From: Enterobacter sp. R4-368
Lineage (GTDB): Bacteria; Pseudomonadota; Gammaproteobacteria; Enterobacterales; Enterobacteriaceae
NCBI RefSeq assembly: GCF_000410515.1
Contig: NC_021500.1
Location: forward strand, 1,302,001 to 1,366,000
Reading direction: 5' to 3'
DNA: 64,000 nucleotides
Shown: positions 1-64,000 of the stretch, piece after piece
Layout of the letters: every line of letters begins with the position of its first letter
How positions within the stretch are numbered: position 1 is the stretch's first letter
Made by a program: the position numbers and the translations under genes
Notes under the pieces: model-generated
Database searches by the model: none
The model's input: only the letters and a program-made list of their open reading frames with translations
Told to the model about the DNA's origin: nothing

Positions 1-909
1 CGTGCCGTCTGTTTTTGCCTGGTTTTTGCGGAGATTGTCCGCTATCCATTCCGGGCTGACGGACAGGCCGATGTTGGGGTTGGTGATATAAAAATTGTCA
101 GGATCGAGATATGCCTTGCTTTCCACCATGCTTTCCGGGAATTCGTAAAGGATCCCCAGCGTTTTTGGATCGCTGATTTTGCCGTCGCGCACATCACGCC
201 AGTAATCAAGCCGCTCTTTAAATACGCCAGCCGGTGGCTCATCGCTCTGCGTGGTGAGGTAGATAACCCACCCTTCGTTTCGCGATACCTGCCCGCCGAG
301 CGCCTCCATAAACATGGCTTCAGCGTTGGCGCGCTTCCCGAAAAGCCACAATTCGTCCACCAGGATACGTCCTGATTTCTTACCGGAAACCGTATCAGTA
401 TCGGCCGCCACCACTTTAAGTGTGTTGCGGGTCACCCTGTGAGTGATAGTGCGAATATGATCCTGAATCTGAAACATATCCGTCAGCTCATCGTCGGCGC
501 GTATCATGCCGGCGGCAGGCTTAAAGCTGTTGTCTGCCACTTCTTTGGTTGGTGCCAGAATCAGGTGTTCTTCGTCTTCGCGCCAGCAAAGAATAAGTGC
601 CGTCAGCATAATCCCGGCTGCAATCGTTGATTTTGTGTTTTTCTTCGAGATCAACAGGCCATATTCGCGGATCAGCTGATTACCTGTGTCAGCCTCATAA
701 CCTCCAAAGATGGCTTTAACAAAATCAAAGACCCAGGCTTCAGAACATTCACCGAATGTGGGCTTGCCCGGCAGGTCTGATACCCGCAACTCACGAAAGA
801 TGCCAAGCGCCTGCTCTGCCTGATCAGGAAAAATTGGCGGTGGGATGATCGACTGGCGGTTAACCAGCAGACTTTCCCATTCAGGGCATGCCGTGGACCA
901 CTGTGCCAT
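1..909 (-). CDS. Phage terminase large subunit (partial, runs off window)
   Basis: This is the ATPase/nuclease motor that packages prophage DNA into capsids. Only the N-terminal 303 residues are inside the window. A Walker A-like P-loop variant (SKKNTKST) sits near residues 88-95 and a Walker B stretch (ILVDE) near 182-186, as in the Terminase_1 (HK97-type) large subunit. The start is the ATG just downstream of the small-subunit gene, whose stop is only a few bases upstream. The C-terminal nuclease domain and the portal/capsid genes should follow to the left, outside the window. The reading frame is open to base 1. Function is confident from motifs plus position next to the small subunit and an HNH gene. 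Confidence 0.88.
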
Positions 910-912
910 GAA

Positions 913-1413
913 TTACCCCTTTTTATTGTTTACCACCAGTTTCGGCGGCGTCATAGCGCCAAACTTGCTGGCGCCTGCCGCCACTTTTGCCGCAGCATTC
1001 CGCGCATCTTTCTTCCCGGTCTCACCTTTTTTGGGGTGGATATAAGGCAGCATGGCTTTTGCCGCATCTTTCCTGACGTCGATCTCTTCACCAGCATCGT
1101 TCATCACCGCCATAAGAAATTTGAGCGGATCATCGTAAGTACCAACGGTGGGCGGCGATTCCGGCACCGGGATTTTTTCCGGCGTGTTTACTGCTGGGGT
1201 ATAAACATTTTTGCGGTATGCGGGAACCTCATCAACATCGATGTTTTCCTTCTTTTTTCTCTCTATAAATGCGATGACTTCCGGGTCTTTTGCCAGTTGC
1301 GAACCCTTTGACCGTGCGGATTTCTCAGAGTATCCCGCCTTTATTGCCGCATCTTTTTGAGACATACCGGACATCAGCGCCACCGCGAATTTTCGCTTTT
1401 GCGCTGTTAACAT
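913..1413 (-). CDS. Phage terminase small subunit
   Basis: DNA-recognition subunit of the packaging terminase, 166 aa from the chosen start. The N-terminus (TAQKRKFAVALMSGMSQKDA, then an AGYS motif) is the helix-turn-helix region typical of Terminase_2/XtmA-type small subunits; the C-terminus is Lys/Ala-rich. I chose the ATG at 1413 because it has a strong GGAGGG ribosome-binding site; a TTG five codons upstream would overlap that site. It lies between the HNH endonuclease gene and the large subunit, the usual order in HK97-like siphophages. Confidence 0.85.
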   Translation of the reverse strand: MLTAQKRKFAVALMSGMSQKDAAIKAGYSEKSARSKGSQLAKDPEVIAFIERKKKENIDVDEVPAYRKNVYTPAVNTPEKIPVPESPPTVGTYDDPLKFLMAVMNDAGEEIDVRKDAAKAMLPYIHPKKGETGKKDARNAAAKVAAGASKFGAMTPPKLVVNNKKG

Positions 1414-1516
1414 GTTTATACCCTCCAAAAGGGAATTTTTTCTGCGCGTGAGAGGGGGCGCGGTGTCCAGCGCAGTTGATGTTTACTTCTGATGATACCC
1501 CCCGGGGTGGCTCGGT

Positions 1517-1885
1517 TCAGATCGCCACAAGCCCTGTCCCCTGCTCTTCACCGGGAACGCAATGCTTTAAAGCTTCACTGTCTGGCTGACCTGTTGCCGC
1601 TTCCCTTGCTGACTTCCCGGCATGGCACCCGGTGCATAACGTCCAGAGATTTCGCTCTGCGTTATCACCACCGAACTGAAGCGCGATGCGGTGATCAAGT
1701 TCACTTTCATGCAGGTCAACGGGGCGCGCGCACATGCAGCAATGTCCACCGTCCCGCACCCATATACGCCGCTTGAGTCCCACACGGGCGCTGCCACTTA
1801 TGCGCCGCTGCTCACCATAAACAGGTTTGATGCGCCTCGTATCAATCACTTTCAGCCTAGGTTTCAGTGTCGTTAGCTTAACCAT
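1517..1885 (-). CDS. Phage HNH endonuclease
   Basis: Small (122 aa) HNH homing-type nuclease. A Cys pair (CCMC) near the middle, the core ESELDHRIAL, a GGDN turn and a C-terminal CTGCH zinc-binding motif give the beta-beta-alpha metal fold. HNH proteins of this size beside the terminase are often needed for cos cleavage and packaging in HK97-like phages (family knowledge). The start is the ATG at 1885 preceded by GGAGGTTAC; the frame is open much further upstream, but that part only overlaps the next gene. It overlaps the end of the upstream glycosyltransferase-like gene by 8 bases, suggesting coupled translation. Confidence 0.85.
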   Translation of the reverse strand: MVKLTTLKPRLKVIDTRRIKPVYGEQRRISGSARVGLKRRIWVRDGGHCCMCARPVDLHESELDHRIALQFGGDNAERNLWTLCTGCHAGKSAREAATGQPDSEALKHCVPGEEQGTGLVAI

Positions 1886-2471
1886 GTAACCTCCAGGCGC
1901 GCCGACGCTCGGTGCGAGGAATCTGGTCTGGATGTCGCTCGACAGGTTCGCCATCAGCATGGTCAACCAGCGACCAGCAGGGGTAGACCACTGGCGCACC
2001 CCATGCATCACCCAGCGCGAAGTCAGCGGGCTTGCTGCTGTCCCAGCGTGCCAGCACCCTCGGCATATGCTGAGGCGGCACGCTGTAACACACGCCATGA
2101 ATGAGCTGCGGCAACGTGATGTAGTCGGCTCGCGTCCTGTCAGCGGCAATCAGCCGCTCAGCAATCTGCGCCTGATACTGTGGAGGGCGGCCAGTGCCGA
2201 GGTAAAAACTAATCAAGTCATCAGGCTTGTCATTAAGCCAGGGAATAACCTTATTGGTAAACCACGGCACCGGCAGTGCATCATCCTCCAGCACCACCAC
2301 ACGGCATGGTTGTGTGGAAGCCCATTCGAGTGCCCGACGGTGATTCCAGTTCGCACCATGATTATCCTCATCAATAACAAGGTGCGCGCCGATATGAGAG
2401 GCCAGAGCATCGGCATGCTGACGCCGGGAGTGATGGCCAACAACAACAAATCTCACTTGTGCTGCCACCAT
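1878..2471 (-). CDS. Phage protein with glycosyltransferase-like N-terminus
   Basis: 197-aa protein. The N-terminus (beta strand VRFVVVGHH, then NHGANWNHRRALEWA and the acidic VVVLEDDALP) resembles the nucleotide-sugar/metal-binding half of GT-A glycosyltransferases, with EDD as the DXD-like motif. I recognise no complete family. It overlaps the upstream GT2 gene and the downstream HNH gene, so it is part of the same late transcript. It may modify virion or DNA components; that is inference. Glycosyltransferase-like genes between the lysis and packaging modules recur in enterobacterial lambdoid prophages, but their substrates are unknown to me. Confidence 0.6.
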   Translation of the reverse strand: MVAAQVRFVVVGHHSRRQHADALASHIGAHLVIDEDNHGANWNHRRALEWASTQPCRVVVLEDDALPVPWFTNKVIPWLNDKPDDLISFYLGTGRPPQYQAQIAERLIAADRTRADYITLPQLIHGVCYSVPPQHMPRVLARWDSSKPADFALGDAWGAPVVYPCWSLVDHADGEPVERHPDQIPRTERRRAWRLHG

Positions 2472-3913
2472 GCCACCTCTTTACCAATACCGTTTGTTTT
2501 GAAAACCGTATGCACTGCCGGGCCTGTCACGATGCGATCGCCAAAGCGTTTCGCCACAATGCCAAAGGCCAGCATATCGCCGACGGCTGCCGGTGCTTTC
2601 TCAGTCTTCCAGAAGCGGTGGCACTCCAGCAGGTAATACAGCCGCACAATGCCATGAGCAAACGGCATCACGTCTTCACGCAGGCCGCCAAGCAGCCCGG
2701 CGTTAAGCATCACGTCGTTGCGGTGCTGGTCGATAAAGTCCTGATAGATGCGCTCGGGGTGATGCTGACGCGCCCAGGCATCGGCATAGGTCTTAGGTTC
2801 GGAGCCTACATAAACCATACCCGGCACCATATCTGCCCACGGTTCGCGGAGCATTTCGACATCGGTACCGTCGGTACACCACACGGAGTGATACTCCGGA
2901 TGATCGCGAAGGTGCTGCCAGATATGCAGCCACCGCCGGAAATAAACGTTCATCGCTACTTCCGGCACATTGACCAGACTGGCACCGGGTGGTGCGCTGG
3001 TGAGCTGGTCTGCAAGCACTACCGCATCAGCGCCTTTGATAGATGCCGACCAGCGCGCGAGCATGCCGGGCTCGGCCGTCATACGCTCATTGCGCTGCGG
3101 GTCGGGCTGGCTGGTTAACAGCGTGGTGATCACCACATCATGCCACTGGCGGTACTCTGCATAGCCGGTATACCCGGTGTCGCGCCGCTCGTTGTGAATC
3201 CGCACGTTGCGCTTAACCTGCTCTTCGCGATCCGGGCGCGGTACCGAACGTTCAACAAGTTCATGCTCGTCCAGCGAGTGAATGAGCTTTTCTGAACCAA
3301 CCACATCGGCGAACGCCCACGACGTCAGCCCGGCATTGTGGATGCGCATCGCCAGATCGCTATGCTCATACATGCCGCGACCGTATATCGGATCAAAGCC
3401 GCCGACGCGCTCAATCACGCTGCGGTGGTAGTAGAGCATCACGCCGCGCTGGCCGCTGTAAGCAACATGCTTATCGTCGCGATACAGCACTGCGATATCG
3501 TTCAGCTTGCGCGCGCCAGCCAGATCGAGAAACTGATAACTCAAATGCGGCTCGGGTGAGTCGATATAAGGCAACCACCATCCATCAGCAACCGGCCAGG
3601 CGTCATCGTCCCACAGAAACAAATGTTCGCAACCGGCATCCATCAGCGCAGCCAGGCTGGCATTCTTCGATGCCACGATGCCCAGCGATTTTTCGTGCCT
3701 GATCAGCTTAACGCCGTCGGGTACAACTGCTGGTGGCTGTGAACCATCGTCAACGACAACCACCAGCGCGCCAGGAGGAAGATGCTTGAGTTGATGTTCC
3801 AGCGCCTGGCTCAGCACACCAGCGCGATTATGAGTGGAAATGGCAATGCCGATACAGCTATTAGGTTGATTGCGCATAGGCGCGTACGCGACACCATCAA
3901 TAGTGACCTGCAT
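2453..3913 (-). CDS. GT2-family glycosyltransferase, prophage-borne
   Basis: About 486 aa. The N-terminal ~240 residues form a GT-A domain of family GT2: a first strand IGIAISTHNR, VVVVDDGSQ, a conserved Asn after VASK, and the DXD-type WDDDAWP near residues 101-106. The C-terminal half (about 250-486) looks like a second, unassigned domain. I prefer the ATG at 3913, which has GGA at a normal distance; the alternative at 3925 lacks a ribosome-binding site. The gene overlaps the following gene by 19 bases. Substrate unknown; lysogenic conversion of surface sugars or modification of phage DNA/tail are both possible. Confidence 0.75.
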   Translation of the reverse strand: MQVTIDGVAYAPMRNQPNSCIGIAISTHNRAGVLSQALEHQLKHLPPGALVVVVDDGSQPPAVVPDGVKLIRHEKSLGIVASKNASLAALMDAGCEHLFLWDDDAWPVADGWWLPYIDSPEPHLSYQFLDLAGARKLNDIAVLYRDDKHVAYSGQRGVMLYYHRSVIERVGGFDPIYGRGMYEHSDLAMRIHNAGLTSWAFADVVGSEKLIHSLDEHELVERSVPRPDREEQVKRNVRIHNERRDTGYTGYAEYRQWHDVVITTLLTSQPDPQRNERMTAEPGMLARWSASIKGADAVVLADQLTSAPPGASLVNVPEVAMNVYFRRWLHIWQHLRDHPEYHSVWCTDGTDVEMLREPWADMVPGMVYVGSEPKTYADAWARQHHPERIYQDFIDQHRNDVMLNAGLLGGLREDVMPFAHGIVRLYYLLECHRFWKTEKAPAAVGDMLAFGIVAKRFGDRIVTGPAVHTVFKTNGIGKEVAWWQHK

Positions 3914-4000
3914 AATAATATCCATTATTAATTGAGACAGAATTTATCGGTGGTGCTAAATTCATGGATACTAATTACTAACTTTTGTTAAGGGATCCTA

Positions 4001-4450
4001 ATGACAACAATAAATTTTGAACTAATCAGACAGAGGGCAGATTCAAATGGACCCGCCCTAAATAAGGTCAGAGACAAATTTTTTTTAGAATTGGTTGCAG
4101 AACATGAATACGCTTATTCAAAACTGAGCCCAAGTCTTTATAATATTTCAGTACAAAATAATGAATTAAAATTAGACCTTAGCTCTATCGGTTTAAACAT
4201 TAAGACTGAAGAAAGATTTATTTTCGTAAAAAACTCAGTAATAAAGCAATTATCTTTTTTACATCATGATGTATTGCGACAAAATATCATCCTGATCTGT
4301 GATATTTATCTTTCGACTAACGGTACCTTTTCATTATCACCGGGAGGGGATCCAATTGGTGCGTTAGGGAACGGGTATTCATACGACAACTTCTTTAACC
4401 ATTTCTTTAATGCATTGAAAACAAAAGGCTTGATAACTTCTGACTACTGA
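4001..4450 (+). CDS. Hypothetical protein, AT-rich prophage cargo gene
   Basis: 149-aa protein of unknown function. It reads rightward, against the surrounding late genes, and its base composition is much more AT-rich than theirs, which is the signature of a moron (independently expressed cargo). AAGGGATC provides a good ribosome-binding site before the ATG. It is predicted soluble, with no signal peptide or membrane segment; the C-terminus contains a Gly/Ser-rich patch (SPGGDPIGALGNG). I do not recognise a family. Confidence 0.6.
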   Translation: MTTINFELIRQRADSNGPALNKVRDKFFLELVAEHEYAYSKLSPSLYNISVQNNELKLDLSSIGLNIKTEERFIFVKNSVIKQLSFLHHDVLRQNIILICDIYLSTNGTFSLSPGGDPIGALGNGYSYDNFFNHFFNALKTKGLITSDY

Positions 4451-4506
4451 TTAAATGTACGGCGGGTGTTAAAATCCTGCCGTACCGAAGTTTTTTTCCT
4501 CGCTTA

Positions 4507-4722
4507 TTACATGCACTGCTGCCTGATATAGTCCTGCAAGTAGTTCACTTGCCCGGTGATTGCGCTGATTCGCTCTCTGAGGGTGAAATAATCCCGTTGA
4601 GCGGCGTCAGTAAGTCGGGGGCCGGGCGGTGCCGGACGCTCCGTTCGCTGGCCATCAGGCGTTGAGCTGCAACCGGCGTTTGCCAGTAGCAAGGTCACGT
4701 TCAAGCTGATCAATAGTTGCAT
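4507..4722 (-). pseudogene. Remnant of an Rz-type i-spanin, frameshifted and truncated
   Basis: The last ~40 codons (PRLTDAAQRDYFTLRERI ... YIRQQC) match the conserved C-terminus of lambda/DLP12 Rz inner-membrane spanins. Just upstream, in the next frame from an ATG at 4726, is a short reading DQLERDLATGKRRLQLNA that matches the middle of Rz and then hits a stop, so a frameshift near 4655 splits the gene. The N-terminal membrane anchor is absent. The open frame could still give a 71-aa peptide with a lipobox-like LANAGC. A complete spanin pair lies at 6.1-6.7 kb, so this looks like the relic of an older lysis cassette. Confidence 0.6.
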
Positions 4723-4839
4723 GCATATAATCCTTCTTTTAGTTGTGAGCCTGTCGCATGGGATAGCCGCCCGAGAAAACAGCTTTCCCCAAGCTCACGA
4801 CTGAAAGACTCTCGATTGTTTAGCGCATGCGAAGCGCAA

Positions 4840-4870
4840 TAAAAAAGCCACCAGCAAATACCAGTGGCTT
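4840..4870 (-). terminator. Rho-independent terminator
   Basis: On the minus strand an AGCCACTGG/CTGGTGGCT-type stem with a six-base loop is followed by six T residues. It lies about 40 bases downstream of the DUF2513-like gene and would end that transcript. Confidence 0.75.
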
Positions 4871-4909
4871 CATTGTTCAAAACTAAAATTAATCTCTTAC
4901 ACAAATCTC

Positions 4910-5314
4910 TTAATTCAAGATACCGTCTATTTTTTTCTGTACGAAACCTTCAAAGAGTTTCCTGGAAACATCCATCAGCGTACCAAGGCTGGCATCCTTA
5001 AATCCGGTTTTGACTGTAGCCCATACTTCCTTATTCCGTATGGCCTCTAGGAAGTCATGCCCTGAAGCTGTCAGCCTAAGAGGTAGAACTGACCAGTGTG
5101 GAATCCCATCAGCTGATTCAATCACTCCAAAACCATCGTCTCCATCTGTCCTAGCAATCAGACCCCGATCATCAAGTAATCTCATATGGAAAACGAAAAT
5201 ATCACTTTCGTAGCTAAAACCTTGTTCGTTAAGTTCAACAATATCAGTCTGCGGCTTATCGGAAGCTTCAAAAGCTTCCAACAGCCCTTTGAGATAATCT
5301 GGTTCTATCTTCAT
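4910..5314 (-). CDS. DUF2513-like protein
   Basis: 134-aa soluble protein. The central motif LTASGHDFLEAIRNKEVWATVK matches the characteristic LT.xGHdFLdaIRdxxvW signature of DUF2513 proteins, often prophage- or island-encoded with a winged-helix-like fold; their role is unknown. The start has a strong AAGGGG ribosome-binding site. It has its own terminator just downstream and seems to be an independent unit between the Rz remnant and the lipoprotein gene. Confidence 0.7.
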   Translation of the reverse strand: MKIEPDYLKGLLEAFEASDKPQTDIVELNEQGFSYESDIFVFHMRLLDDRGLIARTDGDDGFGVIESADGIPHWSVLPLRLTASGHDFLEAIRNKEVWATVKTGFKDASLGTLMDVSRKLFEGFVQKKIDGILN

Positions 5315-5400
5315 ATGTTACCCCTTGTTAATTACAGGGATAAAGTAGCATTTTCACAGGCACTCAGTGAATGCCTGCTGTAATGCCTGAGTCGTAAAAT

Positions 5401-5754
5401 TTATCTCAGGAAGAGGTTGGCGGCATGCTCGCCATCTACGAACACATCACACTCCCTTGAGTCACGGGAAAACTTACAGCGAGCCATAACTTTTTGCCCC
5501 TTATAGGTACCATTGTAAACGTTTGTATAGCTTTGGCTGAAAGCTGCTGCGAGGCTTTTATCCTGGTTAAGGGATGTATCGTCAACCACCAGGACATCGT
5601 TCACCCACAACTTCAACATACCATTGGGCATATTTGCGCTAATGACCATACGCTCACCATTCGCGGAACGATAAGGTTGCTGTGCGGAGAAATTAGTACA
5701 CCCTACAAGAAAAAGCGCTACAAACAATACATTTCTGAGTTTCATGGATACCAT
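5401..5754 (-). CDS. Small predicted lipoprotein, unknown function
   Basis: 117 aa. The N-terminus is a bacterial lipoprotein signal: KLR, a hydrophobic core (NVLFVALFLV) and a lipobox LVGC. The mature part has two further cysteines (near residues 93 and 99) that may pair in the periplasm. Prophage lipoproteins of this kind often act in superinfection exclusion or surface change, but nothing in the sequence fixes that role here. Start: the ATG at 5754 has AGG at short spacing; an internal ATG at 5745 would give a more standard signal peptide. Confidence 0.6.
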   Translation of the reverse strand: MVSMKLRNVLFVALFLVGCTNFSAQQPYRSANGERMVISANMPNGMLKLWVNDVLVVDDTSLNQDKSLAAAFSQSYTNVYNGTYKGQKVMARCKFSRDSRECDVFVDGEHAANLFLR

Positions 5755-6119
5755 TTGACCTAAGTTAAATTATTGATTGAATTGGATTTACCATCAACAA
5801 TAATAAAACTATCAATGCATAAAAGTACACATAAAAGCTGTTGTTATTTACAGCCACTTAATCATCAAATGCACTGCTCAATGTACGCTTGCAGACCCGC
5901 AATCATTTTCCCGCTGGTTTCGATTCGTTCGCTGAGTAACAACACAGAATCACTCTTTTTATTACCGCTTGCCCTTGCCAATCAGGAATTATGTGCAACA
6001 GTTAAAGAACCCTAACGTGGCTCCTACCCACACCAGGGAAACACTCAGGGATGAGCGTTAGTTAATGCTTGAACCTATCAGATAAACGAAATATTTCTCC
6101 ATTCGCCCTCTTCGGAGGG
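5755..6119. other. Gap without a convincing gene
   Basis: 365 bases. A rightward reading frame here (5773-6015) lacks a ribosome-binding site and protein-like composition. A GC-rich hairpin at about 6107-6125 (GCCCTC, TTCG loop, GAGGGC, then TATTTTTG) could act as a rightward terminator and overlaps the last codons of the Rz gene. I see nothing else. Confidence 0.5.
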
Positions 6120-6653
6120 CTATTTTTGTTGCTGCCGCTGACGCTCAATATCACGGATACCTGCAAAGTTGTTATTGCCCTGCTCGATAGTTGAAAGCAG
6201 CGGCCGAATCCACAGCACGGCCTGACAATACGTTATCCCGCCGGTGGCAACGGCACTAACATCGGCTGTATCAGGCTGGACGGAATCGGCGTGCATTGCG
6301 CTGGCACGTAAACGGTAGGCGTACTCGAGCAACCCGCGAGCAATGTCAGCAGGAACAGGCAGATCACAGGTTTTCTCACGGCGAAGAATCTCCCGGTATT
6401 CGATAATGGTTTTTTCGGCATCACCGGCTACCACGGCGTTTGCACTGGCTGCCAGTTGCGCCACCTGGTTAAACCGGTTCACGTTGAATGCCTGCGTGGC
6501 AATCACCTGCCCCTGTAATGCGTTGTCGCTCTTAAGGACGCGGTTATCGCTTTCTGCATTGGACAGGTCAGCTTTTGCAAACGCCAGCAGCGCTGCCAGA
6601 ACGGCAATAACGACTACCGCCACAATTGATGCAATAGCAGTTATGCGGTTCAT
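6120..6653 (-). CDS. Rz-like i-spanin
   Basis: 177-aa inner-membrane spanin for the last step of host lysis, disruption of the outer membrane. It has one N-terminal transmembrane helix (ITAIASIVAVVVIAVLAALL), then a long helical periplasmic region, which is the i-spanin architecture. A second gene (Rz1-like lipoprotein) is nested in another frame. The ATG at 6653 overlaps the endolysin stop as TGATG; a GTG one codon earlier is also possible. Order holin-holin-endolysin-Rz/Rz1 is canonical. It is not closely similar to lambda Rz itself. Confidence 0.8.
   Translation of the reverse strand: MNRITAIASIVAVVVIAVLAALLAFAKADLSNAESDNRVLKSDNALQGQVIATQAFNVNRFNQVAQLAASANAVVAGDAEKTIIEYREILRREKTCDLPVPADIARGLLEYAYRLRASAMHADSVQPDTADVSAVATGGITYCQAVLWIRPLLSTIEQGNNNFAGIRDIERQRQQQK
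6233..6379 (-). CDS. Rz1-like o-spanin lipoprotein nested in Rz
   Basis: 48-aa outer-membrane lipoprotein encoded in an alternative frame wholly inside the Rz gene. Signal peptide ICLFLLTLLAGC with a clear lipobox LAGC, then a short proline-rich mature part (TPTVYVPAQCTPIP ... PLPPAG), typical of o-spanins. I chose the GTG at 6379, which has GGGAG upstream; the frame also contains an ATG at 6424. It pairs with the Rz-like protein to span the periplasm and fuse the two membranes at lysis. Confidence 0.8.
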   Translation of the reverse strand: MRKPVICLFLLTLLAGCSSTPTVYVPAQCTPIPSSLIQPMLVPLPPAG

Positions 6654-7099
6654 CACGCACCATCCAGGAATAACGCACGCTCTGCCTCACGGCGACGGGT
6701 AAGACCAGTCAGCACCTGCCCGCCAGCTTTGTTCCAGCGTAAGAACTCATCGGCGGCGCCGCGGTAATCACCGGCATTAAGTTTTTTCAGCAGAGTTGAT
6801 GTGGAAAACGCCCGGGCGCCGAGGTTGTAGGCGAAGGAAACCAGCGCATCGAACTGACCCTGTGTCAGTTTAACTTTCATCAGTTTTGAAACGTCGCTCT
6901 CGTAGCTCACCAGCCCGGTACGCAACAGACGTTCAGCTGTTTCCTCTTTGATGGTCATCCCGGCGCGGATCGGTTTCCCGTCCACCGGCTGCGTCCAGCC
7001 GTAGCCTATCGTCCACACGCCGACGCTGTCCTGATATGCCGTCAGCCGCAGACCTTCAAACTGTTTGATGAGCGTAATGCCCTTATCGCTGATCTGCAT
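6653..7099 (-). CDS. Endolysin, phage lysozyme (GH24)
   Basis: 148-aa muramidase of the T4-lysozyme/GH24 family that cleaves the glycan backbone of peptidoglycan. The catalytic triad appears as E15 (QFEGLRL), D24 (AYQDSVG) and T30 (TIGYG). There is no signal or anchor sequence, so release depends on a holin, consistent with the two small membrane proteins immediately upstream. Start ATG overlaps the upstream stop as TAATG. C-terminal GLTRRREAE is the conserved end motif of this family. Confidence 0.92.
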   Translation of the reverse strand: MQISDKGITLIKQFEGLRLTAYQDSVGVWTIGYGWTQPVDGKPIRAGMTIKEETAERLLRTGLVSYESDVSKLMKVKLTQGQFDALVSFAYNLGARAFSTSTLLKKLNAGDYRGAADEFLRWNKAGGQVLTGLTRRREAERALFLDGA

Positions 7100-7383
7100 T
7101 ATTCTGGCCTCAGTACGTGAAAAATCCTGGCTATGTTACCGCGCGCCGCGAATACAGCGGCGCAGATGATGAGATTCATCAGCACGGTCGCCCAGTGGAC
7201 ATGGAAATAGAAATCGAACATGAAACGGAATGGCACCGTGGCATAAGCCAGGATGATCAGATAAGCCAGCCATGACGCCCACCAGTTGTGTCGCCCGCCG
7301 GGCTTACGAAACATCATCAGCCGCAGAACGATAGCGGTACTGGTCACCACGTTGGTCAGCACCAGCGGATCACTTGTTACCAT
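7099..7383 (-). CDS. Putative phage holin (3 TM)
   Basis: 94-aa membrane protein with three hydrophobic helices (about 9-24, 35-55 and 63-80) directly upstream of the endolysin. Size, topology and position fit a class of three-helix holins that open the inner membrane for the endolysin. The reading frame is open further upstream, but the ATG at 7383 is the sensible start, overlapping the end of the preceding membrane-protein gene by 14 bases. Which of the two adjacent membrane proteins is holin and which antiholin cannot be decided from sequence. Confidence 0.7.
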   Translation of the reverse strand: MVTSDPLVLTNVVTSTAIVLRLMMFRKPGGRHNWWASWLAYLIILAYATVPFRFMFDFYFHVHWATVLMNLIICAAVFAARGNIARIFHVLRPE

Positions 7384-7750
7384 TTGTCCCTCCCCGCCAC
7401 CTTTGCAGCAGCGACAGGGGATCCTGTTCGCTGAAGAAGGTGAGCGTCTTAATCGCCACAGCGGAAAGCAAAACCGCGCCGAGCGCATCAAGCGGTTTAT
7501 CACTGTAATGGGTGATGCTTGCCAGCATTGAACCCACCAGCCCGGAGCCATACACGCCAGCGAAGTAAGAAACGATGAAGTAGGCCGAACGGCGGAGAAT
7601 CGTCAGATCGGCAGCCGTGGCGACATAGAACACGGCACCAGCGAACGCACCGAACACAACGCCGTAATCGGTACCAGTTAACAAGCCATACAAACTGGCA
7701 CCGGTTAAAGCGCTTGCCGCCGCAGCGGAACCGGAAACAGGTTCGGACAT
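7370..7750 (-). CDS. Putative phage holin/antiholin
   Basis: 126-aa protein with an Ala/Ser-rich N-terminus, three or four predicted membrane helices (about 15-48, 55-80, 88-106) and a charged C-terminus (LQRWRGG). It is the first gene of the lysis cassette, before a second membrane protein and the endolysin, as in other prophages with two-component holin systems. I see no enzymatic motif. Confidence 0.65.
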   Translation of the reverse strand: MSEPVSGSAAAASALTGASLYGLLTGTDYGVVFGAFAGAVFYVATAADLTILRRSAYFIVSYFAGVYGSGLVGSMLASITHYSDKPLDALGAVLLSAVAIKTLTFFSEQDPLSLLQRWRGGTNGNK

Positions 7751-7796
7751 TTAGCCCCCTCGTATATGCTGTGAGTCCTCTCAGAATGAGGGGAAT

Positions 7797-7820
7797 AAAA
7801 AAGGCTGCCCGGAGGCAGCC
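7797..7820 (-). terminator. Rho-independent terminator after methyltransferase gene
   Basis: Minus-strand GGCTGCC stem, TCCG loop, GGCAGCC, then six T residues, 30 bases past the methyltransferase stop. In a lytic cycle Q-modified polymerase would need to read through it to reach the lysis genes. Confidence 0.8.
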
Positions 7821-7849
7821 CAAATAGCGAAACCCGATTAAACGGGCCT

Positions 7850-8917
7850 TTATGTTCTATTACCTTTCGCAGGCAACACTTCTGACACTTCAGCAACTGT
7901 CTGATTGAAGCGGTCTGTTTCAAGTTCAACACCGATCGCACGGCGGCCAAGTTTCACCGCTTCTTTAACCGTAGAACCTGAGCCCATAAAGAAATCAGCG
8001 ATCAGATCACCGGGCCTGCTGCTGGCGTTGATAATGTCCCTGAGCATGTCAGCAGGTTTTTCACAGGGATGTTTACCAGGGTAGAACTGCACCGGCTTGT
8101 ATGTCCATACGTCCGTATACGGAACCGCTGCGGTTACGGAAAAGGTACGCCGTAGCGATTTGTATTCTTCCAGTAGCTGGCAGTATTTTCGGTTAAGCGA
8201 ATGGTACGTGACCACCAGCTGATGGTGTGGCTGAACCAGCCCACTCCGCTGATGCTTCTCTGACGCTATGCGCGTGAACAGCGCCTGCAACTTCAGGTAA
8301 TCAGCTTCGCCCGGTAGTTGCCACTGGCTGGCGCCGAACCAGTGCGAAACCATATTCTTCTTGCCGGTGGCGTCTGCAATTTCCTTTGCCGTCACGCCAA
8401 GTGATGCGCGGGCGTTCCGGAAATATTCAATCAGGGGAGCCATCAGGCTTTGCTTTAGCTCAGTCCCTTTCTGCTCATATCCATCATCTTTAGGTCGGTA
8501 CGGCCCCAGATAATGTTCGGCGAAAAGAATCCGCTCAGTCGCCGGGAAGTAAGCCCGCAGGCTTTCTTTATTACAGCCGTTCCACCTTCCGGACGGTTTC
8601 GCCCAGATGATGTGATTCAGCACGCTGAACCGGCGGCGCATCATCAGTTCGATATCTGCCGCAAGCCTGTGGCCGCAAAACAGATAGATGCTGCCCGATG
8701 GTTTGAGGACTCGCCAGAATTGCGCCAGGCAGCCATCAAGCCACGTTAGATAATCCTCGTCGCCTTTCCACTGATTGTCCCAGCCGTTCGGCTTGACCTT
8801 GAAGTAAGGCGGATCGGTAACAATCAGGTCAATTGAGTTATCTGGAAGAGTTGCGATGTAATGCAGGCAGTCAGCATTGATTAAATCAACACTGTTTAAA
8901 TTTACAGTATTTTTCAT
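7850..8917 (-). CDS. DNA methyltransferase (N6-adenine/N4-cytosine, beta type)
   Basis: 355-aa modification enzyme. Catalytic motif IV DPPY (residues 35-38) precedes the SAM-binding motif I (DFFMGSGST, near 308-316), the beta-class order shared by N6-adenine and N4-cytosine methylases. Between them is a ~200-residue target-recognition region. There is no companion restriction nuclease, so it probably protects phage DNA or alters host methylation. It is the first leftward gene after the Q/late-promoter region, suggesting late or lysogenic expression. Specificity cannot be read from sequence. Confidence 0.85.
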   Translation of the reverse strand: MKNTVNLNSVDLINADCLHYIATLPDNSIDLIVTDPPYFKVKPNGWDNQWKGDEDYLTWLDGCLAQFWRVLKPSGSIYLFCGHRLAADIELMMRRRFSVLNHIIWAKPSGRWNGCNKESLRAYFPATERILFAEHYLGPYRPKDDGYEQKGTELKQSLMAPLIEYFRNARASLGVTAKEIADATGKKNMVSHWFGASQWQLPGEADYLKLQALFTRIASEKHQRSGLVQPHHQLVVTYHSLNRKYCQLLEEYKSLRRTFSVTAAVPYTDVWTYKPVQFYPGKHPCEKPADMLRDIINASSRPGDLIADFFMGSGSTVKEAVKLGRRAIGVELETDRFNQTVAEVSEVLPAKGNRT

Positions 8918-9008
8918 GGATCAGTCAGCGGGACTCTGATAGGCTCACTATGCTTTTGCGCTAAAGCGGTGGGCCCTGGTTCGCTTGTGACCTCAAACAT
9001 GAGCGAAT

Positions 9009-9079
9009 GGCTGGTCGGGTGCTACAACACCCACCAGCCGCCCATTTCCACAAAAAGAAAACCCCGCTTAAGCGAGGTT
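9009..9079 (-). terminator. Strong hairpins, candidate tR'-type terminator
   Basis: Two inverted repeats occur here: GGCTGGT-CGGGTG ... CACCC-ACCAGCC (about 9009-9039) and, on the minus strand, CCTCGCTTAAGCGGGG followed by TTTTCTTTTT (9052-9078). The second is a Rho-independent terminator reading leftward, yet the gene upstream in that direction is the rightward KAP gene. Its place between the Q gene and the first late gene is where lambdoid phages put the late promoter and its tR' terminator, so I infer that role. Confidence 0.5.
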
Positions 9080-9210
9080 ACGAAATGCTTTAAGTTGGTG
9101 TCCAAGAGACCACTCTTAGCATACTATATTGAAAAATGCGGACCGCAGTAGTATTTTTTTGCCTAAGACGAATATAGTTATGAAATGAACATAAGCCAGA
9201 AGGATAACAT

Positions 9211-10542
9211 ATGGATTTTGCTATCAATTTTTCTGATAGAGATGAATTTCAAAGACAAAGCATAGCAAGCAATATAATCAAGTTAATCGATTCAGAAATA
9301 GATATATCACCACTAGTAATTGACGGCGCATGGGGGACTGGTAAAACAGAGTTTAGTTTAAAATTAAAATCACTCATATTAAATGAAATGGATGCACATG
9401 TTATTTATATAGACGCATTTAAAAGTGACCATACAGATGCCCCTATAATAAACATAGCGGCGGCCATATATTCATTAATCCCTGAAAAAGACAAAAAAAC
9501 ATTTTTAGAAAAATCATTACCAGCATTAAAATTTGGCTTAAAAACCACTCTCAAAGCAAGTAGCGCTTGGATCTTAAAGCAAGATTCTGAAAATATTGCT
9601 GAGGAGTTTTCTAACGCTCTAAAAGAGATATCTGATAAAAGCATTGAAAAAACGATCGAAAACCTACTTGAAGAACATTCAAAACATGAGGAAAACATAA
9701 AAGCACTAAAGGAATTCCTTAAGAAAATCTCAAAAGACAAAAAAATAATTATTATCGTCGACGAATTAGACAGATGCCGCCCAAGTTATGCGGTTAGTTT
9801 TTTTGAGAGCATAAAGCATATATTTGAAACAGATAATGTGTATTTTATTTTAGTTGCAAACATGGGGCAAATAAGGGCTTCCATTCGTCATGCATATGGC
9901 AACGCAGTTGACTCAAAAAAATATCTAGATAAGTTCATCAAGTATACAATCCCACTGCCACATGAATTTTATGATAGTAATGAAAAAATACGTATTACAT
10001 CTGTCCTTCATTGGATTAATAATGTTAAAACCAGTAAGTCAACGTCAAAATGTGATTTCCTCGCTACCTTTCCAATAATCGATTTAATTGAACAATCCAG
10101 GTTATCACTAAGAGAGATAGAATCATTGCTTAGATATTTAGAAGTATACCAAACCGTAACCCGGAGACCACTTATAAATCATGGTGTATATGATTTTGTG
10201 TCATGGAGTGTCTTTATGGGAATATTTATGCATTGTTTCTGTGACAGAGAAACGATAGATAACTTTCCATCTGAGGCATCAATAAAAGTCATGGCAGGAA
10301 AACTAGGAATAAAGTCTCTCAACCGTCTTAGGCTTGATTCAACAAGACCTCAAATAATAAACATTACTTTCCTATTATATATTAAGCAATTCGGCTATAC
10401 AGATGACACCTTTTACAATCCAATAGTTCTAGAAGATAAGGTGAAAATTTTTTTAGATGACCAACAAATTAATTTTCATCATGCTTGCAGGCAGGTTGTA
10501 AATACAATCGAAGCAACTTTAAAGACTTTATCTTTCCTCTAG
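9211..10542 (+). CDS. KAP-family P-loop NTPase, prophage cargo
   Basis: 443-aa NTPase. Walker A GAWGTGKTEF (39-48) and Walker B IIIIVDELDRCRP (179-191) are the hallmark of the KAP family. Between them is a Lys/Glu-rich, partly coiled-coil insertion; KAP members often carry membrane segments here, but I see no convincing one. The gene reads against its neighbours, is visibly AT-rich, and has its own AAGGAT ribosome-binding site, so it is a moron inserted between Q and the late genes. KAP NTPases recur in phage-exclusion loci (for example PifA of plasmid F), so a superinfection-defence role is plausible but inferred. Confidence 0.8.
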   Translation: MDFAINFSDRDEFQRQSIASNIIKLIDSEIDISPLVIDGAWGTGKTEFSLKLKSLILNEMDAHVIYIDAFKSDHTDAPIINIAAAIYSLIPEKDKKTFLEKSLPALKFGLKTTLKASSAWILKQDSENIAEEFSNALKEISDKSIEKTIENLLEEHSKHEENIKALKEFLKKISKDKKIIIIVDELDRCRPSYAVSFFESIKHIFETDNVYFILVANMGQIRASIRHAYGNAVDSKKYLDKFIKYTIPLPHEFYDSNEKIRITSVLHWINNVKTSKSTSKCDFLATFPIIDLIEQSRLSLREIESLLRYLEVYQTVTRRPLINHGVYDFVSWSVFMGIFMHCFCDRETIDNFPSEASIKVMAGKLGIKSLNRLRLDSTRPQIINITFLLYIKQFGYTDDTFYNPIVLEDKVKIFLDDQQINFHHACRQVVNTIEATLKTLSFL

Positions 10543-10581
10543 GAAATCCCCTTGCTAATCAATAAGCAAGGGGATGCTAAT

Positions 10582-10947
10582 TTATTTATCACAGTCAAGC
10601 TTAACATCTAATATGGCTAAGCAACCTTCAATAAATCCTTCTGCTAACAGCATTTCGATACGGATCTGCTTTTCGCTCTTCTTCCTGTTCTTTGCCATCT
10701 GGCGCTTCGAAACCATATAGACGTAATGCCCGACCAGCAGGTGGTAATCGTAAGGTCGCTTCTTCATAAGACGAGCCATACAGCCTTCAATAATCAATCC
10801 ATCATTATCTGAGCACATCATTCTCGTCTTGCTCGATTGCGGAAGAAGCCCTTTAAACCCGGCAGCAATTGGTGAAAAGTCGACGTTGCATGAATCGCTA
10901 GCCGCCCACGCCCCCCACAGTTCCAGTACCTTTTGAATATCACGCAT
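10582..10947 (-). CDS. Phage antitermination protein Q
   Basis: 121-aa regulator of late transcription. The N-terminus MRDIQKVLELWGAWAA, the central YDYHLLVGHYV and the basic KRQMAKNRKKSEKQIR match the Q family of phage 82/933W-type antiterminators. Q loads on RNA polymerase at the late promoter and suppresses the terminator just downstream. It is the last gene of the leftward early operon; the late promoter should lie between it and the methyltransferase gene, a space now also occupied by the KAP gene. Start ATG has GGAGATG upstream. Confidence 0.85.
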   Translation of the reverse strand: MRDIQKVLELWGAWAASDSCNVDFSPIAAGFKGLLPQSSKTRMMCSDNDGLIIEGCMARLMKKRPYDYHLLVGHYVYMVSKRQMAKNRKKSEKQIRIEMLLAEGFIEGCLAILDVKLDCDK

Positions 10948-10961
10948 CAGTCATCTCCACT

Positions 10962-11954
10962 TTACGCCAGCACGCCGATGGCCAGCGCGCGATCTAAAAA
11001 ACGAAACAGCAGCACAAGCTGGCTGCCATATTTTTCTTCAAATGCCACGGTGTCAGCGTGCAACGCGTCGTGATGCGCTCTGCAAAGCGGGATCACAAAC
11101 AGGTCGTGCGCCTTGGTACCCATTCCACCATTACCGTGGCCGATAAGGTGGTGGGGATCGTCTGCCGGGTTGTTGCAGCACATACATTGCTGCGCTTTAA
11201 CCCAGCGGGTGTACTTCTCGTTTTCCCAGCGGCGGCGCTTCGGGCGCTGCATGAAGGATTCAGGCGTCTCCGGATCGATGTGCAGCGACAGCACCTGCTT
11301 TGCCACTTCCTCAACAATTTCCCGCGCCTTCGGCATGCCGGGCACCAGATCAAGCTCGCGCGTTACCGATTTAATGACCGGCTTAGGCATAAGCAGAACC
11401 TGCCGTGCGGCCTCCTCCGGCAGCGCGTCGGCGAGGCCGTAACGCGCCAGCCACCAGCAGAATTCCGGCAGCGTCAGTGAATGGGAGTCGTCGAAGCCAA
11501 GCTCACGGCGTGCGGTCGTGAGGATGTATGAGGCGCAGTTCGCCCTTGCTATGGCTGCCAGTTGCTCTGTGCTGTGCTCGCGAAGGATGTTGTCGCAGTG
11601 CCAGCACAGCCGGATCGCACCCGGCGCGTGGCGCATGGTTGTCATGTTCTCATCGTGCCAGCTTTCGTGTGGCCACTGGCATCCGGTACCGGATTCAAGC
11701 CAGCTTTCCAGGCCGTTGATGCCGCCAGCGCGGCGCAACACCGCTTCATTTTCGAATACGCCAGCCAGTGCCGGATCTTCCGCCAGCGGCTGCTCTGCTG
11801 GTGGCAGTTCACCGTTCGGCATACCCGCCAGGCGCTCGGGTTCATTCTCAAGCAACATGCGGCCGCGGCGAAAATACGGCAGTAGGCTGGTGCCGGGACG
11901 GAACATGACAAGCCCAAGCTCAGTTACCACGACGGGGTTTAACAGAACCCTCAC
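10962..11954 (-). CDS. DUF968-type phage protein with HNH-like C-terminus
   Basis: 330 aa. The C-terminal ~90 residues contain CMCCNNPADDPHHLIGHG and a downstream CRAHHDALH, a Cys/His arrangement like an HNH/McrA-type nuclease fold; the N-terminal part is the phage DUF968 region. I chose the GTG at 11954 (AAGGAGGGC upstream), which overlaps the stop of the KilAC gene as GTGA. It lies among recombination/regulation genes (RusA upstream, Q downstream), suggesting DNA processing; function is not established. Confidence 0.75.
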   Translation of the reverse strand: MRVLLNPVVVTELGLVMFRPGTSLLPYFRRGRMLLENEPERLAGMPNGELPPAEQPLAEDPALAGVFENEAVLRRAGGINGLESWLESGTGCQWPHESWHDENMTTMRHAPGAIRLCWHCDNILREHSTEQLAAIARANCASYILTTARRELGFDDSHSLTLPEFCWWLARYGLADALPEEAARQVLLMPKPVIKSVTRELDLVPGMPKAREIVEEVAKQVLSLHIDPETPESFMQRPKRRRWENEKYTRWVKAQQCMCCNNPADDPHHLIGHGNGGMGTKAHDLFVIPLCRAHHDALHADTVAFEEKYGSQLVLLFRFLDRALAIGVLA

Positions 11955-12673
11955 TCTGCGCCCTCCTTCGCGATATGTGCAGCCCACAGACCGCCAATCC
12001 ACTGCACACCTTTTGCCGTAAATCGTGCCTGGCTGAATGCATGATTGTTTTCGGTGCTGGTACCGGTTTTCACTTCGAACCGGCCAAGAGCGATATGACG
12101 ATGACGCGGCGTCAGCGTGCCGCCAAGGCGATACAGAATGTCGTTATCCAGCAGGAAGCAACGAAACTCGGGCTCTTTGGCGTTAAGCAGCTTCGCCACC
12201 TGTCGGAATGACATTGAGCCTTTCGCGGAGCAATAACGGTCGACAAACTCAACCTTTGGCGCAGCGGCGGCAAGTTCTTGCTTAAGTTGTTGTTGCTGCT
12301 CTGCAAGGTCAGCAGCGAGGCGCAGCGCTTCAGGTAATGACTTCGGCACCTGCATTGCCTGCTGGCTTTCCAGTTCCTGCCAGCGGTCGACAAGGCGCGC
12401 CGTAAATTCAGGCGAAAGCTGAGCTACGACGATATAGCTGTCGCGCTTGCCAATCTGGTAAACCGCCACCGACTGCCCGAGGTGGTTTCTAACTTCCCCC
12501 AATGGAGGAAGTTGGATAACCCCGCGCTCTGCCAGTCTCTCGATGGAGCGCTTAACGTGGTCGTGACGAGATTCAACCAGATCAGCAATGTCCTGGCTGC
12601 TCATCGTTAGTACCTGCCCGGCCAGCAATGAATGATGTTGTGAACAAAGCTGTGTTGCGTTCATCTGTTGCAT
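11951..12673 (-). CDS. KilAC-domain antirepressor-like protein
   Basis: 240-aa DNA-binding regulator. The N-terminal ~100 residues (SSQDIADLVESRHDHVKRSI ... QIGKRDSYIVVAQLSPEFTA) match the Rha/pRha-type domain, followed by a Gln-rich coiled linker (about 112-133) and a C-terminal KilAC/ANT domain (VGTL-less variant: SFRQVAKLLNAKE ... RFEVKTGTS). Such proteins can relieve repression or interfere with host growth. Ribosome-binding site AAGGAGAT. It is coupled to the DUF968 gene downstream and sits after rusA. Confidence 0.8.
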   Translation of the reverse strand: MQQMNATQLCSQHHSLLAGQVLTMSSQDIADLVESRHDHVKRSIERLAERGVIQLPPLGEVRNHLGQSVAVYQIGKRDSYIVVAQLSPEFTARLVDRWQELESQQAMQVPKSLPEALRLAADLAEQQQQLKQELAAAAPKVEFVDRYCSAKGSMSFRQVAKLLNAKEPEFRCFLLDNDILYRLGGTLTPRHRHIALGRFEVKTGTSTENNHAFSQARFTAKGVQWIGGLWAAHIAKEGAE

Positions 12674-12684
12674 GCGTATCTCCT

Positions 12685-13074
12685 TTAAGCGGCTGCAACC
12701 GCTGTTGGTTCAAACCTGATGATCGTGATCTCCACCCTGCCGCCCTTCACTACCGGCCCCCACTCCACCAGCAGGCGTTTAACCTGGCTGTCGTCCTCCC
12801 ACACTCCGGCATGCGTCAGCGCGTCAAACAGCGCCTTGTTGTAGTTGTCGATGTCGCGGCGGCGCACATCCGGCGGGTAGAGAATGACTTCCACCGAGGC
12901 AGGTTCGCTGGATGGCTTTGGCAGACGGCGCAACTGCTCAATAATTGCTGCGCAGGCCTCGCTCTGGTACTTGCGCCCGGCTTCGCTGATAAGATGGCGG
13001 CCTTTCAATGGTCCCTTATTCGGGGCGCGCCAGTAGGTGTTCACGCTGGGCGGGAAAGGTAATTTCAGCTTCAT
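12685..13074 (-). CDS. rusA: RusA-type Holliday junction resolvase
   Basis: 129-aa crossover junction endonuclease that resolves recombination and replication intermediates of phage DNA. Diagnostic parts: LPFPPSVNTYWR at the N-terminus, and the Asp-rich active-site stretch YPPDVRRRDIDNYNKALFDAL with three conserved aspartates (Mg2+ binding), then DDSQVKRL. The ATG at 13074 overlaps the upstream stop as ATGA, showing translational coupling with the LexA-like gene; the frame extends nine codons upstream but without need. Confidence 0.9.
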   Translation of the reverse strand: MKLKLPFPPSVNTYWRAPNKGPLKGRHLISEAGRKYQSEACAAIIEQLRRLPKPSSEPASVEVILYPPDVRRRDIDNYNKALFDALTHAGVWEDDSQVKRLLVEWGPVVKGGRVEITIIRFEPTAVAAA

Positions 13075-13409
13075 GCCGCGGACCCTCTGCGTTTCAGCCA
13101 TTCCTGAGCCAGATCAGCCGAGCTTTCCTCGCCCTCCAGGAGCGCGCGGATCACTTCTTCGGCCTCATCGAGGGCCAGTGTGTCGTTTACGCCAATCACT
13201 TTGATGCCTCGCGCGGTGCCGCTGGCGATCGTGATGTAGCCTTTTTTCACCAGGGCGCGAAGGTGTTCAAAAGCAGCGTTGCCCGACGAGACGCCGATCA
13301 GCGCCGCAAGCTCGGTATAGGTCGGCGGGTAGCCGTGCATGTTGTGAAAATCCACCAGCGCATTAAGCACCTGTTGCTGTCGGTCAGTCAGTGGTTTACG
13401 TTCTTCCAC
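13071..13409 (-). CDS. LexA-type winged-helix DNA-binding protein
   Basis: 112 aa. The N-terminal ~65 residues (PLTDRQQQVLNALVDFHNMH, then YPPTYTELAALIGVSS and EHLRALVKKGYI) match the LexA DNA-binding winged helix. There is no C-terminal S24 peptidase domain, so it cannot self-cleave like LexA; it may compete for SOS-type operators or control phage genes. It is nine bases downstream of the fused methyltransferase gene and overlaps rusA, within the early leftward operon. Confidence 0.75.
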   Translation of the reverse strand: MEERKPLTDRQQQVLNALVDFHNMHGYPPTYTELAALIGVSSGNAAFEHLRALVKKGYITIASGTARGIKVIGVNDTLALDEAEEVIRALLEGEESSADLAQEWLKRRGSAA

Positions 13410-13418
13410 GGTTCCCCC

Positions 13419-15734
13419 TCAGAGAATAGCCACGATGTCGGTTGCGGTTTCGCGCGTGCTGCCTTTGCTCGATATGGCGCGGCGGGCGCTGACGTGGTGC
13501 AGGTCGAAGCCATGCCCCTTGTAAAGCTCGATGATGCGAGGCGCGGTGGAATTGCTGATCACCACTCTGGCACCACGCTGATGCGCAGCAACACAGCAGC
13601 GCGCTAACTCCCGCTGGTCGTCCCACGTAAACCCACCAGCGGCATAGTTGGTAAAACCGGCGGTACCGGGCATAGGTTCGTATGGCGGATCGCAGTAAAC
13701 GACATCACCCTCACCTGCCAGTGCCAGCGTGCGGATGTAACCGGCATTCATGAACACGCAGCGGCGCGACATAGATACAAAGGCGTTTATCTCGGTGGCG
13801 GGGAAATACGGTGCGCGGTATTTGCCATAGCCGACATTGAAACGCCCTTCGCGGTTGTAGCGGATCAGGCCATTGAAGCAGTGGCGGTTGATGTACAGGA
13901 AGGCGGCGGCGCGCTCAGGTCCGGACATGCTCTGGTTGTTGAACTCTTCGCGACAGGCGATATAGCTGTCTTCATCGTTCAGCTTTTCAAAGAATCCCCT
14001 GGCCCACTCGGTTACCAGCTCGGGAACCACTGTCAGCATCTGGTACAGGTTGATCAGATCAGCGTTTACGTCCGCCAGCAGGAAACTTTCATGCTTATCG
14101 GAGTTGATGAACACCGAACCGCCGCCCACAAATGGCTCAATAAGGCGTTTACCTGCCGGGATGAGGCAATCCAGTTCCGGGAGCAATGAATACTTGCCAC
14201 CAGCCCATTTGAGGAACGGGCGCTGCCATGTGCGCGGTGCTGGTTCAACAACCGGCAAAGCTGCAGCAATGCGTTCGCCAATCCAGCGCATGACCGGTAC
14301 AGCCATGCTGTTGCCGATCGCTTTGTAACGTGGGCCATCCGGGCAATCGGCAACATCTTTGCCGCGCCACGCAATCAGAGTGTGATCGTCAGGGAATCCC
14401 TGTAGGCGTTCACATTCGCGCGGTGTCAGCCGGCGAACAGATAACGCATTTACGACTGCCGGAGGCTGGCCGCTGTTAGCGTGGCTTGTGTCGTGGTTGC
14501 CGGCGCGGATGGTTGGCGATAAATCAACTGTGGCATCAGCGCCATGATCCTTATAGCTGAAGGCGATGCAGGCATTTTCCTGCCCATGATTGCGCCCTAA
14601 TGTATGAGCCAGTTCGCTATTAACATCAGGATCCTGTGTGCCATGAACCGCGAAGGTTTCAACATCAAAATCGCTGCGCTGCCCTTTAGCGGTTAAGCAA
14701 GCGGCAACGTCAATATTTCCGCTGGTGTTACCGCCGCCAAATGCAACCACAGGAACACCACGGCCGGTACCATCTTCGCTACCATCAAAGCCTTCACTTT
14801 TCAGGGTGTGGCTGACATCACCATTAGCGCACTGGGCGAAGGGTATGAAATGCCCGGCAGCAGCCCCTTCAGGTCTGCCACCAGCGACACCGGTAAAAGA
14901 ATTGGCTGATATCGTTCCTACTACTGGTTGCAGATGTCCGGCTTGTGCCTGGTTGTCATCTGCGCCACACGTTCCAACGCCTCGCGCAGTAAGGGCGGCA
15001 ACTGCCGATTGCGGTTCTCTGCGCGGCGGAGTATCCCGGCGCACGCCTTCGAACTCAAAAAGTACTTTTGCGGGATCGAATCCACTTCGAGCACTTGCGA
15101 CAATGAACACACGCTTGCGTCGTTGGGCCACTCCGAAGTATTGGGCATCTCTGACAATCCAGGCCAGCGCGCGCTGTGGTCCATAAATACAACCACGCTG
15201 TGGCCATGTCGCAACGTGCTGACGGGTCTTTTTGTTCCAGTTCCAGAATCCGTTGCTTTTTCCTGTTGAAGGTCGTTCACCAGGTTCGATTGCTTCATCT
15301 TCACCAGCCAGCCCGGCAAGGAGGTGCCCGAACGCGTTGTCTTTGTCCGAGAGGACGCCCGGAACGTTTTCCCAGACGATGACTGTTTCTTCTTCACCGC
15401 GGTCGCGGCGCTTGTCGTCGATGGCATCTGCTAATTCCACATATGAAAGGGTTAATTGCCCGCGCGCGTCGTCGAGCCCGTTGCGTAAACCAGCAATGCT
15501 GAACGCCTGGCATGGCGTTCCGCCAACAAGAATGTCAGGTGCTTCAACTGTTCCGGCGCGAACGGCCGCAGCGATTTTGGTCATGTCGCCAAGGTTGGCA
15601 ACTTCAGGCCAGCGCGTCGCCAGCACTGCAGCCGGGAATTTTTCTATCTCGGCGAACCACGCCGCTTTCCAGCCCAATGGTCCCCACGCTACGGTGGCGG
15701 CTTCAATGCCACTGCAAACTGATCCGTATCTCAT
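13419..15734 (-). CDS. Fused C5-cytosine and N6-adenine DNA methyltransferase (Dcm-Dam fusion)
   Basis: 771-aa bifunctional modification enzyme. Residues 1 to about 490 form a C5-cytosine methylase: motif I YGSVCSGIEAAT (3-14), motif IV GGTPCQAFS with nucleophile C75, motif VI ENVPG (122-126), a long variable target-recognition region, then motifs IX-X (RRLTPRECERLQGFPD ... YKAIGNSM). Residues from about 501 form a Dam-type N6-adenine methylase: KWAGGK (509-514), FVGGGS, and catalytic DPPY (682-685). All key residues of both halves are present. The ATG at 15734 overlaps the replication-protein stop as ATGA. Two methylation activities in one early gene suggest antirestriction. Confidence 0.88.
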   Translation of the reverse strand: MRYGSVCSGIEAATVAWGPLGWKAAWFAEIEKFPAAVLATRWPEVANLGDMTKIAAAVRAGTVEAPDILVGGTPCQAFSIAGLRNGLDDARGQLTLSYVELADAIDDKRRDRGEEETVIVWENVPGVLSDKDNAFGHLLAGLAGEDEAIEPGERPSTGKSNGFWNWNKKTRQHVATWPQRGCIYGPQRALAWIVRDAQYFGVAQRRKRVFIVASARSGFDPAKVLFEFEGVRRDTPPRREPQSAVAALTARGVGTCGADDNQAQAGHLQPVVGTISANSFTGVAGGRPEGAAAGHFIPFAQCANGDVSHTLKSEGFDGSEDGTGRGVPVVAFGGGNTSGNIDVAACLTAKGQRSDFDVETFAVHGTQDPDVNSELAHTLGRNHGQENACIAFSYKDHGADATVDLSPTIRAGNHDTSHANSGQPPAVVNALSVRRLTPRECERLQGFPDDHTLIAWRGKDVADCPDGPRYKAIGNSMAVPVMRWIGERIAAALPVVEPAPRTWQRPFLKWAGGKYSLLPELDCLIPAGKRLIEPFVGGGSVFINSDKHESFLLADVNADLINLYQMLTVVPELVTEWARGFFEKLNDEDSYIACREEFNNQSMSGPERAAAFLYINRHCFNGLIRYNREGRFNVGYGKYRAPYFPATEINAFVSMSRRCVFMNAGYIRTLALAGEGDVVYCDPPYEPMPGTAGFTNYAAGGFTWDDQRELARCCVAAHQRGARVVISNSTAPRIIELYKGHGFDLHHVSARRAISSKGSTRETATDIVAIL

Positions 15735-16612
15735 GACCGGAACCCCGCGTTCTCCGGCAGCGAATAATCCACATTCTGAAAACTGGCGCGCGTTGCTGAA
15801 CTGTTCACCCATTCGCCGTTACGGCGTTCCGGGCGCCCTGCCTCAACCCACTTGTTCGCGGCCTGAAGGTAACCAGGGAATTTTGACGGCAGGAAAAGCG
15901 TTGTCGGGCGCAGGTATTCAGCCATGCGCAGATCCTGCCCCCATTTTGCGGTCGTGTAGTCCACAACAAGTTCAAGTTCAGCAACGGTGAAACCGTCACC
16001 AAGGCGGGCGCGGATGTTATCCAGCGAGGATTTACTGACCTGATACCGTGATCCGGTCTTCTGGTTGAGGTACGTCAGAACCTGTTTAGCCTGATCGGTG
16101 ATCACCATCGCATCGTCGGGTTGCGCAGCAACCGGACAAGAAGGTTTTTTATCTGATGGATCTTGTTTTGAATTTACTGACGGATCCCCGCCAGATTCTG
16201 GGGGGTGAAAACTGCCGGTTTTGCTCGATTTCGACGCGTCGAATTTTGACGGGTCAGATTTTGATGCATCAGATTTTGATGCGTCAGATTTTGATGGGTC
16301 AGAATCTGACAGGTGAGAAAAAGCAGCAGCCTGGAGTTTTGCCACGTTGAGTTGATAGACGTTAGATGCATTGCGGTTGCCGTTGCGGCGCTGTTTGCGT
16401 GACAGCCACCCTTCATCCTCCAGCTTGCCAATGGCGGTGCGCACAGTGCTAACGCCTGCGCCAAGCTGGCGGGCAATCGTCTCGATGGACGGCCAGCACA
16501 CGCCCTCGTCGTTACTGAAGTCAGCCAGGCGCGCCATGATCGCCACGCTGGACAACTTCATGCCAGAAGCGGCACAGGCGTCCCAGACGTAACCGGTTAA
16601 TTTAGTGCTCAT
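15731..16612 (-). CDS. Phage replication initiator (O-like) with internal origin repeats
   Basis: 293-aa origin-binding protein. The N-terminal ~95 residues form a winged helix-turn-helix (KLSSVAIMARLADFSNDEG, PSIETIARQLGAGVSTVR), the DNA-binding part of O-like initiators. A low-complexity linker (about 101-128, repeats of SDASK/SDPSK) follows, encoded by the iteron-like repeats listed separately. The C-terminal ~100 residues (VLTYLNQKTGSRYQV ... LRPTTLF) match the conserved C-terminal domain of phage replication proteins. No P-like helicase loader or helicase follows; the next gene is the methyltransferase fusion. It is coupled to the upstream DUF4222 gene. Confidence 0.85.
   Translation of the reverse strand: MSTKLTGYVWDACAASGMKLSSVAIMARLADFSNDEGVCWPSIETIARQLGAGVSTVRTAIGKLEDEGWLSRKQRRNGNRNASNVYQLNVAKLQAAAFSHLSDSDPSKSDASKSDASKSDPSKFDASKSSKTGSFHPPESGGDPSVNSKQDPSDKKPSCPVAAQPDDAMVITDQAKQVLTYLNQKTGSRYQVSKSSLDNIRARLGDGFTVAELELVVDYTTAKWGQDLRMAEYLRPTTLFLPSKFPGYLQAANKWVEAGRPERRNGEWVNSSATRASFQNVDYSLPENAGFRS
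16232..16306. repeat. Five tandem 15-bp iterons, candidate prophage replication origin
   Basis: Five adjacent 15-base units, consensus GATGCGTCAGATTTT, occupy the middle of the O-like gene and encode a pentapeptide repeat (K-S-D-A/P-S). Units 2 to 5 differ at only a few positions. Lambda carries its origin iterons in the same place inside gene O, and the N-terminal domain of the protein would bind them. An AT-rich flank for melting is only modest here. Confidence 0.75.
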
Positions 16613-16781
16613 GGTCGTCCTTTATTTCTCTGAATTTACGCTGGAACTGCTCAAGCGGGCTGAAGCACTCGTGCTCGTAACCTTGCCGCAGGTAGATAAC
16701 GCGCTGCGTTTCTGGCTCCCAGCGGATGACACGCACAGGGACGCCGTACTGGTCTCTGAATCTGCGGTTGAGTTCGCGCAT
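16602..16781 (-). CDS. DUF4222 small phage protein
   Basis: 59-aa protein (begins MRELNRRFRDQYG; core VPVRVIRWEPETQRVIY; ends REIKDDHEH) recognisable as a DUF4222 protein, common in lambdoid prophages just before the O-like gene. A GAGG motif precedes the ATG. Its last codons overlap the start of the replication gene by 11 bases in another frame, implying coupling. Function unknown; size and charge suggest a small nucleic-acid-associated or regulatory protein. Confidence 0.75.
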   Translation of the reverse strand: MRELNRRFRDQYGVPVRVIRWEPETQRVIYLRQGYEHECFSPLEQFQRKFREIKDDHEH

Positions 16782-16948
16782 AGCTGCCTCGCCTTCCGGT
16801 AATACACCCCCACGATTGCCGCCGCCCGACTGTGGTTACATGACACCCAGCGGTTTGATAATCTGCGCTCATACCGAAACAGAGGAGCGCCCGGAACGGG
16901 GATCATCCTCAGTTGCGGTAAGCGGCTTTTAGCCGTTAAACTGTTCAT
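16622..16948 (-). CDS. Small hypothetical phage protein, overlaps DUF4222 gene
   Basis: 108-aa frame whose ATG overlaps the stop of the CII-type gene as ATGA, the coupling pattern seen across this operon. The first ~55 residues (SLTAKSRLPQLRMIPVPGAP, then basic stretches) look protein-like; the second half is Ser/Thr-rich and overlaps the better-supported DUF4222 gene by 160 bases, which casts doubt on its full length. No family recognised. Confidence 0.4.
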   Translation of the reverse strand: MNSLTAKSRLPQLRMIPVPGAPLFRYERRLSNRWVSCNHSRAAAIVGVYYRKARQLCANSTADSETSTASLCVSSAGSQKRSALSTCGKVTSTSASARLSSSSVNSEK

Positions 16949-17496
16949 GCGTTGGTATCTCCACTACGATCGACACGCCGCGACGCCGGGAGCTGCAACT
17001 CGCCGGCGTCAACTTTTTCTGGCGCGCAGAAAACACGAAACAGCAGCGTTAAATGCTCCTGCCACTTCGCCATTACCTGATAGCTGTTCTCTTCGATTTG
17101 TTCGCGTTCCGCCTGGTCAATAACCCCGTCAGCAGTTGCCTTTCTGAGATAGGTTGAGTGCTTGCCGATCCACTCGATTGATTCCATCAAGCGCTGGTTG
17201 ATGTCGGCATTGTCGATGTCATCCACTGCCACCAGTGGCACGTTCACACTGTTGGACTGGCGCGATACGGCATCAGCGATATGCTTCGTGTCGCTTGCCT
17301 GCTGAAGAACCATTGCCCAGCCCATCGGGAACACCTGATCGCCGCCGTCACGCAGGCGATTAAAAAGCGCATCAGTAGTTACATCGAGGATTTCAGCGGC
17401 TTCCGCATAGCCGCCGGGCAAAGCCGCGATAGTCTTGCGTATTGCAGCCACCAGCCACGCCGGTTGCTTTTCTACTTTCCAGTGTTCATTACCCAC
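16945..17496 (-). CDS. CII-like phage regulatory protein (YmfL/CP76 type)
   Basis: 183 aa. The opening WKVEKQPAWLVAAIRKTIAA, then GGYAEAAEILDVTTDALFNRLR as a helix-turn-helix and QVFPMGWAMVLQ, matches the YmfL/CP76 regulatory family found in the CII position of many enterobacterial lambdoid prophages. The C-terminal half contains a helical stretch likely to oligomerise. It is the second gene of the PR operon, after cro. By analogy it would activate lysogeny promoters, but direct evidence is absent. Confidence 0.8.
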   Translation of the reverse strand: MGNEHWKVEKQPAWLVAAIRKTIAALPGGYAEAAEILDVTTDALFNRLRDGGDQVFPMGWAMVLQQASDTKHIADAVSRQSNSVNVPLVAVDDIDNADINQRLMESIEWIGKHSTYLRKATADGVIDQAEREQIEENSYQVMAKWQEHLTLLFRVFCAPEKVDAGELQLPASRRVDRSGDTNA

Positions 17497-17518
17497 GGTT
17501 AACCCCTTGATTCTGTGG

Positions 17519-17722
17519 TTACGCTTTAACAGCGCTTTCGTTAGGCTTTTGGTACATCTTTGCGTCGTATTTCAAAGCGCCATCGGTAATGCGCTCGATT
17601 ACAAAAGCTTGCTTTTCAGGAATGACATTCCCCCATCGGCACACTGCAGGGTGAGAGATTCCAAGAGCGCTGGCAGTTTTAGAAATGCCACCGAAATGAT
17701 TTACAACATCGCTTTTGCGCAT
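17519..17722 (-). CDS. cro: Cro-type repressor
   Basis: 67-aa helix-turn-helix protein (MRKSDVVNHFGGISKTASAL, GISHPAVCRWG, IPEKQAFVIER), typical of the P22/lambdoid Cro family. The ATG at 17722 has an excellent GGAGGAAT ribosome-binding site; the frame continues upstream only across the operator region. It is the first gene of the leftward PR transcript, divergent from the CI gene, and would compete with CI at the shared operators to favour lytic growth. Confidence 0.88.
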   Translation of the reverse strand: MRKSDVVNHFGGISKTASALGISHPAVCRWGNVIPEKQAFVIERITDGALKYDAKMYQKPNESAVKA

Positions 17723-17748
17723 AATTCCTCCTATATGATGACGTTTTA

Positions 17749-17814
17749 AAGGTAACAAAAGGTACATTAAATAGCAAACAACAGTTACATGGGAAATTAG
17801 TAACATTAGTTACA
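17749..17814. promoter_or_regulatory. Immunity region: PR promoter and CI/Cro operators
   Basis: The leftward PR promoter reads TTGCTA (17777-17772), 17-base spacer, TACCTT (17754-17749). Operators of about 16 bp match GGTAAC-N4/5-GTTAC/GTACC: one at 17751-17766 overlaps the -10, another at 17799-17814 overlaps the CI start codon, and a partial copy starts near 17783. The same pattern appears twice at PL (18523-18572). Confidence 0.7.
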
Positions 17815-18473
17815 TGAAAACTGAAATGAATGACCGCATCCGCTCCCGGCGCCTACAGCTGGATATAACGCAACAATCGCTTGCCAAGCGTCTCGGGGTG
17901 AGTCGTGTATCCGTTACTAAATGGGAAAGTGGAACGACTAAGCCAGATGGTGAGAATCTTCACCAACTGGCTTTAGCGCTTGGTACAACTCCAGAATGGT
18001 TGCTGTATGGTCAAGGGGATAACGTCACGGACGACACAAAGTTGGTGCCCTTCGTTAAGCCAACAACAGCAGTACCAATTATTTCCGCTGTCCAGGCCGG
18101 ACTCTGGACAGATAGCTACGCAGCAGCGAGGCTTTCAGACGTGATTACATGGACGCAAACCACAGCTGATGTTTCTGCTGAGGTTTTTGGGTTAGTTGTG
18201 AGAGGGGAATCAATGACGAACCCGAATGGCCTGCCATCAATACCAGAGGGATCGATTGTCATTGTCGAGCCAAACTACGGTCAGCTTGATGAATTATATG
18301 GAAAAATAGTTGTAGCCATCTTAGATGGTTCATCAGAGGCAACCGTGAAAAAACTGGTGTGGGATAGCCCACATAGTTATCTAATGCCCTTAAACCCAGC
18401 TTTTAAACCAATCGCTATCAACGGCAACTGTCGTATTGTTGGTAAAGTAGTTCAAGTCACTCAGAACCTTTAA
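17814..18473 (+). CDS. cI: CI-type prophage repressor (HTH + S24 peptidase)
   Basis: 219-aa lysogeny repressor. Residues 7-62 are an XRE-type helix-turn-helix (TQQSLAKRLGVSRVSVTKWESG). Residues 86-219 are an S24/LexA-like autopeptidase: Ala95-Gly96 as the likely cleavage site, catalytic Ser133 (GESMTNP) and Lys179 (ATVKK). All are intact, so the prophage should be inducible through RecA. The first ATG lies within an operator and has no ribosome-binding site, suggesting a leaderless mRNA as for lambda cI; an ATG at 17826 is the alternative. Confidence 0.92.
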   Translation: MKTEMNDRIRSRRLQLDITQQSLAKRLGVSRVSVTKWESGTTKPDGENLHQLALALGTTPEWLLYGQGDNVTDDTKLVPFVKPTTAVPIISAVQAGLWTDSYAAARLSDVITWTQTTADVSAEVFGLVVRGESMTNPNGLPSIPEGSIVIVEPNYGQLDELYGKIVVAILDGSSEATVKKLVWDSPHSYLMPLNPAFKPIAINGNCRIVGKVVQVTQNL

Positions 18474-18483
18474 TCTCCCTAAG

Positions 18484-18513
18484 AGTAGCCAACATTCGCG
18501 TGGCTATTTTTTT
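18484..18513 (+). terminator. Rho-independent terminator of the repressor gene
   Basis: TAGCCA ... TGGCTA stem with a nine-base loop, followed by a run of seven T residues, about 10 bases past the repressor stop. It separates the repressor transcript from the PL promoter. Confidence 0.8.
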
Positions 18514-18522
18514 ACCCTGCAA

Positions 18523-18580
18523 TGTAACTTAAAGTACATTTACGCTTGACGATATTGGTAACTAAAGGTACCTTTAATTT
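18523..18580 (+). promoter_or_regulatory. PL promoter with two CI/Cro operators
   Basis: -35 TTGACG (18546-18551), 17-base spacer, -10 TACCTT (18569-18574), reading rightward. Operator copies TGTAACTTAAAGTACA (18523-18538) and GGTAACTAAAGGTACC (18557-18572) flank and overlap the promoter and share the sequence pattern of the operators near cro, so one repressor controls both arms. Confidence 0.75.
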
Positions 18581-18589
18581 ATCGGCGTA

Positions 18590-18760
18590 TGGCACATGTG
18601 TCGTTAGCGGTCCGGTGGGTTCCCTTGACAGTATCCCTAACCCAAGCGGGTAGCCGGAATGTGCAAGCCAGCCCCGTACTTCGGCCTGAGCGATTCACCA
18701 TCGTGGCGATTCGGTGTGACCACCGGGAAGAGTCCGGTAAAACGCGGCGGCTAAAAGTGT
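18590..18760 (+). ncRNA. Structured PL leader RNA, C4-antisense-like candidate
   Basis: GC-rich leader directly behind PL with several nested complementary segments: CCGGTGG (18612-18618) pairs with CCACCGG (18720-18726), GGGTT with AACCC, and TCACC with GGTGTGA inside. The open frame across it (from 18589) has no ribosome-binding site, so RNA function is more likely than protein. Position and stem-rich layout recall the C4 antisense RNAs of P1/P7-type and related prophages, which control antirepressor genes; nut/put-type antitermination RNA is an alternative. Boundaries are approximate. Confidence 0.45.
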
Positions 18761-19035
18761 GCTCTCGGATAGCTAAGGATTTCGATAACGGTGTGGCGGG
18801 CCTGCTCGACGCTCTCAGTGTAACCGGGGATTTCGACGGGAGCCTCCTTGATGAAATCCACAGCATCATCGGTGCTGATGGTGCCGTCGGAAATAAAAGC
18901 CGAGATCAGCGCAACGGTAAATTCAGACCGTGCGACAAGGTTTACAACGTTTTTCTCGGCTACTGCCTGAGCCTCTTTCAGGCGGGCAATTTCGAGAGTC
19001 AGTTGGTTGATTTGTTGCTGCAGCACCGTGTCCAT
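18751..19035 (-). CDS. Hypothetical phage protein with coiled-coil N-terminus
   Basis: 94-aa protein read against the PL transcript. Residues 3-35 form a leucine/glutamine-rich coiled coil (QQQINQLTLEIARLKEAQAV), and the rest is a compact alpha region (FTVALISAFISDGTISTDDA). Start ATG at 19035 has AAGGAC upstream. It recurs in enterobacterial prophages as far as I can tell, but I know no function. Being antisense to the leader RNA region it may have its own promoter on the right. Confidence 0.65.
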   Translation of the reverse strand: MDTVLQQQINQLTLEIARLKEAQAVAEKNVVNLVARSEFTVALISAFISDGTISTDDAVDFIKEAPVEIPGYTESVEQARHTVIEILSYPRAHF

Positions 19036-19544
19036 ATTCGAGTCCTTCTGATTGGGTGAGAACACCAGGACAACACCGAACCTGATGTGGTTAAAAGCCA
19101 GGCACACAACATGAAAGCGCACTCCTTCTCTCATCAGTTATGGGTGGCAGGTGTGATTAAGCGGGAGTGCGCTTCCAGTTGTGGTGAATTGCAGTCGCTT
19201 CGACGGAAACCAGAAGATAAGCGTCTGGCACCACACAACAGTATAAATGCCAATGGTAGTTTTTGGCGGCGTCGGATCTTTCCCGTGAGGGCGCCGCAAT
19301 TTTTTCTCATAACTGTAAGCGCGTTCCGGCCTCTTCCCCTGAGTGTCTGGTCGTTAATGCAAACCCTTTCCGGAGCGCGCTTTCAATTATGTGGAGATGC
19401 CACAGGCGGTTGCAGCCGCCCGCTTCATTAAGCGCCCTGCACCGGGCGTTTATTAAAGCGAACAGTCATTAATTATCGCCACCCGGCGAGGGATTCGTGC
19501 ATCCCAAAATCGCGCGTTGCAGCGCGCAAAGGAGATACAACGCA
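19036..19544. other. Gap with no confident gene
   Basis: 509 bases between the coiled-coil gene and the next rightward gene. A rightward frame (19087-19431) rich in Arg, Ser and Leu lacks a ribosome-binding site. The segment 19400-19545 contains several short GC-rich inverted repeats (GCGGTTGCAGCCGC, GCGCCCTGCACCGGGCG, TCGCGCGTTGCAGCGCGC), which suggest processed or regulatory RNA in the PL transcript. Confidence 0.4.
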
Positions 19545-20123
19545 ATGAGACAACAACTGGCATCAATGACCATTATCGAGCTGGTAAGGACCGCCAACAA
19601 TTACGCCACCAGCATCAAGCAGGCCGGTGTTTATTCCGATCTGATTAAAGAGCTGTCTTCTCGCCTTGAGGCGTTGAACCTCGCATACATCGCCAAAGTG
19701 TGCAGCCAGTCAGCGACATCAACCGAAGCGGAGCAGACGCAATCATCACCGGCAATCGCACCGCTGCAAGTAGAACGTGATCAATACGGCTACTGGACGC
19801 ACCCGGCATACAACGATTTCTGCGATGGTCGTGAGCATATTCCAACCGCTGAATTTAATGCATGGATGGATGCTAACGGGCTGGAGTGGACAGTCGTTTA
19901 CCGCGATGAGGAAGATATTGATCCGGTTGTCGATGGTTACGACATTTCGAAATGGCAACCAGAAGCGCCTGCTGGGGATGGATGGTTTGTTGGTTCCATT
20001 CACGATACGGAAGATGGTGCGGTTTGCATCTGGCTTCGCAATAAATCCGCGCCATCGCCTGAAGCTGCTGCTATCGCCCGGCAGTTTGAACAGGTGAAAG
20101 GTAACGCAGGAGAAGATAAATGA
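19545..20123 (+). CDS. Ea22-like early phage protein
   Basis: 192 aa. The N-terminal ~50 residues are helical (TIIELVRTANNYA). The C-terminal half (YWTHPAYNDFCDGREHIPTA, AWMDANGLEW, DGWFVGSIHDTEDGAVCIWLR) resembles the C-terminal domain of Ea22-type early proteins made from the PL operon of lambdoid phages; their role is undefined. I chose the ATG at 19545 behind AAGGAGATAC. It overlaps the next gene by four bases (ATGA), so the two are co-translated. Confidence 0.65.
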   Translation: MRQQLASMTIIELVRTANNYATSIKQAGVYSDLIKELSSRLEALNLAYIAKVCSQSATSTEAEQTQSSPAIAPLQVERDQYGYWTHPAYNDFCDGREHIPTAEFNAWMDANGLEWTVVYRDEEDIDPVVDGYDISKWQPEAPAGDGWFVGSIHDTEDGAVCIWLRNKSAPSPEAAAIARQFEQVKGNAGEDK

Positions 20124-20872
20124 TTCATTTTCATGGCGGGCCGATAACCCCGGACACCTGCGCTCTGAAAGCGTGGAAATCCCGCCATGCATTTATCAGT
20201 TTTGCTAACCCCGGACAGTTAGTGCTGGCTAGCGAGGTTTGCCAGTCTTTTGCACTCGACAACGGGGCCTTTAGCTTTTGGACAAAGAAACGCGTCGTCG
20301 ACTGGAACCAGTATTATGCGTTTGTCCAACGCTGGGCTAACCACCCACGTTTTGCTTTTGCCGTTATACCGGATGTGATTGGCGGCAGCAGTGAAGAAAA
20401 CGATGCGCTTATCGTTGAGTGGCCACATGGGAAATTCGTCGGCGCGCCGGTATGGCACATGAACGAACCGGATGAGCGATTTATCAGACTATGCAATGAG
20501 TTCCCGCGCGTATGCATCGGCAGCATGGGTGAATACGACGCAAAGCGCCCGCGTCGTTGTGTTGCACTTCTGCGCGATTTAATTCGACATGTCGTTGATG
20601 AGAACGGCTATCCCATTTGCAAGTTGCACGGCCTTCGCATGCTAAATGCCGATATTTTTCGGCATATACCGCTTTCGTCGGCTGACAGCACCAACGTCGC
20701 GCGGAACATTGGCATCGATAAAGCCTGGCAAAAATCAGCTTACGCGCCGGCAAGCAAAGAGACGAGGGCCGCGGTGCTGGTTGAACGCATCGAATCAATC
20801 AACAGCGCCAGCTCTCTGAACTATAACGCCGACCGCGACCGCTTTACGCCACAGTTAGCGTTCGAGATTTAA
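20120..20872 (+). CDS. TGT/DpdA-like phage protein (predicted)
   Basis: 250-aa protein with features of the tRNA-guanine transglycosylase superfamily as used by phage DpdA enzymes, which exchange guanine for 7-deazaguanine in DNA. Visible candidates: ALDNGAFSFW with D47, the strand VIPDVIGG with D85, GAPVWHMNEP, a KLHGL motif near 168-172, and SSADSTN with D189 in the place of the nucleophile loop. No queuosine-precursor genes lie nearby, so the base would have to come from the host pathway. The family call is from pattern memory, not a search. It is coupled to the preceding gene. Confidence 0.5.
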   Translation: MIHFHGGPITPDTCALKAWKSRHAFISFANPGQLVLASEVCQSFALDNGAFSFWTKKRVVDWNQYYAFVQRWANHPRFAFAVIPDVIGGSSEENDALIVEWPHGKFVGAPVWHMNEPDERFIRLCNEFPRVCIGSMGEYDAKRPRRCVALLRDLIRHVVDENGYPICKLHGLRMLNADIFRHIPLSSADSTNVARNIGIDKAWQKSAYAPASKETRAAVLVERIESINSASSLNYNADRDRFTPQLAFEI

Positions 20873-20884
20873 GGAGTGTTTAGT

Positions 20885-21154
20885 ATGCCCTGCAAACTGA
20901 AGCAACGCCGTCTGAGGCGTATACGCGAGGATATGCTCTGGTGGCGCGCTGAGGCAATGGACTGCAAAGCGCGTCTGCTGGAACTGGCAAAACTACTGGA
21001 AGAAGCCAGGCACCAGCGCGTTCCGATGCCGGTGCTGGTTACCGCCAGGATAATTAAACAGATGGCTCCGGCCACCAGCGAGCCTGAAATTTGTTTGAAG
21101 TGTAACGACGGCGCCAGGCTTGGCTGCTCGTCATGTGCGTACCGATTGAAATAG
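20885..21154 (+). CDS. Small phage zinc-finger-like protein
   Basis: 89 aa. A basic, helical N-terminus (KLKQRRLRRIREDMLWWRAE) is followed by a C-terminal CLKC ... CSSC pair spaced as in a small zinc ribbon. The ATG at 20885 has AAGGAG at good spacing; a GTG three codons earlier is less likely. It lies in the PL operon just before xis. Basic N-terminus plus zinc ribbon suggests nucleic-acid or RNA-polymerase contact, but this is inference. Confidence 0.65.
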   Translation: MPCKLKQRRLRRIREDMLWWRAEAMDCKARLLELAKLLEEARHQRVPMPVLVTARIIKQMAPATSEPEICLKCNDGARLGCSSCAYRLK

Positions 21155-21178
21155 CCGGTTGCAGCCGGTAGTGGAGAT

Positions 21179-21394
21179 ATGACCATGGCCAAGTTGATGA
21201 AGGCGAGCCAGTGGGGCAAACGCGAGTTTGAACATGGCTCGGTACCAGATAACAGAACGATTAAGCGCTGGGTTGAAGATGGCCTCTTGAAGGGACGTGT
21301 CGTGGACGGAATGGTCTGGGTATGCTCTTCCGAACAATGGGGTGTAGATTCGATGATCAGTGAGCGCGTTCGCACGTTAATGCTAGAGGATTAA
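21179..21394 (+). CDS. xis: Excisionase
   Basis: 71-aa winged-helix DNA-bending protein that directs integrase towards excision. Motifs ASQWGKREFEHGSVPDNRTI and KRWVEDGLLKGRVVDGMVWV fit the Exc/Xis family (MerR-like fold). It sits one base upstream of int in the same orientation, the standard arrangement, and would be made from PL on induction. GTGGAGAT precedes the first ATG. Confidence 0.85.
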   Translation: MTMAKLMKASQWGKREFEHGSVPDNRTIKRWVEDGLLKGRVVDGMVWVCSSEQWGVDSMISERVRTLMLED

Positions 21395-21395
21395 C

Positions 21396-22586
21396 ATGGC
21401 CGCAAGACCTCGCAAAAGGGAAAACAGAAACCTTCCGGATCACCTGTATTTTGAAAAATCATCAGGTCAATATCGTTTTACTCTGATTACCGGGAAGAGA
21501 AAGCACCTTGGAACTGATCGCGTAATGGCTATAGCGATCGCCAGAGAATATAACAACCGACTCCGCCCGGAGTCAGTACCATCAATTGAAATCCTTGTAA
21601 GAGAATCCGGCGGAATAAATGGAGAGGCGCGCCCTTTTGCTGAATATGCACAGAAGCTTTTAGATCGCGCTATTAATGATGAGAAACCAGGAGGTGATAC
21701 GTTATCAGTTTGGCTAAATGATATTGAGAGGGTTAAAGATTATTTCAGAGATATTTATGCCTGTGATATCGAACTTGAGCATGTTAATGGATATATCAGG
21801 AAATATCATTCTGAGGCATCGGCAAATGTTCAAAACAGAAAAGTCAGCTTCTTGAAAAAATTATTCAGCTATGCAGTCGATGAATCGTTAATGATGGATA
21901 ACCCTGCTGAGCGTAAAAAAATGCGCCGGGTTGAATCGAAGGTACGTCGCCGACTATCGCTTAAAGACTATCTCAAAATTCACCAAGCCGCGCCACGGTG
22001 GTTGCAGACTGCAATGGATCTTGCACTGCAAACAACGCATGCACGACTAGAGGTTTCCCGGATCAGGTATTCAATTAAACAACCCAGCGAGGGTGTGTGC
22101 GGCTGCGTATGGTTTGCTGAGCCGCAGGGAGATATTTTGGGCACGCTCTACATCCATCGCCAGAAAGTACAACATAAAGAAGCTTCTCACGTTGCGATCC
22201 CCATCGGGCCAGTATTGAAGGATATTATCGAGCGTAGCCGGGATAACGTTGCCAGTCCGTATGTGGTTCACCGGCTTCCACTTAAGCGGAGTAATCCCAC
22301 CAGCAAGGAAGTACGCCACCCGTCACAGGTTGCGCCGGACTACCTCAGCCGTTCGTTCTCAGCATTAAGGGATCAGGTCGGTGTGGCCGCAACTTTGCCA
22401 GAGAAACAGCGCCCTACTTTTCACGAGATCAGGGCTCTGTCTGCATTTCTGTTCAATAAGCAGGGGATTGATCCACAAGGCAGGATGGCACACAGCGATG
22501 CGAAGTCGACAAAGATTTATACCGAGAATCATATCGATTGGGTCATGGTACCACATGGAGAAATTAACAAAAATAAAGCCTCATAG
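21396..22586 (+). CDS. int: Lambda-type tyrosine integrase
   Basis: 396-aa site-specific recombinase. N-terminal arm-binding domain (1-65), core-binding domain (about 75-175) and catalytic domain with R217 (THARLEVSR), H343-x-x-R346 (HEIR), H366 (MAHSDAKST) and nucleophile Y375 (KIYTENH). The H366-Y375 spacing equals that in lambda Int. All catalytic residues are present, so the prophage may still excise. The attachment site it uses is probably the proL 3' copy at 24.2 kb, 1.6 kb downstream and separated from int by two cargo genes. Confidence 0.95.
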   Translation: MAARPRKRENRNLPDHLYFEKSSGQYRFTLITGKRKHLGTDRVMAIAIAREYNNRLRPESVPSIEILVRESGGINGEARPFAEYAQKLLDRAINDEKPGGDTLSVWLNDIERVKDYFRDIYACDIELEHVNGYIRKYHSEASANVQNRKVSFLKKLFSYAVDESLMMDNPAERKKMRRVESKVRRRLSLKDYLKIHQAAPRWLQTAMDLALQTTHARLEVSRIRYSIKQPSEGVCGCVWFAEPQGDILGTLYIHRQKVQHKEASHVAIPIGPVLKDIIERSRDNVASPYVVHRLPLKRSNPTSKEVRHPSQVAPDYLSRSFSALRDQVGVAATLPEKQRPTFHEIRALSAFLFNKQGIDPQGRMAHSDAKSTKIYTENHIDWVMVPHGEINKNKAS

Positions 22587-22595
22587 CGAGGCTTT
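22566..22595 (-). terminator. Leftward terminator overlapping the end of int
   Basis: Minus-strand GCCTCGCTATGAGGC hairpin followed by TTTATTTTTG. It lies just past the stop of the HEPN-like gene and inside the last codons of int, so it would end the leftward cargo transcript. Confidence 0.6.
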
Positions 22596-22607
22596 GATGA
22601 CTAAAAA

Positions 22608-22991
22608 CTAAGAGGCTTTAGGTTTGCTAATGTCAACCCATTTCGCAATCAATTTTTCAGCTGTTTTTATGGAGGTTTTAGAATCGTTGGCTGTAACTGT
22701 CGCATTTAACCGATAGTCAGAAATGATTCGCTGATCTTTTAATGCTTGTAAAGCCATGCCCAAACCTGTTAATTCAAGCTTGCTATAAGGCTCATTCCCT
22801 TTCCAAGAAGCTGTCATCAAATAATCAATAAGCCCCTGATGATTATCTTTAGGGCCATACTTAATGAATGGAAGGATATGATGATAGGCACCATAATAAG
22901 CTCTAGCCACAGCATTGCGATAGCCTATTTCATCGTTTCTGGTAACACAGTCTTTAGCAAACTCAAGAAAATCTGAACTACTGACCGGCAT
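22608..22991 (-). CDS. HEPN-like protein, second gene of a cargo pair
   Basis: 127-aa helical protein. The segment RNAVARAYYGAYHHILPF contains an R-x6-H motif (RAYYGAYH) of the kind that forms the RNase site of HEPN proteins, in a helical context with an N-terminal DFLEFAKDCV. The ATG at 22991 has a strong GAGGAGG site and overlaps the upstream gene by 14 bases. Together with its TPR-like partner it could be a toxin/antitoxin or phage-defence pair; no experiment is implied by sequence alone. AT-rich, between int and attachment site, a common cargo position. Confidence 0.6.
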   Translation of the reverse strand: MPVSSSDFLEFAKDCVTRNDEIGYRNAVARAYYGAYHHILPFIKYGPKDNHQGLIDYLMTASWKGNEPYSKLELTGLGMALQALKDQRIISDYRLNATVTANDSKTSIKTAEKLIAKWVDISKPKAS

Positions 22992-23748
22992 CAGCATCCT
23001 CCTCAATATTGCCTTTAAACCAAACGCTAAATTTTTTACCGACCAAATTATCGTTTTCTGCTAAGGAGAAAGCGATATCCAAATTCATATCAGACAATAT
23101 ATCAATGTCATCGCTGTTAACAAACATTATATATGAAGATGTTTGTTCCTCTGGGACGGAGAAAAATTCTAAAACTCTTGGTTTGACATGATATGCATCC
23201 ATCACGTCAACAACACGATTAGCCAGATCTTTATAATCCTCGTCAGTGATCCCAACAGTTTGTTTAAACTCGGTAGTATCTTTCAATGCTGAGGCTGCGA
23301 TCCTAGACATCTTTTCGCCCTCACTCTCATCTACAATCGAGATGAATTTATTCGCAAAATACAAGGCCTTATCAATATCTCCCATGAAAAGATTAGTTTC
23401 CCAAGCATGTCCTATCATGGTTCGCGAGCCGTATTGAGGCACTAATCGATTAACTAAATCCCGTGTTTCTCTAAATGTACCGTAGTCGTTGAGATAGACG
23501 ACGTAGTTTTGAGCAAAAATGTCACTATTCTGCTTTAATGATGCTTCAAAAAAATCAATAGCAATATCTTTTCTGCCGTACACGCCGTTCGCTAGTGCTT
23601 TGAGATAGTCTTCCGAGACTCTATCCTTTAATTTTTCTATGTCCTTGATATAACGATAAAATTCCATTTCAGTTATGGAAGATTTAGCCTGTAGCAGATC
23701 GATTAATTCGCTACCTATTTCGTTAGCTTTAAGTTCAGCCTGCGGCAT
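22978..23748 (-). CDS. TPR-like helical protein, first gene of a cargo pair
   Basis: 256-aa soluble, mostly helical protein. Segments such as DYLKALANGVYGRKDIAIDFFEASLKQNSD and GHAWETNLFMGDIDKALYFANKF have the size and residue pattern of tetratricopeptide-type helix pairs, giving perhaps three or four repeats; the acidic C-terminus (EEDADAG) ends within the next gene. It overlaps the HEPN-like gene and is transcribed first. A partner or neutralising role for the HEPN-like protein is my inference. No close family recognised. Confidence 0.55.
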   Translation of the reverse strand: MPQAELKANEIGSELIDLLQAKSSITEMEFYRYIKDIEKLKDRVSEDYLKALANGVYGRKDIAIDFFEASLKQNSDIFAQNYVVYLNDYGTFRETRDLVNRLVPQYGSRTMIGHAWETNLFMGDIDKALYFANKFISIVDESEGEKMSRIAASALKDTTEFKQTVGITDEDYKDLANRVVDVMDAYHVKPRVLEFFSVPEEQTSSYIMFVNSDDIDILSDMNLDIAFSLAENDNLVGKKFSVWFKGNIEEDADAGQ

Positions 23749-24189
23749 GAAAGTTCCTTCGAGTGAGAAGACACAGTTGCTTTAACTAGAGCAATCTTGA
23801 TTTGTTAGATTAGAGTACATGACAGTATGTGCAATAGCCAGACTGAAAAGTGCTATGTACTCAATTGTCAATGTAAATAATTTAAAAATGCTGATTTTTT
23901 CACACCACCTCCAATTTTATACTTACTTTTGTTGATAACATTGTTGACAAGAAAAAGTTATACACAAAAGTTAATCTTTGAAGCCTTTTAGATATGCTGA
24001 CAGGAAGTAGCTATTAACGAACCTTCCCTGCTTACTCTTAAAAAAATGACTTTGATAAAAAAGGTAAAACTGGGGGTTAAGTCATTGAAGTATATAGCGC
24101 GGATTTTGCTAAAAATGCACTGTTTGTATATACATACAAACAACTCGCAAAGCCAGATGAAGCAAGGGTTTGCCGGGTGTTAAGCCGTT
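23749..24189. other. Gap between cargo genes and the attachment site
   Basis: AT-rich, 441 bases, with no reading frame of note. It must hold the promoter of the leftward cargo pair. Short repeats such as GTTGATAACATTGTTGACAAG near 23931 and TTGTATATACATACAAACAA near 24123 (a near-perfect inverted repeat) could be integrase/excisionase arm sites or promoter elements. Confidence 0.4.
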
Positions 24190-24237
24190 GTCATGGGGTG
24201 TCAGGGGTCGGAGGTTCAAATCCTCTCGTGCCGACCA
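24190..24237 (+). other. Attachment site: 3' fragment of tRNA-Pro(GGG), proL
   Basis: 48 bases match the 3' part of enterobacterial proL from the anticodon arm through the T arm to the CCA end (GGAGGTTCAAATCCTCTCG then TGCCGACCA). The 5' half is missing, so this is not a functional tRNA; it is the displaced 3' end that marks the right boundary (att) of the prophage. The intact proL would lie beyond the left edge of the window. A hairpin terminator follows it, as behind a natural tRNA gene. Confidence 0.85.
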
Positions 24238-24280
24238 AATTACAATATGGTGTGGTTCGTTTCAGACCATAGACCTCGAT

Positions 24281-24318
24281 AAAAACCGCATTCACACTGT
24301 GTTTGCGGTTTTTTTTCA
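24281..24318 (+). terminator. tRNA-Pro terminator
   Basis: AAACCGCA, a loop of about 13 bases, TGCGGTTT and a run of T residues. It would end transcription arriving through the proL fragment and shields the island from it. Confidence 0.75.
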
Positions 24319-24723
24319 TTCATAGCAGTTCAGTCTGATACATTTACAGCCATGTATTTTAGTTATCCGTTTTGTTATACATCTACGATATAGCAATGAG
24401 CTGTAGTGCGTCGTTTCAAAGAGACCGGCCTCACGGCAGACATCTTTCACTGTTCATCCGGCTTCAACCATCCTGGACACAGTGATGATCTAATGCTCAG
24501 TAAAACGGGCTTTACGCATGGCGAGCGCCTTCGTTGGCAGAATGAGTATGCAGGAAGCTTTCTGAAAATGAATGGGTCAATTATGCCGGGTACTCACACT
24601 AAGACCCTGTATAGCACAAACCCTGCGTTTTTGTAGGCCCGCAATTGACTCTGGTCTATGGTCTAATTCCTTGCCAATAATACATCTTGAAAAGTATTAC
24701 CGTTTTTATAATACCTAAAAGTT

Positions 24724-24756
24724 AAAAAGAAGCTGGCCATAAGCCAGCTTCTTTTC
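24724..24756 (-). terminator. Terminator of the island operon
   Basis: Minus-strand GAAGCTGGC, TTATG loop, GCCAGCTTC and TTTTTAAC, 25-55 bases past the stop of the C39 exporter. It marks the end of the long leftward operon. Confidence 0.85.
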
Positions 24757-24780
24757 AGATAGTTACCGCATGCATAACGG

Positions 24781-26826
24781 TCAATGCTTATCCAGGTTAA
24801 TAATATTATCAAACAGGGATAACGTTTTAACGTCATGGGTAGATAATACAATCGTTTTATCACTGGTCATTAAAGAGTCTAATGCCAGCATAGCACTTTT
24901 TTCATCGAGATTAGCGGTCGGCTCATCGAGCAAAATAATAGATTTAGATGAAAGTAATGCCCTGCAAAGCATCAATCGTTGTAATTGACCGGAAGAGAGA
25001 ACGGGATTACCTGGCGATATTTTAGTGTACAACCCTGCAGGCAAAGATGTAATCACCTCCAATAAACCAAATTTCCTCAACATTTCGCGGCAATCACGTT
25101 CATTAGCCTCTCCACCACTATACCAGACGATATTATCATAAATCGTGCCGTTAAAGACGATAGAGCCTTGTGGAAGATAATACACATTGGAATAAAACAG
25201 ATGCAGGTCATCTTTATTTATTTTTTGACCATCTATAATGAAATCACCGTTTCCTGGCTTATATAATCCAGCCAATAATTTCAATAAAGTGCTTTTCCCG
25301 GCACCGGAAGTTCCTATTACAGCGGTCCTGGAATGCAACGGTATTTCAATAGTTAAATTTTTAATAATTGCACTATCGGGTCCATAACCAAATTGTAGAT
25401 TCTGGACACAAACTGATTCTTTAATTGTATAATTCTGACGAGTAATGTCGATTTCTTTGTAAGATAACATATCTTTTAATCGCTCATCAGAGACCTTTTG
25501 CAGTTTCTGTGCAACGCAACATTGATAGAATTGATTGATGCTATCCATCGCAATCCGTCTGAAAAACCAAAAGGCAATCACATTTCCGTAAGATATATGT
25601 AATTCACTTATGCTATAGAATGAGATCCATAAAAACAACATTGAATCAATGTTACTCAGAAATGAAAATATTGCATTCTGTCTAATATCAGTTGAGCTAA
25701 CCTTTTTGTATCGATGAAACAACACTTCAAGTAAATGATTATACCTTCCAAGAATGCCAGTGCTTAGCTCACCAGACCTGATAGCCTGGATTCCATTTAT
25801 TGTTTCAAGATTAAATGTTTCAATATCCGAAACACTTTCCTCAAAGCTTTTTGCAAATGACTTTTTGATACCTGCAAAGTAATAACTAACGCAACCAAAA
25901 ATTGCCATAGTTCCGATTGAAAGGACCGACAAAACAACATTTAGCCATAACATTATACATAGAGTTATAATTGTTATAGTCAGTGCCTTATATTTATCAT
26001 TAAGTATTTTTTCCCTGTTCAGAATAGCCATTCCAATGGAATTAATCCGCTGATTAATATCAGCAGAAGATCGTCTTTCAAAGTAAGAAATATCTTTCTT
26101 CAATAACCGCTTAAACAATGAAGGCTTATATTTTGTTGCTGCATTTATCGCTGCGTTCAAACCATATTTGTTACTAATGTATTGCAGGAATGATATAAGA
26201 CAAAACAGCAGAATCATTCCCATAAACATAATATTGATCTGTTCATCTACAAAGAAATTTTGATCTTTCGATATAAATGAGAACAGCATCGGCATAATCA
26301 AAGAAAAGAGCGACAAAAATATTGCCAGTAGACATCTTTTCATGATCCCCGGGAAAGAGAGTTTTTCTAGCCACCCACTTTCACTTCTAATTTTACCCGA
26401 GCTTTTTTTATCCTTATATAATGATTCATCAAGGATCAAGCCAAACCCCGTTGCCGATAATTCAAGTTCTTCGGCCGAGATCATTAGCCTGCCAGTAGCA
26501 GGGTTTAAAACCTGAAAGAAGGCACCGTGATGACTATATACATAAACATAATGATTTCCGCCATAATGCAATATACATGGAACGGGTAAATATTGAATGC
26601 TACTAACATCAAATTTAACCGGTAAGGCCTCATACCCGTATGATTTAAGTATAGTAACTAATAAATCGAGGGACGTACCATCACCGCCACCCCATTTATC
26701 ACGTAAGTCAGTTAATGTAGTATTTTCACCTAAGGTATTGAGCATCATGCAAGCACATGCAAGCCCACACTCGGATATTTCTCCTTGATAAACCATTTCA
26801 GGAGAAGAATAATATTTCTCTTTCAT
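24781..26826 (-). CDS. C39-peptidase ABC exporter for double-glycine peptides
   Basis: 681-aa bacteriocin-type exporter. Residues 1-135 form a C39 peptidase that removes double-glycine leaders: Gln14 oxyanion, Cys20 nucleophile (SECGLACACMM), His92 (GGNHYVYV), and Asn108 where Asp is usual (VLNPATG). Residues about 150-440 hold six membrane helices. The nucleotide-binding domain has Walker A GTSGAGKST (505-513), signature LSSGQ (610-614), Walker B ILLDEP and H-loop STHD. Since Cys and His are kept, this is a processing exporter, not a degenerate HlyB-type domain. It is last in the operon and would export the 56-aa peptide encoded at its head. No strong ribosome-binding site is visible. Confidence 0.88.
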   Translation of the reverse strand: MKEKYYSSPEMVYQGEISECGLACACMMLNTLGENTTLTDLRDKWGGGDGTSLDLLVTILKSYGYEALPVKFDVSSIQYLPVPCILHYGGNHYVYVYSHHGAFFQVLNPATGRLMISAEELELSATGFGLILDESLYKDKKSSGKIRSESGWLEKLSFPGIMKRCLLAIFLSLFSLIMPMLFSFISKDQNFFVDEQINIMFMGMILLFCLISFLQYISNKYGLNAAINAATKYKPSLFKRLLKKDISYFERRSSADINQRINSIGMAILNREKILNDKYKALTITIITLCIMLWLNVVLSVLSIGTMAIFGCVSYYFAGIKKSFAKSFEESVSDIETFNLETINGIQAIRSGELSTGILGRYNHLLEVLFHRYKKVSSTDIRQNAIFSFLSNIDSMLFLWISFYSISELHISYGNVIAFWFFRRIAMDSINQFYQCCVAQKLQKVSDERLKDMLSYKEIDITRQNYTIKESVCVQNLQFGYGPDSAIIKNLTIEIPLHSRTAVIGTSGAGKSTLLKLLAGLYKPGNGDFIIDGQKINKDDLHLFYSNVYYLPQGSIVFNGTIYDNIVWYSGGEANERDCREMLRKFGLLEVITSLPAGLYTKISPGNPVLSSGQLQRLMLCRALLSSKSIILLDEPTANLDEKSAMLALDSLMTSDKTIVLSTHDVKTLSLFDNIINLDKH

Positions 26827-26841
26827 AATATTAAATAAAAC

Positions 26842-27783
26842 CTAAAAATTATAACTATAGAAGGATGTGTAGTGCCACAAAGTCCATTCATTGTTATATC
26901 TGCAGATACCCTGCTCAACTAACTCAGGCATTTTCTTTTCGATCTTGCGATGGTCAACGCAATCTAAAATATCTATATTTAAATTATTTTTATCATCCAG
27001 CTTGATACAGTAAAATAACGTCGACTGTTTTAGCAGGCGGCTAAAAACAGGAAGACCAGAGTGCAACTCACAGCTTCGCTCCAGCAATCTAACTGGAAAC
27101 GTTTTCATTTTTTTCTTTGTAAGCCTGGTTGTACATTCCGGAAGTGCATCAGGAAAGATAACAAGTTTTTTTTGATTCTCTACCAGAGAAAAAATAATAT
27201 CCTGCAAACTATTGCCTTCATTACCCTCCATTGCTTCAGGGTTGAATTGTTCAATAGAGATACCCTGCGAGTTATTATTTTGCTTTTCATGGAGACTTTG
27301 CATTGAATTGTGCACAGAGACAACGACCACCGGCTTTCCCGTAACCCGCGCGGCAATCACCGTCTGTAAAATATCCGAGACGGTGTGCAATGGCGCAAAT
27401 ATCAGATGAGAAGATATATTATTTTCATCAATATAGCTCCTTATTTTTCCTGCACAGGCTTCCAACTGCTCCAGCAGTTGTTTATTCTCATTAACCAGCG
27501 CATTCTTTAATATTTTTTGTCGCATCACACAAAAAAAATGGGTTGTGGTGCTTTGCAAACCAAGAACGTTGTAATGCGTTTGCCTGAAACTATTATTCAG
27601 GCCATGACTCTTACCAAATAGAAAACAATATTTCTCCGAAATATAGAGTAAAAATCGGTAATCTATATATTTAAAAAATAAAGCTATCAGCTTACTTTTT
27701 ATTGTTCTAAAAATGGTTATTTTCTTGTAATAAACACGAACATAACCTGACAATAACAAACTAAGAAATTCAAAGCCTGGCAT
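26842..27783 (-). CDS. LpxL/HtrB-like acyltransferase
   Basis: 313 aa. Features of the lysophospholipid/lipid A acyltransferase fold: an N-terminal hydrophobic/basic segment likely to hold it at the inner membrane, a catalytic-type APLHTVSD (His with an acid four residues later), VIFPDALPE in the place of the family's PD motif, and a C-terminal NNEWTLWHYTSF resembling the final P-E-Q-W-x-W region of LpxL. Similarity is distant. With ACP, ketosynthase, reductase and hydratase in the same operon, it most likely transfers the acyl product from ACP to an acceptor, possibly the peptide or a lipid. Start ATG 27783; a GTG lies one codon earlier. Confidence 0.65.
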   Translation of the reverse strand: MPGFEFLSLLLSGYVRVYYKKITIFRTIKSKLIALFFKYIDYRFLLYISEKYCFLFGKSHGLNNSFRQTHYNVLGLQSTTTHFFCVMRQKILKNALVNENKQLLEQLEACAGKIRSYIDENNISSHLIFAPLHTVSDILQTVIAARVTGKPVVVVSVHNSMQSLHEKQNNNSQGISIEQFNPEAMEGNEGNSLQDIIFSLVENQKKLVIFPDALPECTTRLTKKKMKTFPVRLLERSCELHSGLPVFSRLLKQSTLFYCIKLDDKNNLNIDILDCVDHRKIEKKMPELVEQGICRYNNEWTLWHYTSFYSYNF

Positions 27784-27825
27784 CACGCTCTCAACTGGTC
27801 TGTATTTGTGAATTATACCTGAATG

Positions 27826-28551
27826 TTAAGCGGTCATTCCGCCATCAAGCACAATTGTTTGGCCTGTCATATATTGACAAGGTTCACTAATCATAAATCG
27901 TGCAACCTTTGCCACCTCTTCCACAGAGCCAAACCGGCGCAGCGGGATTTGCGAACGTAATTTTTTCAAGGCATCTGGCGATAAGTTGTGCGTCATATCA
28001 CTGTCTATGACCCCCGGAGCCAGGCAGTTAACGCGAATACCAAATCGAGCAACTTCAAGTGCCAGTGACCGGGCCAGCCCAAAATGAGCCGCTTTGCTTG
28101 CACCATAAGCCGTTTGACCAATATTGCCTTTTATTCCCGTTACCGAACTCACAAGCAAAATGACACCATCGCCATTCGCCATCATTTCAGGCAGGAGATA
28201 CTGATTCCAATAAAAAATGGCATTGAGATTTGTATCAATCACATTCCGCCATTGTTCAATCGATTGACGAATATGCAGTTCATCCTGAGTGACCCCGGCA
28301 TTATGTATGACGGCTTTAGGCGGCCCATATCGATTTAACAAATCCTTCGCGACCGTTTCCACCTGCACAACATCACAGTTATCGCAAACCACATGCTCAA
28401 TGAAGGTCTTACTGGACTGATTATTTTCATCCGGGCTGGATTTTGTCGACCGAGAAGTGAATACAATATTATTGTCACTCCGTAATTCATTGACAATGGC
28501 TGAACCAATCCCGCGATTTCCACCTGTAACAAGGATCCATGAGTCACTCAT
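27826..28551 (-). CDS. FabG-like 3-oxoacyl-ACP reductase (SDR)
   Basis: 241-aa NADPH-dependent short-chain reductase. Cofactor motif TGGNRGIG (9-16), NAG (84-86), catalytic Ser136, Tyr149 and Lys153 (YGASK), and a C-terminal MTGQTIVLDGGMT as in FabG. It would reduce beta-ketoacyl groups on the operon's own ACP, encoded 18 bases upstream. It is a cluster-specific paralogue; the housekeeping fabG lies elsewhere in enterobacteria. Ribosome-binding site AGGTGA. Confidence 0.88.
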   Translation of the reverse strand: MSDSWILVTGGNRGIGSAIVNELRSDNNIVFTSRSTKSSPDENNQSSKTFIEHVVCDNCDVVQVETVAKDLLNRYGPPKAVIHNAGVTQDELHIRQSIEQWRNVIDTNLNAIFYWNQYLLPEMMANGDGVILLVSSVTGIKGNIGQTAYGASKAAHFGLARSLALEVARFGIRVNCLAPGVIDSDMTHNLSPDALKKLRSQIPLRRFGSVEEVAKVARFMISEPCQYMTGQTIVLDGGMTA

Positions 28552-28569
28552 TATTAATCACCTGAAATG

Positions 28570-28812
28570 CTAAGCTGATAAAACGGATGTACAAAACTCT
28601 TTAAGAGTAATGTCATTTGATTTCATTGCTGCTTCGAAATTTATAGTTATATTAAATTGCTTTTTAACCATTACCATCAGTTCTACATAGTCCAGGCTAT
28701 CTAAACCTAATTCTGAAATAGTCGTTTGCTCGTTTATCTCTTCTAAAGGAAGATCTTTTGCATCGGCAATAGTGCTTGCAATAGCGTTATAAAGTTCTGT
28801 GTACATATTCAT
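28570..28812 (-). CDS. Acyl carrier protein
   Basis: 80-aa carrier with the phosphopantetheine-attachment motif ELGLDSLDYVEL; Ser39 is the modified residue. Acidic and helical, typical ACP length. It overlaps the hydratase stop as ATGA. It differs clearly from housekeeping AcpP (for example the helix II tail VMVKKQF), so it is a dedicated carrier for the island's acyl chain. Activation requires a phosphopantetheinyl transferase, which is not in the island, so a host enzyme must supply it. Confidence 0.9.
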   Translation of the reverse strand: MNMYTELYNAIASTIADAKDLPLEEINEQTTISELGLDSLDYVELMVMVKKQFNITINFEAAMKSNDITLKEFCTSVLSA

Positions 28813-29606
28813 TTCCCCTGTGAGTTAATGGCAACTTTCAGTGTCACCGACATTTGCATGAGTGTATTTTCTTTTTCTTTTGCCGCCACCTGAACTTGAA
28901 TTAACCAGCCGTAATCTGCATCACCGGTTATCAATGGCCTTGCAATAGAGAGACACAAACCTTCAATTTTTTGTCCCTCTCTGTAAAACAAGGAAGAATG
29001 GCAATAGAAATCATAATGCGTTTGTAATACGTGTTCCTGCGACAACAGCGCTGATAGCGAATGCACGGGAGTACATTTATTTAAAAAATCGGCAGGAAAT
29101 AAATCCTTAGCCCTGAATAGTTCTCTGAACATTACTGAGGACAAAAAAACAGCATAATTTTTTTCTATGTCAGCAGGCCACAGTGCAACAACCTCATCCT
29201 GATATTCCTTCGACAAAACCCTTTCAGCAATAACATCGTTGATGGTTGGATAATTTGCCTGAGAAATAGTGCCGCGAATATGTGTGATACCGGTTGAGGA
29301 ATCAATCAATTTGAAGGTTGTCTTTGTTTCTCCATCATTGTGGCGTAAAGAGTACGTCGTGCCACACGATACCGGTTTTTCAAATTTGGCTGAGAACTTT
29401 ACCGGAGCAGAATGTGTTGCGCTAAAAATACCGGAATGATTAATCAGCTCATTTTGTACATCTGCCAGTACACGCATGCCATGCGCAACCAATGCTGTTT
29501 GATTCAGTTTAGCGACAGCAAGTAGATCAAAGTGTATCGGGTTGTAATCACCAGAAAAATTGGCCCAATGCTTTGCGTGAAAGCCATCATATGTCATGTC
29601 TGTCAT
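28809..29606 (-). CDS. MaoC-like (R)-hydratase/dehydratase, two hot-dog domains
   Basis: 265-aa protein. The N-terminal hot-dog domain carries the hydratase signature FSGDYNPIHFD (17-27) with catalytic Asp20 and His25, then the VAHGM motif. The C-terminal half looks like a second, non-catalytic hot-dog repeat. In the operon it supplies the dehydration step between the FabG-like reductase and further elongation. There is no enoyl reductase gene, so the chain could keep a double bond or use the host FabI. Stop and start codons overlap with both neighbours (ATGA). Confidence 0.8.
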   Translation of the reverse strand: MTDMTYDGFHAKHWANFSGDYNPIHFDLLAVAKLNQTALVAHGMRVLADVQNELINHSGIFSATHSAPVKFSAKFEKPVSCGTTYSLRHNDGETKTTFKLIDSSTGITHIRGTISQANYPTINDVIAERVLSKEYQDEVVALWPADIEKNYAVFLSSVMFRELFRAKDLFPADFLNKCTPVHSLSALLSQEHVLQTHYDFYCHSSLFYREGQKIEGLCLSIARPLITGDADYGWLIQVQVAAKEKENTLMQMSVTLKVAINSQGK

Positions 29607-30844
29607 AACGAGCGACCTATGACCAGAGCAGCATTTGTCCCCCCGAACCCAAAACTGAGATTCAGTACATTATCTACAACAGTCTGACGATGCTGGTTTG
29701 GAATGAAATCAAGATCACATTCTGGATCGGGGCGGTTCAGATTACGTGTTGCCGGCAGGATATTGTTTTCCAGCACCTTCAGACAGACAATGCTTTCGAA
29801 GCTACCTGCTGCAGCAATCAGATGCCCGCTGTATGATTTTGTACTCGAAACGGGGATCTCATATGCATACCGCCCGAAGACATCTTTAATAGACTGTGTT
29901 TCATTGAGATCGTTGAGCATGGTTGATGTTCCATGCGCATTTATATAACCAATTTCATTAGCGCTTAGCCCCGAATCAGCTAACGCTTTCTTGATAGTAG
30001 AAACGCGTGAAAGCTTATCCTGTGCAGGAGCGGTAAAATCAACTCCATCGGAAAAATTCCCGTATCCTTTAATTTCACCGAGTATGGTCGCCCCTCTTGC
30101 CAGCGCTGATTCGCGCTCCTCCAGACACAGGATAGCCGCGCCTTCAGATAAAACGAACCCCGAGCGGTCAAGACTGAATGGGCAAGAGGCTTTTTGGATA
30201 TCATGTTGTTCATGCGTTAACGCCTGAAGCACATCAATCATCCACACCGATGCATTTGATGTCAGTGATTCACTTCCACCGGCAAGCATCATGGTCATGT
30301 GCCCATTTTTAATTAATTCATAAGCCTCGCCAATAGCCATGCTCCCCGTGGCACATGCTGCTATCGGGGTATTTTGATACCCCCTCAATCCCCACATGAT
30401 GCTGCAGGCGGCCGTTGCGACGCTTGGCATTGCATGAAAGCAGCTAAACGGCGAGCCAACACCAACAAGTTTATAATCATCATAATTATGGTAGGCGTCA
30501 TCAATTCCCCCCCAGCCGGTGCCGACAATCGTGCCGCATTTCAGAGGGTCGTAGATATCGGCAGGTAGAGACTGGTTAAATGCCATTGCAACAGCTTCCT
30601 GCGCAGCCGCAAGACCAAGCCGTGCAAAACGAGGTAATTTCCGTCGAATAGAAGCAGGAACCCCCGTTAACTTAGGTTCATGCGCAATCAAGCCATAAAA
30701 TTTCGAGTTAATACTCGCATCCGTTTTATCAACGTACTGATAGCCTGTTTGGTAATCCACAATAGATTTCCAGCTTTCTTCCGCTGAGCTTCCCAACGGC
30801 GTAATCGCACCGTAGCCGGTGATAACAACGCGTCTATGTTCCAT
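29603..30844 (-). CDS. FabF-like beta-ketoacyl-ACP synthase
   Basis: 413-aa condensing enzyme with a Cys-His-His catalytic triad: Cys164 (ACATGSMA), His304 (NAHGTSTMLND) and His341 (YSGHLIAAAG), plus the C-terminal SFGFGGTNAAL. It elongates acyl-ACP by two carbons per cycle using malonyl-ACP. Full length for KAS II. The start lies two bases after the stop of the outer-membrane gene. As the only ketosynthase in the cluster it must work iteratively or perform one added condensation on a host acyl-ACP; no chain-length factor is present. Confidence 0.92.
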   Translation of the reverse strand: MEHRRVVITGYGAITPLGSSAEESWKSIVDYQTGYQYVDKTDASINSKFYGLIAHEPKLTGVPASIRRKLPRFARLGLAAAQEAVAMAFNQSLPADIYDPLKCGTIVGTGWGGIDDAYHNYDDYKLVGVGSPFSCFHAMPSVATAACSIMWGLRGYQNTPIAACATGSMAIGEAYELIKNGHMTMMLAGGSESLTSNASVWMIDVLQALTHEQHDIQKASCPFSLDRSGFVLSEGAAILCLEERESALARGATILGEIKGYGNFSDGVDFTAPAQDKLSRVSTIKKALADSGLSANEIGYINAHGTSTMLNDLNETQSIKDVFGRYAYEIPVSSTKSYSGHLIAAAGSFESIVCLKVLENNILPATRNLNRPDPECDLDFIPNQHRQTVVDNVLNLSFGFGGTNAALVIGRSL

Positions 30845-30845
30845 T

Positions 30846-32234
30846 TTAACTTTTTACCTTGCTGTTAAATTCACCACCACCGATTGATAATAAAAACTTC
30901 ATCGTAGAAGTTAGATAATCGTACTGACAATCGGCGTATGAAATTTTCTGGTTAAGAACATTGTCCTGAGAGTCCAGTAAGGTCTGAAGCGATATATAAC
31001 CAGACCTGTACTTGACTGTATTTATTCGCATCAGATTCTGAGAAATTGAGAGTGTCTTTTTTTGCATCTCAAGACCATATTCGGCTTTTTTTCTGGCATC
31101 TAAAGCGTTCTCTACTTCAGATAATGCATTGAGCACGACTTTTCTGAAGTCATTAACTGATAACGCGACAGCAATCTTTTCTTTTTCTAATTCAAAACTC
31201 AACTTTCTCCACTGAAGCGGTGGGAAAGCGGCCGAGATAGATTGTAATAAGGTTTGCTCGCTAAACCATTGTGTGAAAATAGTGCTCCCCGCCCCGATCG
31301 TCGCGCCCAGTGAGATAGAGGGAAAGAAGTTAATCTTAGCCAGATCATAACCGGTAATTGCTATTTTTATTCTGGATTCCGCGGCGCGTATATCCGGGCG
31401 CAGCGATATTATGTCCACCGATTTAAACAACGGCAGTTTGATATCCTGGTATTCACCAAGTCCTTTTTTTTCTTTCGGACGATCAATACTGTTTTTGTTA
31501 TAGACAATGGCCATGGCGTTACGCTCATTTTCCCTTTGGCTAATAACATTCCGCAGTTGTAACTCGCTTGAATAAATAGCTTGCTTTGCTAATAAGACAT
31601 CAGATCTCGCGCCTGCTCCGCTTTTATATTTAGCATTAACGACCAGATATGTAGACCTGGCGATCTCAAGCCGTTGTTTGTAAAACTCAATTTGTTCATT
31701 GAATTTAGCAATATTCCAGTAACTTTTGGCAATTGAATCAATGATAACCAACACAGTGTTTTGCAAATCTTCTTCACTGGCATCAATGTTCCATTTACCC
31801 TGCTCTCTCGTCCTCGCTAACTTGCCCCATAAATCAAGCTCATAGCTCATTGACAAAGAAGAGCTGTAACTCTCTGTTGAAGGAGTACCTTGCAATAAAG
31901 TGCGGTTATTACTTGCACTCGCTGACATATTAAAATCAGGAAAAAGATTCGTATTTATTTCGCCTGAATCCAGCTTGCTTTTTAACAGATTCAACGCGGC
32001 CGCATGCAAATCGTTGTTATTCCTCAGCGTATCATTAATGATCGATGATAACAGGGGGTCATTGAATACACTCCACCATGCTTCATTGGTGACAGCATTT
32101 TTATAACCTGTTTTCTCGCTTTGCCCCGCCGTTGGAAATTTTATCTCTGGCGTATGATATTCAGTTTTCAACATACTGCCGCAACCTGTGCATAATAAGC
32201 AAAGCAAAAATAATGATGTTTGTCTGAACTTCAT
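30846..32234 (-). CDS. NodT/TolC-family outer-membrane efflux lipoprotein
   Basis: 462 aa. Signal peptide SLFLLCLLCTGC with lipobox CTGC, so the N-terminus is lipidated, then two homologous outer-membrane efflux repeats: beta strands (FNMSASASNNRT, SLGATIGAGS) separated by long coiled helices of the periplasmic tunnel. It would form the outer-membrane channel for the MacAB-like pump and/or the C39 exporter, in place of host TolC. Translationally coupled to the macB-like gene (ATGA). Confidence 0.85.
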   Translation of the reverse strand: MKFRQTSLFLLCLLCTGCGSMLKTEYHTPEIKFPTAGQSEKTGYKNAVTNEAWWSVFNDPLLSSIINDTLRNNNDLHAAALNLLKSKLDSGEINTNLFPDFNMSASASNNRTLLQGTPSTESYSSSLSMSYELDLWGKLARTREQGKWNIDASEEDLQNTVLVIIDSIAKSYWNIAKFNEQIEFYKQRLEIARSTYLVVNAKYKSGAGARSDVLLAKQAIYSSELQLRNVISQRENERNAMAIVYNKNSIDRPKEKKGLGEYQDIKLPLFKSVDIISLRPDIRAAESRIKIAITGYDLAKINFFPSISLGATIGAGSTIFTQWFSEQTLLQSISAAFPPLQWRKLSFELEKEKIAVALSVNDFRKVVLNALSEVENALDARKKAEYGLEMQKKTLSISQNLMRINTVKYRSGYISLQTLLDSQDNVLNQKISYADCQYDYLTSTMKFLLSIGGGEFNSKVKS

Positions 32235-34171
32235 TTGTAACCTAATGCTTTAGCAGGCGTATAAGATGATGCTTTCTTCGCCGGAACGTAACCGAATACG
32301 ATGCCGATGAAACATGAAAACGCACAGGCAATAACAATCGGTGTTATTGTCAAAACCATGTCAAATTGGTTCGTCACTAGAGGGAATATAATTCTGGCTA
32401 AACTCGTTAAAGCCACGCCGACGGCTCCCCCTAAAAAACAGATAAATACAGACTCGATTAAAAATTGCCTTTTAATATCAGCAGGACTCGCGCCGACAGA
32501 AAGACGAATGCCAATTTCATGAATGCGCTCGGTCACTGAAACAAACATAATGTTCATAACGCCCACTCCACCAACCAACAGCGAGATGGTTGAAATAGCT
32601 ACCGTGAGCAGTTTCATTGAGGTAGAAACATTCTCGATCATTTCTGCCACGGACTCATTCGTGACGGTAAAGAAGTCCTTTTTACCGTGTGAAAACGTGA
32701 GCGCTTGCTCTATTTTCTCTCTTATAAGCTCAACCTGAGCCGGATCTTTGGCCCGAACCTGGATGGCTTCAAAAGGTATCAGACCCGTAATCCGGTTTAT
32801 GTACGAGGTCCAGGGTATCCAGGCTTTTAATGTCGTCTTTTCCGATGCCGTCGAGATATCTTTGATCACCCCGACCACCTCAAATGGGTAGCCGGAAATC
32901 TGCAAATATTTTCCTACCGCTTCATTCGAGGAACCGAATGCGGTTTCTGCAAGCCTTGAGTCAATAACGGCAACAGCATCACTGGCGGTTATATTGTCAG
33001 TTTCAAACAAATGGCCAGCTAACACTTTATCGGCATCGAAGTATTCCTTACTGATACCGGTAAGCGCAGCGTCAATATCACTATCACCACTATTTATCGT
33101 CGCTGTTGATGTTATCACCGGTGAAATTTTACTTTCCGGTAATAGCTCGGTAAGCATATCAACATCATCTTTTTCAAGAAGCTTATTGCCGGGATCTGGC
33201 ATTGACTTCCAGCTGGTGCCTGGCCTGATTTCAATGGTGTTGGTGGCTAATAAATTCATTTCTTTCATAACACGATGGTGTGCGCCTTCGCTTATGGCAA
33301 TAGACATAAGCACTGCAAAAACCCCAATAATGACACCCAGCATTGACAGAAACGCTCGTATCCGGTGGCCGTTCAGTGCTCTAAACGCAGTTCTGAATGC
33401 TTCGACTATCCCAAACATCATGCCAAGCGGATCCTTTTCAAGTACCCTGGTGCATGCTGCCTGGAGGTCACTGGTTGATACGCTGCTTTCGTCTTTCACG
33501 ATCCGGCCATCATTCATGTGTATGATTCGGTCGGCCTGTGACGCAATATTGCTATCATGCGTAACAAGGATAATCGTTTTGCCCTTTCGGTTAAGCGTCT
33601 TGAATATGTCCATAACCTGGCACCCCGTCACACTATCCAGAGCACCCGTCGGTTCATCTGCCAGAATAATGTCGGCATCATTCATTAGCGCTCTGGCAAT
33701 GCTGACGCGCTGCTGCTGTCCACCAGAAAGTTGGTTTGGGTTAAAATCAACGCGATCGCTTAAGCCGACCGACTCAAGTATTTTTTCCGCACGTTCATTT
33801 CTATTTTTATAGTTTTTTGAGGTGTATTGTGCGGGTAAAGCGACATTCTCTTTCGCGGTTAAGTAAGGCAAAAGATTGTATTTCTGGAATACAAAACCAA
33901 TATATTTATTTCGTAACTCAGCAACTGAGTCTGCTGTTAACACCGATACGTCAATGCCGTAGAATGACATCTGCCCAGCGCTAATATCATCTAAGCAGCC
34001 AATGGTATTCATCAGCGTGGTTTTACCCGAGCCTGATGGCCCGACGATAGCGATAAACTCGCCTTTTATAATGGTTAGCGATACGCCTTTCAGTGCAGAA
34101 ACGATTTCTCCACCACTCTCATATCGTTTATAAACGTCTGATAAAATAATATATTCATCGGTGCGGCTCAT
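32231..34171 (-). CDS. MacB-like ABC transporter (fused ATPase and permease)
   Basis: 646-aa transporter, about the length of E. coli MacB. N-terminal ATPase: Walker [10 protein letters not shown] (near 42-50), signature LSGGQQQR, Walker B IILADEP, H-loop VTHDS. Then four membrane helices (one near 270, three near 525-640) around a large periplasmic domain. MacB-type mechanotransmission pumps move substrates from the periplasm out through an OM channel, so its substrate would be periplasmic: the processed peptide, or a lipid product. It lies one base after the adaptor stop. It could also serve as self-protection. Confidence 0.88.
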
Positions 34172-35329
34172 TTAGTCGCCACCCTTTATTATAATATCGC
34201 CTATTTCTAATCCTTTAACGATCTCAGTAATTTTCGCGTTCTTAATCCCGGTTTGTACGCGTCTTTTTTCTATTTTATTATTGTGAAGTACATTGACGAT
34301 ATAATGATCTTTGCTAACCATTTCACCCAGGTAGTTTGTCGGAACGGCTTTAACGTTTTTTTTCTCTTCAACAACTAAATAAACCTGTACCGACATAGCT
34401 GGCTTTAAAACATGCTGATCATTTACTACGTCAAAACTTCCATTGTAATAGGTAGCTGTTTTCTTACTCCCGGCAGAATCACCTGAACTGCTCTTCATAT
34501 CGTAAAGCATTTCTTCTGGTATTTGCTGTATCCTGTTTAGCATCCCTTTATAACGGGTGTCAGGAGAAGCCGTGACAGTAAACCATAAAGGCATACCAAC
34601 CCTGGTTTTCAAAATATCCATTTCTGATATTTTGATATTTACAGTCATGATATCCAGATTAGCCACCACCAGAATTGTCGGCGCACTCTGTGATGAAACA
34701 ATAGTCTGCCCTTCCTGCGTTAATATACCCAAGACGACGCCATCTATGGGCGACGTAATGCGCGTGTACGCTAAGTTTGCCTGAGCAGTATTTAACTTGA
34801 CTCTGGCCTGAGCTATTTGAATTTCATTTATATCTAGCTGTTCTTTATCACTTTCATATTTTGTTTTCGCCGTCTCGAGGTCGCTCAGCGTTGTGGCGTC
34901 ATCCAGTGACATTTTCTTTTGTCGGTTATAATCGCTCTTAGACTGTTTAAGCGACAGTAACGTGATCTTTTTTTGCGCTAATGCATTATCCAGCTCAGAT
35001 TTAGCACTATCGACATCATTTTGTGCAAGCGTCGGATCGATCTCAGCCAGCAACTGGCCTTTTTTAACTGCATCACCTTCCTTCACATGCAGCTTATTGA
35101 GCCGTCCATTAACCTGCGCCCCGACACTAACTTGCTCGTTAGGTTTTAGAACGCCGGTCGTGGTAATCAGTCGATCGATATCAGAGTAGGTGACGTGAGA
35201 ACTTTCTTTCTTCGTATTTTCAGTAACGTCACTTTCCGAAAGAAATACGCTATTAACCGCATATACAGCAGGAACTATAGCTACTAATAAAGTCAGAAAA
35301 AAAGGTTTTATCTTCACACTGATGACCAT
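34172..35329 (-). CDS. MacA-like periplasmic adaptor (HlyD family)
   Basis: 385-aa membrane-fusion protein. One N-terminal membrane anchor (KPFFLTLLVAIVPAVYAV), a split lipoyl domain (VGAQVNGRLNKLHVKEGD ... ITSPIDGVVLG), a long coiled-coil hairpin (about 110-195) and beta-barrel domains, as in MacA. It links the inner-membrane exporters to the NodT-type channel. No strong ribosome-binding site precedes the ATG, and a hairpin directly upstream may limit expression relative to the peptide gene. Confidence 0.85.
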   Translation of the reverse strand: MVISVKIKPFFLTLLVAIVPAVYAVNSVFLSESDVTENTKKESSHVTYSDIDRLITTTGVLKPNEQVSVGAQVNGRLNKLHVKEGDAVKKGQLLAEIDPTLAQNDVDSAKSELDNALAQKKITLLSLKQSKSDYNRQKKMSLDDATTLSDLETAKTKYESDKEQLDINEIQIAQARVKLNTAQANLAYTRITSPIDGVVLGILTQEGQTIVSSQSAPTILVVANLDIMTVNIKISEMDILKTRVGMPLWFTVTASPDTRYKGMLNRIQQIPEEMLYDMKSSSGDSAGSKKTATYYNGSFDVVNDQHVLKPAMSVQVYLVVEEKKNVKAVPTNYLGEMVSKDHYIVNVLHNNKIEKRRVQTGIKNAKITEIVKGLEIGDIIIKGGD

Positions 35330-35332
35330 TAT

Positions 35333-35355
35333 AAAAGGCCAGAAACTGGCCTTTG
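35333..35355 (-). terminator. Weak terminator/attenuator between peptide gene and exporter operon
   Basis: Minus-strand AAAGGCCAG, TTT loop, CTGGCCTTTT and ATAAT, about 35 bases past the peptide stop and immediately before the macA-like start. The short T-tract predicts partial termination, which would give more peptide message than machinery message. Confidence 0.6.
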
Positions 35356-35387
35356 TTTTAATTTTACTGCTTAATTAATATTGTGAA

Positions 35388-35558
35388 TTACTTCTCGTCA
35401 CAACGTTTTTCCAAACCATTTTTACCTGATTCACGACGGAACCAGCCATACACGCCGTTAGGACGGTTATCAACAAAATAACATTCACCGTATGGGCCAA
35501 CCATTCCGCCCACAACTGCTTTACTTTCTTTGGATTCTAATACTGTTGCTTTAAACAT
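35388..35558 (-). CDS. Candidate double-glycine secreted peptide (microcin-like precursor)
   Basis: 56-aa peptide, first gene before the island's exporter operon. The first 18 residues (MFKATVLESKESKAVVGG) follow the double-glycine leader rule seen in microcin V: Leu at -12, Glu at -8, Val at -4, Gly-Gly at -2/-1. Cleavage would release a 38-residue peptide beginning MVGPYGECYF, with two cysteines (mature positions 8 and 35) that could form a disulfide, three tyrosines, one tryptophan and a charged tail ending RCDEK. It lacks the Gly/Ala-rich hydrophobic body of classical class II microcins. AAGGGA at six bases supports this ATG; the frame opens further upstream without such a site. No immunity gene is evident. 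Confidence 0.65.
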   Translation of the reverse strand: MFKATVLESKESKAVVGGMVGPYGECYFVDNRPNGVYGWFRRESGKNGLEKRCDEK

Positions 35559-35684
35559 TTTAATTCCCTTGTGTAATAGTGCTTCAATTATTTGCAAATC
35601 GTTCATTTCTGAACAGGATGAAATATATCGCATTACCCCAGGATCTTTTAATCAATAAAAAATCAAAAGCATCTTTAAAAATTT

Positions 35685-35905
35685 AAAGCGCTTTTTTGAA
35701 ACTTTTAAATTTTTTTTGAAGTTTTTAAAACCCTTTTTGAAGCTTTAATGCGCTTATTTGAAGTTTTTAAAGCGCTTTTTGAAGTTTCAGTGTGTTTACT
35801 TGAAGGTTTTAAAACGCTTTTTGAAGTTTTAGTACGTTTATTTGAAGGTTTTAAAGTGCTTTTTGAAAATTATAAAGCATTCGTGAAAGGTATAAGTGCT
35901 GTTTT
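35685..35905. repeat. About ten degenerate tandem repeats with 21-bp period
   Basis: Units resemble GCGCTTTTTGAAGTTTTTAAA, repeated roughly ten times with substitutions, alternating GAAGTTTTTAAA and GAAGGTTTTAAA forms. 21 bp is two helical turns, so the TTT/AAA tracts are phased and the DNA should be curved. Read rightward from an ATG at 35748 it also encodes 67 codons of heptads like LFEVFKA. It lies just upstream of the peptide gene, in the divergent direction. Confidence 0.75.
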
Positions 35906-36386
35906 TTTAAACATTTCTTTGCACGTCATTGTAAATGTAGCAATTATGTGAAGCAGCTGATAATGAGGTGCTATCATGCAGTCGATGATTATATAGGTTT
36001 TGCCGTAGCCGCCGTTTCAATCGCGCACTTAATCGATACTGAAAATCTGGAAAAGAGGTTAGGTAACGTGCTGAAGGCTCCGCCTCATATTGAATAACTG
36101 CCCGATAAGGACAGTTGCCACCAGGCCGATGCAACACGCACGTTCGCCAGTTCCCTTGGGGTTTGTAGTGTGAGCAACGCCAGGACGCAACCCGCAAAGT
36201 AACGGGGTCGCAGAACCGTTCGTGAAGACATTCAAACGAAATCACGTCAACGTAAATGACTTACCGGATGCGGTATACGTGATGAAAGCTGTTATATGAA
36301 AGGGATTTCCAGTAAAAAATCTGTCAATGGAGAGGCTCACAGCTTTGATGAAATTATATAAATCATAATGTTGTATTAATATATTT

Positions 36387-36408
36387 AATCCTCTCGTACC
36401 GCCCCAAA
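36387..36408 (+). repeat. Degenerate copy of the proL 3' end (possible att)
   Basis: AATCCTCTCGTACCGCCCC differs at two positions from the corresponding proL end at about 24218-24236. As a direct repeat it would bracket the island, suggesting that the island entered at the same tRNA gene before or alongside the prophage. Confidence 0.5.
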
Positions 36409-36563
36409 AACCCATAAGAAACCAATCCATTGCGGTTGATTTTGTTATGTCTGCGCTATGCGCAAGAGAACAAACAGCCCGAGATAGATGCCCTCCCCCA
36501 TCATTGGTGATAGTGATACTGCGGCCAACAAAAACTCACTAATCCATCAGCGGGGGAGTGTAA

Positions 36564-36596
36564 TAAAAACCGTAACGCATTCGTCACGGTTTTTAT
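36564..36596 (-). terminator. mqo terminator
   Basis: AAAAACCGT ... ACGGTTTTT inverted repeat with T-runs on both strands, 17 bases past the mqo stop. It may act in both directions. Confidence 0.8.
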
Positions 36597-36612
36597 GTTG
36601 CAGTAAAAACGA

Positions 36613-38268
36613 TTACAGCGCGATATCCGCAACCTGCTCGCCGTCATTGTGCGGCTGTGTTGTCGGTTTTTGCACCGGTGGCGTGATATCTGCTACCAGC
36701 GACTCGTCGCATTTCAGGCCGAGGATCTCGCTGGTGTAGCGCAGTTCCTTGTCTGCGGCTTCAATATTGCCATTCAGCTCGGTGCCGAAAGAAGGAATAA
36801 TCTCTTTCAGTTTTGCCTGCCAGGCATCAGAAGCAAAACGCTCAGCGAACACTTTCTCCATCAACTCCAGCATGATTGGCGCTGCGGTCGAGGCACCCGG
36901 TGACGCGCCAAGCAGCGCGGCAATGGTGCCCTCTTTATCGCTCACGACTTCGGTTCCGAGGCGCAACACGCCGCCCTTGCCCGGCTCGCGCTTAATAATC
37001 TGCACGCGCTGGCCCGCCTGCCACAAACGCCAGTCCTCTTTCTGCGCCAGCGGATAGTACTCGCGCAGCGCATCGAAGCGGTCGTCCTCATTTTGCAGCA
37101 CCTGGTTAACCAGATATTTCACCAGGCTGAAGTTGGTCATCCCCACGGTCAGCATCGGCAGAATGTTCGACGAGTTAGTCGAACGCAGCAGATCCCACAG
37201 AGAACCATTTTTCAGAAAACGCGTCGAAAACGTAGCGAATGGTCCAAACAGCAGCACGCGTTTGCCATCGATAATGCGCGTATCAATATGCGGTACCGAC
37301 ATGGGCGGCGCGCCCACGGTGGCCTGGCCGTAGACTTTCGCCAGATGGTGATTGACCACTGCCGGGTTTTCCGCCACGAGGAACTGCCCGCCAACCGGGA
37401 AGCCCGCATAGTCTGCCGCTTCCGGAATACCGGATGCCTGCAACAGCTTCAGCGCTGCACCACCGGCGCCAATAAAAATAAACTTCGCCTTGATGATCTG
37501 CTCCGCTCCAGTTTGCAGGTTATGCAGCGTCACATTCCAGCTATTGTCGGCATTGCGTTTGAGGCCGCGCACTTCAGTGCCTAGCTGCAAAGCGAAGTTC
37601 TCTTTTTTCTGCAACGAACCAATCATCTGGCGCGTCAGTTCGCCAAAGTTCACATCGGTGCCGATTTCGGTACGCGTGGCGGCAATTTTTTGCCCGGCAT
37701 CACGCCCTTCCATCACCAGCGGCGCCCACTGTTTGATCTGTTCGGCATCTTCGGAATAACGCATACCGCGGAACAGGGAACATTGCTGCAGCGCTTTGTA
37801 GCGCGCGCGCAGGAAGTTCACATTGTCGTCGCCCCAGACGAGGCTCATATGCGGCACGGTATTGATAAATGAACGCGGTTCGCGCAATACGCCGGTTTTC
37901 ACCTGATGCGCCCAGAACTGGCGAGAAATACGAAATGCTTCGTTGATTTCAATCGCTTTTTTAATACTGACAGAGCCGTCCGCGCTGCGTGGGGTGTAAT
38001 TCAGTTCCATTAAGGCGGCATGCCCGGTACCGGCATTGTTCCAGCCGTTCGAGCTCTCTTCCGCCAGGGCATCCAGCCGTTCCACCATGGTAATCGACCA
38101 GGTGGGTTCGAGATCCTGCAACCAGGTTCCCAACGTGGCGCTCATGATCCCACCACCGATTAAAAGCACATCTGTTTCCTGCTCTTTCGATGCGGACGTT
38201 TTTGCTGCTTTTGAGACAGCATTAAGCCCGACAGCCATCGAAAACAGCCTGGCAGTCATTTTTTTCAT
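36613..38268 (-). CDS. mqo: Malate:quinone oxidoreductase
   Basis: 551-aa peripheral membrane flavoenzyme that oxidises malate to oxaloacetate and passes electrons to the quinone pool. FAD-binding [13 protein letters not shown] (34-47), the [20 protein letters not shown] region and the C-terminal GASPGASTA match E. coli Mqo almost residue for residue; the protein ends with the characteristic VADIAL. The N-terminus ([16 protein letters not shown]) resembles the E. coli one and can look like a signal peptide. It stands alone with its own terminator and is the first core gene right of the island. Confidence 0.96.
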
Positions 38269-38542
38269 GATGATATTGCCTTACTTTTAGTGCTGCTTTA
38301 TTCGCATTTATTGAGGGTAAAGTAGTTAGCACCCCTAACGTAGCACTTAAAAAGTGAGATTTAAATAATGTTTAAACATTAAATATTCATTGTATTAATG
38401 TTACTAATAAGTTGATTTTTTGCATTATATTTAACACTTATTGCTGGTCACTCTGCTCGGAAATCTGCTATCATCCCCCGCTTTGCCGAACGCAGTGATA
38501 CCGTTTGTCACTGCTTTTCTGGCATCCCACCTGCGAATCTTT

Positions 38543-39778
38543 ATGACTGAAAAATCAACCCATTCTGTATTGCGCGTAAGCCATCTTCTGCGCTCACCAC
38601 AGCTTTTTACCCGTGAAGTTCTGGCAGGCGTAATCACCGCGCTGGCACTCATCCCGGAAGTTATCTCATTTTCTGTTATTGCAGGTGTTGACCCGAAAGT
38701 AAGCCTGATAGTCTCAGTAGTGCTGTGTTTTAGCATGTCTTTGCTCGGCGGGCGTCCGGCAATGGTCACGGCGGCGGCGGGATCAGTCGCGTTGGTTATC
38801 GGTCCGATGGTTCATCAAAACGGTGTGGAATACATCCTGCCGGCAGTTTTACTCGCGGGTGTGATGCAGATTATTTTCGGTCTGAGCGGAATGTCGCGGC
38901 TGATGCGCTTTATCCCACAAGCTGTAATGACCGGCTTTGTTAATGCGCTGGGGATATTGATTTTCTGCGCTCAGGTGCCGCATTTCTGGCATAAAGATCC
39001 CCTGATTCTGGCGCTGTTTACACTGACCATACTGATTGTGCTGTGGCTCCCGCGCTGGGTAAAAAGCATTCCTGCGCCGCTGGTGGCGATTGCGCTGTTC
39101 ACCGCGTTCACCGTTTTTAGCGGTCAGTTGCTGCCCACCGTGGGGGATGAAGGTTCAATGCAGGGCGGTTTGCCTGGCCTGACGCAATGGCTGGTACCAT
39201 TGAACCTGCATACGTTGAGCATTGTCTGGCCGTGTGCGCTGAGCATCGCGTTTGTCGGCTTGATAGAGTCGCTGCTGACCGCAAAATTGGTCGACGATCT
39301 GACACATTCGCCATCGAATAAAAGCCGGGAAAGCACCGGGCTTGGGATCGCGAACATTCTGGCTGGCTTCTACGGCGGGATTGCCGGGTGCGCCATGATC
39401 GGCCAGACCATTGTCAATGTGGAAATGGGCAAAGGCCGCACGCGTATCTCGACCCTTGCTGCTGCGCTGGTGCTGTTACTGCTGGTAACGGCATTAAGCG
39501 ACGTGATGGCGAAAATCCCGATGGTGGTACTGGCCGGAATTATGGCGATTGTCGCGTTCAAAACCTTTAACTGGAGCAGTGTGCAACCCGCGGCGCTGAC
39601 GCAAGCGCCAGTTATCGAAACGCTGGTAATGCTGGTCACCGTGGTTGCCACCGTCAGCACCGGTAATCTGGCTATCGGCGTTGTTGCCGGGCTGGTTACG
39701 CTGGCGATTACGCCAGCCGCGCTGCGGGAAAAGAGCCTTTCTACAGCAAAAAAATCGTCGCCAGCCCAAGAAAAATAA
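38543..39778 (+). CDS. SulP-family anion permease without STAS domain
   Basis: 411-aa membrane transporter with 10-12 helices. The N-terminal EVLAGVITALALIPEVISFSVIAGV and the central GLIESLLTAKLVDDLT ... GGIAGCAMIGQTIVN match the SulP (sulfate/bicarbonate/dicarboxylate) superfamily; the usual C-terminal STAS domain is missing, as in a bacterial subgroup. I chose the ATG at 38543; the open frame begins with a TTG at 38441, but the sequence before the ATG is not membrane-protein-like. Substrate unknown. The 3' end overlaps the convergent mgtE gene by 38 bases. Not present at this locus in E. coli. Confidence 0.78.
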   Translation: MTEKSTHSVLRVSHLLRSPQLFTREVLAGVITALALIPEVISFSVIAGVDPKVSLIVSVVLCFSMSLLGGRPAMVTAAAGSVALVIGPMVHQNGVEYILPAVLLAGVMQIIFGLSGMSRLMRFIPQAVMTGFVNALGILIFCAQVPHFWHKDPLILALFTLTILIVLWLPRWVKSIPAPLVAIALFTAFTVFSGQLLPTVGDEGSMQGGLPGLTQWLVPLNLHTLSIVWPCALSIAFVGLIESLLTAKLVDDLTHSPSNKSRESTGLGIANILAGFYGGIAGCAMIGQTIVNVEMGKGRTRISTLAAALVLLLLVTALSDVMAKIPMVVLAGIMAIVAFKTFNWSSVQPAALTQAPVIETLVMLVTVVATVSTGNLAIGVVAGLVTLAITPAALREKSLSTAKKSSPAQEK

Positions 39779-41177
39779 AGAAGCCGCCAGTATCGGTAAT
39801 AGCGGTGATCATCACGCTGGAGCCGACCGCCGGGTCGCGCCCCAGCCGGGTCATCACCATCGGGATTAATACCCCCATTATCGCCGCCATCAGCAGGTTC
39901 AGCACCATTGCCAGCGTCATCACGCCGCCCAGCGCCGCATCGTCATACAGCCACCAGGTGACACCGCCCATAATCCCGCCCCACACCAGACCGTTAATCA
40001 GCGCTACGCCCATTTCACGCAGTATAAGAAAGGTAAAGTTGCCCGGCTGTATGTTCTGCAATGCTAACGCGCGAACAATCATGGTAATGGTTTGATTACC
40101 GGTATTGCCGCCAATACCAGCGACAATCGGCATCAGCGACGCCAGCGCCACCAGTTGCGAGATAGTGTGTTCAAAACCATCAATGACGCGTGATGCGATA
40201 AAGGCGGTACACAGGTTGGTTGCCAGCCATACCCAGCGGTTTTTCACCGCTTTACTTACCGGCGCGAAAACATCTTCCTCGGTACTTAAGCCCCCCATCT
40301 GGCGCATATCGTTGTCGGTCTCTTCGTACACCACATCAACGATCTCATCGATGGTCAAACGGCCCATCAGCATGCCGTTTTCATCGACTACCGCCGCGCT
40401 GAGCAAGTTATCACGCTCAAAAGTACGCGCCACTTTTTCCGCTTCGTCTTCAGGGGAGAAGGTCACCGGATCGGCATCCATCACCTCGCTCACCCGCCGT
40501 CCGGCGGCGTTAAGCAGGATAGTCTGCAGACCAAGTTCGCCCATCAGCCGGTTATCACGCCCGATAACAAACAGTTTATCGGTGTTCTCCGGCATTTTAC
40601 CGAGACGTCGCAAATAGCGCTGGACGGCCGCCAGCGTGACTTCTGAGCGTACGGTGATAACTTCAAACGCCATAATTGCGCCGACGCAATTTTTGCCATA
40701 ACGCATGACCTGCCGCATGCGGGCGCGCTCTGTCGGCGGCAACGTAGCCATCAGCCGTCCGGTGAGGTTACGCGGCAGATGCTGCACCAGCCAGATTTGC
40801 TCATCAATATCCAGCGTTTCGAGCGCATCCAGCAGCGCGCGGTCGCTCATCTCATCGATCAGGTCATCCCAGACGTTTTCGGACGCTTCAAGCAGCACTT
40901 TGCCGCGCTTATCATCATCGATGAGCCGCCATAACGCGTGACGTTCAACCACCGGCAGCGCTTCGAGGGTGTCAGCCAAATCCGGTGGCGGCAGGTGCGA
41001 AACCAGCACTTTCACTTCGGCGAGATCGTGCTCAAGCTCGGCACTGTCGACCTGCTCGACCAGCGTGATTTCGCCAAGCAGCGCGGCGGTGAGCGGTTTA
41101 TGGGTGGTGAGCAGCCAAATCAGCCGCGCACGCTCTTCATCGCGCAGTTTGACGCTGTTTTTTTTGATAACTGGCAT
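39741..41177 (-). CDS. mgtE: Magnesium transporter MgtE
   Basis: 478-aa Mg2+ channel. Order: N-terminal helical superhelix domain (about 30-150, repeats such as LADTLEALPVVERHALWRLI), two CBS domains (about 155-275), a connecting helix and five C-terminal membrane helices with the family pore motif PIVAGIGGNTGNQT and AVGSSVMITAITDTGGFF. When cytosolic Mg2+ is low the N and CBS domains open the gate (family knowledge). Monocistronic, tail-to-tail with the SulP gene. Absent from this locus in E. coli. Confidence 0.93.
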   Translation of the reverse strand: MPVIKKNSVKLRDEERARLIWLLTTHKPLTAALLGEITLVEQVDSAELEHDLAEVKVLVSHLPPPDLADTLEALPVVERHALWRLIDDDKRGKVLLEASENVWDDLIDEMSDRALLDALETLDIDEQIWLVQHLPRNLTGRLMATLPPTERARMRQVMRYGKNCVGAIMAFEVITVRSEVTLAAVQRYLRRLGKMPENTDKLFVIGRDNRLMGELGLQTILLNAAGRRVSEVMDADPVTFSPEDEAEKVARTFERDNLLSAAVVDENGMLMGRLTIDEIVDVVYEETDNDMRQMGGLSTEEDVFAPVSKAVKNRWVWLATNLCTAFIASRVIDGFEHTISQLVALASLMPIVAGIGGNTGNQTITMIVRALALQNIQPGNFTFLILREMGVALINGLVWGGIMGGVTWWLYDDAALGGVMTLAMVLNLLMAAIMGVLIPMVMTRLGRDPAVGSSVMITAITDTGGFFIFLGLATIFLL

Positions 41178-41324
41178 TGGCCGGTCCCTGAATGTGGCAA
41201 AGCGCTCCGAAGCCAGAGCAGAGTAGCCTTAAGCATAGCGGCAGGTTTTGTAAAAAATAATAAACAGCGCAGGCGTTTGGATAAAAAACCAGCGAACGCC
41301 CCCTCGCCAGAAGGGGCGGCTCTG

Positions 41325-42968
41325 TCAGGCGGTGCGTGCCACTGCGTCGCGGGAAGCGTGCGCACGCTCTTCACCCACCAACTCGGTAAGCTGGCCGTTG
41401 CGCATCTCCAGCAGACGATCGGCATGCACGAAGTAGTGATCGTCATGGCTGATGGCAAAAATGGTTTTGCCCATTTGCTGCATTAACGGGAGTAAGACCT
41501 GGTAGAAATCGCGGCGGAAATGCGGGTCCTGATCCGCCGCCCATTCATCCAGCAGCAGAATATCGCGCTCTTCCGCCAGCGCCAGCAGCAAGGCGACACG
41601 TTTTTTCTGCCCTTTCGACAGCTTGAGATTGAGGATCTTGCCGTTGTTCAGCTCCAGCTTGTGCGACATTTTCAGTTGCTCAAGCCACTTTTCCACCAGC
41701 GCCGGATCCGCCTGCCTGCCTTCCGGTCCCAGCAGGTCGTCAAACAGCCAGACGTCGGTAAAGACCGCCGAGAATAGTTTGCGGTAATCTTCCGGTTTAT
41801 CCTGCGCCATCGGTTTGCCATCCAGCAGGATCTCACCGGAAACCGGCTGATACAGCCCGGTTAACAGCATCGCCAGCGTCGACTTACCGCTGCCGTTACC
41901 CCCAATCAAAAACACCAGCTCGCCGCGCTTGAGCGTCATATTGACGGGGCCAATCGCGAAGTCGTTGTCCTGATATTTAAAGGTGACATCGCGCAGTTCC
42001 AGCGTTTGCCAGTTCGGGAAAGCCCGCGGGCGGGGAAACCCGGCTTTATAAGGGGCCAGCGCAAACTGTTTTAGCTTTTTGAAAGCCACCTGCGCACTGA
42101 GCAGCGTGGGCAAAGCACCCACTGCGGACAGCAGCGGCGTGCGCAAAAACAGCAGGGTCAGGGAATACGTTGCGGCGACATTGGTATCCGCCCAGCCGAG
42201 GCTGTTTGCCATCCAGAACACCAGGCCGATTGCCCCCAGCATCATAATGTTCGACCAGTTCACCGCGCTTAAATGGAACGTGTCGGCGCGAATAATGTGA
42301 TGGCGATATTCACGTGCATCCGGCAGGTACATCTGTTCGAAAATGTGTTCCGCGCGTTCGCGGTTGAGGTTCAGCTCTTTGCGCCCTTCCAGCACGGTCT
42401 GGAAATCGTTGTACAGCTTGTCTTCTGTTTCACGCAGCCTCGCCATATGTTTGTACACACGGGAAACCAGCACGAACCCGCCCCAGATGGTCAGCGCCAT
42501 CCACAGCACAGTGATCAACAGCATCTTGCCGGAGAGCATCGCCAGATAGATACAGGAACCAACGGTCAGGATAATGCCCTGCACCAGTTCCGGCAGGCGC
42601 ACAAAGGCGATGGTGATATTACGCACATCACTGGTTAGCCCGGCCAGCAAAGAGGCGCTACCCAGTTGTTCGATACGTTCCACAGGCGTGTCGAGGATGC
42701 GCTTAATAAATTCACTACGCAGGCGGTAGACAAAATGGTGACCGAGCGTAGTCAGCGCCAGTTGCGACCCCAGCGTCACCGCCATCAGTAACAGCAACAG
42801 GCCGAGAAATTCCGGTAAAACGGTCAGCGACATATCCACGGTTTCAATCAGCCGCTGGTTAATAAAAGCAATCAGGCCGATACCAAACGCGGCACTCATG
42901 AGGGTAAGCGCGAGCACACCGACAAAAGGCCAGCGATACTGACGCCAGACAAGAAGGAGAAGTTCCAT
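41325..42968 (-). CDS. yojI: ABC transporter YojI
   Basis: 547 aa, the same length as E. coli YojI. N-terminal six-helix membrane domain (about 1-320), then an ATPase domain with Walker [10 protein letters not shown], signature LSKGQKKR, Walker B ILLLDEW and H-loop ISHDDH. E. coli YojI, with TolC, exports microcin J25 and has been linked to cysteine export. The start follows the family. It precedes alkB in the transcript direction as in E. coli, although with an 80-base gap. The closeness to the peptide island is by core gene order, not by the island itself. Confidence 0.94.
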
Positions 42969-43041
42969 AACAAAACCCGGTCAACAAAATCAGCCAGCAG
43001 TTTAAACGGCTACCGGGTTACATCAAGAATAATTCTTATTT

Positions 43042-43692
43042 TTATTCGCCATTGCCTGCCTGGCGAAACGTCAGGTTGTAGCGGCACTCACCGGTCGCCG
43101 GATGATAGCCGCCTTTCAGCGGCGCAATGCCGTGGTAAAAGAGCCGCGACTCGCCTCCCCATACGACCACATCGCCGTGTTCAAGCATCAGCCGTTGCAG
43201 CGGATCGCTACGTTTGAGGCCGCCAAACTGGAAAATGGCCGGTAAACCGAGCGACACAGATACAATCGGCGCACGCAGGTCGGGTTCGTCCTTATCCTGA
43301 TGCAGCGACAATTTCGCCCCCGGCACATAACGGTTGATAAGACAGGCATCCGGATGAAAATCCGGGTAACCAGCCGCCTCGCTCGCCTGCTGGCACAGCG
43401 CAGAAAAAGCCGCAGGCATCGGCGGCCACGGCTGTTGAGTTAGCGGATCGACTGGCGCGTAGAGGTAACCACGATGATCGGTGGTCCAGCCGAGTTTGCC
43501 ACAGTTGGTCATCGCCACTGACATGGTATAACCGCCAGGGGTGACCATATGACGCAGCGGCGACTGACTGACCACTTGTGCGATACCGCGTAACAGTTGG
43601 TCGGCTGGTGCTAAGGCAAGGCGCCGCAGCACGACAGCGCCCGATGCCAGCGGCTCCTGCCAGGGTTGTTCTCCGGAAAACAGATCGAGCAT
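43042..43692 (-). CDS. alkB: DNA/RNA oxidative demethylase AlkB
   Basis: 216-aa Fe(II)/2-oxoglutarate dioxygenase that repairs 1-methyladenine and 3-methylcytosine. Iron ligands in LHQDKDEPD (His-x-Asp) and the distal His near FYHGIAP; the 2-oxoglutarate/substrate Arg pair in ECRYNLTFR. The N-terminus MLDLFSGEQPWQEPL is like the E. coli enzyme. Its ATG overlaps the ada stop (TAATG), so it is the second gene of the ada operon and induced by methylated Ada. Confidence 0.95.
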   Translation of the reverse strand: MLDLFSGEQPWQEPLASGAVVLRRLALAPADQLLRGIAQVVSQSPLRHMVTPGGYTMSVAMTNCGKLGWTTDHRGYLYAPVDPLTQQPWPPMPAAFSALCQQASEAAGYPDFHPDACLINRYVPGAKLSLHQDKDEPDLRAPIVSVSLGLPAIFQFGGLKRSDPLQRLMLEHGDVVVWGGESRLFYHGIAPLKGGYHPATGECRYNLTFRQAGNGE

Positions 43693-44753
43693 TACGTCTC
43701 CTCTTTGTTACGTTCTCGCTGGAGCAACTGAGCTTTGCGCGCCATCCCCCAGCGATAACCGGACAGCGCCCCATCGCTGCGCACCACGCGATGGCAAGGG
43801 ATGACAATCGCCAGTTTGTTCGCACCGCAGGCGCTGGCAACTGCTCGTACCGCGTTTGGTTTACCCAGCTTTTGCGCCAGTTCCCGGTAACTTACCGTCT
43901 CACCGGTGGGGATCTCGCGCAGTGCTTGCCATACCTGTAACTGGAACGCGGTGCCGCGAAGATCCAGCGGCAGCGTAAAGGGGGCATCGGCGTTGTCGAG
44001 CCGCTTGATAACCTGCGCCACCCGCGCACTGAACGCGTCATTAGCCTGCGCACGTTGAGCGCGGGGGAAGATCGCCTGCAACTGGGTAAGAAGCTGCTCG
44101 TCACTGTCGGCCAGTAAAATGGCGCAAATTCCACGTTCGCTCTCCGCCACCAGGCAGCGGCCCAGCGCGCAGTCGCTGAAGGTATACCAGACGTCGGCAG
44201 CATCGCCGCCGCGACGGAACTGCTGTGCCGTCATCCCCAGCGATGCATCGGCCTGGCGGTAATAACTGCTGCTATCCGGAAAGCCCGCTGCCAGCACAGC
44301 GTCGGTAACGGTTTCGCTCACCGCAAGAGTATTGCGTAAGCGGCGAGCGCGAAAAGCCAGTTGCCAGGCTTTTGGCGTCATGCCGGTAACGGATTTAAAT
44401 AAACGGTGAAAATGATAAGGGCTAAGCGCCACTTCAGCGGCCAGCTGCTCCAGCGTGATAGGCGTATCCTGCTCCAGTAAGCGGCAGGCTTTGGTCACTT
44501 TATCCAGCCGCTGTTGCTGCGGGTGGGTTTTATCCGGCTGGCAGCGCTTACAGGGGCGAAAACCAGCGGCCTGGGCGCTCTGCGCATCGGGATAAAAACG
44601 GACATTCTGACGCAAGGCGTGGCGCGCCGTACAAGAGGGACGGCAAAAAATGCCGGTGGTCAGCACGGCAAAAACAAACTGACCATCGGCCTGCGCATTA
44701 CGGGCCAGCACCGCTTGCCAGCGCTGTTCATCTAATAATGTGGTGTCGTTCAT
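43692..44753 (-). CDS. ada: Ada methyltransferase/transcriptional activator
   Basis: 353-aa adaptive-response protein. N-terminal zinc domain with Cys37/Cys41 (GIFCRPSC) and CKRC: the first cysteine accepts methyl from phosphotriesters and switches Ada to an activator. Then an AraC-type helix-turn-helix (about 100-170, SPYHFHRLFKSVTG), and a C-terminal O6-methylguanine methyltransferase with active-site IPCHRV. The chosen ATG at 44753 aligns with E. coli Ada (354 aa); the frame continues 21 codons upstream through the promoter. Confidence 0.95.
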   Translation of the reverse strand: MNDTTLLDEQRWQAVLARNAQADGQFVFAVLTTGIFCRPSCTARHALRQNVRFYPDAQSAQAAGFRPCKRCQPDKTHPQQQRLDKVTKACRLLEQDTPITLEQLAAEVALSPYHFHRLFKSVTGMTPKAWQLAFRARRLRNTLAVSETVTDAVLAAGFPDSSSYYRQADASLGMTAQQFRRGGDAADVWYTFSDCALGRCLVAESERGICAILLADSDEQLLTQLQAIFPRAQRAQANDAFSARVAQVIKRLDNADAPFTLPLDLRGTAFQLQVWQALREIPTGETVSYRELAQKLGKPNAVRAVASACGANKLAIVIPCHRVVRSDGALSGYRWGMARKAQLLQRERNKEET

Positions 44754-44825
44754 GTCAGGCTCCTCATGTAAGCTTAGCCTCACTGTGCCCGTATGCGCAG
44801 CTCCAGACACCCGCAATCTTGCGGT

Positions 44826-45857
44826 TTAATTTTTTTCGCTGAGCAGAAATGCGGAAAACTGCGGTGATATCCAGGTGCGGAAACCGTCGCCGTCTTTGAT
44901 AATCATAAATACCGCCAGCCCTTCCCGCGTCACCACCTCTTTTGCCTGTTCGGTGCCGAGCACCATTAAACCGGTGTCCCAGGCGTCCGCTTCCAGCGCG
45001 GTGGGCGCGATAACCGTGACCGACACCAGCGCATGCTGGATTGGCCGCCCGCTACGCGGATCGATGATGTGAGAAATGCGTTTGCCGTCCAGCTCGTAAT
45101 AATTACGGTAGCTGCCGGAAGTGCTGATGCCATGACCGTTAATATCGACAACCGCCTGGGCAACATTCTCACGATCGGTCGGTTTCTGGATCGCCACGCG
45201 CCACGGCTGGCCTTGCGCGTTCATGCCCCGGCTGGCTAATGCGCCACCAACAGAAACCAGATAACGCGCGATCCCTTCCTGCTCCATTAACCTTGCCAGG
45301 TGATCCGCCGCGTATCCCTCGCCTACCGTCGAAAGGTCAACAAACAGATCCGGCAGATCTTTTTGCAGGAATTGCTCTCCGGCGCGGTTGATCACGGTTA
45401 AATGCGCTAAACCGGTACGCGCTTTCGCCGCATCAATTTGTGCCTGACCCGGTGTTTTTACCGGCTGTTTATCCGGGCCAAATCCCCATAAATTAACCAG
45501 CGGCCCGACGGTGATATCCATCGCGCCTTCGGTTTTCTCACCGACACGCAGCGAGGTAGTAACGATATCCGCCATCGCGGCGCTGACCGGCCACGGTGCC
45601 GTGCTGGTCGAATGGTTAAAGCGCATCAGCGCGGAGTCGTCCTTCCAGGTCGACATCAGATGATCGTCAGCATCCAGCTGTGTCTGAATTTTTTGTCGCA
45701 GGCTTTGCGCCTGTTGCGGGCTAATATCCACCACGCTCACGCGCCAGAAAGTGCCCATGGTTTTGCCTTCCAGCACAGTGGGCTGTGCCTTGCTACCGGT
45801 GTCGCAACCGGACAGTACCAACAACGCCGCGACAACCCCGGCACGAAGAAAAATCAT
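44826..45857 (-). CDS. apbE: FAD:protein FMN transferase, lipoprotein
   Basis: 343-aa periplasmic flavinyltransferase that links FMN to Thr in targets such as NqrB/NqrC and RnfD/RnfG. Signal peptide and lipobox LSGC near residue 18 anchor it to the inner membrane; conserved GKTMGTFWRV, DLSTVGEGYAAD, SVGGALASRG and the Asp-rich LEADAWDTGLM with Mg2+ ligands are present. Slightly shorter than E. coli ApbE (351). It lies between ada and ompC as in E. coli. Confidence 0.93.
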   Translation of the reverse strand: MIFLRAGVVAALLVLSGCDTGSKAQPTVLEGKTMGTFWRVSVVDISPQQAQSLRQKIQTQLDADDHLMSTWKDDSALMRFNHSTSTAPWPVSAAMADIVTTSLRVGEKTEGAMDITVGPLVNLWGFGPDKQPVKTPGQAQIDAAKARTGLAHLTVINRAGEQFLQKDLPDLFVDLSTVGEGYAADHLARLMEQEGIARYLVSVGGALASRGMNAQGQPWRVAIQKPTDRENVAQAVVDINGHGISTSGSYRNYYELDGKRISHIIDPRSGRPIQHALVSVTVIAPTALEADAWDTGLMVLGTEQAKEVVTREGLAVFMIIKDGDGFRTWISPQFSAFLLSEKN

Positions 45858-45928
45858 CTCTGTCTCTCGTTATTTGTTATCCCGCGGCAAGCCTACACTA
45901 AAACGCAAGCTTTGGCCGACGCGGGACA

Positions 45929-45955
45929 TAAAAAAGGGGCCTTTCGGCCCCTTAA
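45929..45955 (-). terminator. ompC terminator
   Basis: Minus-strand AAGGGGCC, GAAA loop, GGCCCCTT and TTTT, about 20 bases past the ompC stop. A strong GC stem suited to a very abundant mRNA. Confidence 0.88.
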
Positions 45956-45972
45956 TAATCACAGTTGTTAAC

Positions 45973-47139
45973 TTAGAACTGGTAAACCAGGCCCAGAGCA
46001 ACAACGTTGTCTGTGGAAATGCCAGCGGCTTTGGTGAAGTCGTTGTCGTCCAGCAGGTTGATTTTGTAATCAACATAGGTGGACATGTTTTTGTTGAAGT
46101 AGTAAGTCGCGCCAACATCGATGTATTTCAGCAGATCCTGGTCGCCGTAGTTTTCAACACCCGTACCGGAAATATCTTTACCTTTAGACTGCAGGTAAGC
46201 AATGGACGGACGCAGACCGAAGTCAAACTGGTACTGAGCAACCACTTCAAAGTTCTGCGCTTTGTTGGCAAAACCATAAGCTTTTGCACCAGATGCGCCG
46301 CCAAAACGAGTCGCGTTATAAGTCTGAGAGTATTGTGCCGCCAGGTAGAGGTTGTTGGCGTCATATTTCAAACCACCGGAGTAAACCTCAGCGCGATCGC
46401 CTTCACCATAGATCGGATAAGAGCCAGTGACGTTACCAGCAGAATCGGTGGTGGTGTAAACACGGTTGTTTTGATCGTAGGTACGTTTCGAGGAGGACAT
46501 TGCACCACCTACACTAAAGCCTGCTCCCAGATCGTAAGTTACAGAGGCACCATAACCGTCACCATTCTGTTTCAGAACACTGCGACCAGTAGAGTCTTCA
46601 CCACTTACGCTACCGTTTTTACCCTGGTATTGCAGAGCAAAGTTCAGGCCATCAACCAGACCAAAGAAGTCAGTGTTACGGTAGGTTGCAACGCCATTAG
46701 CACGGGATTGCAGGAAGTTATCAGCACCGTAGGTATCGCCACCAAATTCCGGCAGAACATCGGTCCAGGAGGTGACATCGTAAATTACGCCGTAGTTACG
46801 ACCATAGTCGAAAGAACCCGCATCAGCTACGCGGATACCGGCGAAAGCCAGACGAGTCCATGCCTGGTCGGTAGAGGTTTCCGTGTTATTAGCCTGAACG
46901 TTGTATTCCCACTGGCCGTAACCCGTCACCTGGTCATTTACCTGTGTTTCGCCTTTGAAGCCAAAACGTACGTAGGTCTGATCGCCATCAGCGCTGCTGT
47001 CGTCAGAGAAATAGTGCAGACCGTCTACTTTGCCGTACAGATCTAATTTGTTGCCATCTTTGTTATAAACTTCAGCCGCATTTGCTGCGCCTGCTACCAG
47101 CAGAGCCGGTACCAGGAGGGACAGAACTTTAACTTTCAT
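45973..47139 (-). CDS. ompC: Outer-membrane porin OmpC
   Basis: 388-aa trimeric 16-stranded porin. Sec signal [19 protein letters not shown], mature start [16 protein letters not shown], constriction loop L3 with [13 protein letters not shown], and the C-terminal YQF needed for BAM recognition. The loop after about residue 180 differs from E. coli, as expected for phage and antibody targets. Codon use is that of a highly expressed gene. GAGGG precedes the ATG. Expression is activated by OmpR; MicC-type sRNAs and other controls cannot be assessed here. The divergent micF gene upstream represses ompF. Confidence 0.96.
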
Positions 47140-47463
47140 TTTATTAACCCTCTGTTATATGCATTTTTATTGCCACTGCTTGCCGATTAACCCTCTAATC
47201 AGCTGGCAAAATCATTGTGCTTAAAATAGAAAAATAATCCAACGAGAATATGATACGAAAACTTTGAAGATGTTTCATACGTAATGATAGATGTTTCATT
47301 TTGTAAATTTGAGGGAACTTTTTTTCGCACAAATAGCTAAACAAATGCGCACAAATAATCAAAAAATAATAAAAAATCATTTAAAAACAAAATAATAAGT
47401 AAAACACAAATCATAGCACTGAATGCAAAACCATAATCTTCAATCGCAACTAAAATAACTGAC
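47140..47463. promoter_or_regulatory. ompC-micF divergent promoter region
   Basis: 324 bases, very AT-rich, without a gene. It contains the ompC leader and, by analogy with E. coli, the OmpR sites shared by ompC and micF (A/T-rich segments with ACA/AACA repeats around 47395-47460). I cannot place individual OmpR boxes with certainty. Confidence 0.6.
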
Positions 47464-47556
47464 GCTATCATCATTAACTTTATTTATTACCGTCATTCGA
47501 ATCTGAATGTCTGTTTACCCCTCTTATAACCGGATGCGTCGCATTCGGTTTTTTTT
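47464..47556 (+). ncRNA. micF: MicF antisense sRNA
   Basis: The segment from GCTATCATCATTAACTTT to the final T-run is nearly identical to E. coli MicF: conserved 5' end that pairs with the ompF ribosome-binding site, middle stem GTCATTC/GAATGTC, and the terminator CCGGATGCG(TCG)CATTCGG followed by nine T residues. Divergent from ompC, as in E. coli. It lowers OmpF synthesis together with Hfq. Confidence 0.93.
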
Positions 47557-47977
47557 TACCTTTCCTTACGCAACTTGAATAATTATTTAGATATAATAAC
47601 TATTTGTAACGACTATTAATTAATCAATTACCATGCCGGATATTTCTCATTGACGCATTCACGAAATTAATGGTTTGTTATTTATCGCGTTCTTTTTGCA
47701 ACCAAACGGTAAATATATGTACAATTTTTCTTGGCTGTACATATTTGCCACTGCGTTTAGTCAATATGCCTATCCCCATGTTTTCGAGACTGAAACGGGA
47801 AAGAGAGTCTGGAAATTCACTCATTAACCGATATACTGCCTGCTGTACACTGCTCTGCAACACAACATCTACACGTTCGCCGCATGTTACAGGCGGTTAT
47901 TACGGCATGGCAGCAACATTGTCTCAGCGAGCGCTTAGTATTTACAGCAGTGTTGTCATAACGGGTTCCACACAAGA
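47557..47977. promoter_or_regulatory. rcsD upstream region
   Basis: 421 bases between micF and rcsD. A rightward frame (47670-47981) overlapping the rcsD start has poor protein character and no ribosome-binding site. The AT-rich part 47560-47720 should hold the rcsDB promoter; no further gene or RNA is recognisable. Confidence 0.5.
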
Positions 47978-50647
47978 ATGAGTCGATCGGACACAATGAT
48001 CCCTGGCAAATTTTCCCTGATACCGGGCAACATCACCCGTTACTTTCTTTTGTTGATTATCGTCCTGTTGGTGACAATGGGGGTGATGATCCAAAGTGCG
48101 GTCAACGCCTGGTTAAAAGATAAAAGCTATCAGATTGTCGATATCACCCACGCTATTCACAAGCGTATCGATACCTGGCGCTACGCTACCTGGCAAATTT
48201 ACGACAACATTGCTGCGGCGCCAGCCGCTACGTCTGGTGAAGGTCTGCAAGAAACGCGCTTAAAGCAAGACGTTTACTACCTGGAAAAACCACGGCGTAA
48301 AACAGAAGCGTTGATTTTTGGTTCCCATGACAGTTCTACGCTGGAGATGACGCAGCGGATCTCAACGTACCTCGATACGCTCTGGGGCGCGGAAACCGTG
48401 CCATGGTCGATGTACTACCTCAACGGCCAGGATAACAGCATGATCCTGGTGTCGACGTTGCCGCTAAAGGATCTTTCTTCCGGTTTCAAAGACACCACAA
48501 TCAGTAATATTGTCGATTCCCGCCGCGCAGAAATGCTGCAGCAGGCGAATGCCCTTGATGAACGCGAAAGCTTTTCATCTCTGCGCCATCTGGCCTGGCA
48601 AAACGGCCATTACTTCACGCTGCGTACGACATTCAACCAGCCGGGTCATCTGGCCACAGTAGTCGCATTCGATTTGCCGATTAATGATCTGATCCCACCC
48701 GGCATGACGCTGGATAGCTTCCGTCTCGATCCGGATACCACGCAGACCAACACACGCGGGCAGGATAAAGAAACAACCGACAGCGTTGCCGTCAATTTTA
48801 ACAGTTCGCGCATTGAGATCTCCTCAGCGTTGAACGGCACCGGGCTGCGTCTGGTCTGGCAGGTGCCGTTCGGGACACTGCTGCTGGATACGCTGCAAAA
48901 TATTCTTCTGCCGTTACTGCTGAATATCGGCCTGCTGGCGCTGGCATTGTTCGGTTACACCACTTTTCGCCAGATGCCAGGGCGTAAAGCCGACGGTCTG
49001 GCAACGCCTGGTGCAAGTAACGAACTACGTGTGCTGCGTGCCTTTAATGAAGAGATCGTTTCACTGTTGCCGCTGGGGCTGCTGGTCCACGATCAGGAAG
49101 CGAACCGCACCGTCCTGAGCAATAAAATCGCCGATCACTTATTACCGCACCTGAATCTGCAAAATATTACGGCGATGGCCGATCAGCATCAGGGCGTGAT
49201 TCAGGCCACCATTAATAACGAACTGTACGAAATTCGTCAGTTCCGCAGCCAGGTCGCTTCGCGTACGCAGATCTTTATTATTCGCGACCAGGACAGAGAA
49301 GTGCTGGTTAATAAAAAGCTCAAGCAGGCGCAACGGCTGTATGAGAAAAACCAGCAGGGCCGCGCTAGCTTTATGAGTAATCTTGCCGAGTCGCTGAAAC
49401 AGCCGGTGAAATCGCTGGCCAGCGAAGCCGCAGCGTTGCAGAGCCAGGAGGGCAATCTTGTCGCGGATCACGCCGACAGGCTGGTACAACTGGTCGATGA
49501 AATCCAGCTGGCACATATGCTGGAGAGCGACAGCTGGAAAGGTTCGTCTACACTGTTCTCGATTCAGGATTTGATTGATGAAGTGGTGCCGGAAGTCCTG
49601 CCGGTTATCAAACGTAAGGGTCTGCAACTCTTAATTAATAACCCGCTTCCGGCCAATGAAGAGCGTCACGGCGACCGTGACGCTCTGCGTCGGATCCTGT
49701 TGCTGCTCATCCAGTACGCGGTCACGACCACGCAGATGGGCAAAATCACGCTTGAAGTGAATGTGGACGAATCGGCGGAAGACCGCCTGACCTTCCGGAT
49801 TCTCGATACCGGCGTGGGTGTGAACGCCAGTGAAATCGATAATCTGCATTTCCCGTTCCTTAACGATACGCAGGGTGATCAGTACGGAAAAGCGAATGCC
49901 CTTACCTTCTGGCTGTGCGATCAGCTGGCGCGTAAGCTTGGCGGGCATCTGAATATTAAAGCGCGTGAGGATCTGGGCACCCGCTACTCACTGCATGTGA
50001 AGATGGCGGCTCGTCCGCAACAGGCTGAGAGCGAAGAAAAATTACTCGATGACGTGGTGGCGATGATTGATATTACCTCTAACGAAATCCGTAATATTGT
50101 GGTTCGCCAGCTGGAAAACTGGGGGGCAAGCTGTATTTCCCCGGATGAGCGGTTATCAAGTCAAGAATATGATCTCTTTTTGACAGATAATCCGTCTAAT
50201 CTTACTGCCTCAGGCTTGCTTTTAAGCGATGATGAGGCAGGCGTGCGGAAAATTGGCCCAGGCCAATTGCGCGTGAACTTTAATATGAGCAATGCAATGC
50301 AGGGAGCAATATTGCAACTCATTGAAGAGCAACTGGCGCAGGAGAATGTACCGGAGTCGCCTTTGGGGGGTGACGAAAACGCCGAGCTCCACGCCAGCGG
50401 CTATTACGCGCTGTTTGTTGACACAGTACCCGATGATGTTAAGAGGTTGTATACTGAGTCGGCGTTGCGCGATTTCGCGGCGCTGGCGCAGACGGCACAC
50501 CGCCTGAAAGGCGTGTTTGCCATGCTTAATCTGGTACCTGGTAAGCAGTTGTGCGAAACGCTGGAGCAATTAATTCGCGAGAGCGATGTTCCAGGCATAG
50601 AAAATTACATCAGCGACATTGACGCTTACGTCAAGAGCTTGCTGTAG
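47978..50647 (+). CDS. rcsD: Phosphotransferase RcsD
   Basis: 889-aa inner-membrane intermediate of the Rcs envelope-stress phosphorelay; it passes phosphate from RcsC to RcsB. Two membrane helices (about 20-40 and 310-330) bracket the periplasmic domain, followed by a kinase-like region without the phosphorylatable His, the RcsB-binding ABL domain and a C-terminal HPt domain with His841 (AQTAHRLKGVF). Length and sequence follow E. coli RcsD (890 aa). The ribosome-binding site is weak. The extreme N-terminus differs from E. coli. rcsB follows 16 bases later. Confidence 0.96.
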   Translation: MSRSDTMIPGKFSLIPGNITRYFLLLIIVLLVTMGVMIQSAVNAWLKDKSYQIVDITHAIHKRIDTWRYATWQIYDNIAAAPAATSGEGLQETRLKQDVYYLEKPRRKTEALIFGSHDSSTLEMTQRISTYLDTLWGAETVPWSMYYLNGQDNSMILVSTLPLKDLSSGFKDTTISNIVDSRRAEMLQQANALDERESFSSLRHLAWQNGHYFTLRTTFNQPGHLATVVAFDLPINDLIPPGMTLDSFRLDPDTTQTNTRGQDKETTDSVAVNFNSSRIEISSALNGTGLRLVWQVPFGTLLLDTLQNILLPLLLNIGLLALALFGYTTFRQMPGRKADGLATPGASNELRVLRAFNEEIVSLLPLGLLVHDQEANRTVLSNKIADHLLPHLNLQNITAMADQHQGVIQATINNELYEIRQFRSQVASRTQIFIIRDQDREVLVNKKLKQAQRLYEKNQQGRASFMSNLAESLKQPVKSLASEAAALQSQEGNLVADHADRLVQLVDEIQLAHMLESDSWKGSSTLFSIQDLIDEVVPEVLPVIKRKGLQLLINNPLPANEERHGDRDALRRILLLLIQYAVTTTQMGKITLEVNVDESAEDRLTFRILDTGVGVNASEIDNLHFPFLNDTQGDQYGKANALTFWLCDQLARKLGGHLNIKAREDLGTRYSLHVKMAARPQQAESEEKLLDDVVAMIDITSNEIRNIVVRQLENWGASCISPDERLSSQEYDLFLTDNPSNLTASGLLLSDDEAGVRKIGPGQLRVNFNMSNAMQGAILQLIEEQLAQENVPESPLGGDENAELHASGYYALFVDTVPDDVKRLYTESALRDFAALAQTAHRLKGVFAMLNLVPGKQLCETLEQLIRESDVPGIENYISDIDAYVKSLL

Positions 50648-50663
50648 CAAGGTAGCCTAATAC

Positions 50664-51314
50664 ATGAACAATATGAACGTAATTATTGCCGATGACCATC
50701 CGATTGTACTGTTCGGTATTCGCAAGTCACTCGAACAAATCGAATGGGTAAACGTTGTCGGTGAATTTGAAGACTCTACAGCGCTGATTAACAACCTGCC
50801 GAAACTTGAGGCAAACGTATTGATAACCGACCTGTCAATGCCGGGCGATAAATACGGCGATGGCATCACGCTTATCAAATACATTAAACGTCACTTCCCG
50901 ACGCTGTCGATTATTGTGCTTACCATGAACAATAACCCGGCCATCCTGAGCGCAGTGCTGGATCTGGATATTGAAGGTATCGTGCTGAAACAAGGCGCGC
51001 CGACAGACCTGCCAAAAGCGCTGGCGGCACTGCAAAAAGGGAAGAAATTCACGCCGGAAAGCGTTTCGCGCCTGCTGGAAAAAATCAGCGCTGGCGGTTA
51101 CGGCGACAAACGCCTGTCACCGAAAGAGAGCGAAGTGCTGCGCCTGTTTGCCGAAGGTTTCCTGGTAACGGAAATCGCCAAGAAGCTGAACCGCAGTATC
51201 AAAACCATCAGTAGCCAGAAAAAATCAGCAATGATGAAACTGGGTGTCGATAACGATATCGCACTGCTGAACTATCTCTCCTCCGTCACCCTGACGCAGA
51301 CAGAAAAAGAGTAA
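50664..51314 (+). CDS. rcsB: Response regulator RcsB
   Basis: 216-aa regulator of capsule, motility and division genes. Receiver domain with Asp10/Asp11 and phospho-acceptor Asp56 (ITDLSMP); LuxR-type helix-turn-helix at 145-210 (LSPKESEVLRLFAEGFLVTE, KTISSQKKSAMMKLGV). Practically identical to E. coli RcsB. It acts as homodimer or with RcsA, BglJ, GadE and others. Transcribed with rcsD and, in E. coli, also from a promoter inside rcsD. Confidence 0.98.
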   Translation: MNNMNVIIADDHPIVLFGIRKSLEQIEWVNVVGEFEDSTALINNLPKLEANVLITDLSMPGDKYGDGITLIKYIKRHFPTLSIIVLTMNNNPAILSAVLDLDIEGIVLKQGAPTDLPKALAALQKGKKFTPESVSRLLEKISAGGYGDKRLSPKESEVLRLFAEGFLVTEIAKKLNRSIKTISSQKKSAMMKLGVDNDIALLNYLSSVTLTQTEKE

Positions 51315-51319
51315 TCCTG

Positions 51320-51350
51320 CAACCCCGGCATCCGCCGGGGTTCTTTTTTA
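51320..51350 (+). terminator. rcsDB terminator
   Basis: AACCCCGG, CATC loop, CCGGGGTT and CTTTTTT immediately after rcsB and at the end of the convergent rcsC. A strong Rho-independent terminator, possibly serving both strands. Confidence 0.85.
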
Positions 51351-54194
51351 TACCCGGCTGTTACGTACCCGCGCGGCATACGCCGCCAGCGTTTGCTTGA
51401 GAATATCCAGCGTTACCGGCTTCGACAGGCAGCTGTCCATACCCGATTCCAGACAGCGTTGCTTCTCTTCTGCCAGCGCGTTAGCCGTCACACCAATCAC
51501 CGGCAGCGTCAGCCCTAACTGACGAATACGCTGTGTCAGGCGGTAACCGTCCATATTCGGCATGTTGACATCGCTGAGCACAATATCGATAGGGTTTTTG
51601 CTCAGAACATTCAGCGCATCCACGCCATCATTGGCCGTTTTACACTGATATCCCAGCGATCCCAGCTGATCGGCCAGCAGGCGACGGTTAATCGGATGAT
51701 CATCTACTACCAGGATCATCATGTCATCGTTAAGCACCGCTTCCCGGGTCTCGGCAGGAAGCGCGTTGCTCGCCTGCGGCTCGATAACCTGAACGCGGTA
51801 AATGCGCCCAAGCAGCGTCAGCAGGTCGTGTGGCGACGCCACGCTGTGCAACCATTCGCCCGGGGCTCGCTCAACGGGAATACCGATATGGCGACGGCAG
51901 AAAATAATGGCCGCGCGTCCGGTCCACGACGAGGAGAGTTCATCATCGGTGATTAACGTATCCTGGTTGCCCAGCGCGCGTCCGTCGTACTGCTTAACCT
52001 GAATACCGTTCCATTGCAGTAATGTCTGGAGATAACCCGACAGCCAGGCATTACGCACTGCCAGCCAGCAGCACGTATCCGCCAGGCCATCGACATCGGC
52101 GCGAACCGGTGCGACCGCGCTGTAAAGCGGGATACGGATGGTGAACTGGCTCCCCATGCCCGGCTCGGTATCAACGGAAATATCGCCATCCATCATGCTG
52201 ATCAATTTTTCACAAATCGCCAGCCCCAGCCCGGTGCCCTGGAAGTTACGCTGTACGCCGGTTCCCACCTGGAAGAAGGGATCGAACAGACGCACCACTT
52301 CTTTACCCGGAATTCCCACGCCGGTATCACGTACGCGAATACTGAGATAATCCGCATCGCGATGCACATGCAGCACGATACAACCGATATCAGTAAACTT
52401 AATCGCGTTGCTGAGCAGGTTGGAAATCACCTGCTGTAAACGCATCGGATCGCCATTCAGCACCATCGGCACATCTGGTTCAATAAAGCAGTACAGCCCC
52501 AGCTGTTTGCGCACTACCAGCGGTAAATAGTTGGCGGTGATGTGGCTCATCACTTCGCGCGGGGAAAACTCGCGCGGCTCGATTTTCAACTGTTCCGATT
52601 CAATTTTCGAGAAATCGAGAATATCGCTGATAATTTTCAGCAACAGACTCGATGAGTTGTTCATCGCGGTGACCAGCCTGTCGACCCCTTTCGGCAGCTC
52701 TTTCGTTTGCAGCAGATCGAGGTTACCGATAATACCGTACAGCGGCGTGCGCAACTCATGGCTGACTGTCGCAAGGAACATCGATTTCGACTGGCTCGCC
52801 TGCTCCGCCGCTTGCGCCATCTCCTGCAACGACTCTTCCATTTTCACGCGGGCGGAAACATCCACCAGCACGCAAATCGCCACGTTTTCATTGCGATAAC
52901 GTGAATGAACAAAGCTAATTTGCAGATTGGTATTATTGCTGGTCAACACATCAACGAAATTGACCTGCTGACCACAGATAATTTGCGTAAGCCGCTGCCT
53001 GTCTTCATGCGTCAGCATGTTCAGATAGTTGTGCGCCAGCTCGTTACTCAGGATGTTCGTCCCGTCCTGAGTACGTAAAATGCAGATCCCCACCGGCGCG
53101 GAGGCGACGATTTTGCGGTTGAACTGCTCATGCTCTTCCAGTCGCTGGGCATCATTTTCCGCCGGAATAAAAATCCGCCGCTCATACATGCGCGCAAGCG
53201 TAAACAGCGCCACACCGACCAGCACATTCAGCAATACGGCGTTGAGGATCAGCATGCGAATGCGCTCCAGCACCATATCGACCGGTACGGAGTAAACCAC
53301 GCTCAGCGATGACGGTGGCAGGCTCTTTTTCAGGATCAGTTCGCGAAAACCCGAGGTATAACCAAACCATGAACGTTCCTGCATCCAGCGCGGATCGACA
53401 ACAATGCCGCTATCCTGGCCGGTAAGGGAGATCAGCGCATGGCCGTTGTCATCCAGAATGGTCACGCCCATCGGCAGGCTACCCGGCGTGAAAAAGTTTT
53501 CCATGCGAATGGACTGTTCCGTGCCCAGCAGCGCTTGCAGGCGGTTGCCGAGGTAAACCGGCGTCAGCGCATAGAAGTAACCGATCCCCGGACGCGGCCC
53601 CTGGCTCATCCAGTAGACGTTGTTGCTGCGCTCATCCTGCGGGGCGTTACGGTATTTAACGATGCGCTCATGCAGGCTTTTCAGCGTGTCGTCGCGTTCA
53701 ACGGGGAGATCGCGCAGGCCGAAGTCGGCCATACAGAGATTGTCGCTGCCGATCAAAAACACACGGTTGAGATCGTAAGCGGCGGAGAAATTGTCGCGCC
53801 AGTAGCGCATAAACCACGCCAGCGACTCCAGCGAGCCGCGCCAGGAGCTGCCCATGGCGGAGCAGTCAGAATCCGGGAACAGCGGTATAAATGTCGGGAC
53901 TTCGGTTTTGTCGTCGCGGTTGCGCGAGGTCAGAATACCGTTTTCCGCCGTCAGACGATTTTCAGCGATGTACTTCAGCTCTTTCATCACGTCAGACGTG
54001 CGCTGGATGTAACGCTGCGCCTGATCGGAACTGAGGTTAAATTCCTGGCGAATTTCCGACTCTTTGTCATGCAAGGCGTTAACAATATAAAAGACAGAAA
54101 AAAAGGCAATCAACAGCCAAAGCAATAGCGCCAGCGCCCTGAACAGATAGCGGGAGACTTTCAGGGTACTGCGAAACGAGACGAGGTATTTCAA
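51348..54194 (-). CDS. rcsC: Hybrid sensor kinase RcsC
   Basis: 948-aa inner-membrane histidine kinase of the Rcs system. Two membrane helices (about 20-40 and 315-335) flank the periplasmic sensor; then a linker, the dimerisation/His domain (VSHELRTPLYG, H479 by comparison with E. coli), ATPase N and G boxes (NLLSNAIKFTD, GTGLGLAIC), an ABL-like region and a C-terminal receiver with Asp875 (LSDVNMPNMDG). The TTG at 54194 matches the E. coli start by homology; the frame continues seven codons upstream. Convergent with rcsB, as in E. coli. Confidence 0.95.
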   Translation of the reverse strand: MKYLVSFRSTLKVSRYLFRALALLLWLLIAFFSVFYIVNALHDKESEIRQEFNLSSDQAQRYIQRTSDVMKELKYIAENRLTAENGILTSRNRDDKTEVPTFIPLFPDSDCSAMGSSWRGSLESLAWFMRYWRDNFSAAYDLNRVFLIGSDNLCMADFGLRDLPVERDDTLKSLHERIVKYRNAPQDERSNNVYWMSQGPRPGIGYFYALTPVYLGNRLQALLGTEQSIRMENFFTPGSLPMGVTILDDNGHALISLTGQDSGIVVDPRWMQERSWFGYTSGFRELILKKSLPPSSLSVVYSVPVDMVLERIRMLILNAVLLNVLVGVALFTLARMYERRIFIPAENDAQRLEEHEQFNRKIVASAPVGICILRTQDGTNILSNELAHNYLNMLTHEDRQRLTQIICGQQVNFVDVLTSNNTNLQISFVHSRYRNENVAICVLVDVSARVKMEESLQEMAQAAEQASQSKSMFLATVSHELRTPLYGIIGNLDLLQTKELPKGVDRLVTAMNNSSSLLLKIISDILDFSKIESEQLKIEPREFSPREVMSHITANYLPLVVRKQLGLYCFIEPDVPMVLNGDPMRLQQVISNLLSNAIKFTDIGCIVLHVHRDADYLSIRVRDTGVGIPGKEVVRLFDPFFQVGTGVQRNFQGTGLGLAICEKLISMMDGDISVDTEPGMGSQFTIRIPLYSAVAPVRADVDGLADTCCWLAVRNAWLSGYLQTLLQWNGIQVKQYDGRALGNQDTLITDDELSSSWTGRAAIIFCRRHIGIPVERAPGEWLHSVASPHDLLTLLGRIYRVQVIEPQASNALPAETREAVLNDDMMILVVDDHPINRRLLADQLGSLGYQCKTANDGVDALNVLSKNPIDIVLSDVNMPNMDGYRLTQRIRQLGLTLPVIGVTANALAEEKQRCLESGMDSCLSKPVTLDILKQTLAAYAARVRNSRV

Positions 54195-54275
54195 CCTGGG
54201 GAAACTCCGCCACAAGGAAGTTAAAAAAGAGTGTGATTAAGGTAGCGATAAATCGCAAAGGCCGCAACGGCAATG

Positions 54276-54302
54276 AAAAAGGGCCGGAAACCGGCCCTTA
54301 TA
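54276..54302 (-). terminator. gyrA terminator
   Basis: Minus-strand AAGGGCCGG, TTT loop, CCGGCCCTT and TTTC, directly after the gyrA stop. Confidence 0.88.
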
Positions 54303-54307
54303 ACGCA

Positions 54308-56950
54308 TTACTCGGCGTCGTCGTCCGCCGCGTCGTCGTCGGTATCGGTGTCAACTTCCGGCGCGATATCATCATCGCCTTCCGCTACGCTACCATCGAT
54401 GGAGTCTAACTCTTCATCATCTACCGGCTCAGCAACACGCTGCAGACCGACTACGTTTTCATCTTCCGCGGTGCGGATCAGAATAACGCCCTGGGTGTTA
54501 CGCCCTACCACGCTGATTTCCGAGACGCGTGTACGCACCAGCGTACCGGCATCGGTGATCATCATGATCTGGTCGCAATCATCAACCTGCACCGCGCCGA
54601 CCACTGCGCCGTTACGCTCGGTGACTTTGATGGAGATAACGCCCTGGGTACCGCGCGATTTGGTCGGGTACTCGGTTTCCGCCGTACGTTTACCGTAACC
54701 GTTCTGCGTTACCGTCAGGATTGCGCCTTCGCCACGCGGTACGATCAGCGAGACAACGCTGTCTTTTTCCGCAAGTTTGATGCCACGAACACCGGTCGCA
54801 GTACGACCCATTGCACGCACAGCACCTTCTTTAAAGCGCACCACTTTGCCCGCCGCAGAGAAGAGCATCACTTCGTCGCTACCTGACGTCAGATCAACGC
54901 CAATCAGCTCATCGCCTTCGTTCAGATTGACGGCAATGATACCGGCAGAACGCGGACGGCTGAATTCGGTAAGCGCGGTTTTCTTCACGGTACCGCTGGC
55001 GGTCGCCATAAAGACGTTCACGCCCTCTTCGTATTCACGCACCGGCAGGATGGCGGTAATACGCTCGTTCGGCTCCAGCGGCAGCAGGTTGACGATCGGG
55101 CGGCCACGCGCGCCACGGCTCGCTTCCGGCAACTGATAGACCTTCATCCAGTACAGACGTCCACGGCTGGAGAAGCAGAGGATGGTGTCATGGGTATTGG
55201 CCACCAGCAGGCGGTCAATAAAGTCTTCTTCTTTAATACGCGCAGCCGATTTACCTTTACCACCACGACGCTGGGCTTCGTAGTCGGTCAGCGGCTGATA
55301 CTTCACATAACCCTGGTGCGACAACGTGACCACAACATCTTCCTGATTGATCAGATCTTCGATGTTGATATCAGCAGTGTTAGCGGTAATTTCGGTGCGA
55401 CGCTCGTCGCCAAACTGTTCGCGAACCAGCTCAAGCTCTTCGCGGATCACTTCCATCAGGCGTTCAGCGCTGCCAAGGATATGCAGCAGCTCAGCAATCT
55501 GTTCCAGCAGCTCTTTATATTCGTCGAGCAGTTTTTCATGCTCAAGGCCGGTCAGTTTCTGCAAACGCAGATCCAGAATCGCCTGTGCCTGCTGTTCGGT
55601 CAGATAGTATTTACCATCGCGAATACCAAACTCCGGCTCCAGCCACTCCGGACGCGCCGCGTCATCGCCCGCACGTTCCAGCATGGCAGAGACATTGCCC
55701 AGATCCCACGGCTGCGCGATCAGGCCCGCTTTTGCTTCAGCAGGCGTCGGCGCGCGGCGGATCAGTTCAATGATCGGATCGATGTTCGCCAGCGCCACGG
55801 CCAGCGCTTCAAGGATATGCGCACGGTCACGAGCTTTACGCAGTTCGAAAATGGTACGACGCGTCACGACTTCACGGCGGTGGCGCACAAACGCGGCCAG
55901 AATTTCTTTCAGCGCCATGATCTTCGGTTGACCATGGTGCAACGCCACCATGTTGATACCGAAGGAAACCTGCAATTGCGTCTGGGAGTAGAGGTTGTTC
56001 AGCACCACTTCACCCACGGCGTCACGTTTGATTTCGATAACGATGCGCATACCGTCTTTATCGGACTCGTCACGCAGCGCGCTGATGCCTTCAACGCGTT
56101 TATCTTTCACCAGCTCGGCAATTTTCTCGATCAGGCGCGCTTTGTTCACCTGATACGGAATTTCATGCACGATGATGGTTTCGCGGCCGCTTTTCGCGTC
56201 GGTTTCCACTTCCGCGCGCGCGCGAATATAAATCTTGCCGCGACCGGTACGATAGGCTTCTTCGATGCCACGGCGACCGTTAATGATTGCCGCGGTCGGG
56301 AAATCCGGCCCCGGAATATGCACCATCAGCTCTTCAATGCTGATGTCTTCGTTATCAATGTAAGCCAGGCAACCATTGATCACTTCCGTCAGGTTATGTG
56401 GCGGAATGTTGGTTGCCATACCGACGGCAATACCCGAAGAACCGTTCACCAGCAGGTTCGGGATCTTGGTAGGCATCACATCAGGAATTTTTTCGGTGCC
56501 GTCGTAGTTATCGACGTAATCAACCGTCTCTTTTTCCAGATCGGCCATCAATTCATGGGCAATCTTCGCCAGGCGGATTTCCGTATAACGCATCGCCGCC
56601 GCGGAGTCGCCATCGATGGAACCGAAGTTCCCCTGACCATCGACCAGCATGTAACGCAGCGAGAACGGCTGCGCCATACGGACAATGGTGTCGTACACTG
56701 CGGAATCACCATGGGGATGGTACTTACCGATTACGTCACCAACGACACGGGCAGATTTTTTGTAGGCTTTATTCCAGTCATTGCCCAATACGTTCATGGC
56801 GTAAAGTACGCGACGGTGAACCGGTTTCAGGCCATCTCGGACATCCGGAAGCGCACGGCCAACAATGACCGACATCGCATAGTCCAGATAGGAGCTCTTC
56901 AGCTCTTCCTCGATGTTAACCGGTGTAATTTCTCTCGCAAGGTCGCTCAT
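54308..56950 (-). CDS. gyrA: DNA gyrase subunit A
   Basis: 880-aa breakage-reunion subunit of gyrase. Catalytic Tyr122 (RYTEIRL), the quinolone-determining region [13 protein letters not shown] with wild-type Ser83 and Asp87, the coiled-coil domain (about 370-490) and the C-terminal DNA-wrapping beta-pinwheel with GyrA box QRRGGKG (near 560). The acidic tail ([16 protein letters not shown]) is longer than in E. coli (875 aa). Monocistronic, divergent from ubiG. In E. coli the ato genes separate rcsC from gyrA; here they are adjacent. Confidence 0.97.
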
Positions 56951-57108
56951 CTAACCGCTATCCCTCTACTGTATCCCGGATTCAAAGGTCGCAAATTATA
57001 ACACAACCGCTTTGATACAGGTAAACCTATAACACCCGTGCAAAGGTTTATTCATCCCGTTGGCCTGATATACTCACGGGTCTTATTGATAGAGGAGTTA
57101 TTGCGCCC

Positions 57109-57837
57109 ATGAATGCCGAAAAAACGCCGGTCGCTCAAAACGTTGATCATGCTGAAATCGCCAAATTTGAGGCTGTCGCCTCGCGCTGGTGGGATAAAGA
57201 AGGTGAGTTTAAACCCCTGCACCGCATCAACCCGCTGCGTCTGGGTTATATCAGCGAACACGCTGCCGGTCTGTTCGGTAAGAAAGTGCTCGATGTCGGC
57301 TGCGGCGGCGGGATTCTGGCGGAAAGCATGGCGCAGGAAGGCGCGGATGTCACCGGGCTAGATATGGGCTTTGAACCGCTCCAGGTGGCGCGTTTGCATG
57401 CGCTGGAATCTGGCATTCAGGTCAATTATGTGCAGGAAACCGTAGAAGAACATGCGGCAAAACATGCGCAGCAGTATGACGTCGTCACCTGCATGGAGAT
57501 GCTGGAGCATGTTCCGGATCCGCAATCGGTGGTGAAAGCTTGTGCGCAACTGGTCAAACCCGGCGGTCATGTCTTCTTCTCTACTATTAACCGCAACGGC
57601 AAAGCCTGGTTGATGGCGGTAGTCGGCGCGGAATATGTGCTGCGCATGGTGCCGAAAGGCACGCACGACGTGAAGAAATTTATTAAGCCAGCGGAGCTCT
57701 TACATTGGATTGACGGCACCGTGTTACAGGAACGTCACATTACCGGGTTACATTACAACCCGTTGTTAAACCAGTTTACGTTAGGGCCGGGTGTGGATGT
57801 GAACTATATGTTACATACAACGGCAAAAAATGACTAA
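57109..57837 (+). CDS. ubiG: Ubiquinone O-methyltransferase UbiG
   Basis: 242-aa SAM-dependent methyltransferase for both O-methylation steps of ubiquinone biosynthesis. SAM motif [14 protein letters not shown] (61-73), motif II-like [13 protein letters not shown] and the C-terminal [13 protein letters not shown]-terminal [21 protein letters not shown] contributes to membrane/lipid contact. GAGGAG precedes the ATG. Divergent from gyrA. Full length and close to E. coli UbiG (240 aa). Confidence 0.96.
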
Positions 57838-58181
57838 GGTCATCAGATAAAGTGATAGAAGATTGCGCAGCATCAAGTTGCGCAATTGCCTTTCCCGATG
57901 AAGAAATCAGCACTCGATCAAAAATTCATTTTTTTTTGCGAAATATTGACATCGCCGCCAGGCCTTACGATACGAGGACTTAGCGATTATCACCCTTTCG
58001 CAACCTCAATTTAACCTCAAAATCAACTCTTGTACTGAAAAGAATCCTTACTAGAATACTCACCATATAGCGTTTCTCTTATCGCAAACCCCCTATATGT
58101 AGTATTTATCCACAGAGTTAATCACAGCAACGAATTGTGGATAAATGGGGGATATTTTCTATTTCACGGACAGGTAATCAC
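57838..58181 (+). promoter_or_regulatory. nrdAB promoter region with DnaA boxes and possible NrdR boxes
   Basis: Two 9-mer DnaA boxes face each other: TTATCCACA at 58106-58114 and TGTGGATAA at 58136-58144, both perfect consensus. Upstream, CACCATATAG (58061-58070) and CCCCTATATG (58090-58099), about three helical turns apart, could be the paired NrdR boxes known for nrdAB; they match the consensus only in the AT core. E. coli nrdAB is likewise controlled by DnaA and NrdR. yfaL, found here in E. coli, is absent. Confidence 0.7.
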
Positions 58182-60467
58182 ATGAATCAGAGTCTGCTGG
58201 TGACAAAGCGTGATGGTGGCACTGAGCGCATCAATCTCGACAAAATTCATCGAGTACTGGATTGGGCGGCAGAGGGGCTAAGTAACGTATCTATCTCTCA
58301 GGTTGAACTGCGCTCACACATTCAGTTCTACGACGGTATCAAAACGTCCGATATCCACGAGACCATCATTAAGGCCGCCGCGGATCTGATTTCCCGCGAT
58401 GCGCCGGACTACCAGTACCTGGCCGCACGCCTGGCCATTTTCCACCTGCGTAAAAAAGCCTACGGCCAGTTCGAGCCGCCTGCGCTGTTTGACCACGTGA
58501 AGAAAATGATTGAGCTTGGCAAATACGATCATCATCTGCTGGAAGACTACACGGAAGAAGAGTTCAAGCAGATGGACGGTTTTATCGACCACTGGCGCGA
58601 TATGAACTTCTCCTATGCGGCGGTGAAGCAGCTGGAAGGGAAATACCTGGTGCAGAACCGCGTGACCGGCGAGATCTACGAGAGCGCGCAGTTCCTGTAT
58701 ATCCTGGTTGCCGCGTGCCTGTTCTCCAACTATCCGCGTGAAACCCGTCTGGACTACGTGAAGCGTTTCTACGATGCCGTTTCCACGTTCAAAATTTCGC
58801 TGCCGACGCCGATCATGTCCGGCGTGCGTACGCCGACCCGTCAGTTCAGCTCCTGCGTACTGATCGAGTGTGGTGACAGCCTGGACTCCATCAACGCCAC
58901 TTCCAGCGCGATTGTGAAATACGTTTCCCAGCGCGCCGGTATCGGTATCAACGCCGGCCGCATTCGTGCGCTGGGTAGCCCGATCCGCGGTGGTGAAGCG
59001 TTCCACACCGGTTGTATCCCGTTCTACAAACACTTCCAGACGGCAGTGAAATCCTGCTCGCAGGGCGGTGTACGCGGCGGCGCGGCAACCCTGTTCTACC
59101 CGATGTGGCATCTGGAAGTCGAAAGCCTGCTGGTACTGAAAAACAACCGTGGCGTGGAAGGTAACCGCGTGCGTCACATGGACTACGGCGTACAGATCAA
59201 TAAACTGATGTACACCCGTCTGCTGAAAGGTGAAGAGATCACCCTGTTCAGCCCGTCCGACGTGCCGGGTCTGTACGATGCGTTCTTCGCCGATCAGGAC
59301 GAGTTCGAACGCCTGTACACCAAATATGAAAAAGACGACAGCATCCGCAAACAGCGCATCAAAGCGGTGGAGCTGTTCTCTCTGATGATGCAGGAACGCG
59401 CGTCTACGGGCCGTATCTACATTCAGAACGTCGATCACTGCAACACCCACAGCCCGTTTGACCCGGTGGTTGCGCCGGTACGCCAGTCCAACCTGTGCCT
59501 GGAAATCGCCCTGCCGACCAAGCCGCTGGATGATGTGAACGACGAAAACGGTGAAATCGCGCTCTGTACGCTCTCTGCGTTTAACCTCGGCGCGATTAAA
59601 AACCTCGACGAGCTGGAAGAGCTGGCCACGCTTGCGGTGCGTGCGCTTGATGCCCTGCTGGATTATCAGGATTACCCGATTCCGGCCGCTAAACGTGGCG
59701 CGATGGGCCGCCGTACGCTGGGTATTGGCGTCATCAACTTTGCTTACTGGCTGGCGAAGAACGGCAAACGTTACTCGGACGGCAGCGCGAACAACCTGAC
59801 GCATCAGACTTTCGAAGCCATTCAGTACTGGCTGCTGAAAGCCTCTAACGAGCTGGCGAAAGAGCAAGGCGCGTGCCCGTGGTTCAACGAAACCACCTAC
59901 TCGAAGGGTATTTTGCCGATCGATACCTACAAGAAAGATCTCGACGGTATTACCAACGAGCCGCTGCATTACGACTGGGAAGCGTTGCGTGAATCGATCA
60001 AAACGCACGGCCTGCGTAACTCCACGCTCTCCGCGCTGATGCCGTCTGAAACATCTTCGCAGATCTCCAACGCCACCAACGGCATTGAACCGCCGCGCGG
60101 TCATGTGAGCATCAAAGCGTCGAAAGATGGCATCCTGCGTCAGGTGGTGCCGGATTACGAAAAACTGAGTAATGCCTACGAGCTGCTGTGGGAAATGCCG
60201 AATAACGACGGCTACCTGCAACTGGTCGGCATCATGCAGAAATTTATCGATCAGTCGATTTCGGCGAACACCAACTACGACCCGTCACGCTTCCCGTCGG
60301 GCAAAGTGCCGATGCAACAATTGTTGAAAGACTTGCTGACCGCCTACAAATTTGGTGTGAAAACGCTGTACTATCAAAACACCCGCGATGGCGCGGAAGA
60401 TGCGCAGGATGACCTGGCACCTTCCATCCAGGACGATGGCTGCGAAAGCGGCGCATGTAAGATCTAA
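58182..60467 (+). CDS. nrdA: Ribonucleotide reductase class Ia, alpha subunit
   Basis: 761 aa, exactly the length of E. coli NrdA. N-terminal ATP-cone (about 5-95) for allosteric activity control, the ten-stranded barrel with the active-site cysteines ([22 protein letters not shown]), the radical-transfer tyrosines near the C-terminus and the redox pair CESGACKI (Cys754, Cys759) served by thioredoxin/glutaredoxin. It makes dNDPs from NDPs. The chosen ATG at 58182 matches E. coli; an upstream in-frame ATG lies within the promoter. Confidence 0.97.
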
Positions 60468-60471
60468 CTAA

Positions 60472-60498
60472 GGGGCGGGGAAACCCGCCCTTTTTTTT
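60472..60498 (+). terminator. Terminator-like hairpin between nrdA and nrdB
   Basis: GGGGCGGG, GAAA loop, CCCGCCC and eight T residues. It has the full form of a Rho-independent terminator, yet lies inside the nrdAB operon, so it probably attenuates nrdB or protects the nrdA 3' end. Confidence 0.75.
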
Positions 60499-60520
60499 CG
60501 CAAGACAGGACTCACATTTC

Positions 60521-61651
60521 ATGGCATACACCACTTTTTCACAGACGAAAAACGATCAGTTGCTGGAGCCGATGTTCTTCGGCCAGCCGGTTAACGTGGC
60601 GCGCTACGATCAGCAAAAATATGACATTTTCGAAAAGCTGATTGAGAAACAACTCTCCTTCTTCTGGCGTCCGGAAGAAGTTGACGTTTCCCGCGACCGT
60701 ATTGATTTCCAGGCGCTACCGGAACACGAAAAGCACATTTTTATCAGCAACCTGAAATACCAGACGCTGCTGGATTCCATTCAGGGTCGCAGCCCGAACG
60801 TTGCGCTGCTGCCGCTGATCTCTATCCCGGAACTGGAAACCTGGGTAGAAACCTGGGCGTTTTCAGAAACGATCCATTCACGCTCTTACACCCACATCAT
60901 CCGCAACATCGTTAACGATCCGGCGGTGGTGTTTGACGATATCGTCACCAACGAGCAGATCCTCAAGCGCGCGGAAGGCATCTCGCACTTCTACGACGAG
61001 CTGATCGAAATGACCAGCTACTGGCATCTGCTGGGGGAAGGCACGCACAACGTCAACGGTAAAACCGTGACCGTCAGCCTGCGCGAGTTGAAGAAAAAAC
61101 TCTACCTGTGCCTGATGAGCGTGAACGCGCTGGAAGCGATTCGCTTCTACGTCAGCTTCGCCTGCTCCTTCGCTTTCGCCGAGCGTGAGCTGATGGAAGG
61201 CAACGCCAAAATCATTCGCCTGATTGCCCGCGACGAAGCCCTGCACCTGACCGGCACCCAGCATATGCTGAACCTGCTGCGTTCCGGCGCGGATGACCCG
61301 GAAATGGCCGAGATCGCCGAAGAGTGCAAACAGGAGTGCTATGACCTGTTCGTGCAGGCGGCATTGCAGGAAAAAGAGTGGGCGGAATACCTGTTCCAGG
61401 GCGGCTCGATGATCGGTCTGAACAAAGACATTCTCTGCCAGTATGTTGAGTACATCACCAACATCCGTATGCAGGCAGTCGGTCTCGACTTACCGTTCCA
61501 GACCCGTTCGAACCCGATTCCGTGGATCAACACCTGGCTGGTTTCCGATAACGTCCAGGTGGCACCGCAGGAAGTGGAAGTGAGTTCCTATCTGGTCGGC
61601 CAGATCGACTCTGAAGTCGACACCGACGATCTGAGCAGCTTCCAGCTCTGA
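60521..61651 (+). CDS. nrdB: Ribonucleotide reductase class Ia, beta subunit
   Basis: 376 aa, as in E. coli. Carries the diiron-tyrosyl radical cofactor: iron ligands in the four-helix bundle ([10 protein letters not shown] with the radical Tyr, [11 protein letters not shown] as a second ligand set) and the C-terminal tail ([10 protein letters not shown]) that docks to NrdA. Together with NrdA it forms the aerobic reductase. Its stop overlaps the yfaE start by one base (TGATG). Confidence 0.97.
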
Positions 61652-61905
61652 TGAGCCGCGTTACGCTTAGCCTTTCCGGCACGCACGTCCAGTGCCAGGA
61701 TGAGCACCCTTCCCTGCTGGTGGCGCTCGAATCGCACCAGGTGGAAGTTGAGTACCAGTGCCGCGAAGGCTACTGCGGCTCCTGCCGCTGCCGCCTGGTG
61801 GCAGGCCAGGTAGACTGGATTGCCGAGCCGCTGGCCTTTATCAACGAAGGGGAAATTTTGCCCTGCTGCTGCCGGGCGAAAGGCGATATCGAAATTGAGA
61901 TGTAA
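61651..61905 (+). CDS. yfaE: 2Fe-2S ferredoxin YfaE
   Basis: 84-aa plant-type [2Fe-2S] ferredoxin that maintains the NrdB diiron/tyrosyl cofactor. The cluster ligands are in CREGYCGSCRCRL and the later LPCCCRAKG. Start overlaps nrdB, consistent with co-translation. Same length as in E. coli. A terminator follows immediately. Confidence 0.95.
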   Translation: MSRVTLSLSGTHVQCQDEHPSLLVALESHQVEVEYQCREGYCGSCRCRLVAGQVDWIAEPLAFINEGEILPCCCRAKGDIEIEM

Positions 61906-61934
61906 AAAGGGCCTTCACAGGCCCTTTTGTTTTA
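61904..61934. terminator. Bidirectional terminator between yfaE and glpQ
   Basis: AAAAGGGCCT, TCAC loop, AGGCCCTTTT with T-runs on both strands, shared by the convergent nrdAB-yfaE and glpTQ operons. The inaA gene that separates them in E. coli is absent. Confidence 0.85.
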
Positions 61935-62996
61935 CTTGTGCTTTAAAAACTGCACAGCTTTATCCGGGAAATCGGTGAACAAACCATCGACATCCGCCTG
62001 CTGATACAACACCTTATAGAGCTGATTCACATCGCTGGCGTACGGCGGAAGCTGATCCGCGCGTACGGTAAACGGATGGACCTGCAAATGGCTGGCATGC
62101 GCCTCTTTCACCATTGCCGTAAGCTTGACGTTACCCGGTTTTGAACCGTCCGCCACCAGCATGTGATAGTCCGGGCCGATACCGTCGGCATACCGGGCGA
62201 TCTGCTTCATCGCGCCGGGTTCGAACATCCAGTCGTAACTGTAATTCACCCATTTACCGTCCGGCTGCTGCTCCTGCGTTTCATTCCATTTGGTATACGC
62301 AATCAGCTGCACCAGTTTAAGATCCATCCCCATCTTCGGTTCCAGCTCATTCTTAATGCGCTTGAGCTCATTGACGTCAAAACATTGCAGGTACACGTTG
62401 TCCTGCTTGCTGGTGTACCCGTACTTTTTCAGCACTTCCAGCGTTTTTGCGGCAATATCTTTCCCCTCCTGATGGTGGAACCAGGGCGCTTTGATCTCCG
62501 GATAAATACCGATGTTTTTGCCAGTGGAGTGGTTTAACCCCTGCACAAACTCGATCTCCTCTTCAAACGTGTGAATGCGGAAATCGGATTTGCCCATCGG
62601 GAAACGCCCCGGATAGACCTGCACTTTTTTGCCCTTTTCCAGCTCGAACCCTTCGGTAAACTTCAGCGAGCGGATCTCGTCGAGCGTAAAGTCGATGGCG
62701 TAGTAGCGCCCGTCTTTACGCGCGCGCTGTGGGAAGCGCTCCGCGACATCCGTCACGCGGTCGAGATAGTGATCATGCAGAACGACCAACTGGTCGTCTT
62801 TGGTCATCACCAGATCCTGTTCCAGGAAATCCGCGCCCTGCGCATAGGCCATCGCTTTCGCCGGTAAGGTATGTTCCGGCAGATAACCGCTGGCGCCACG
62901 ATGGGCGATAACGATTTTATCGGCGGCCAGCGCCTGGCTGGTTAACGCGCCTGCCAGCAGCAGGCTTGACGTCATACGGGTGAAAGTGGTTTTCAT
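61932..62996 (-). CDS. glpQ: Periplasmic glycerophosphodiester phosphodiesterase
   Basis: 354-aa enzyme that hydrolyses glycerophosphodiesters to glycerol-3-phosphate and an alcohol. Sec signal (RMTSSLLLAGALTSQALA), catalytic HRGASGYLPEHTL (His near 32 and Glu) and the second His in VVLHDHYLDRVTD; metal-binding IYPEIKAPW. Close to E. coli GlpQ (358 aa). It is 12 bases after glpT in the same transcript, so G3P formed in the periplasm can be taken up by GlpT; regulated by GlpR in E. coli. Confidence 0.96.
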   Translation of the reverse strand: MKTTFTRMTSSLLLAGALTSQALAADKIVIAHRGASGYLPEHTLPAKAMAYAQGADFLEQDLVMTKDDQLVVLHDHYLDRVTDVAERFPQRARKDGRYYAIDFTLDEIRSLKFTEGFELEKGKKVQVYPGRFPMGKSDFRIHTFEEEIEFVQGLNHSTGKNIGIYPEIKAPWFHHQEGKDIAAKTLEVLKKYGYTSKQDNVYLQCFDVNELKRIKNELEPKMGMDLKLVQLIAYTKWNETQEQQPDGKWVNYSYDWMFEPGAMKQIARYADGIGPDYHMLVADGSKPGNVKLTAMVKEAHASHLQVHPFTVRADQLPPYASDVNQLYKVLYQQADVDGLFTDFPDKAVQFLKHK

Positions 62997-63008
62997 CAGT
63001 GCTCCCTG

Positions 63009-64000
63009 TTAGCTACGACGCGCCAGCACGTCGGCATGGTGACGTTTCTCGCCAATCATCACGATAACCAGCAGTAAAACCGCCAGAATGCTGCCGCCAA
63101 TCATCACTATAAAGCCGCCATCCCAGCCGAAGAAATCAACGGTATAGCCAACAATGGCGCTGGCGGCGACAGAACCGCCAAGATAGCCAAACAAGCCGGT
63201 AAAGCCCGCCGCCGTACCCGCCGCTTTTTTCGGTGCCAGCTCCAGCGCATGCAGACCAATCAACATCACCGGGCCATAAATCAGGAAGCCGATGATGATC
63301 ATACAAGCCATATCCACGGTCGGGTTACCCGCCGGGTTCAACCAGTAAACGATAGTCGCAATGGTCACCAGCGTCATAAAGAACACGCCCGTTGCACCGC
63401 GATTACCGCGGAAGACTTTATCCGACATCCAGCCACACAGCAGCGTGCCGGGAATACCCGCATATTCATAGAAGAAATAGGCCCACGAGGATTTATCCAG
63501 CGCGAAGTGTTTCACCTCTTTCAGGTAAGTCGGCGACCAGTCGAGAATGCCGTAGCGCAGCAGGTAAACAAAAACGTTCGCGACCGCGATATACCACAAC
63601 AGTTTGTTCGGCAGGATGTACTGCATGAAAATCTGTTTGGCGGACAACTCTTCTTCGTGCTTGTCGCTGTAATCATCCGGGTAGTCGTTTTTGTACTCTT
63701 CAATCGGCGGTAAGCCGCAGGATTGTGGCGTATCGCGCATCAGTGCGAACGCAAGAATCGCCACCAGAATCGCGCCAAACGCGGGCATATATAACGCCGC
63801 GTGCCAGTCGTTAAACCATGCCATCCCCAGCAGGAACAGCAGCGGAGGAATGCCACCACCGACGTTATGCGCACAGTTCCACACCGACACAATGCCGCCG
63901 CGCTCTTTTTGCGACCACCAGTGCACCATAGTGCGCCCACACGGCGGCCAGCCCATCCCCTGGAACCAGCCGCACAGGAACAGCAGCACAAACATGACCA
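63009..64000 (-). CDS. glpT: Glycerol-3-phosphate:phosphate antiporter (partial, N-terminus outside window)
   Basis: C-terminal ~330 residues of GlpT, a 12-helix MFS antiporter that imports G3P (and fosfomycin) against phosphate. The visible part starts in the N-terminal domain ([20 protein letters not shown], helix 4) and runs through the central cytoplasmic loop ([14 protein letters not shown]) and helices 7-12. It ends with [13 protein letters not shown]. The frame is open to the window edge. Followed closely by glpQ. Confidence 0.95.

Follow-up and report, generated by a model that had tools for sequence, protein, structure and literature searches.

Goadvionins, selidamides and lipolanthines have in common a ribosomal precursor, a dedicated lipid supply and acyl transfer, with chemistry of the GNAT or PKS/FAS-hybrid type. 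A comparable combination is predicted for a ten-gene cassette that is conserved in Enterobacteriaceae and their relatives, and that is described here from a 64,000-nucleotide stretch of Enterobacter sp. R4-368 DNA (the window). Unlike those three systems, it encodes an enzyme of predicted PatA/LpxL fold and a mini-synthase that lacks an enoyl reductase, together with a C39 exporter and a MacAB pair with an outer-membrane factor (OMF).

The Aat/dispersin (Aap) and CexE systems of pathogenic E. coli are also similar, as each couples a small acylated exported protein (acylation being our prediction for the cassette) to an acyltransferase, a MacB-like exporter with its own OMF, and linkage to fimbriae and an AraC-type regulator. 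Dispersin, however, uses a Sec signal and the Lnt-like AatD, whereas the cassette encodes a double-glycine leader, a C39 peptidase, an acyltransferase of predicted PatA/LpxM fold and a dedicated acyl carrier protein (ACP) and ketosynthase (KS) set. Class II microcins such as MccV likewise have a double-glycine leader that a C39 ABC exporter removes, but they also have an immunity gene beside the precursor and a CvaA/HlyD-type adaptor for the exporter; in the cassette the sole adaptor is MacA-type, no immunity gene was seen, and genes for acyl synthesis and MacAB-OMF are additional. Export of disulfide-bonded periplasmic peptides by MacAB-TolC, as for enterotoxin II, resembles the passage of a periplasmic Cys-peptide to MacA-MacB-OMF that we infer here, although the cassette would use a dedicated copy with a C39-delivered substrate and carries acylation genes. 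Finally, aryl polyene clusters likewise group KS, ketoreductase, dehydratase and ACP genes with an LpxL-like acyltransferase, whereas the cassette has a single KS and a single ACP, plus the peptide and C39 exporter.

Gene organization

The cassette occupies positions 24781-35558 on the minus strand of the window as ten tightly packed co-directional genes, mostly overlapping or nearly so (Table 1). All genes named in a first-pass annotation of this DNA were recovered in this single direction, with the packing it described, but its count of nine becomes ten once the peptide gene is included. Its 56-aa double-glycine peptide gene was also confirmed, but not the end at 35633, which belongs to an 81-aa ORF; the peptide starts at 35558, preceded by 'aaggga'. 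Values of dN/dS between the window and two other Kosakonia genomes were 0.10-0.28 across all ten genes (0.14-0.20 for the peptide), which, together with recurrence of the cassette across many genera, argues that the operon is more than a chance arrangement.

Table 1. Features of the cassette and its surroundings in the window.
Feature	Position	Strand	Details
56-aa precursor peptide	35388..35558	-	leader MFKATVLESKESKAVVGG; 38-aa core, 2 Cys, K-x-G motif
MacA-type periplasmic adaptor	34172..35329	-	RND_mfp above cut-off; PRK11578 MacA 2.8e-75, below model cut-off
MacB-type ABC exporter	32231..34171	-	MacB_PCD, FtsX above cut-offs; PRK10535 7.7e-177, below model cut-off
NodT-type OMF	30846..32234	-	TIGR01845 above cut-off
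FabF-like KS	29603..30844	-	Cys164-His304-Lys336-His341; Trp111 at FabF acyl-pocket position
MaoC-like hotdog dehydratase/hydratase	28809..29606	-	Asp20, His25
ACP	28570..28812	-	DSL
FabG-like ketoreductase	27826..28551	-	Ser136/Tyr149/Lys153
LpxL/PatA-fold acyltransferase (predicted)	26842..27786	-	H134-x3-D138, F211-P212-D213
C39-peptidase ABC exporter	24781..26826	-	Gln14, Cys20, His92, Asn108
Degenerate 42/84-bp tandem repeat upstream of peptide gene	35682..35877	.	possibly regulatory
51-bp copy, end of tRNA-Pro(ggg)	24189..24239	+	one border of 12-kb insertion
Degenerate tRNA-Pro border-region match, 82.6%	36387..36455	+	probably other insertion border; beside mqo

Precursor peptide

A locus scan using one genome per species gave 66 named loci, and in 62 of these a double-glycine peptide was found upstream by a scan requiring K-x-G, against three control matches in 2.6 Mb. 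Manual reading of a listing made without that requirement also showed K-x-G in the upstream peptides of all 62. These loci thus have the ribosomal precursor with recognizable leader and core that is expected of a fatty-acylated RiPP, encoded with a dedicated, linked acyltransferase of predicted PatA/LpxM fold. The peptide was not found in Chimaeribacter (L094), its plasmid copy (L154) or Rahnella (L129), and a K-x-G scan of the peptide-less loci gave nothing credible; the remaining locus counted as lacking an upstream peptide, L132, ends at a contig edge. Homologous clusters therefore do not consistently lack the peptide, and its membership of the system, as claimed in the first-pass annotation, holds. 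That the peptide is a chance ORF was ruled out, since homologues occupy similar positions and are under purifying selection.

The window peptide itself had no match in Pfam, including DUF4762 (PF15959), a family of unknown function, but 34 of 40 aligned relatives of the peptide matched that profile. The cores contain Cys and are variable. The AlphaFold2 model has three beta strands (pLDDT 73.3) and no match in the PDB at E<=0.001, and a PDB sequence search with the peptide and the acyltransferase returned nothing useful.

Distribution and mobility

All nine enzyme and export genes were matched in 60 of the 66 named loci, and in 34 of 35 family loci, a set that overlaps the 66. Of the 295 family genomes searched, 28 have DUF4762, and every one of these is among the 34 that are acyltransferase-positive (Fisher p ~1e-33, with relatives not independent). 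The 261 without the acyltransferase gave no DUF4762 match, which further ties the peptide to the cassette.

The cassette is also carried on plasmids of E. coli, Salmonella and Serratia. The DUF4762 profile gave no match above cut-off on eight plasmids, but it matched four of these weakly, and following up those matches revealed the E. coli plasmid peptide that was then searched across plasmid records. This 73-aa peptide matched 12 of 72,556 records, which are precisely the 12 from E. coli and Salmonella in which the acyltransferase is present; on CP070400 the two are ~45 kb apart. A KS-FabG piece of an E. coli plasmid was present in 9 of 5426 E. coli genomes. Plasmids and E. coli genomes contained no near-identity DNA match to the window operon, and the one DUF4762-type locus searched for in this way had none among E. 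coli genomes. When the acyltransferase was aligned against 369 genomes from the class, only the window's own copy matched. An isolated Kosakonia island was ruled out, given the recurrence of the cassette across many genera and on plasmids. In some copies, cassette genes appear broken or incomplete (L060/L089, L081, L123, L149 and the Salmonella locus L155).

Acyl-chain enzymes and acyltransferase

Motif residues are retained in the KS, ketoreductase, dehydratase, ACP, C39 exporter and acyltransferase, in agreement with the first-pass annotation. Catalytic residues were kept in 70/70 KS, 65/65 FabG and 65/65 MaoC proteins, and in 69 of 71 C39 domains, the other two being gaps. MaoC and FabG are absent from five Serratia loci, however, and a single Pseudomonas locus has no KS, ACP, MaoC or FabG in the DNA covered, suggesting that the mini-synthase is not essential everywhere.

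The window LpxL-like protein had no useful match in Pfam, but 18 of 46 aligned relatives matched PF03279 (Lip_A_acyltrans), and all 14 PDB matches of its predicted model at E<=1e-3 were PatA or LpxM, which points to a PatA/LpxM fold. Whilst the fold is therefore predicted to be that of lipid A-type acyltransferases, the HX4D/E motif of that group is replaced by HX3D in 46/46 aligned sequences.

These features bear on whether the peptide is exported unmodified, with the KS, ACP and LpxL-type genes making a separate lipid or altering lipid A, for example for protection. LpxL relatives do acylate lipid A from ACP, and the inclusion of LpxM among the fold matches agrees with such a role, but LpxL itself has HX4E rather than HX3D. 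In both arrangements, window-type and DUF4762-type, the acyltransferase directly precedes the C39 exporter, and the lack of DUF4762 matches in the 261 searched genomes without the acyltransferase also speaks against a separate lipid. The Pseudomonas locus, moreover, retains the acyltransferase with three double-glycine peptides (these without K-x-G) but no mini-synthase in the DNA covered. A separate lipid is considered unlikely, and the peptide is probably acylated.

Immunity, disulfides and fimbriae

The first-pass annotation proposed an acylated microcin, a secreted acyl peptide that would be lethal to related bacteria. The double-glycine leader and C39 exporter, the variable Cys-containing cores, and the patchy, mobile distribution that includes conjugative plasmids are all compatible with this, and self-protection could come from MacAB or a lipid change. 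However, an immunity gene was not seen next to the peptide gene in the window: only 58 bp separate it from MacA downstream, and ORF inspection upstream, where the repeats lie, showed no clear gene. No recurring upstream flank gene of at least 90 aa was seen across loci as an immunity candidate, and screening ORFs >120 aa before the acyltransferase in DUF4762-type loci found a DsbA-like gene, although a smaller immunity ORF may be present in those loci. Together with the MacA-type adaptor and the fimbrial operons beside DUF4762-type loci, this weakens the microcin label, and such a role is possible but doubtful.

The DsbA-like gene, absent from the first-pass annotation, tracks Cys-rich peptides, accompanying 57 of 58 peptides with at least four Cys, and the exception retains a piece of the gene. 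None was found at the six loci with 2-Cys peptides, in a search that included the window-type loci.

A chaperone-usher operon, likewise missing from the first-pass annotation, lies within 10 kb of 27 of 32 DUF4762-type loci, against 1.7 expected when related loci are counted as independent (34 usher queries, two confirmed by Pfam). Both Salmonella plasmids carry F4-like fae operons close to the peptide, and adhesins lie near it on three plasmids. The fimbrial neighbours of many copies suggest a job at the cell surface, instead of or besides killing rivals. The usher queries gave no match in the stretches searched around window-type loci, and an usher is absent from four of seven E. coli/Salmonella plasmids searched, and support for a surface role thus comes from the DUF4762-type arrangement and does not extend to every copy.

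Proposed pathway and role

We favour, over a microcin, a reading in which the cassette produces and secretes a small peptide, disulfide-closed and probably acylated, that acts at or outside the cell surface; we consider this fairly likely. Most likely the peptide serves a surface function coupled to adhesins, by analogy with dispersin of enteroaggregative E. coli. The precursor would be synthesized with its double-glycine leader. On the dedicated ACP, an acyl group, either short or unsaturated, would be assembled by KS, FabG and MaoC. The PatA/LpxL-fold enzyme would then act at the membrane, handing this group from ACP to the peptide, with the conserved Lys of K-x-G or the new N terminus as possible acceptor sites. 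The C39 exporter would cleave after Gly-Gly and deliver the core to the periplasm, where disulfides would form, with the dedicated DsbA-like protein acting where the core has at least four Cys, and MacA-MacB-OMF would carry the product out.

More tentatively, the cassette may represent a new ribosomal lipopeptide class across Enterobacteriaceae sensu lato and E. coli/Salmonella plasmids, in which a short, unsaturated or hydroxylated acyl group from a Trp-gated KS and its own ACP is put by the PatA/LpxL-fold enzyme on the K-x-G Lys of a disulfide-closed peptide that forms a surface coat with fimbriae. If true, this would give DUF4762 a function, and the family already gains a concrete candidate route of maturation and export. 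The lipopeptide is predicted in Klebsiella, Yersinia, Serratia, Citrobacter, Enterobacter and Kosakonia species, as well as on E. coli/Salmonella plasmids, and is tied to fimbriae in many of these hosts.

Nearby regulators

Alternatively, the product could act as a pheromone, a signal through which adhesin expression is coordinated: at 21 of the 66 loci a LuxR-like gene is found directly upstream of the peptide, and AraC-type regulators are present on two E. coli plasmids that were tested. No sensor gene recurred as a constant part of the cassette, however, and nine dedicated genes would be costly for a signal; this reading is considered very unlikely. In Pfam tests of the LuxR-like gene, one copy matched GerE below cut-off and another had no match. 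Other plasmids carry HTH or AggR annotations.

The operon and its genomic setting

The first-pass annotation described a co-directional operon here, and this observation is confirmed, with ten minus-strand genes running from a 56-aa peptide gene to that of a C39-peptidase ABC exporter, several of them sharing 4-bp overlaps. Among the window proteins, MacA, MacB, the NodT-type outer-membrane factor (OMF), ketosynthase (KS), ACP, FabG and C39-ABC have firm domain assignments, and that of MaoC (1e-8) is less strong. Only the LpxL-like protein received no domain; PF03279 was matched in 18 of 46 aligned relatives, and the AlphaFold2 model (pLDDT 82.8) resembles PatA and LpxM, which account for all 14 PDB matches at E<=1e-3. 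Several public records label this protein 'ABC transporter', perhaps carried over from the neighbouring gene.

The operon is flanked by mqo on one side and a 51-bp copy of the tRNA-Pro(ggg) end on the other. Since the block sits directly between mqo and tRNA-Pro(ggg) in Kosakonia pseudosacchari (locus L085), and only ~120 bp separate the two in a genome of the same genus (G268), the operon can be recognized as a 12-kb insertion, which has low GC. Values of dN/dS were 0.10–0.28 for all ten genes in comparison with L085 and L087 (K. quasisacchari). The 51-bp copy and the intact tRNA-Pro(ggg) flank a second, larger insertion, which is therefore a tandem, separate element. Two more low-GC stretches in the window are possibly other acquired DNA.

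Features of the window and distant DUF4762 copies
Feature	Position	Remark
Peptide gene	35558-35388	minus strand, first gene
C39-ABC exporter gene	26826-24781	minus strand, last gene
51-bp tRNA-Pro(ggg) copy	24189	
Larger neighbouring insertion	1-24239	G000:C2:1275483 onward
Integrase-like gene	21396-22586	inside larger insertion
Two unnamed overlapping ORFs	22608-23748	256 and 132 aa; end of larger insertion
Low-GC stretch	8000-11000	GC 0.37-0.45
Low-GC stretch	46000-49000	GC 0.37-0.45
Additional DUF4762 copy	G078:C52:79446-79634	distant from cassette
Additional DUF4762 copy	G070:C4:116314-116496	distant from cassette

Distribution and arrangements

The LpxL-like protein was matched in 34 of 295 family genomes, at 35 places, 34 of which matched all nine enzyme and export genes and one of which lacks FabG; at least two of the 34 full sets (L060, L081) have interrupted frames. 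Scanning 84,980 species genomes yielded 66 named loci, a set overlapping the 35 family places, with all nine genes matched at 60. Five Serratia loci (L124, L125, L133, L136, L138) keep KS and ACP and lack MaoC and FabG, and Pseudomonas fluorescens L105 has acyltransferase, C39, MacAB and OMF, with the mini-synthase (KS, ACP, MaoC, FabG) missing in the sequence examined around the locus. In a class-wide sample of 369 genomes, the acyltransferase matched only in the window itself. Of 72,556 plasmid records, 14 encode it, including 10 from E. coli, all with the nine-gene stretch, and two from Salmonella, one with an interrupted cassette.

Two gene orders exist. The first, peptide-MacA-MacB-OMF-KS-MaoC-ACP-FabG-LpxL-C39, occurs in Kosakonia, Cedecea, Mangrovibacter and a Serratia plasmid; all other loci have the second, peptide-(DsbA)-LpxL-C39-MacA-MacB-OMF-KS-MaoC-ACP-FabG.

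The peptide

The link between peptide and cassette proposed in the first-pass annotation is strongly supported. Whether or not K-x-G, the conserved core motif, was required, searches showed that 62 of the 66 loci have a double-glycine peptide upstream; the K-x-G pattern gave 3 matches in 2.6 Mb of control sequence drawn from the same loci. DUF4762 (PF15959), to which 34 of 40 aligned peptides belong, was found in 28 of the 295 family genomes, all within the 34 bearing the acyltransferase. A 73-aa peptide query matched 12 of the 72,556 plasmid records, and these are the same E. coli and Salmonella records that encode the acyltransferase; the Salmonella peptides, too, combine a double-glycine leader with four Cys and D-K-Y-G. 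Plasmid peptides can be distant, lying ~45 kb from the operon in CP070400. No peptide was found by searching Chimaeribacter L094, its plasmid copy L154 or Rahnella L129, and L132, also without an upstream peptide, is at a contig edge. The L129 cassette is preceded by ORFs of 2834 aa, autotransporter-like in our own reading, and 261 aa. Pseudomonas L105 has three double-glycine peptides of another, 2-Cys kind.

Structure prediction gives the peptide three strands and places the conserved D-K-x-G at a turn. Loci of the second arrangement also encode a DsbA-like protein that has a membrane anchor and CxxC (PF01323 in all four tested). Its gene lies beside 57 of the 58 peptides that contain four or more Cys; a piece of it remains at the exception, L089. 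No such gene was found at the six loci with 2-Cys peptides.

Predicted chemistry

Catalytic residues are kept almost throughout: KS C164, H304, K336 and H341 (70/70), FabG S-Y-K (65/65), MaoC D and H (65/65), ACP DSL (69/70), acyltransferase H, D, F-P-D and T (70/71) and C39 Q-C-H-N (69/71, the other two being gaps). The third C39 residue, usually Asp, is Asn here. KS Trp111 (70/70) aligns with a position that differs (Ile or Phe) between the solved FabF entries 4ls5 and 4ls6, where a bulky residue means that a shorter acyl chain is accepted, so the group built would be short. Because the operon encodes no enoyl reductase, the product is likely unsaturated or hydroxylated unless host FabI helps. 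Acylation of the peptide is a plausible prediction.

Surface role or microcin

The first-pass annotation proposed a microcin, a reading that is now weakened, though the product may still be antibacterial: inspection of the window showed no immunity gene, and the overall pattern is closer to dispersin and CexE, acylated proteins of pathogenic E. coli that use a MacB-like export system and are deployed with fimbriae under the control of AraC regulators. A surface role is favoured instead, in keeping with the fimbrial neighbours. Of 32 second-arrangement loci, 27 have an usher gene no more than 10 kb away, against ~1.7 expected from the 3–25 ushers per genome, a comparison in which related, non-independent loci are counted separately. 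The usher gene is co-directional with the cassette in 26 of the 27, upstream at some and downstream at others, and Pfam confirms both ushers and both chaperones tested. Among the other five loci, one has an usher at 12 kb, two are on short contigs and two have none in ~19 kb either side. Counting against a surface role, a search of seven plasmids from E. coli and Salmonella showed four without an usher, and the usher queries matched nothing in the sequence examined around window-type loci. A LuxR-like gene stands between fimbriae and peptide in 21 of the 66 loci. Both Salmonella plasmids carry an F4 (K88)-like fae operon 1–3 kb from the peptide, two E. coli plasmids tested have an AraC-type regulator, a further one has a regulator annotated AggR, and on one E. 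coli plasmid an HMW-type adhesin is encoded close to the peptide.
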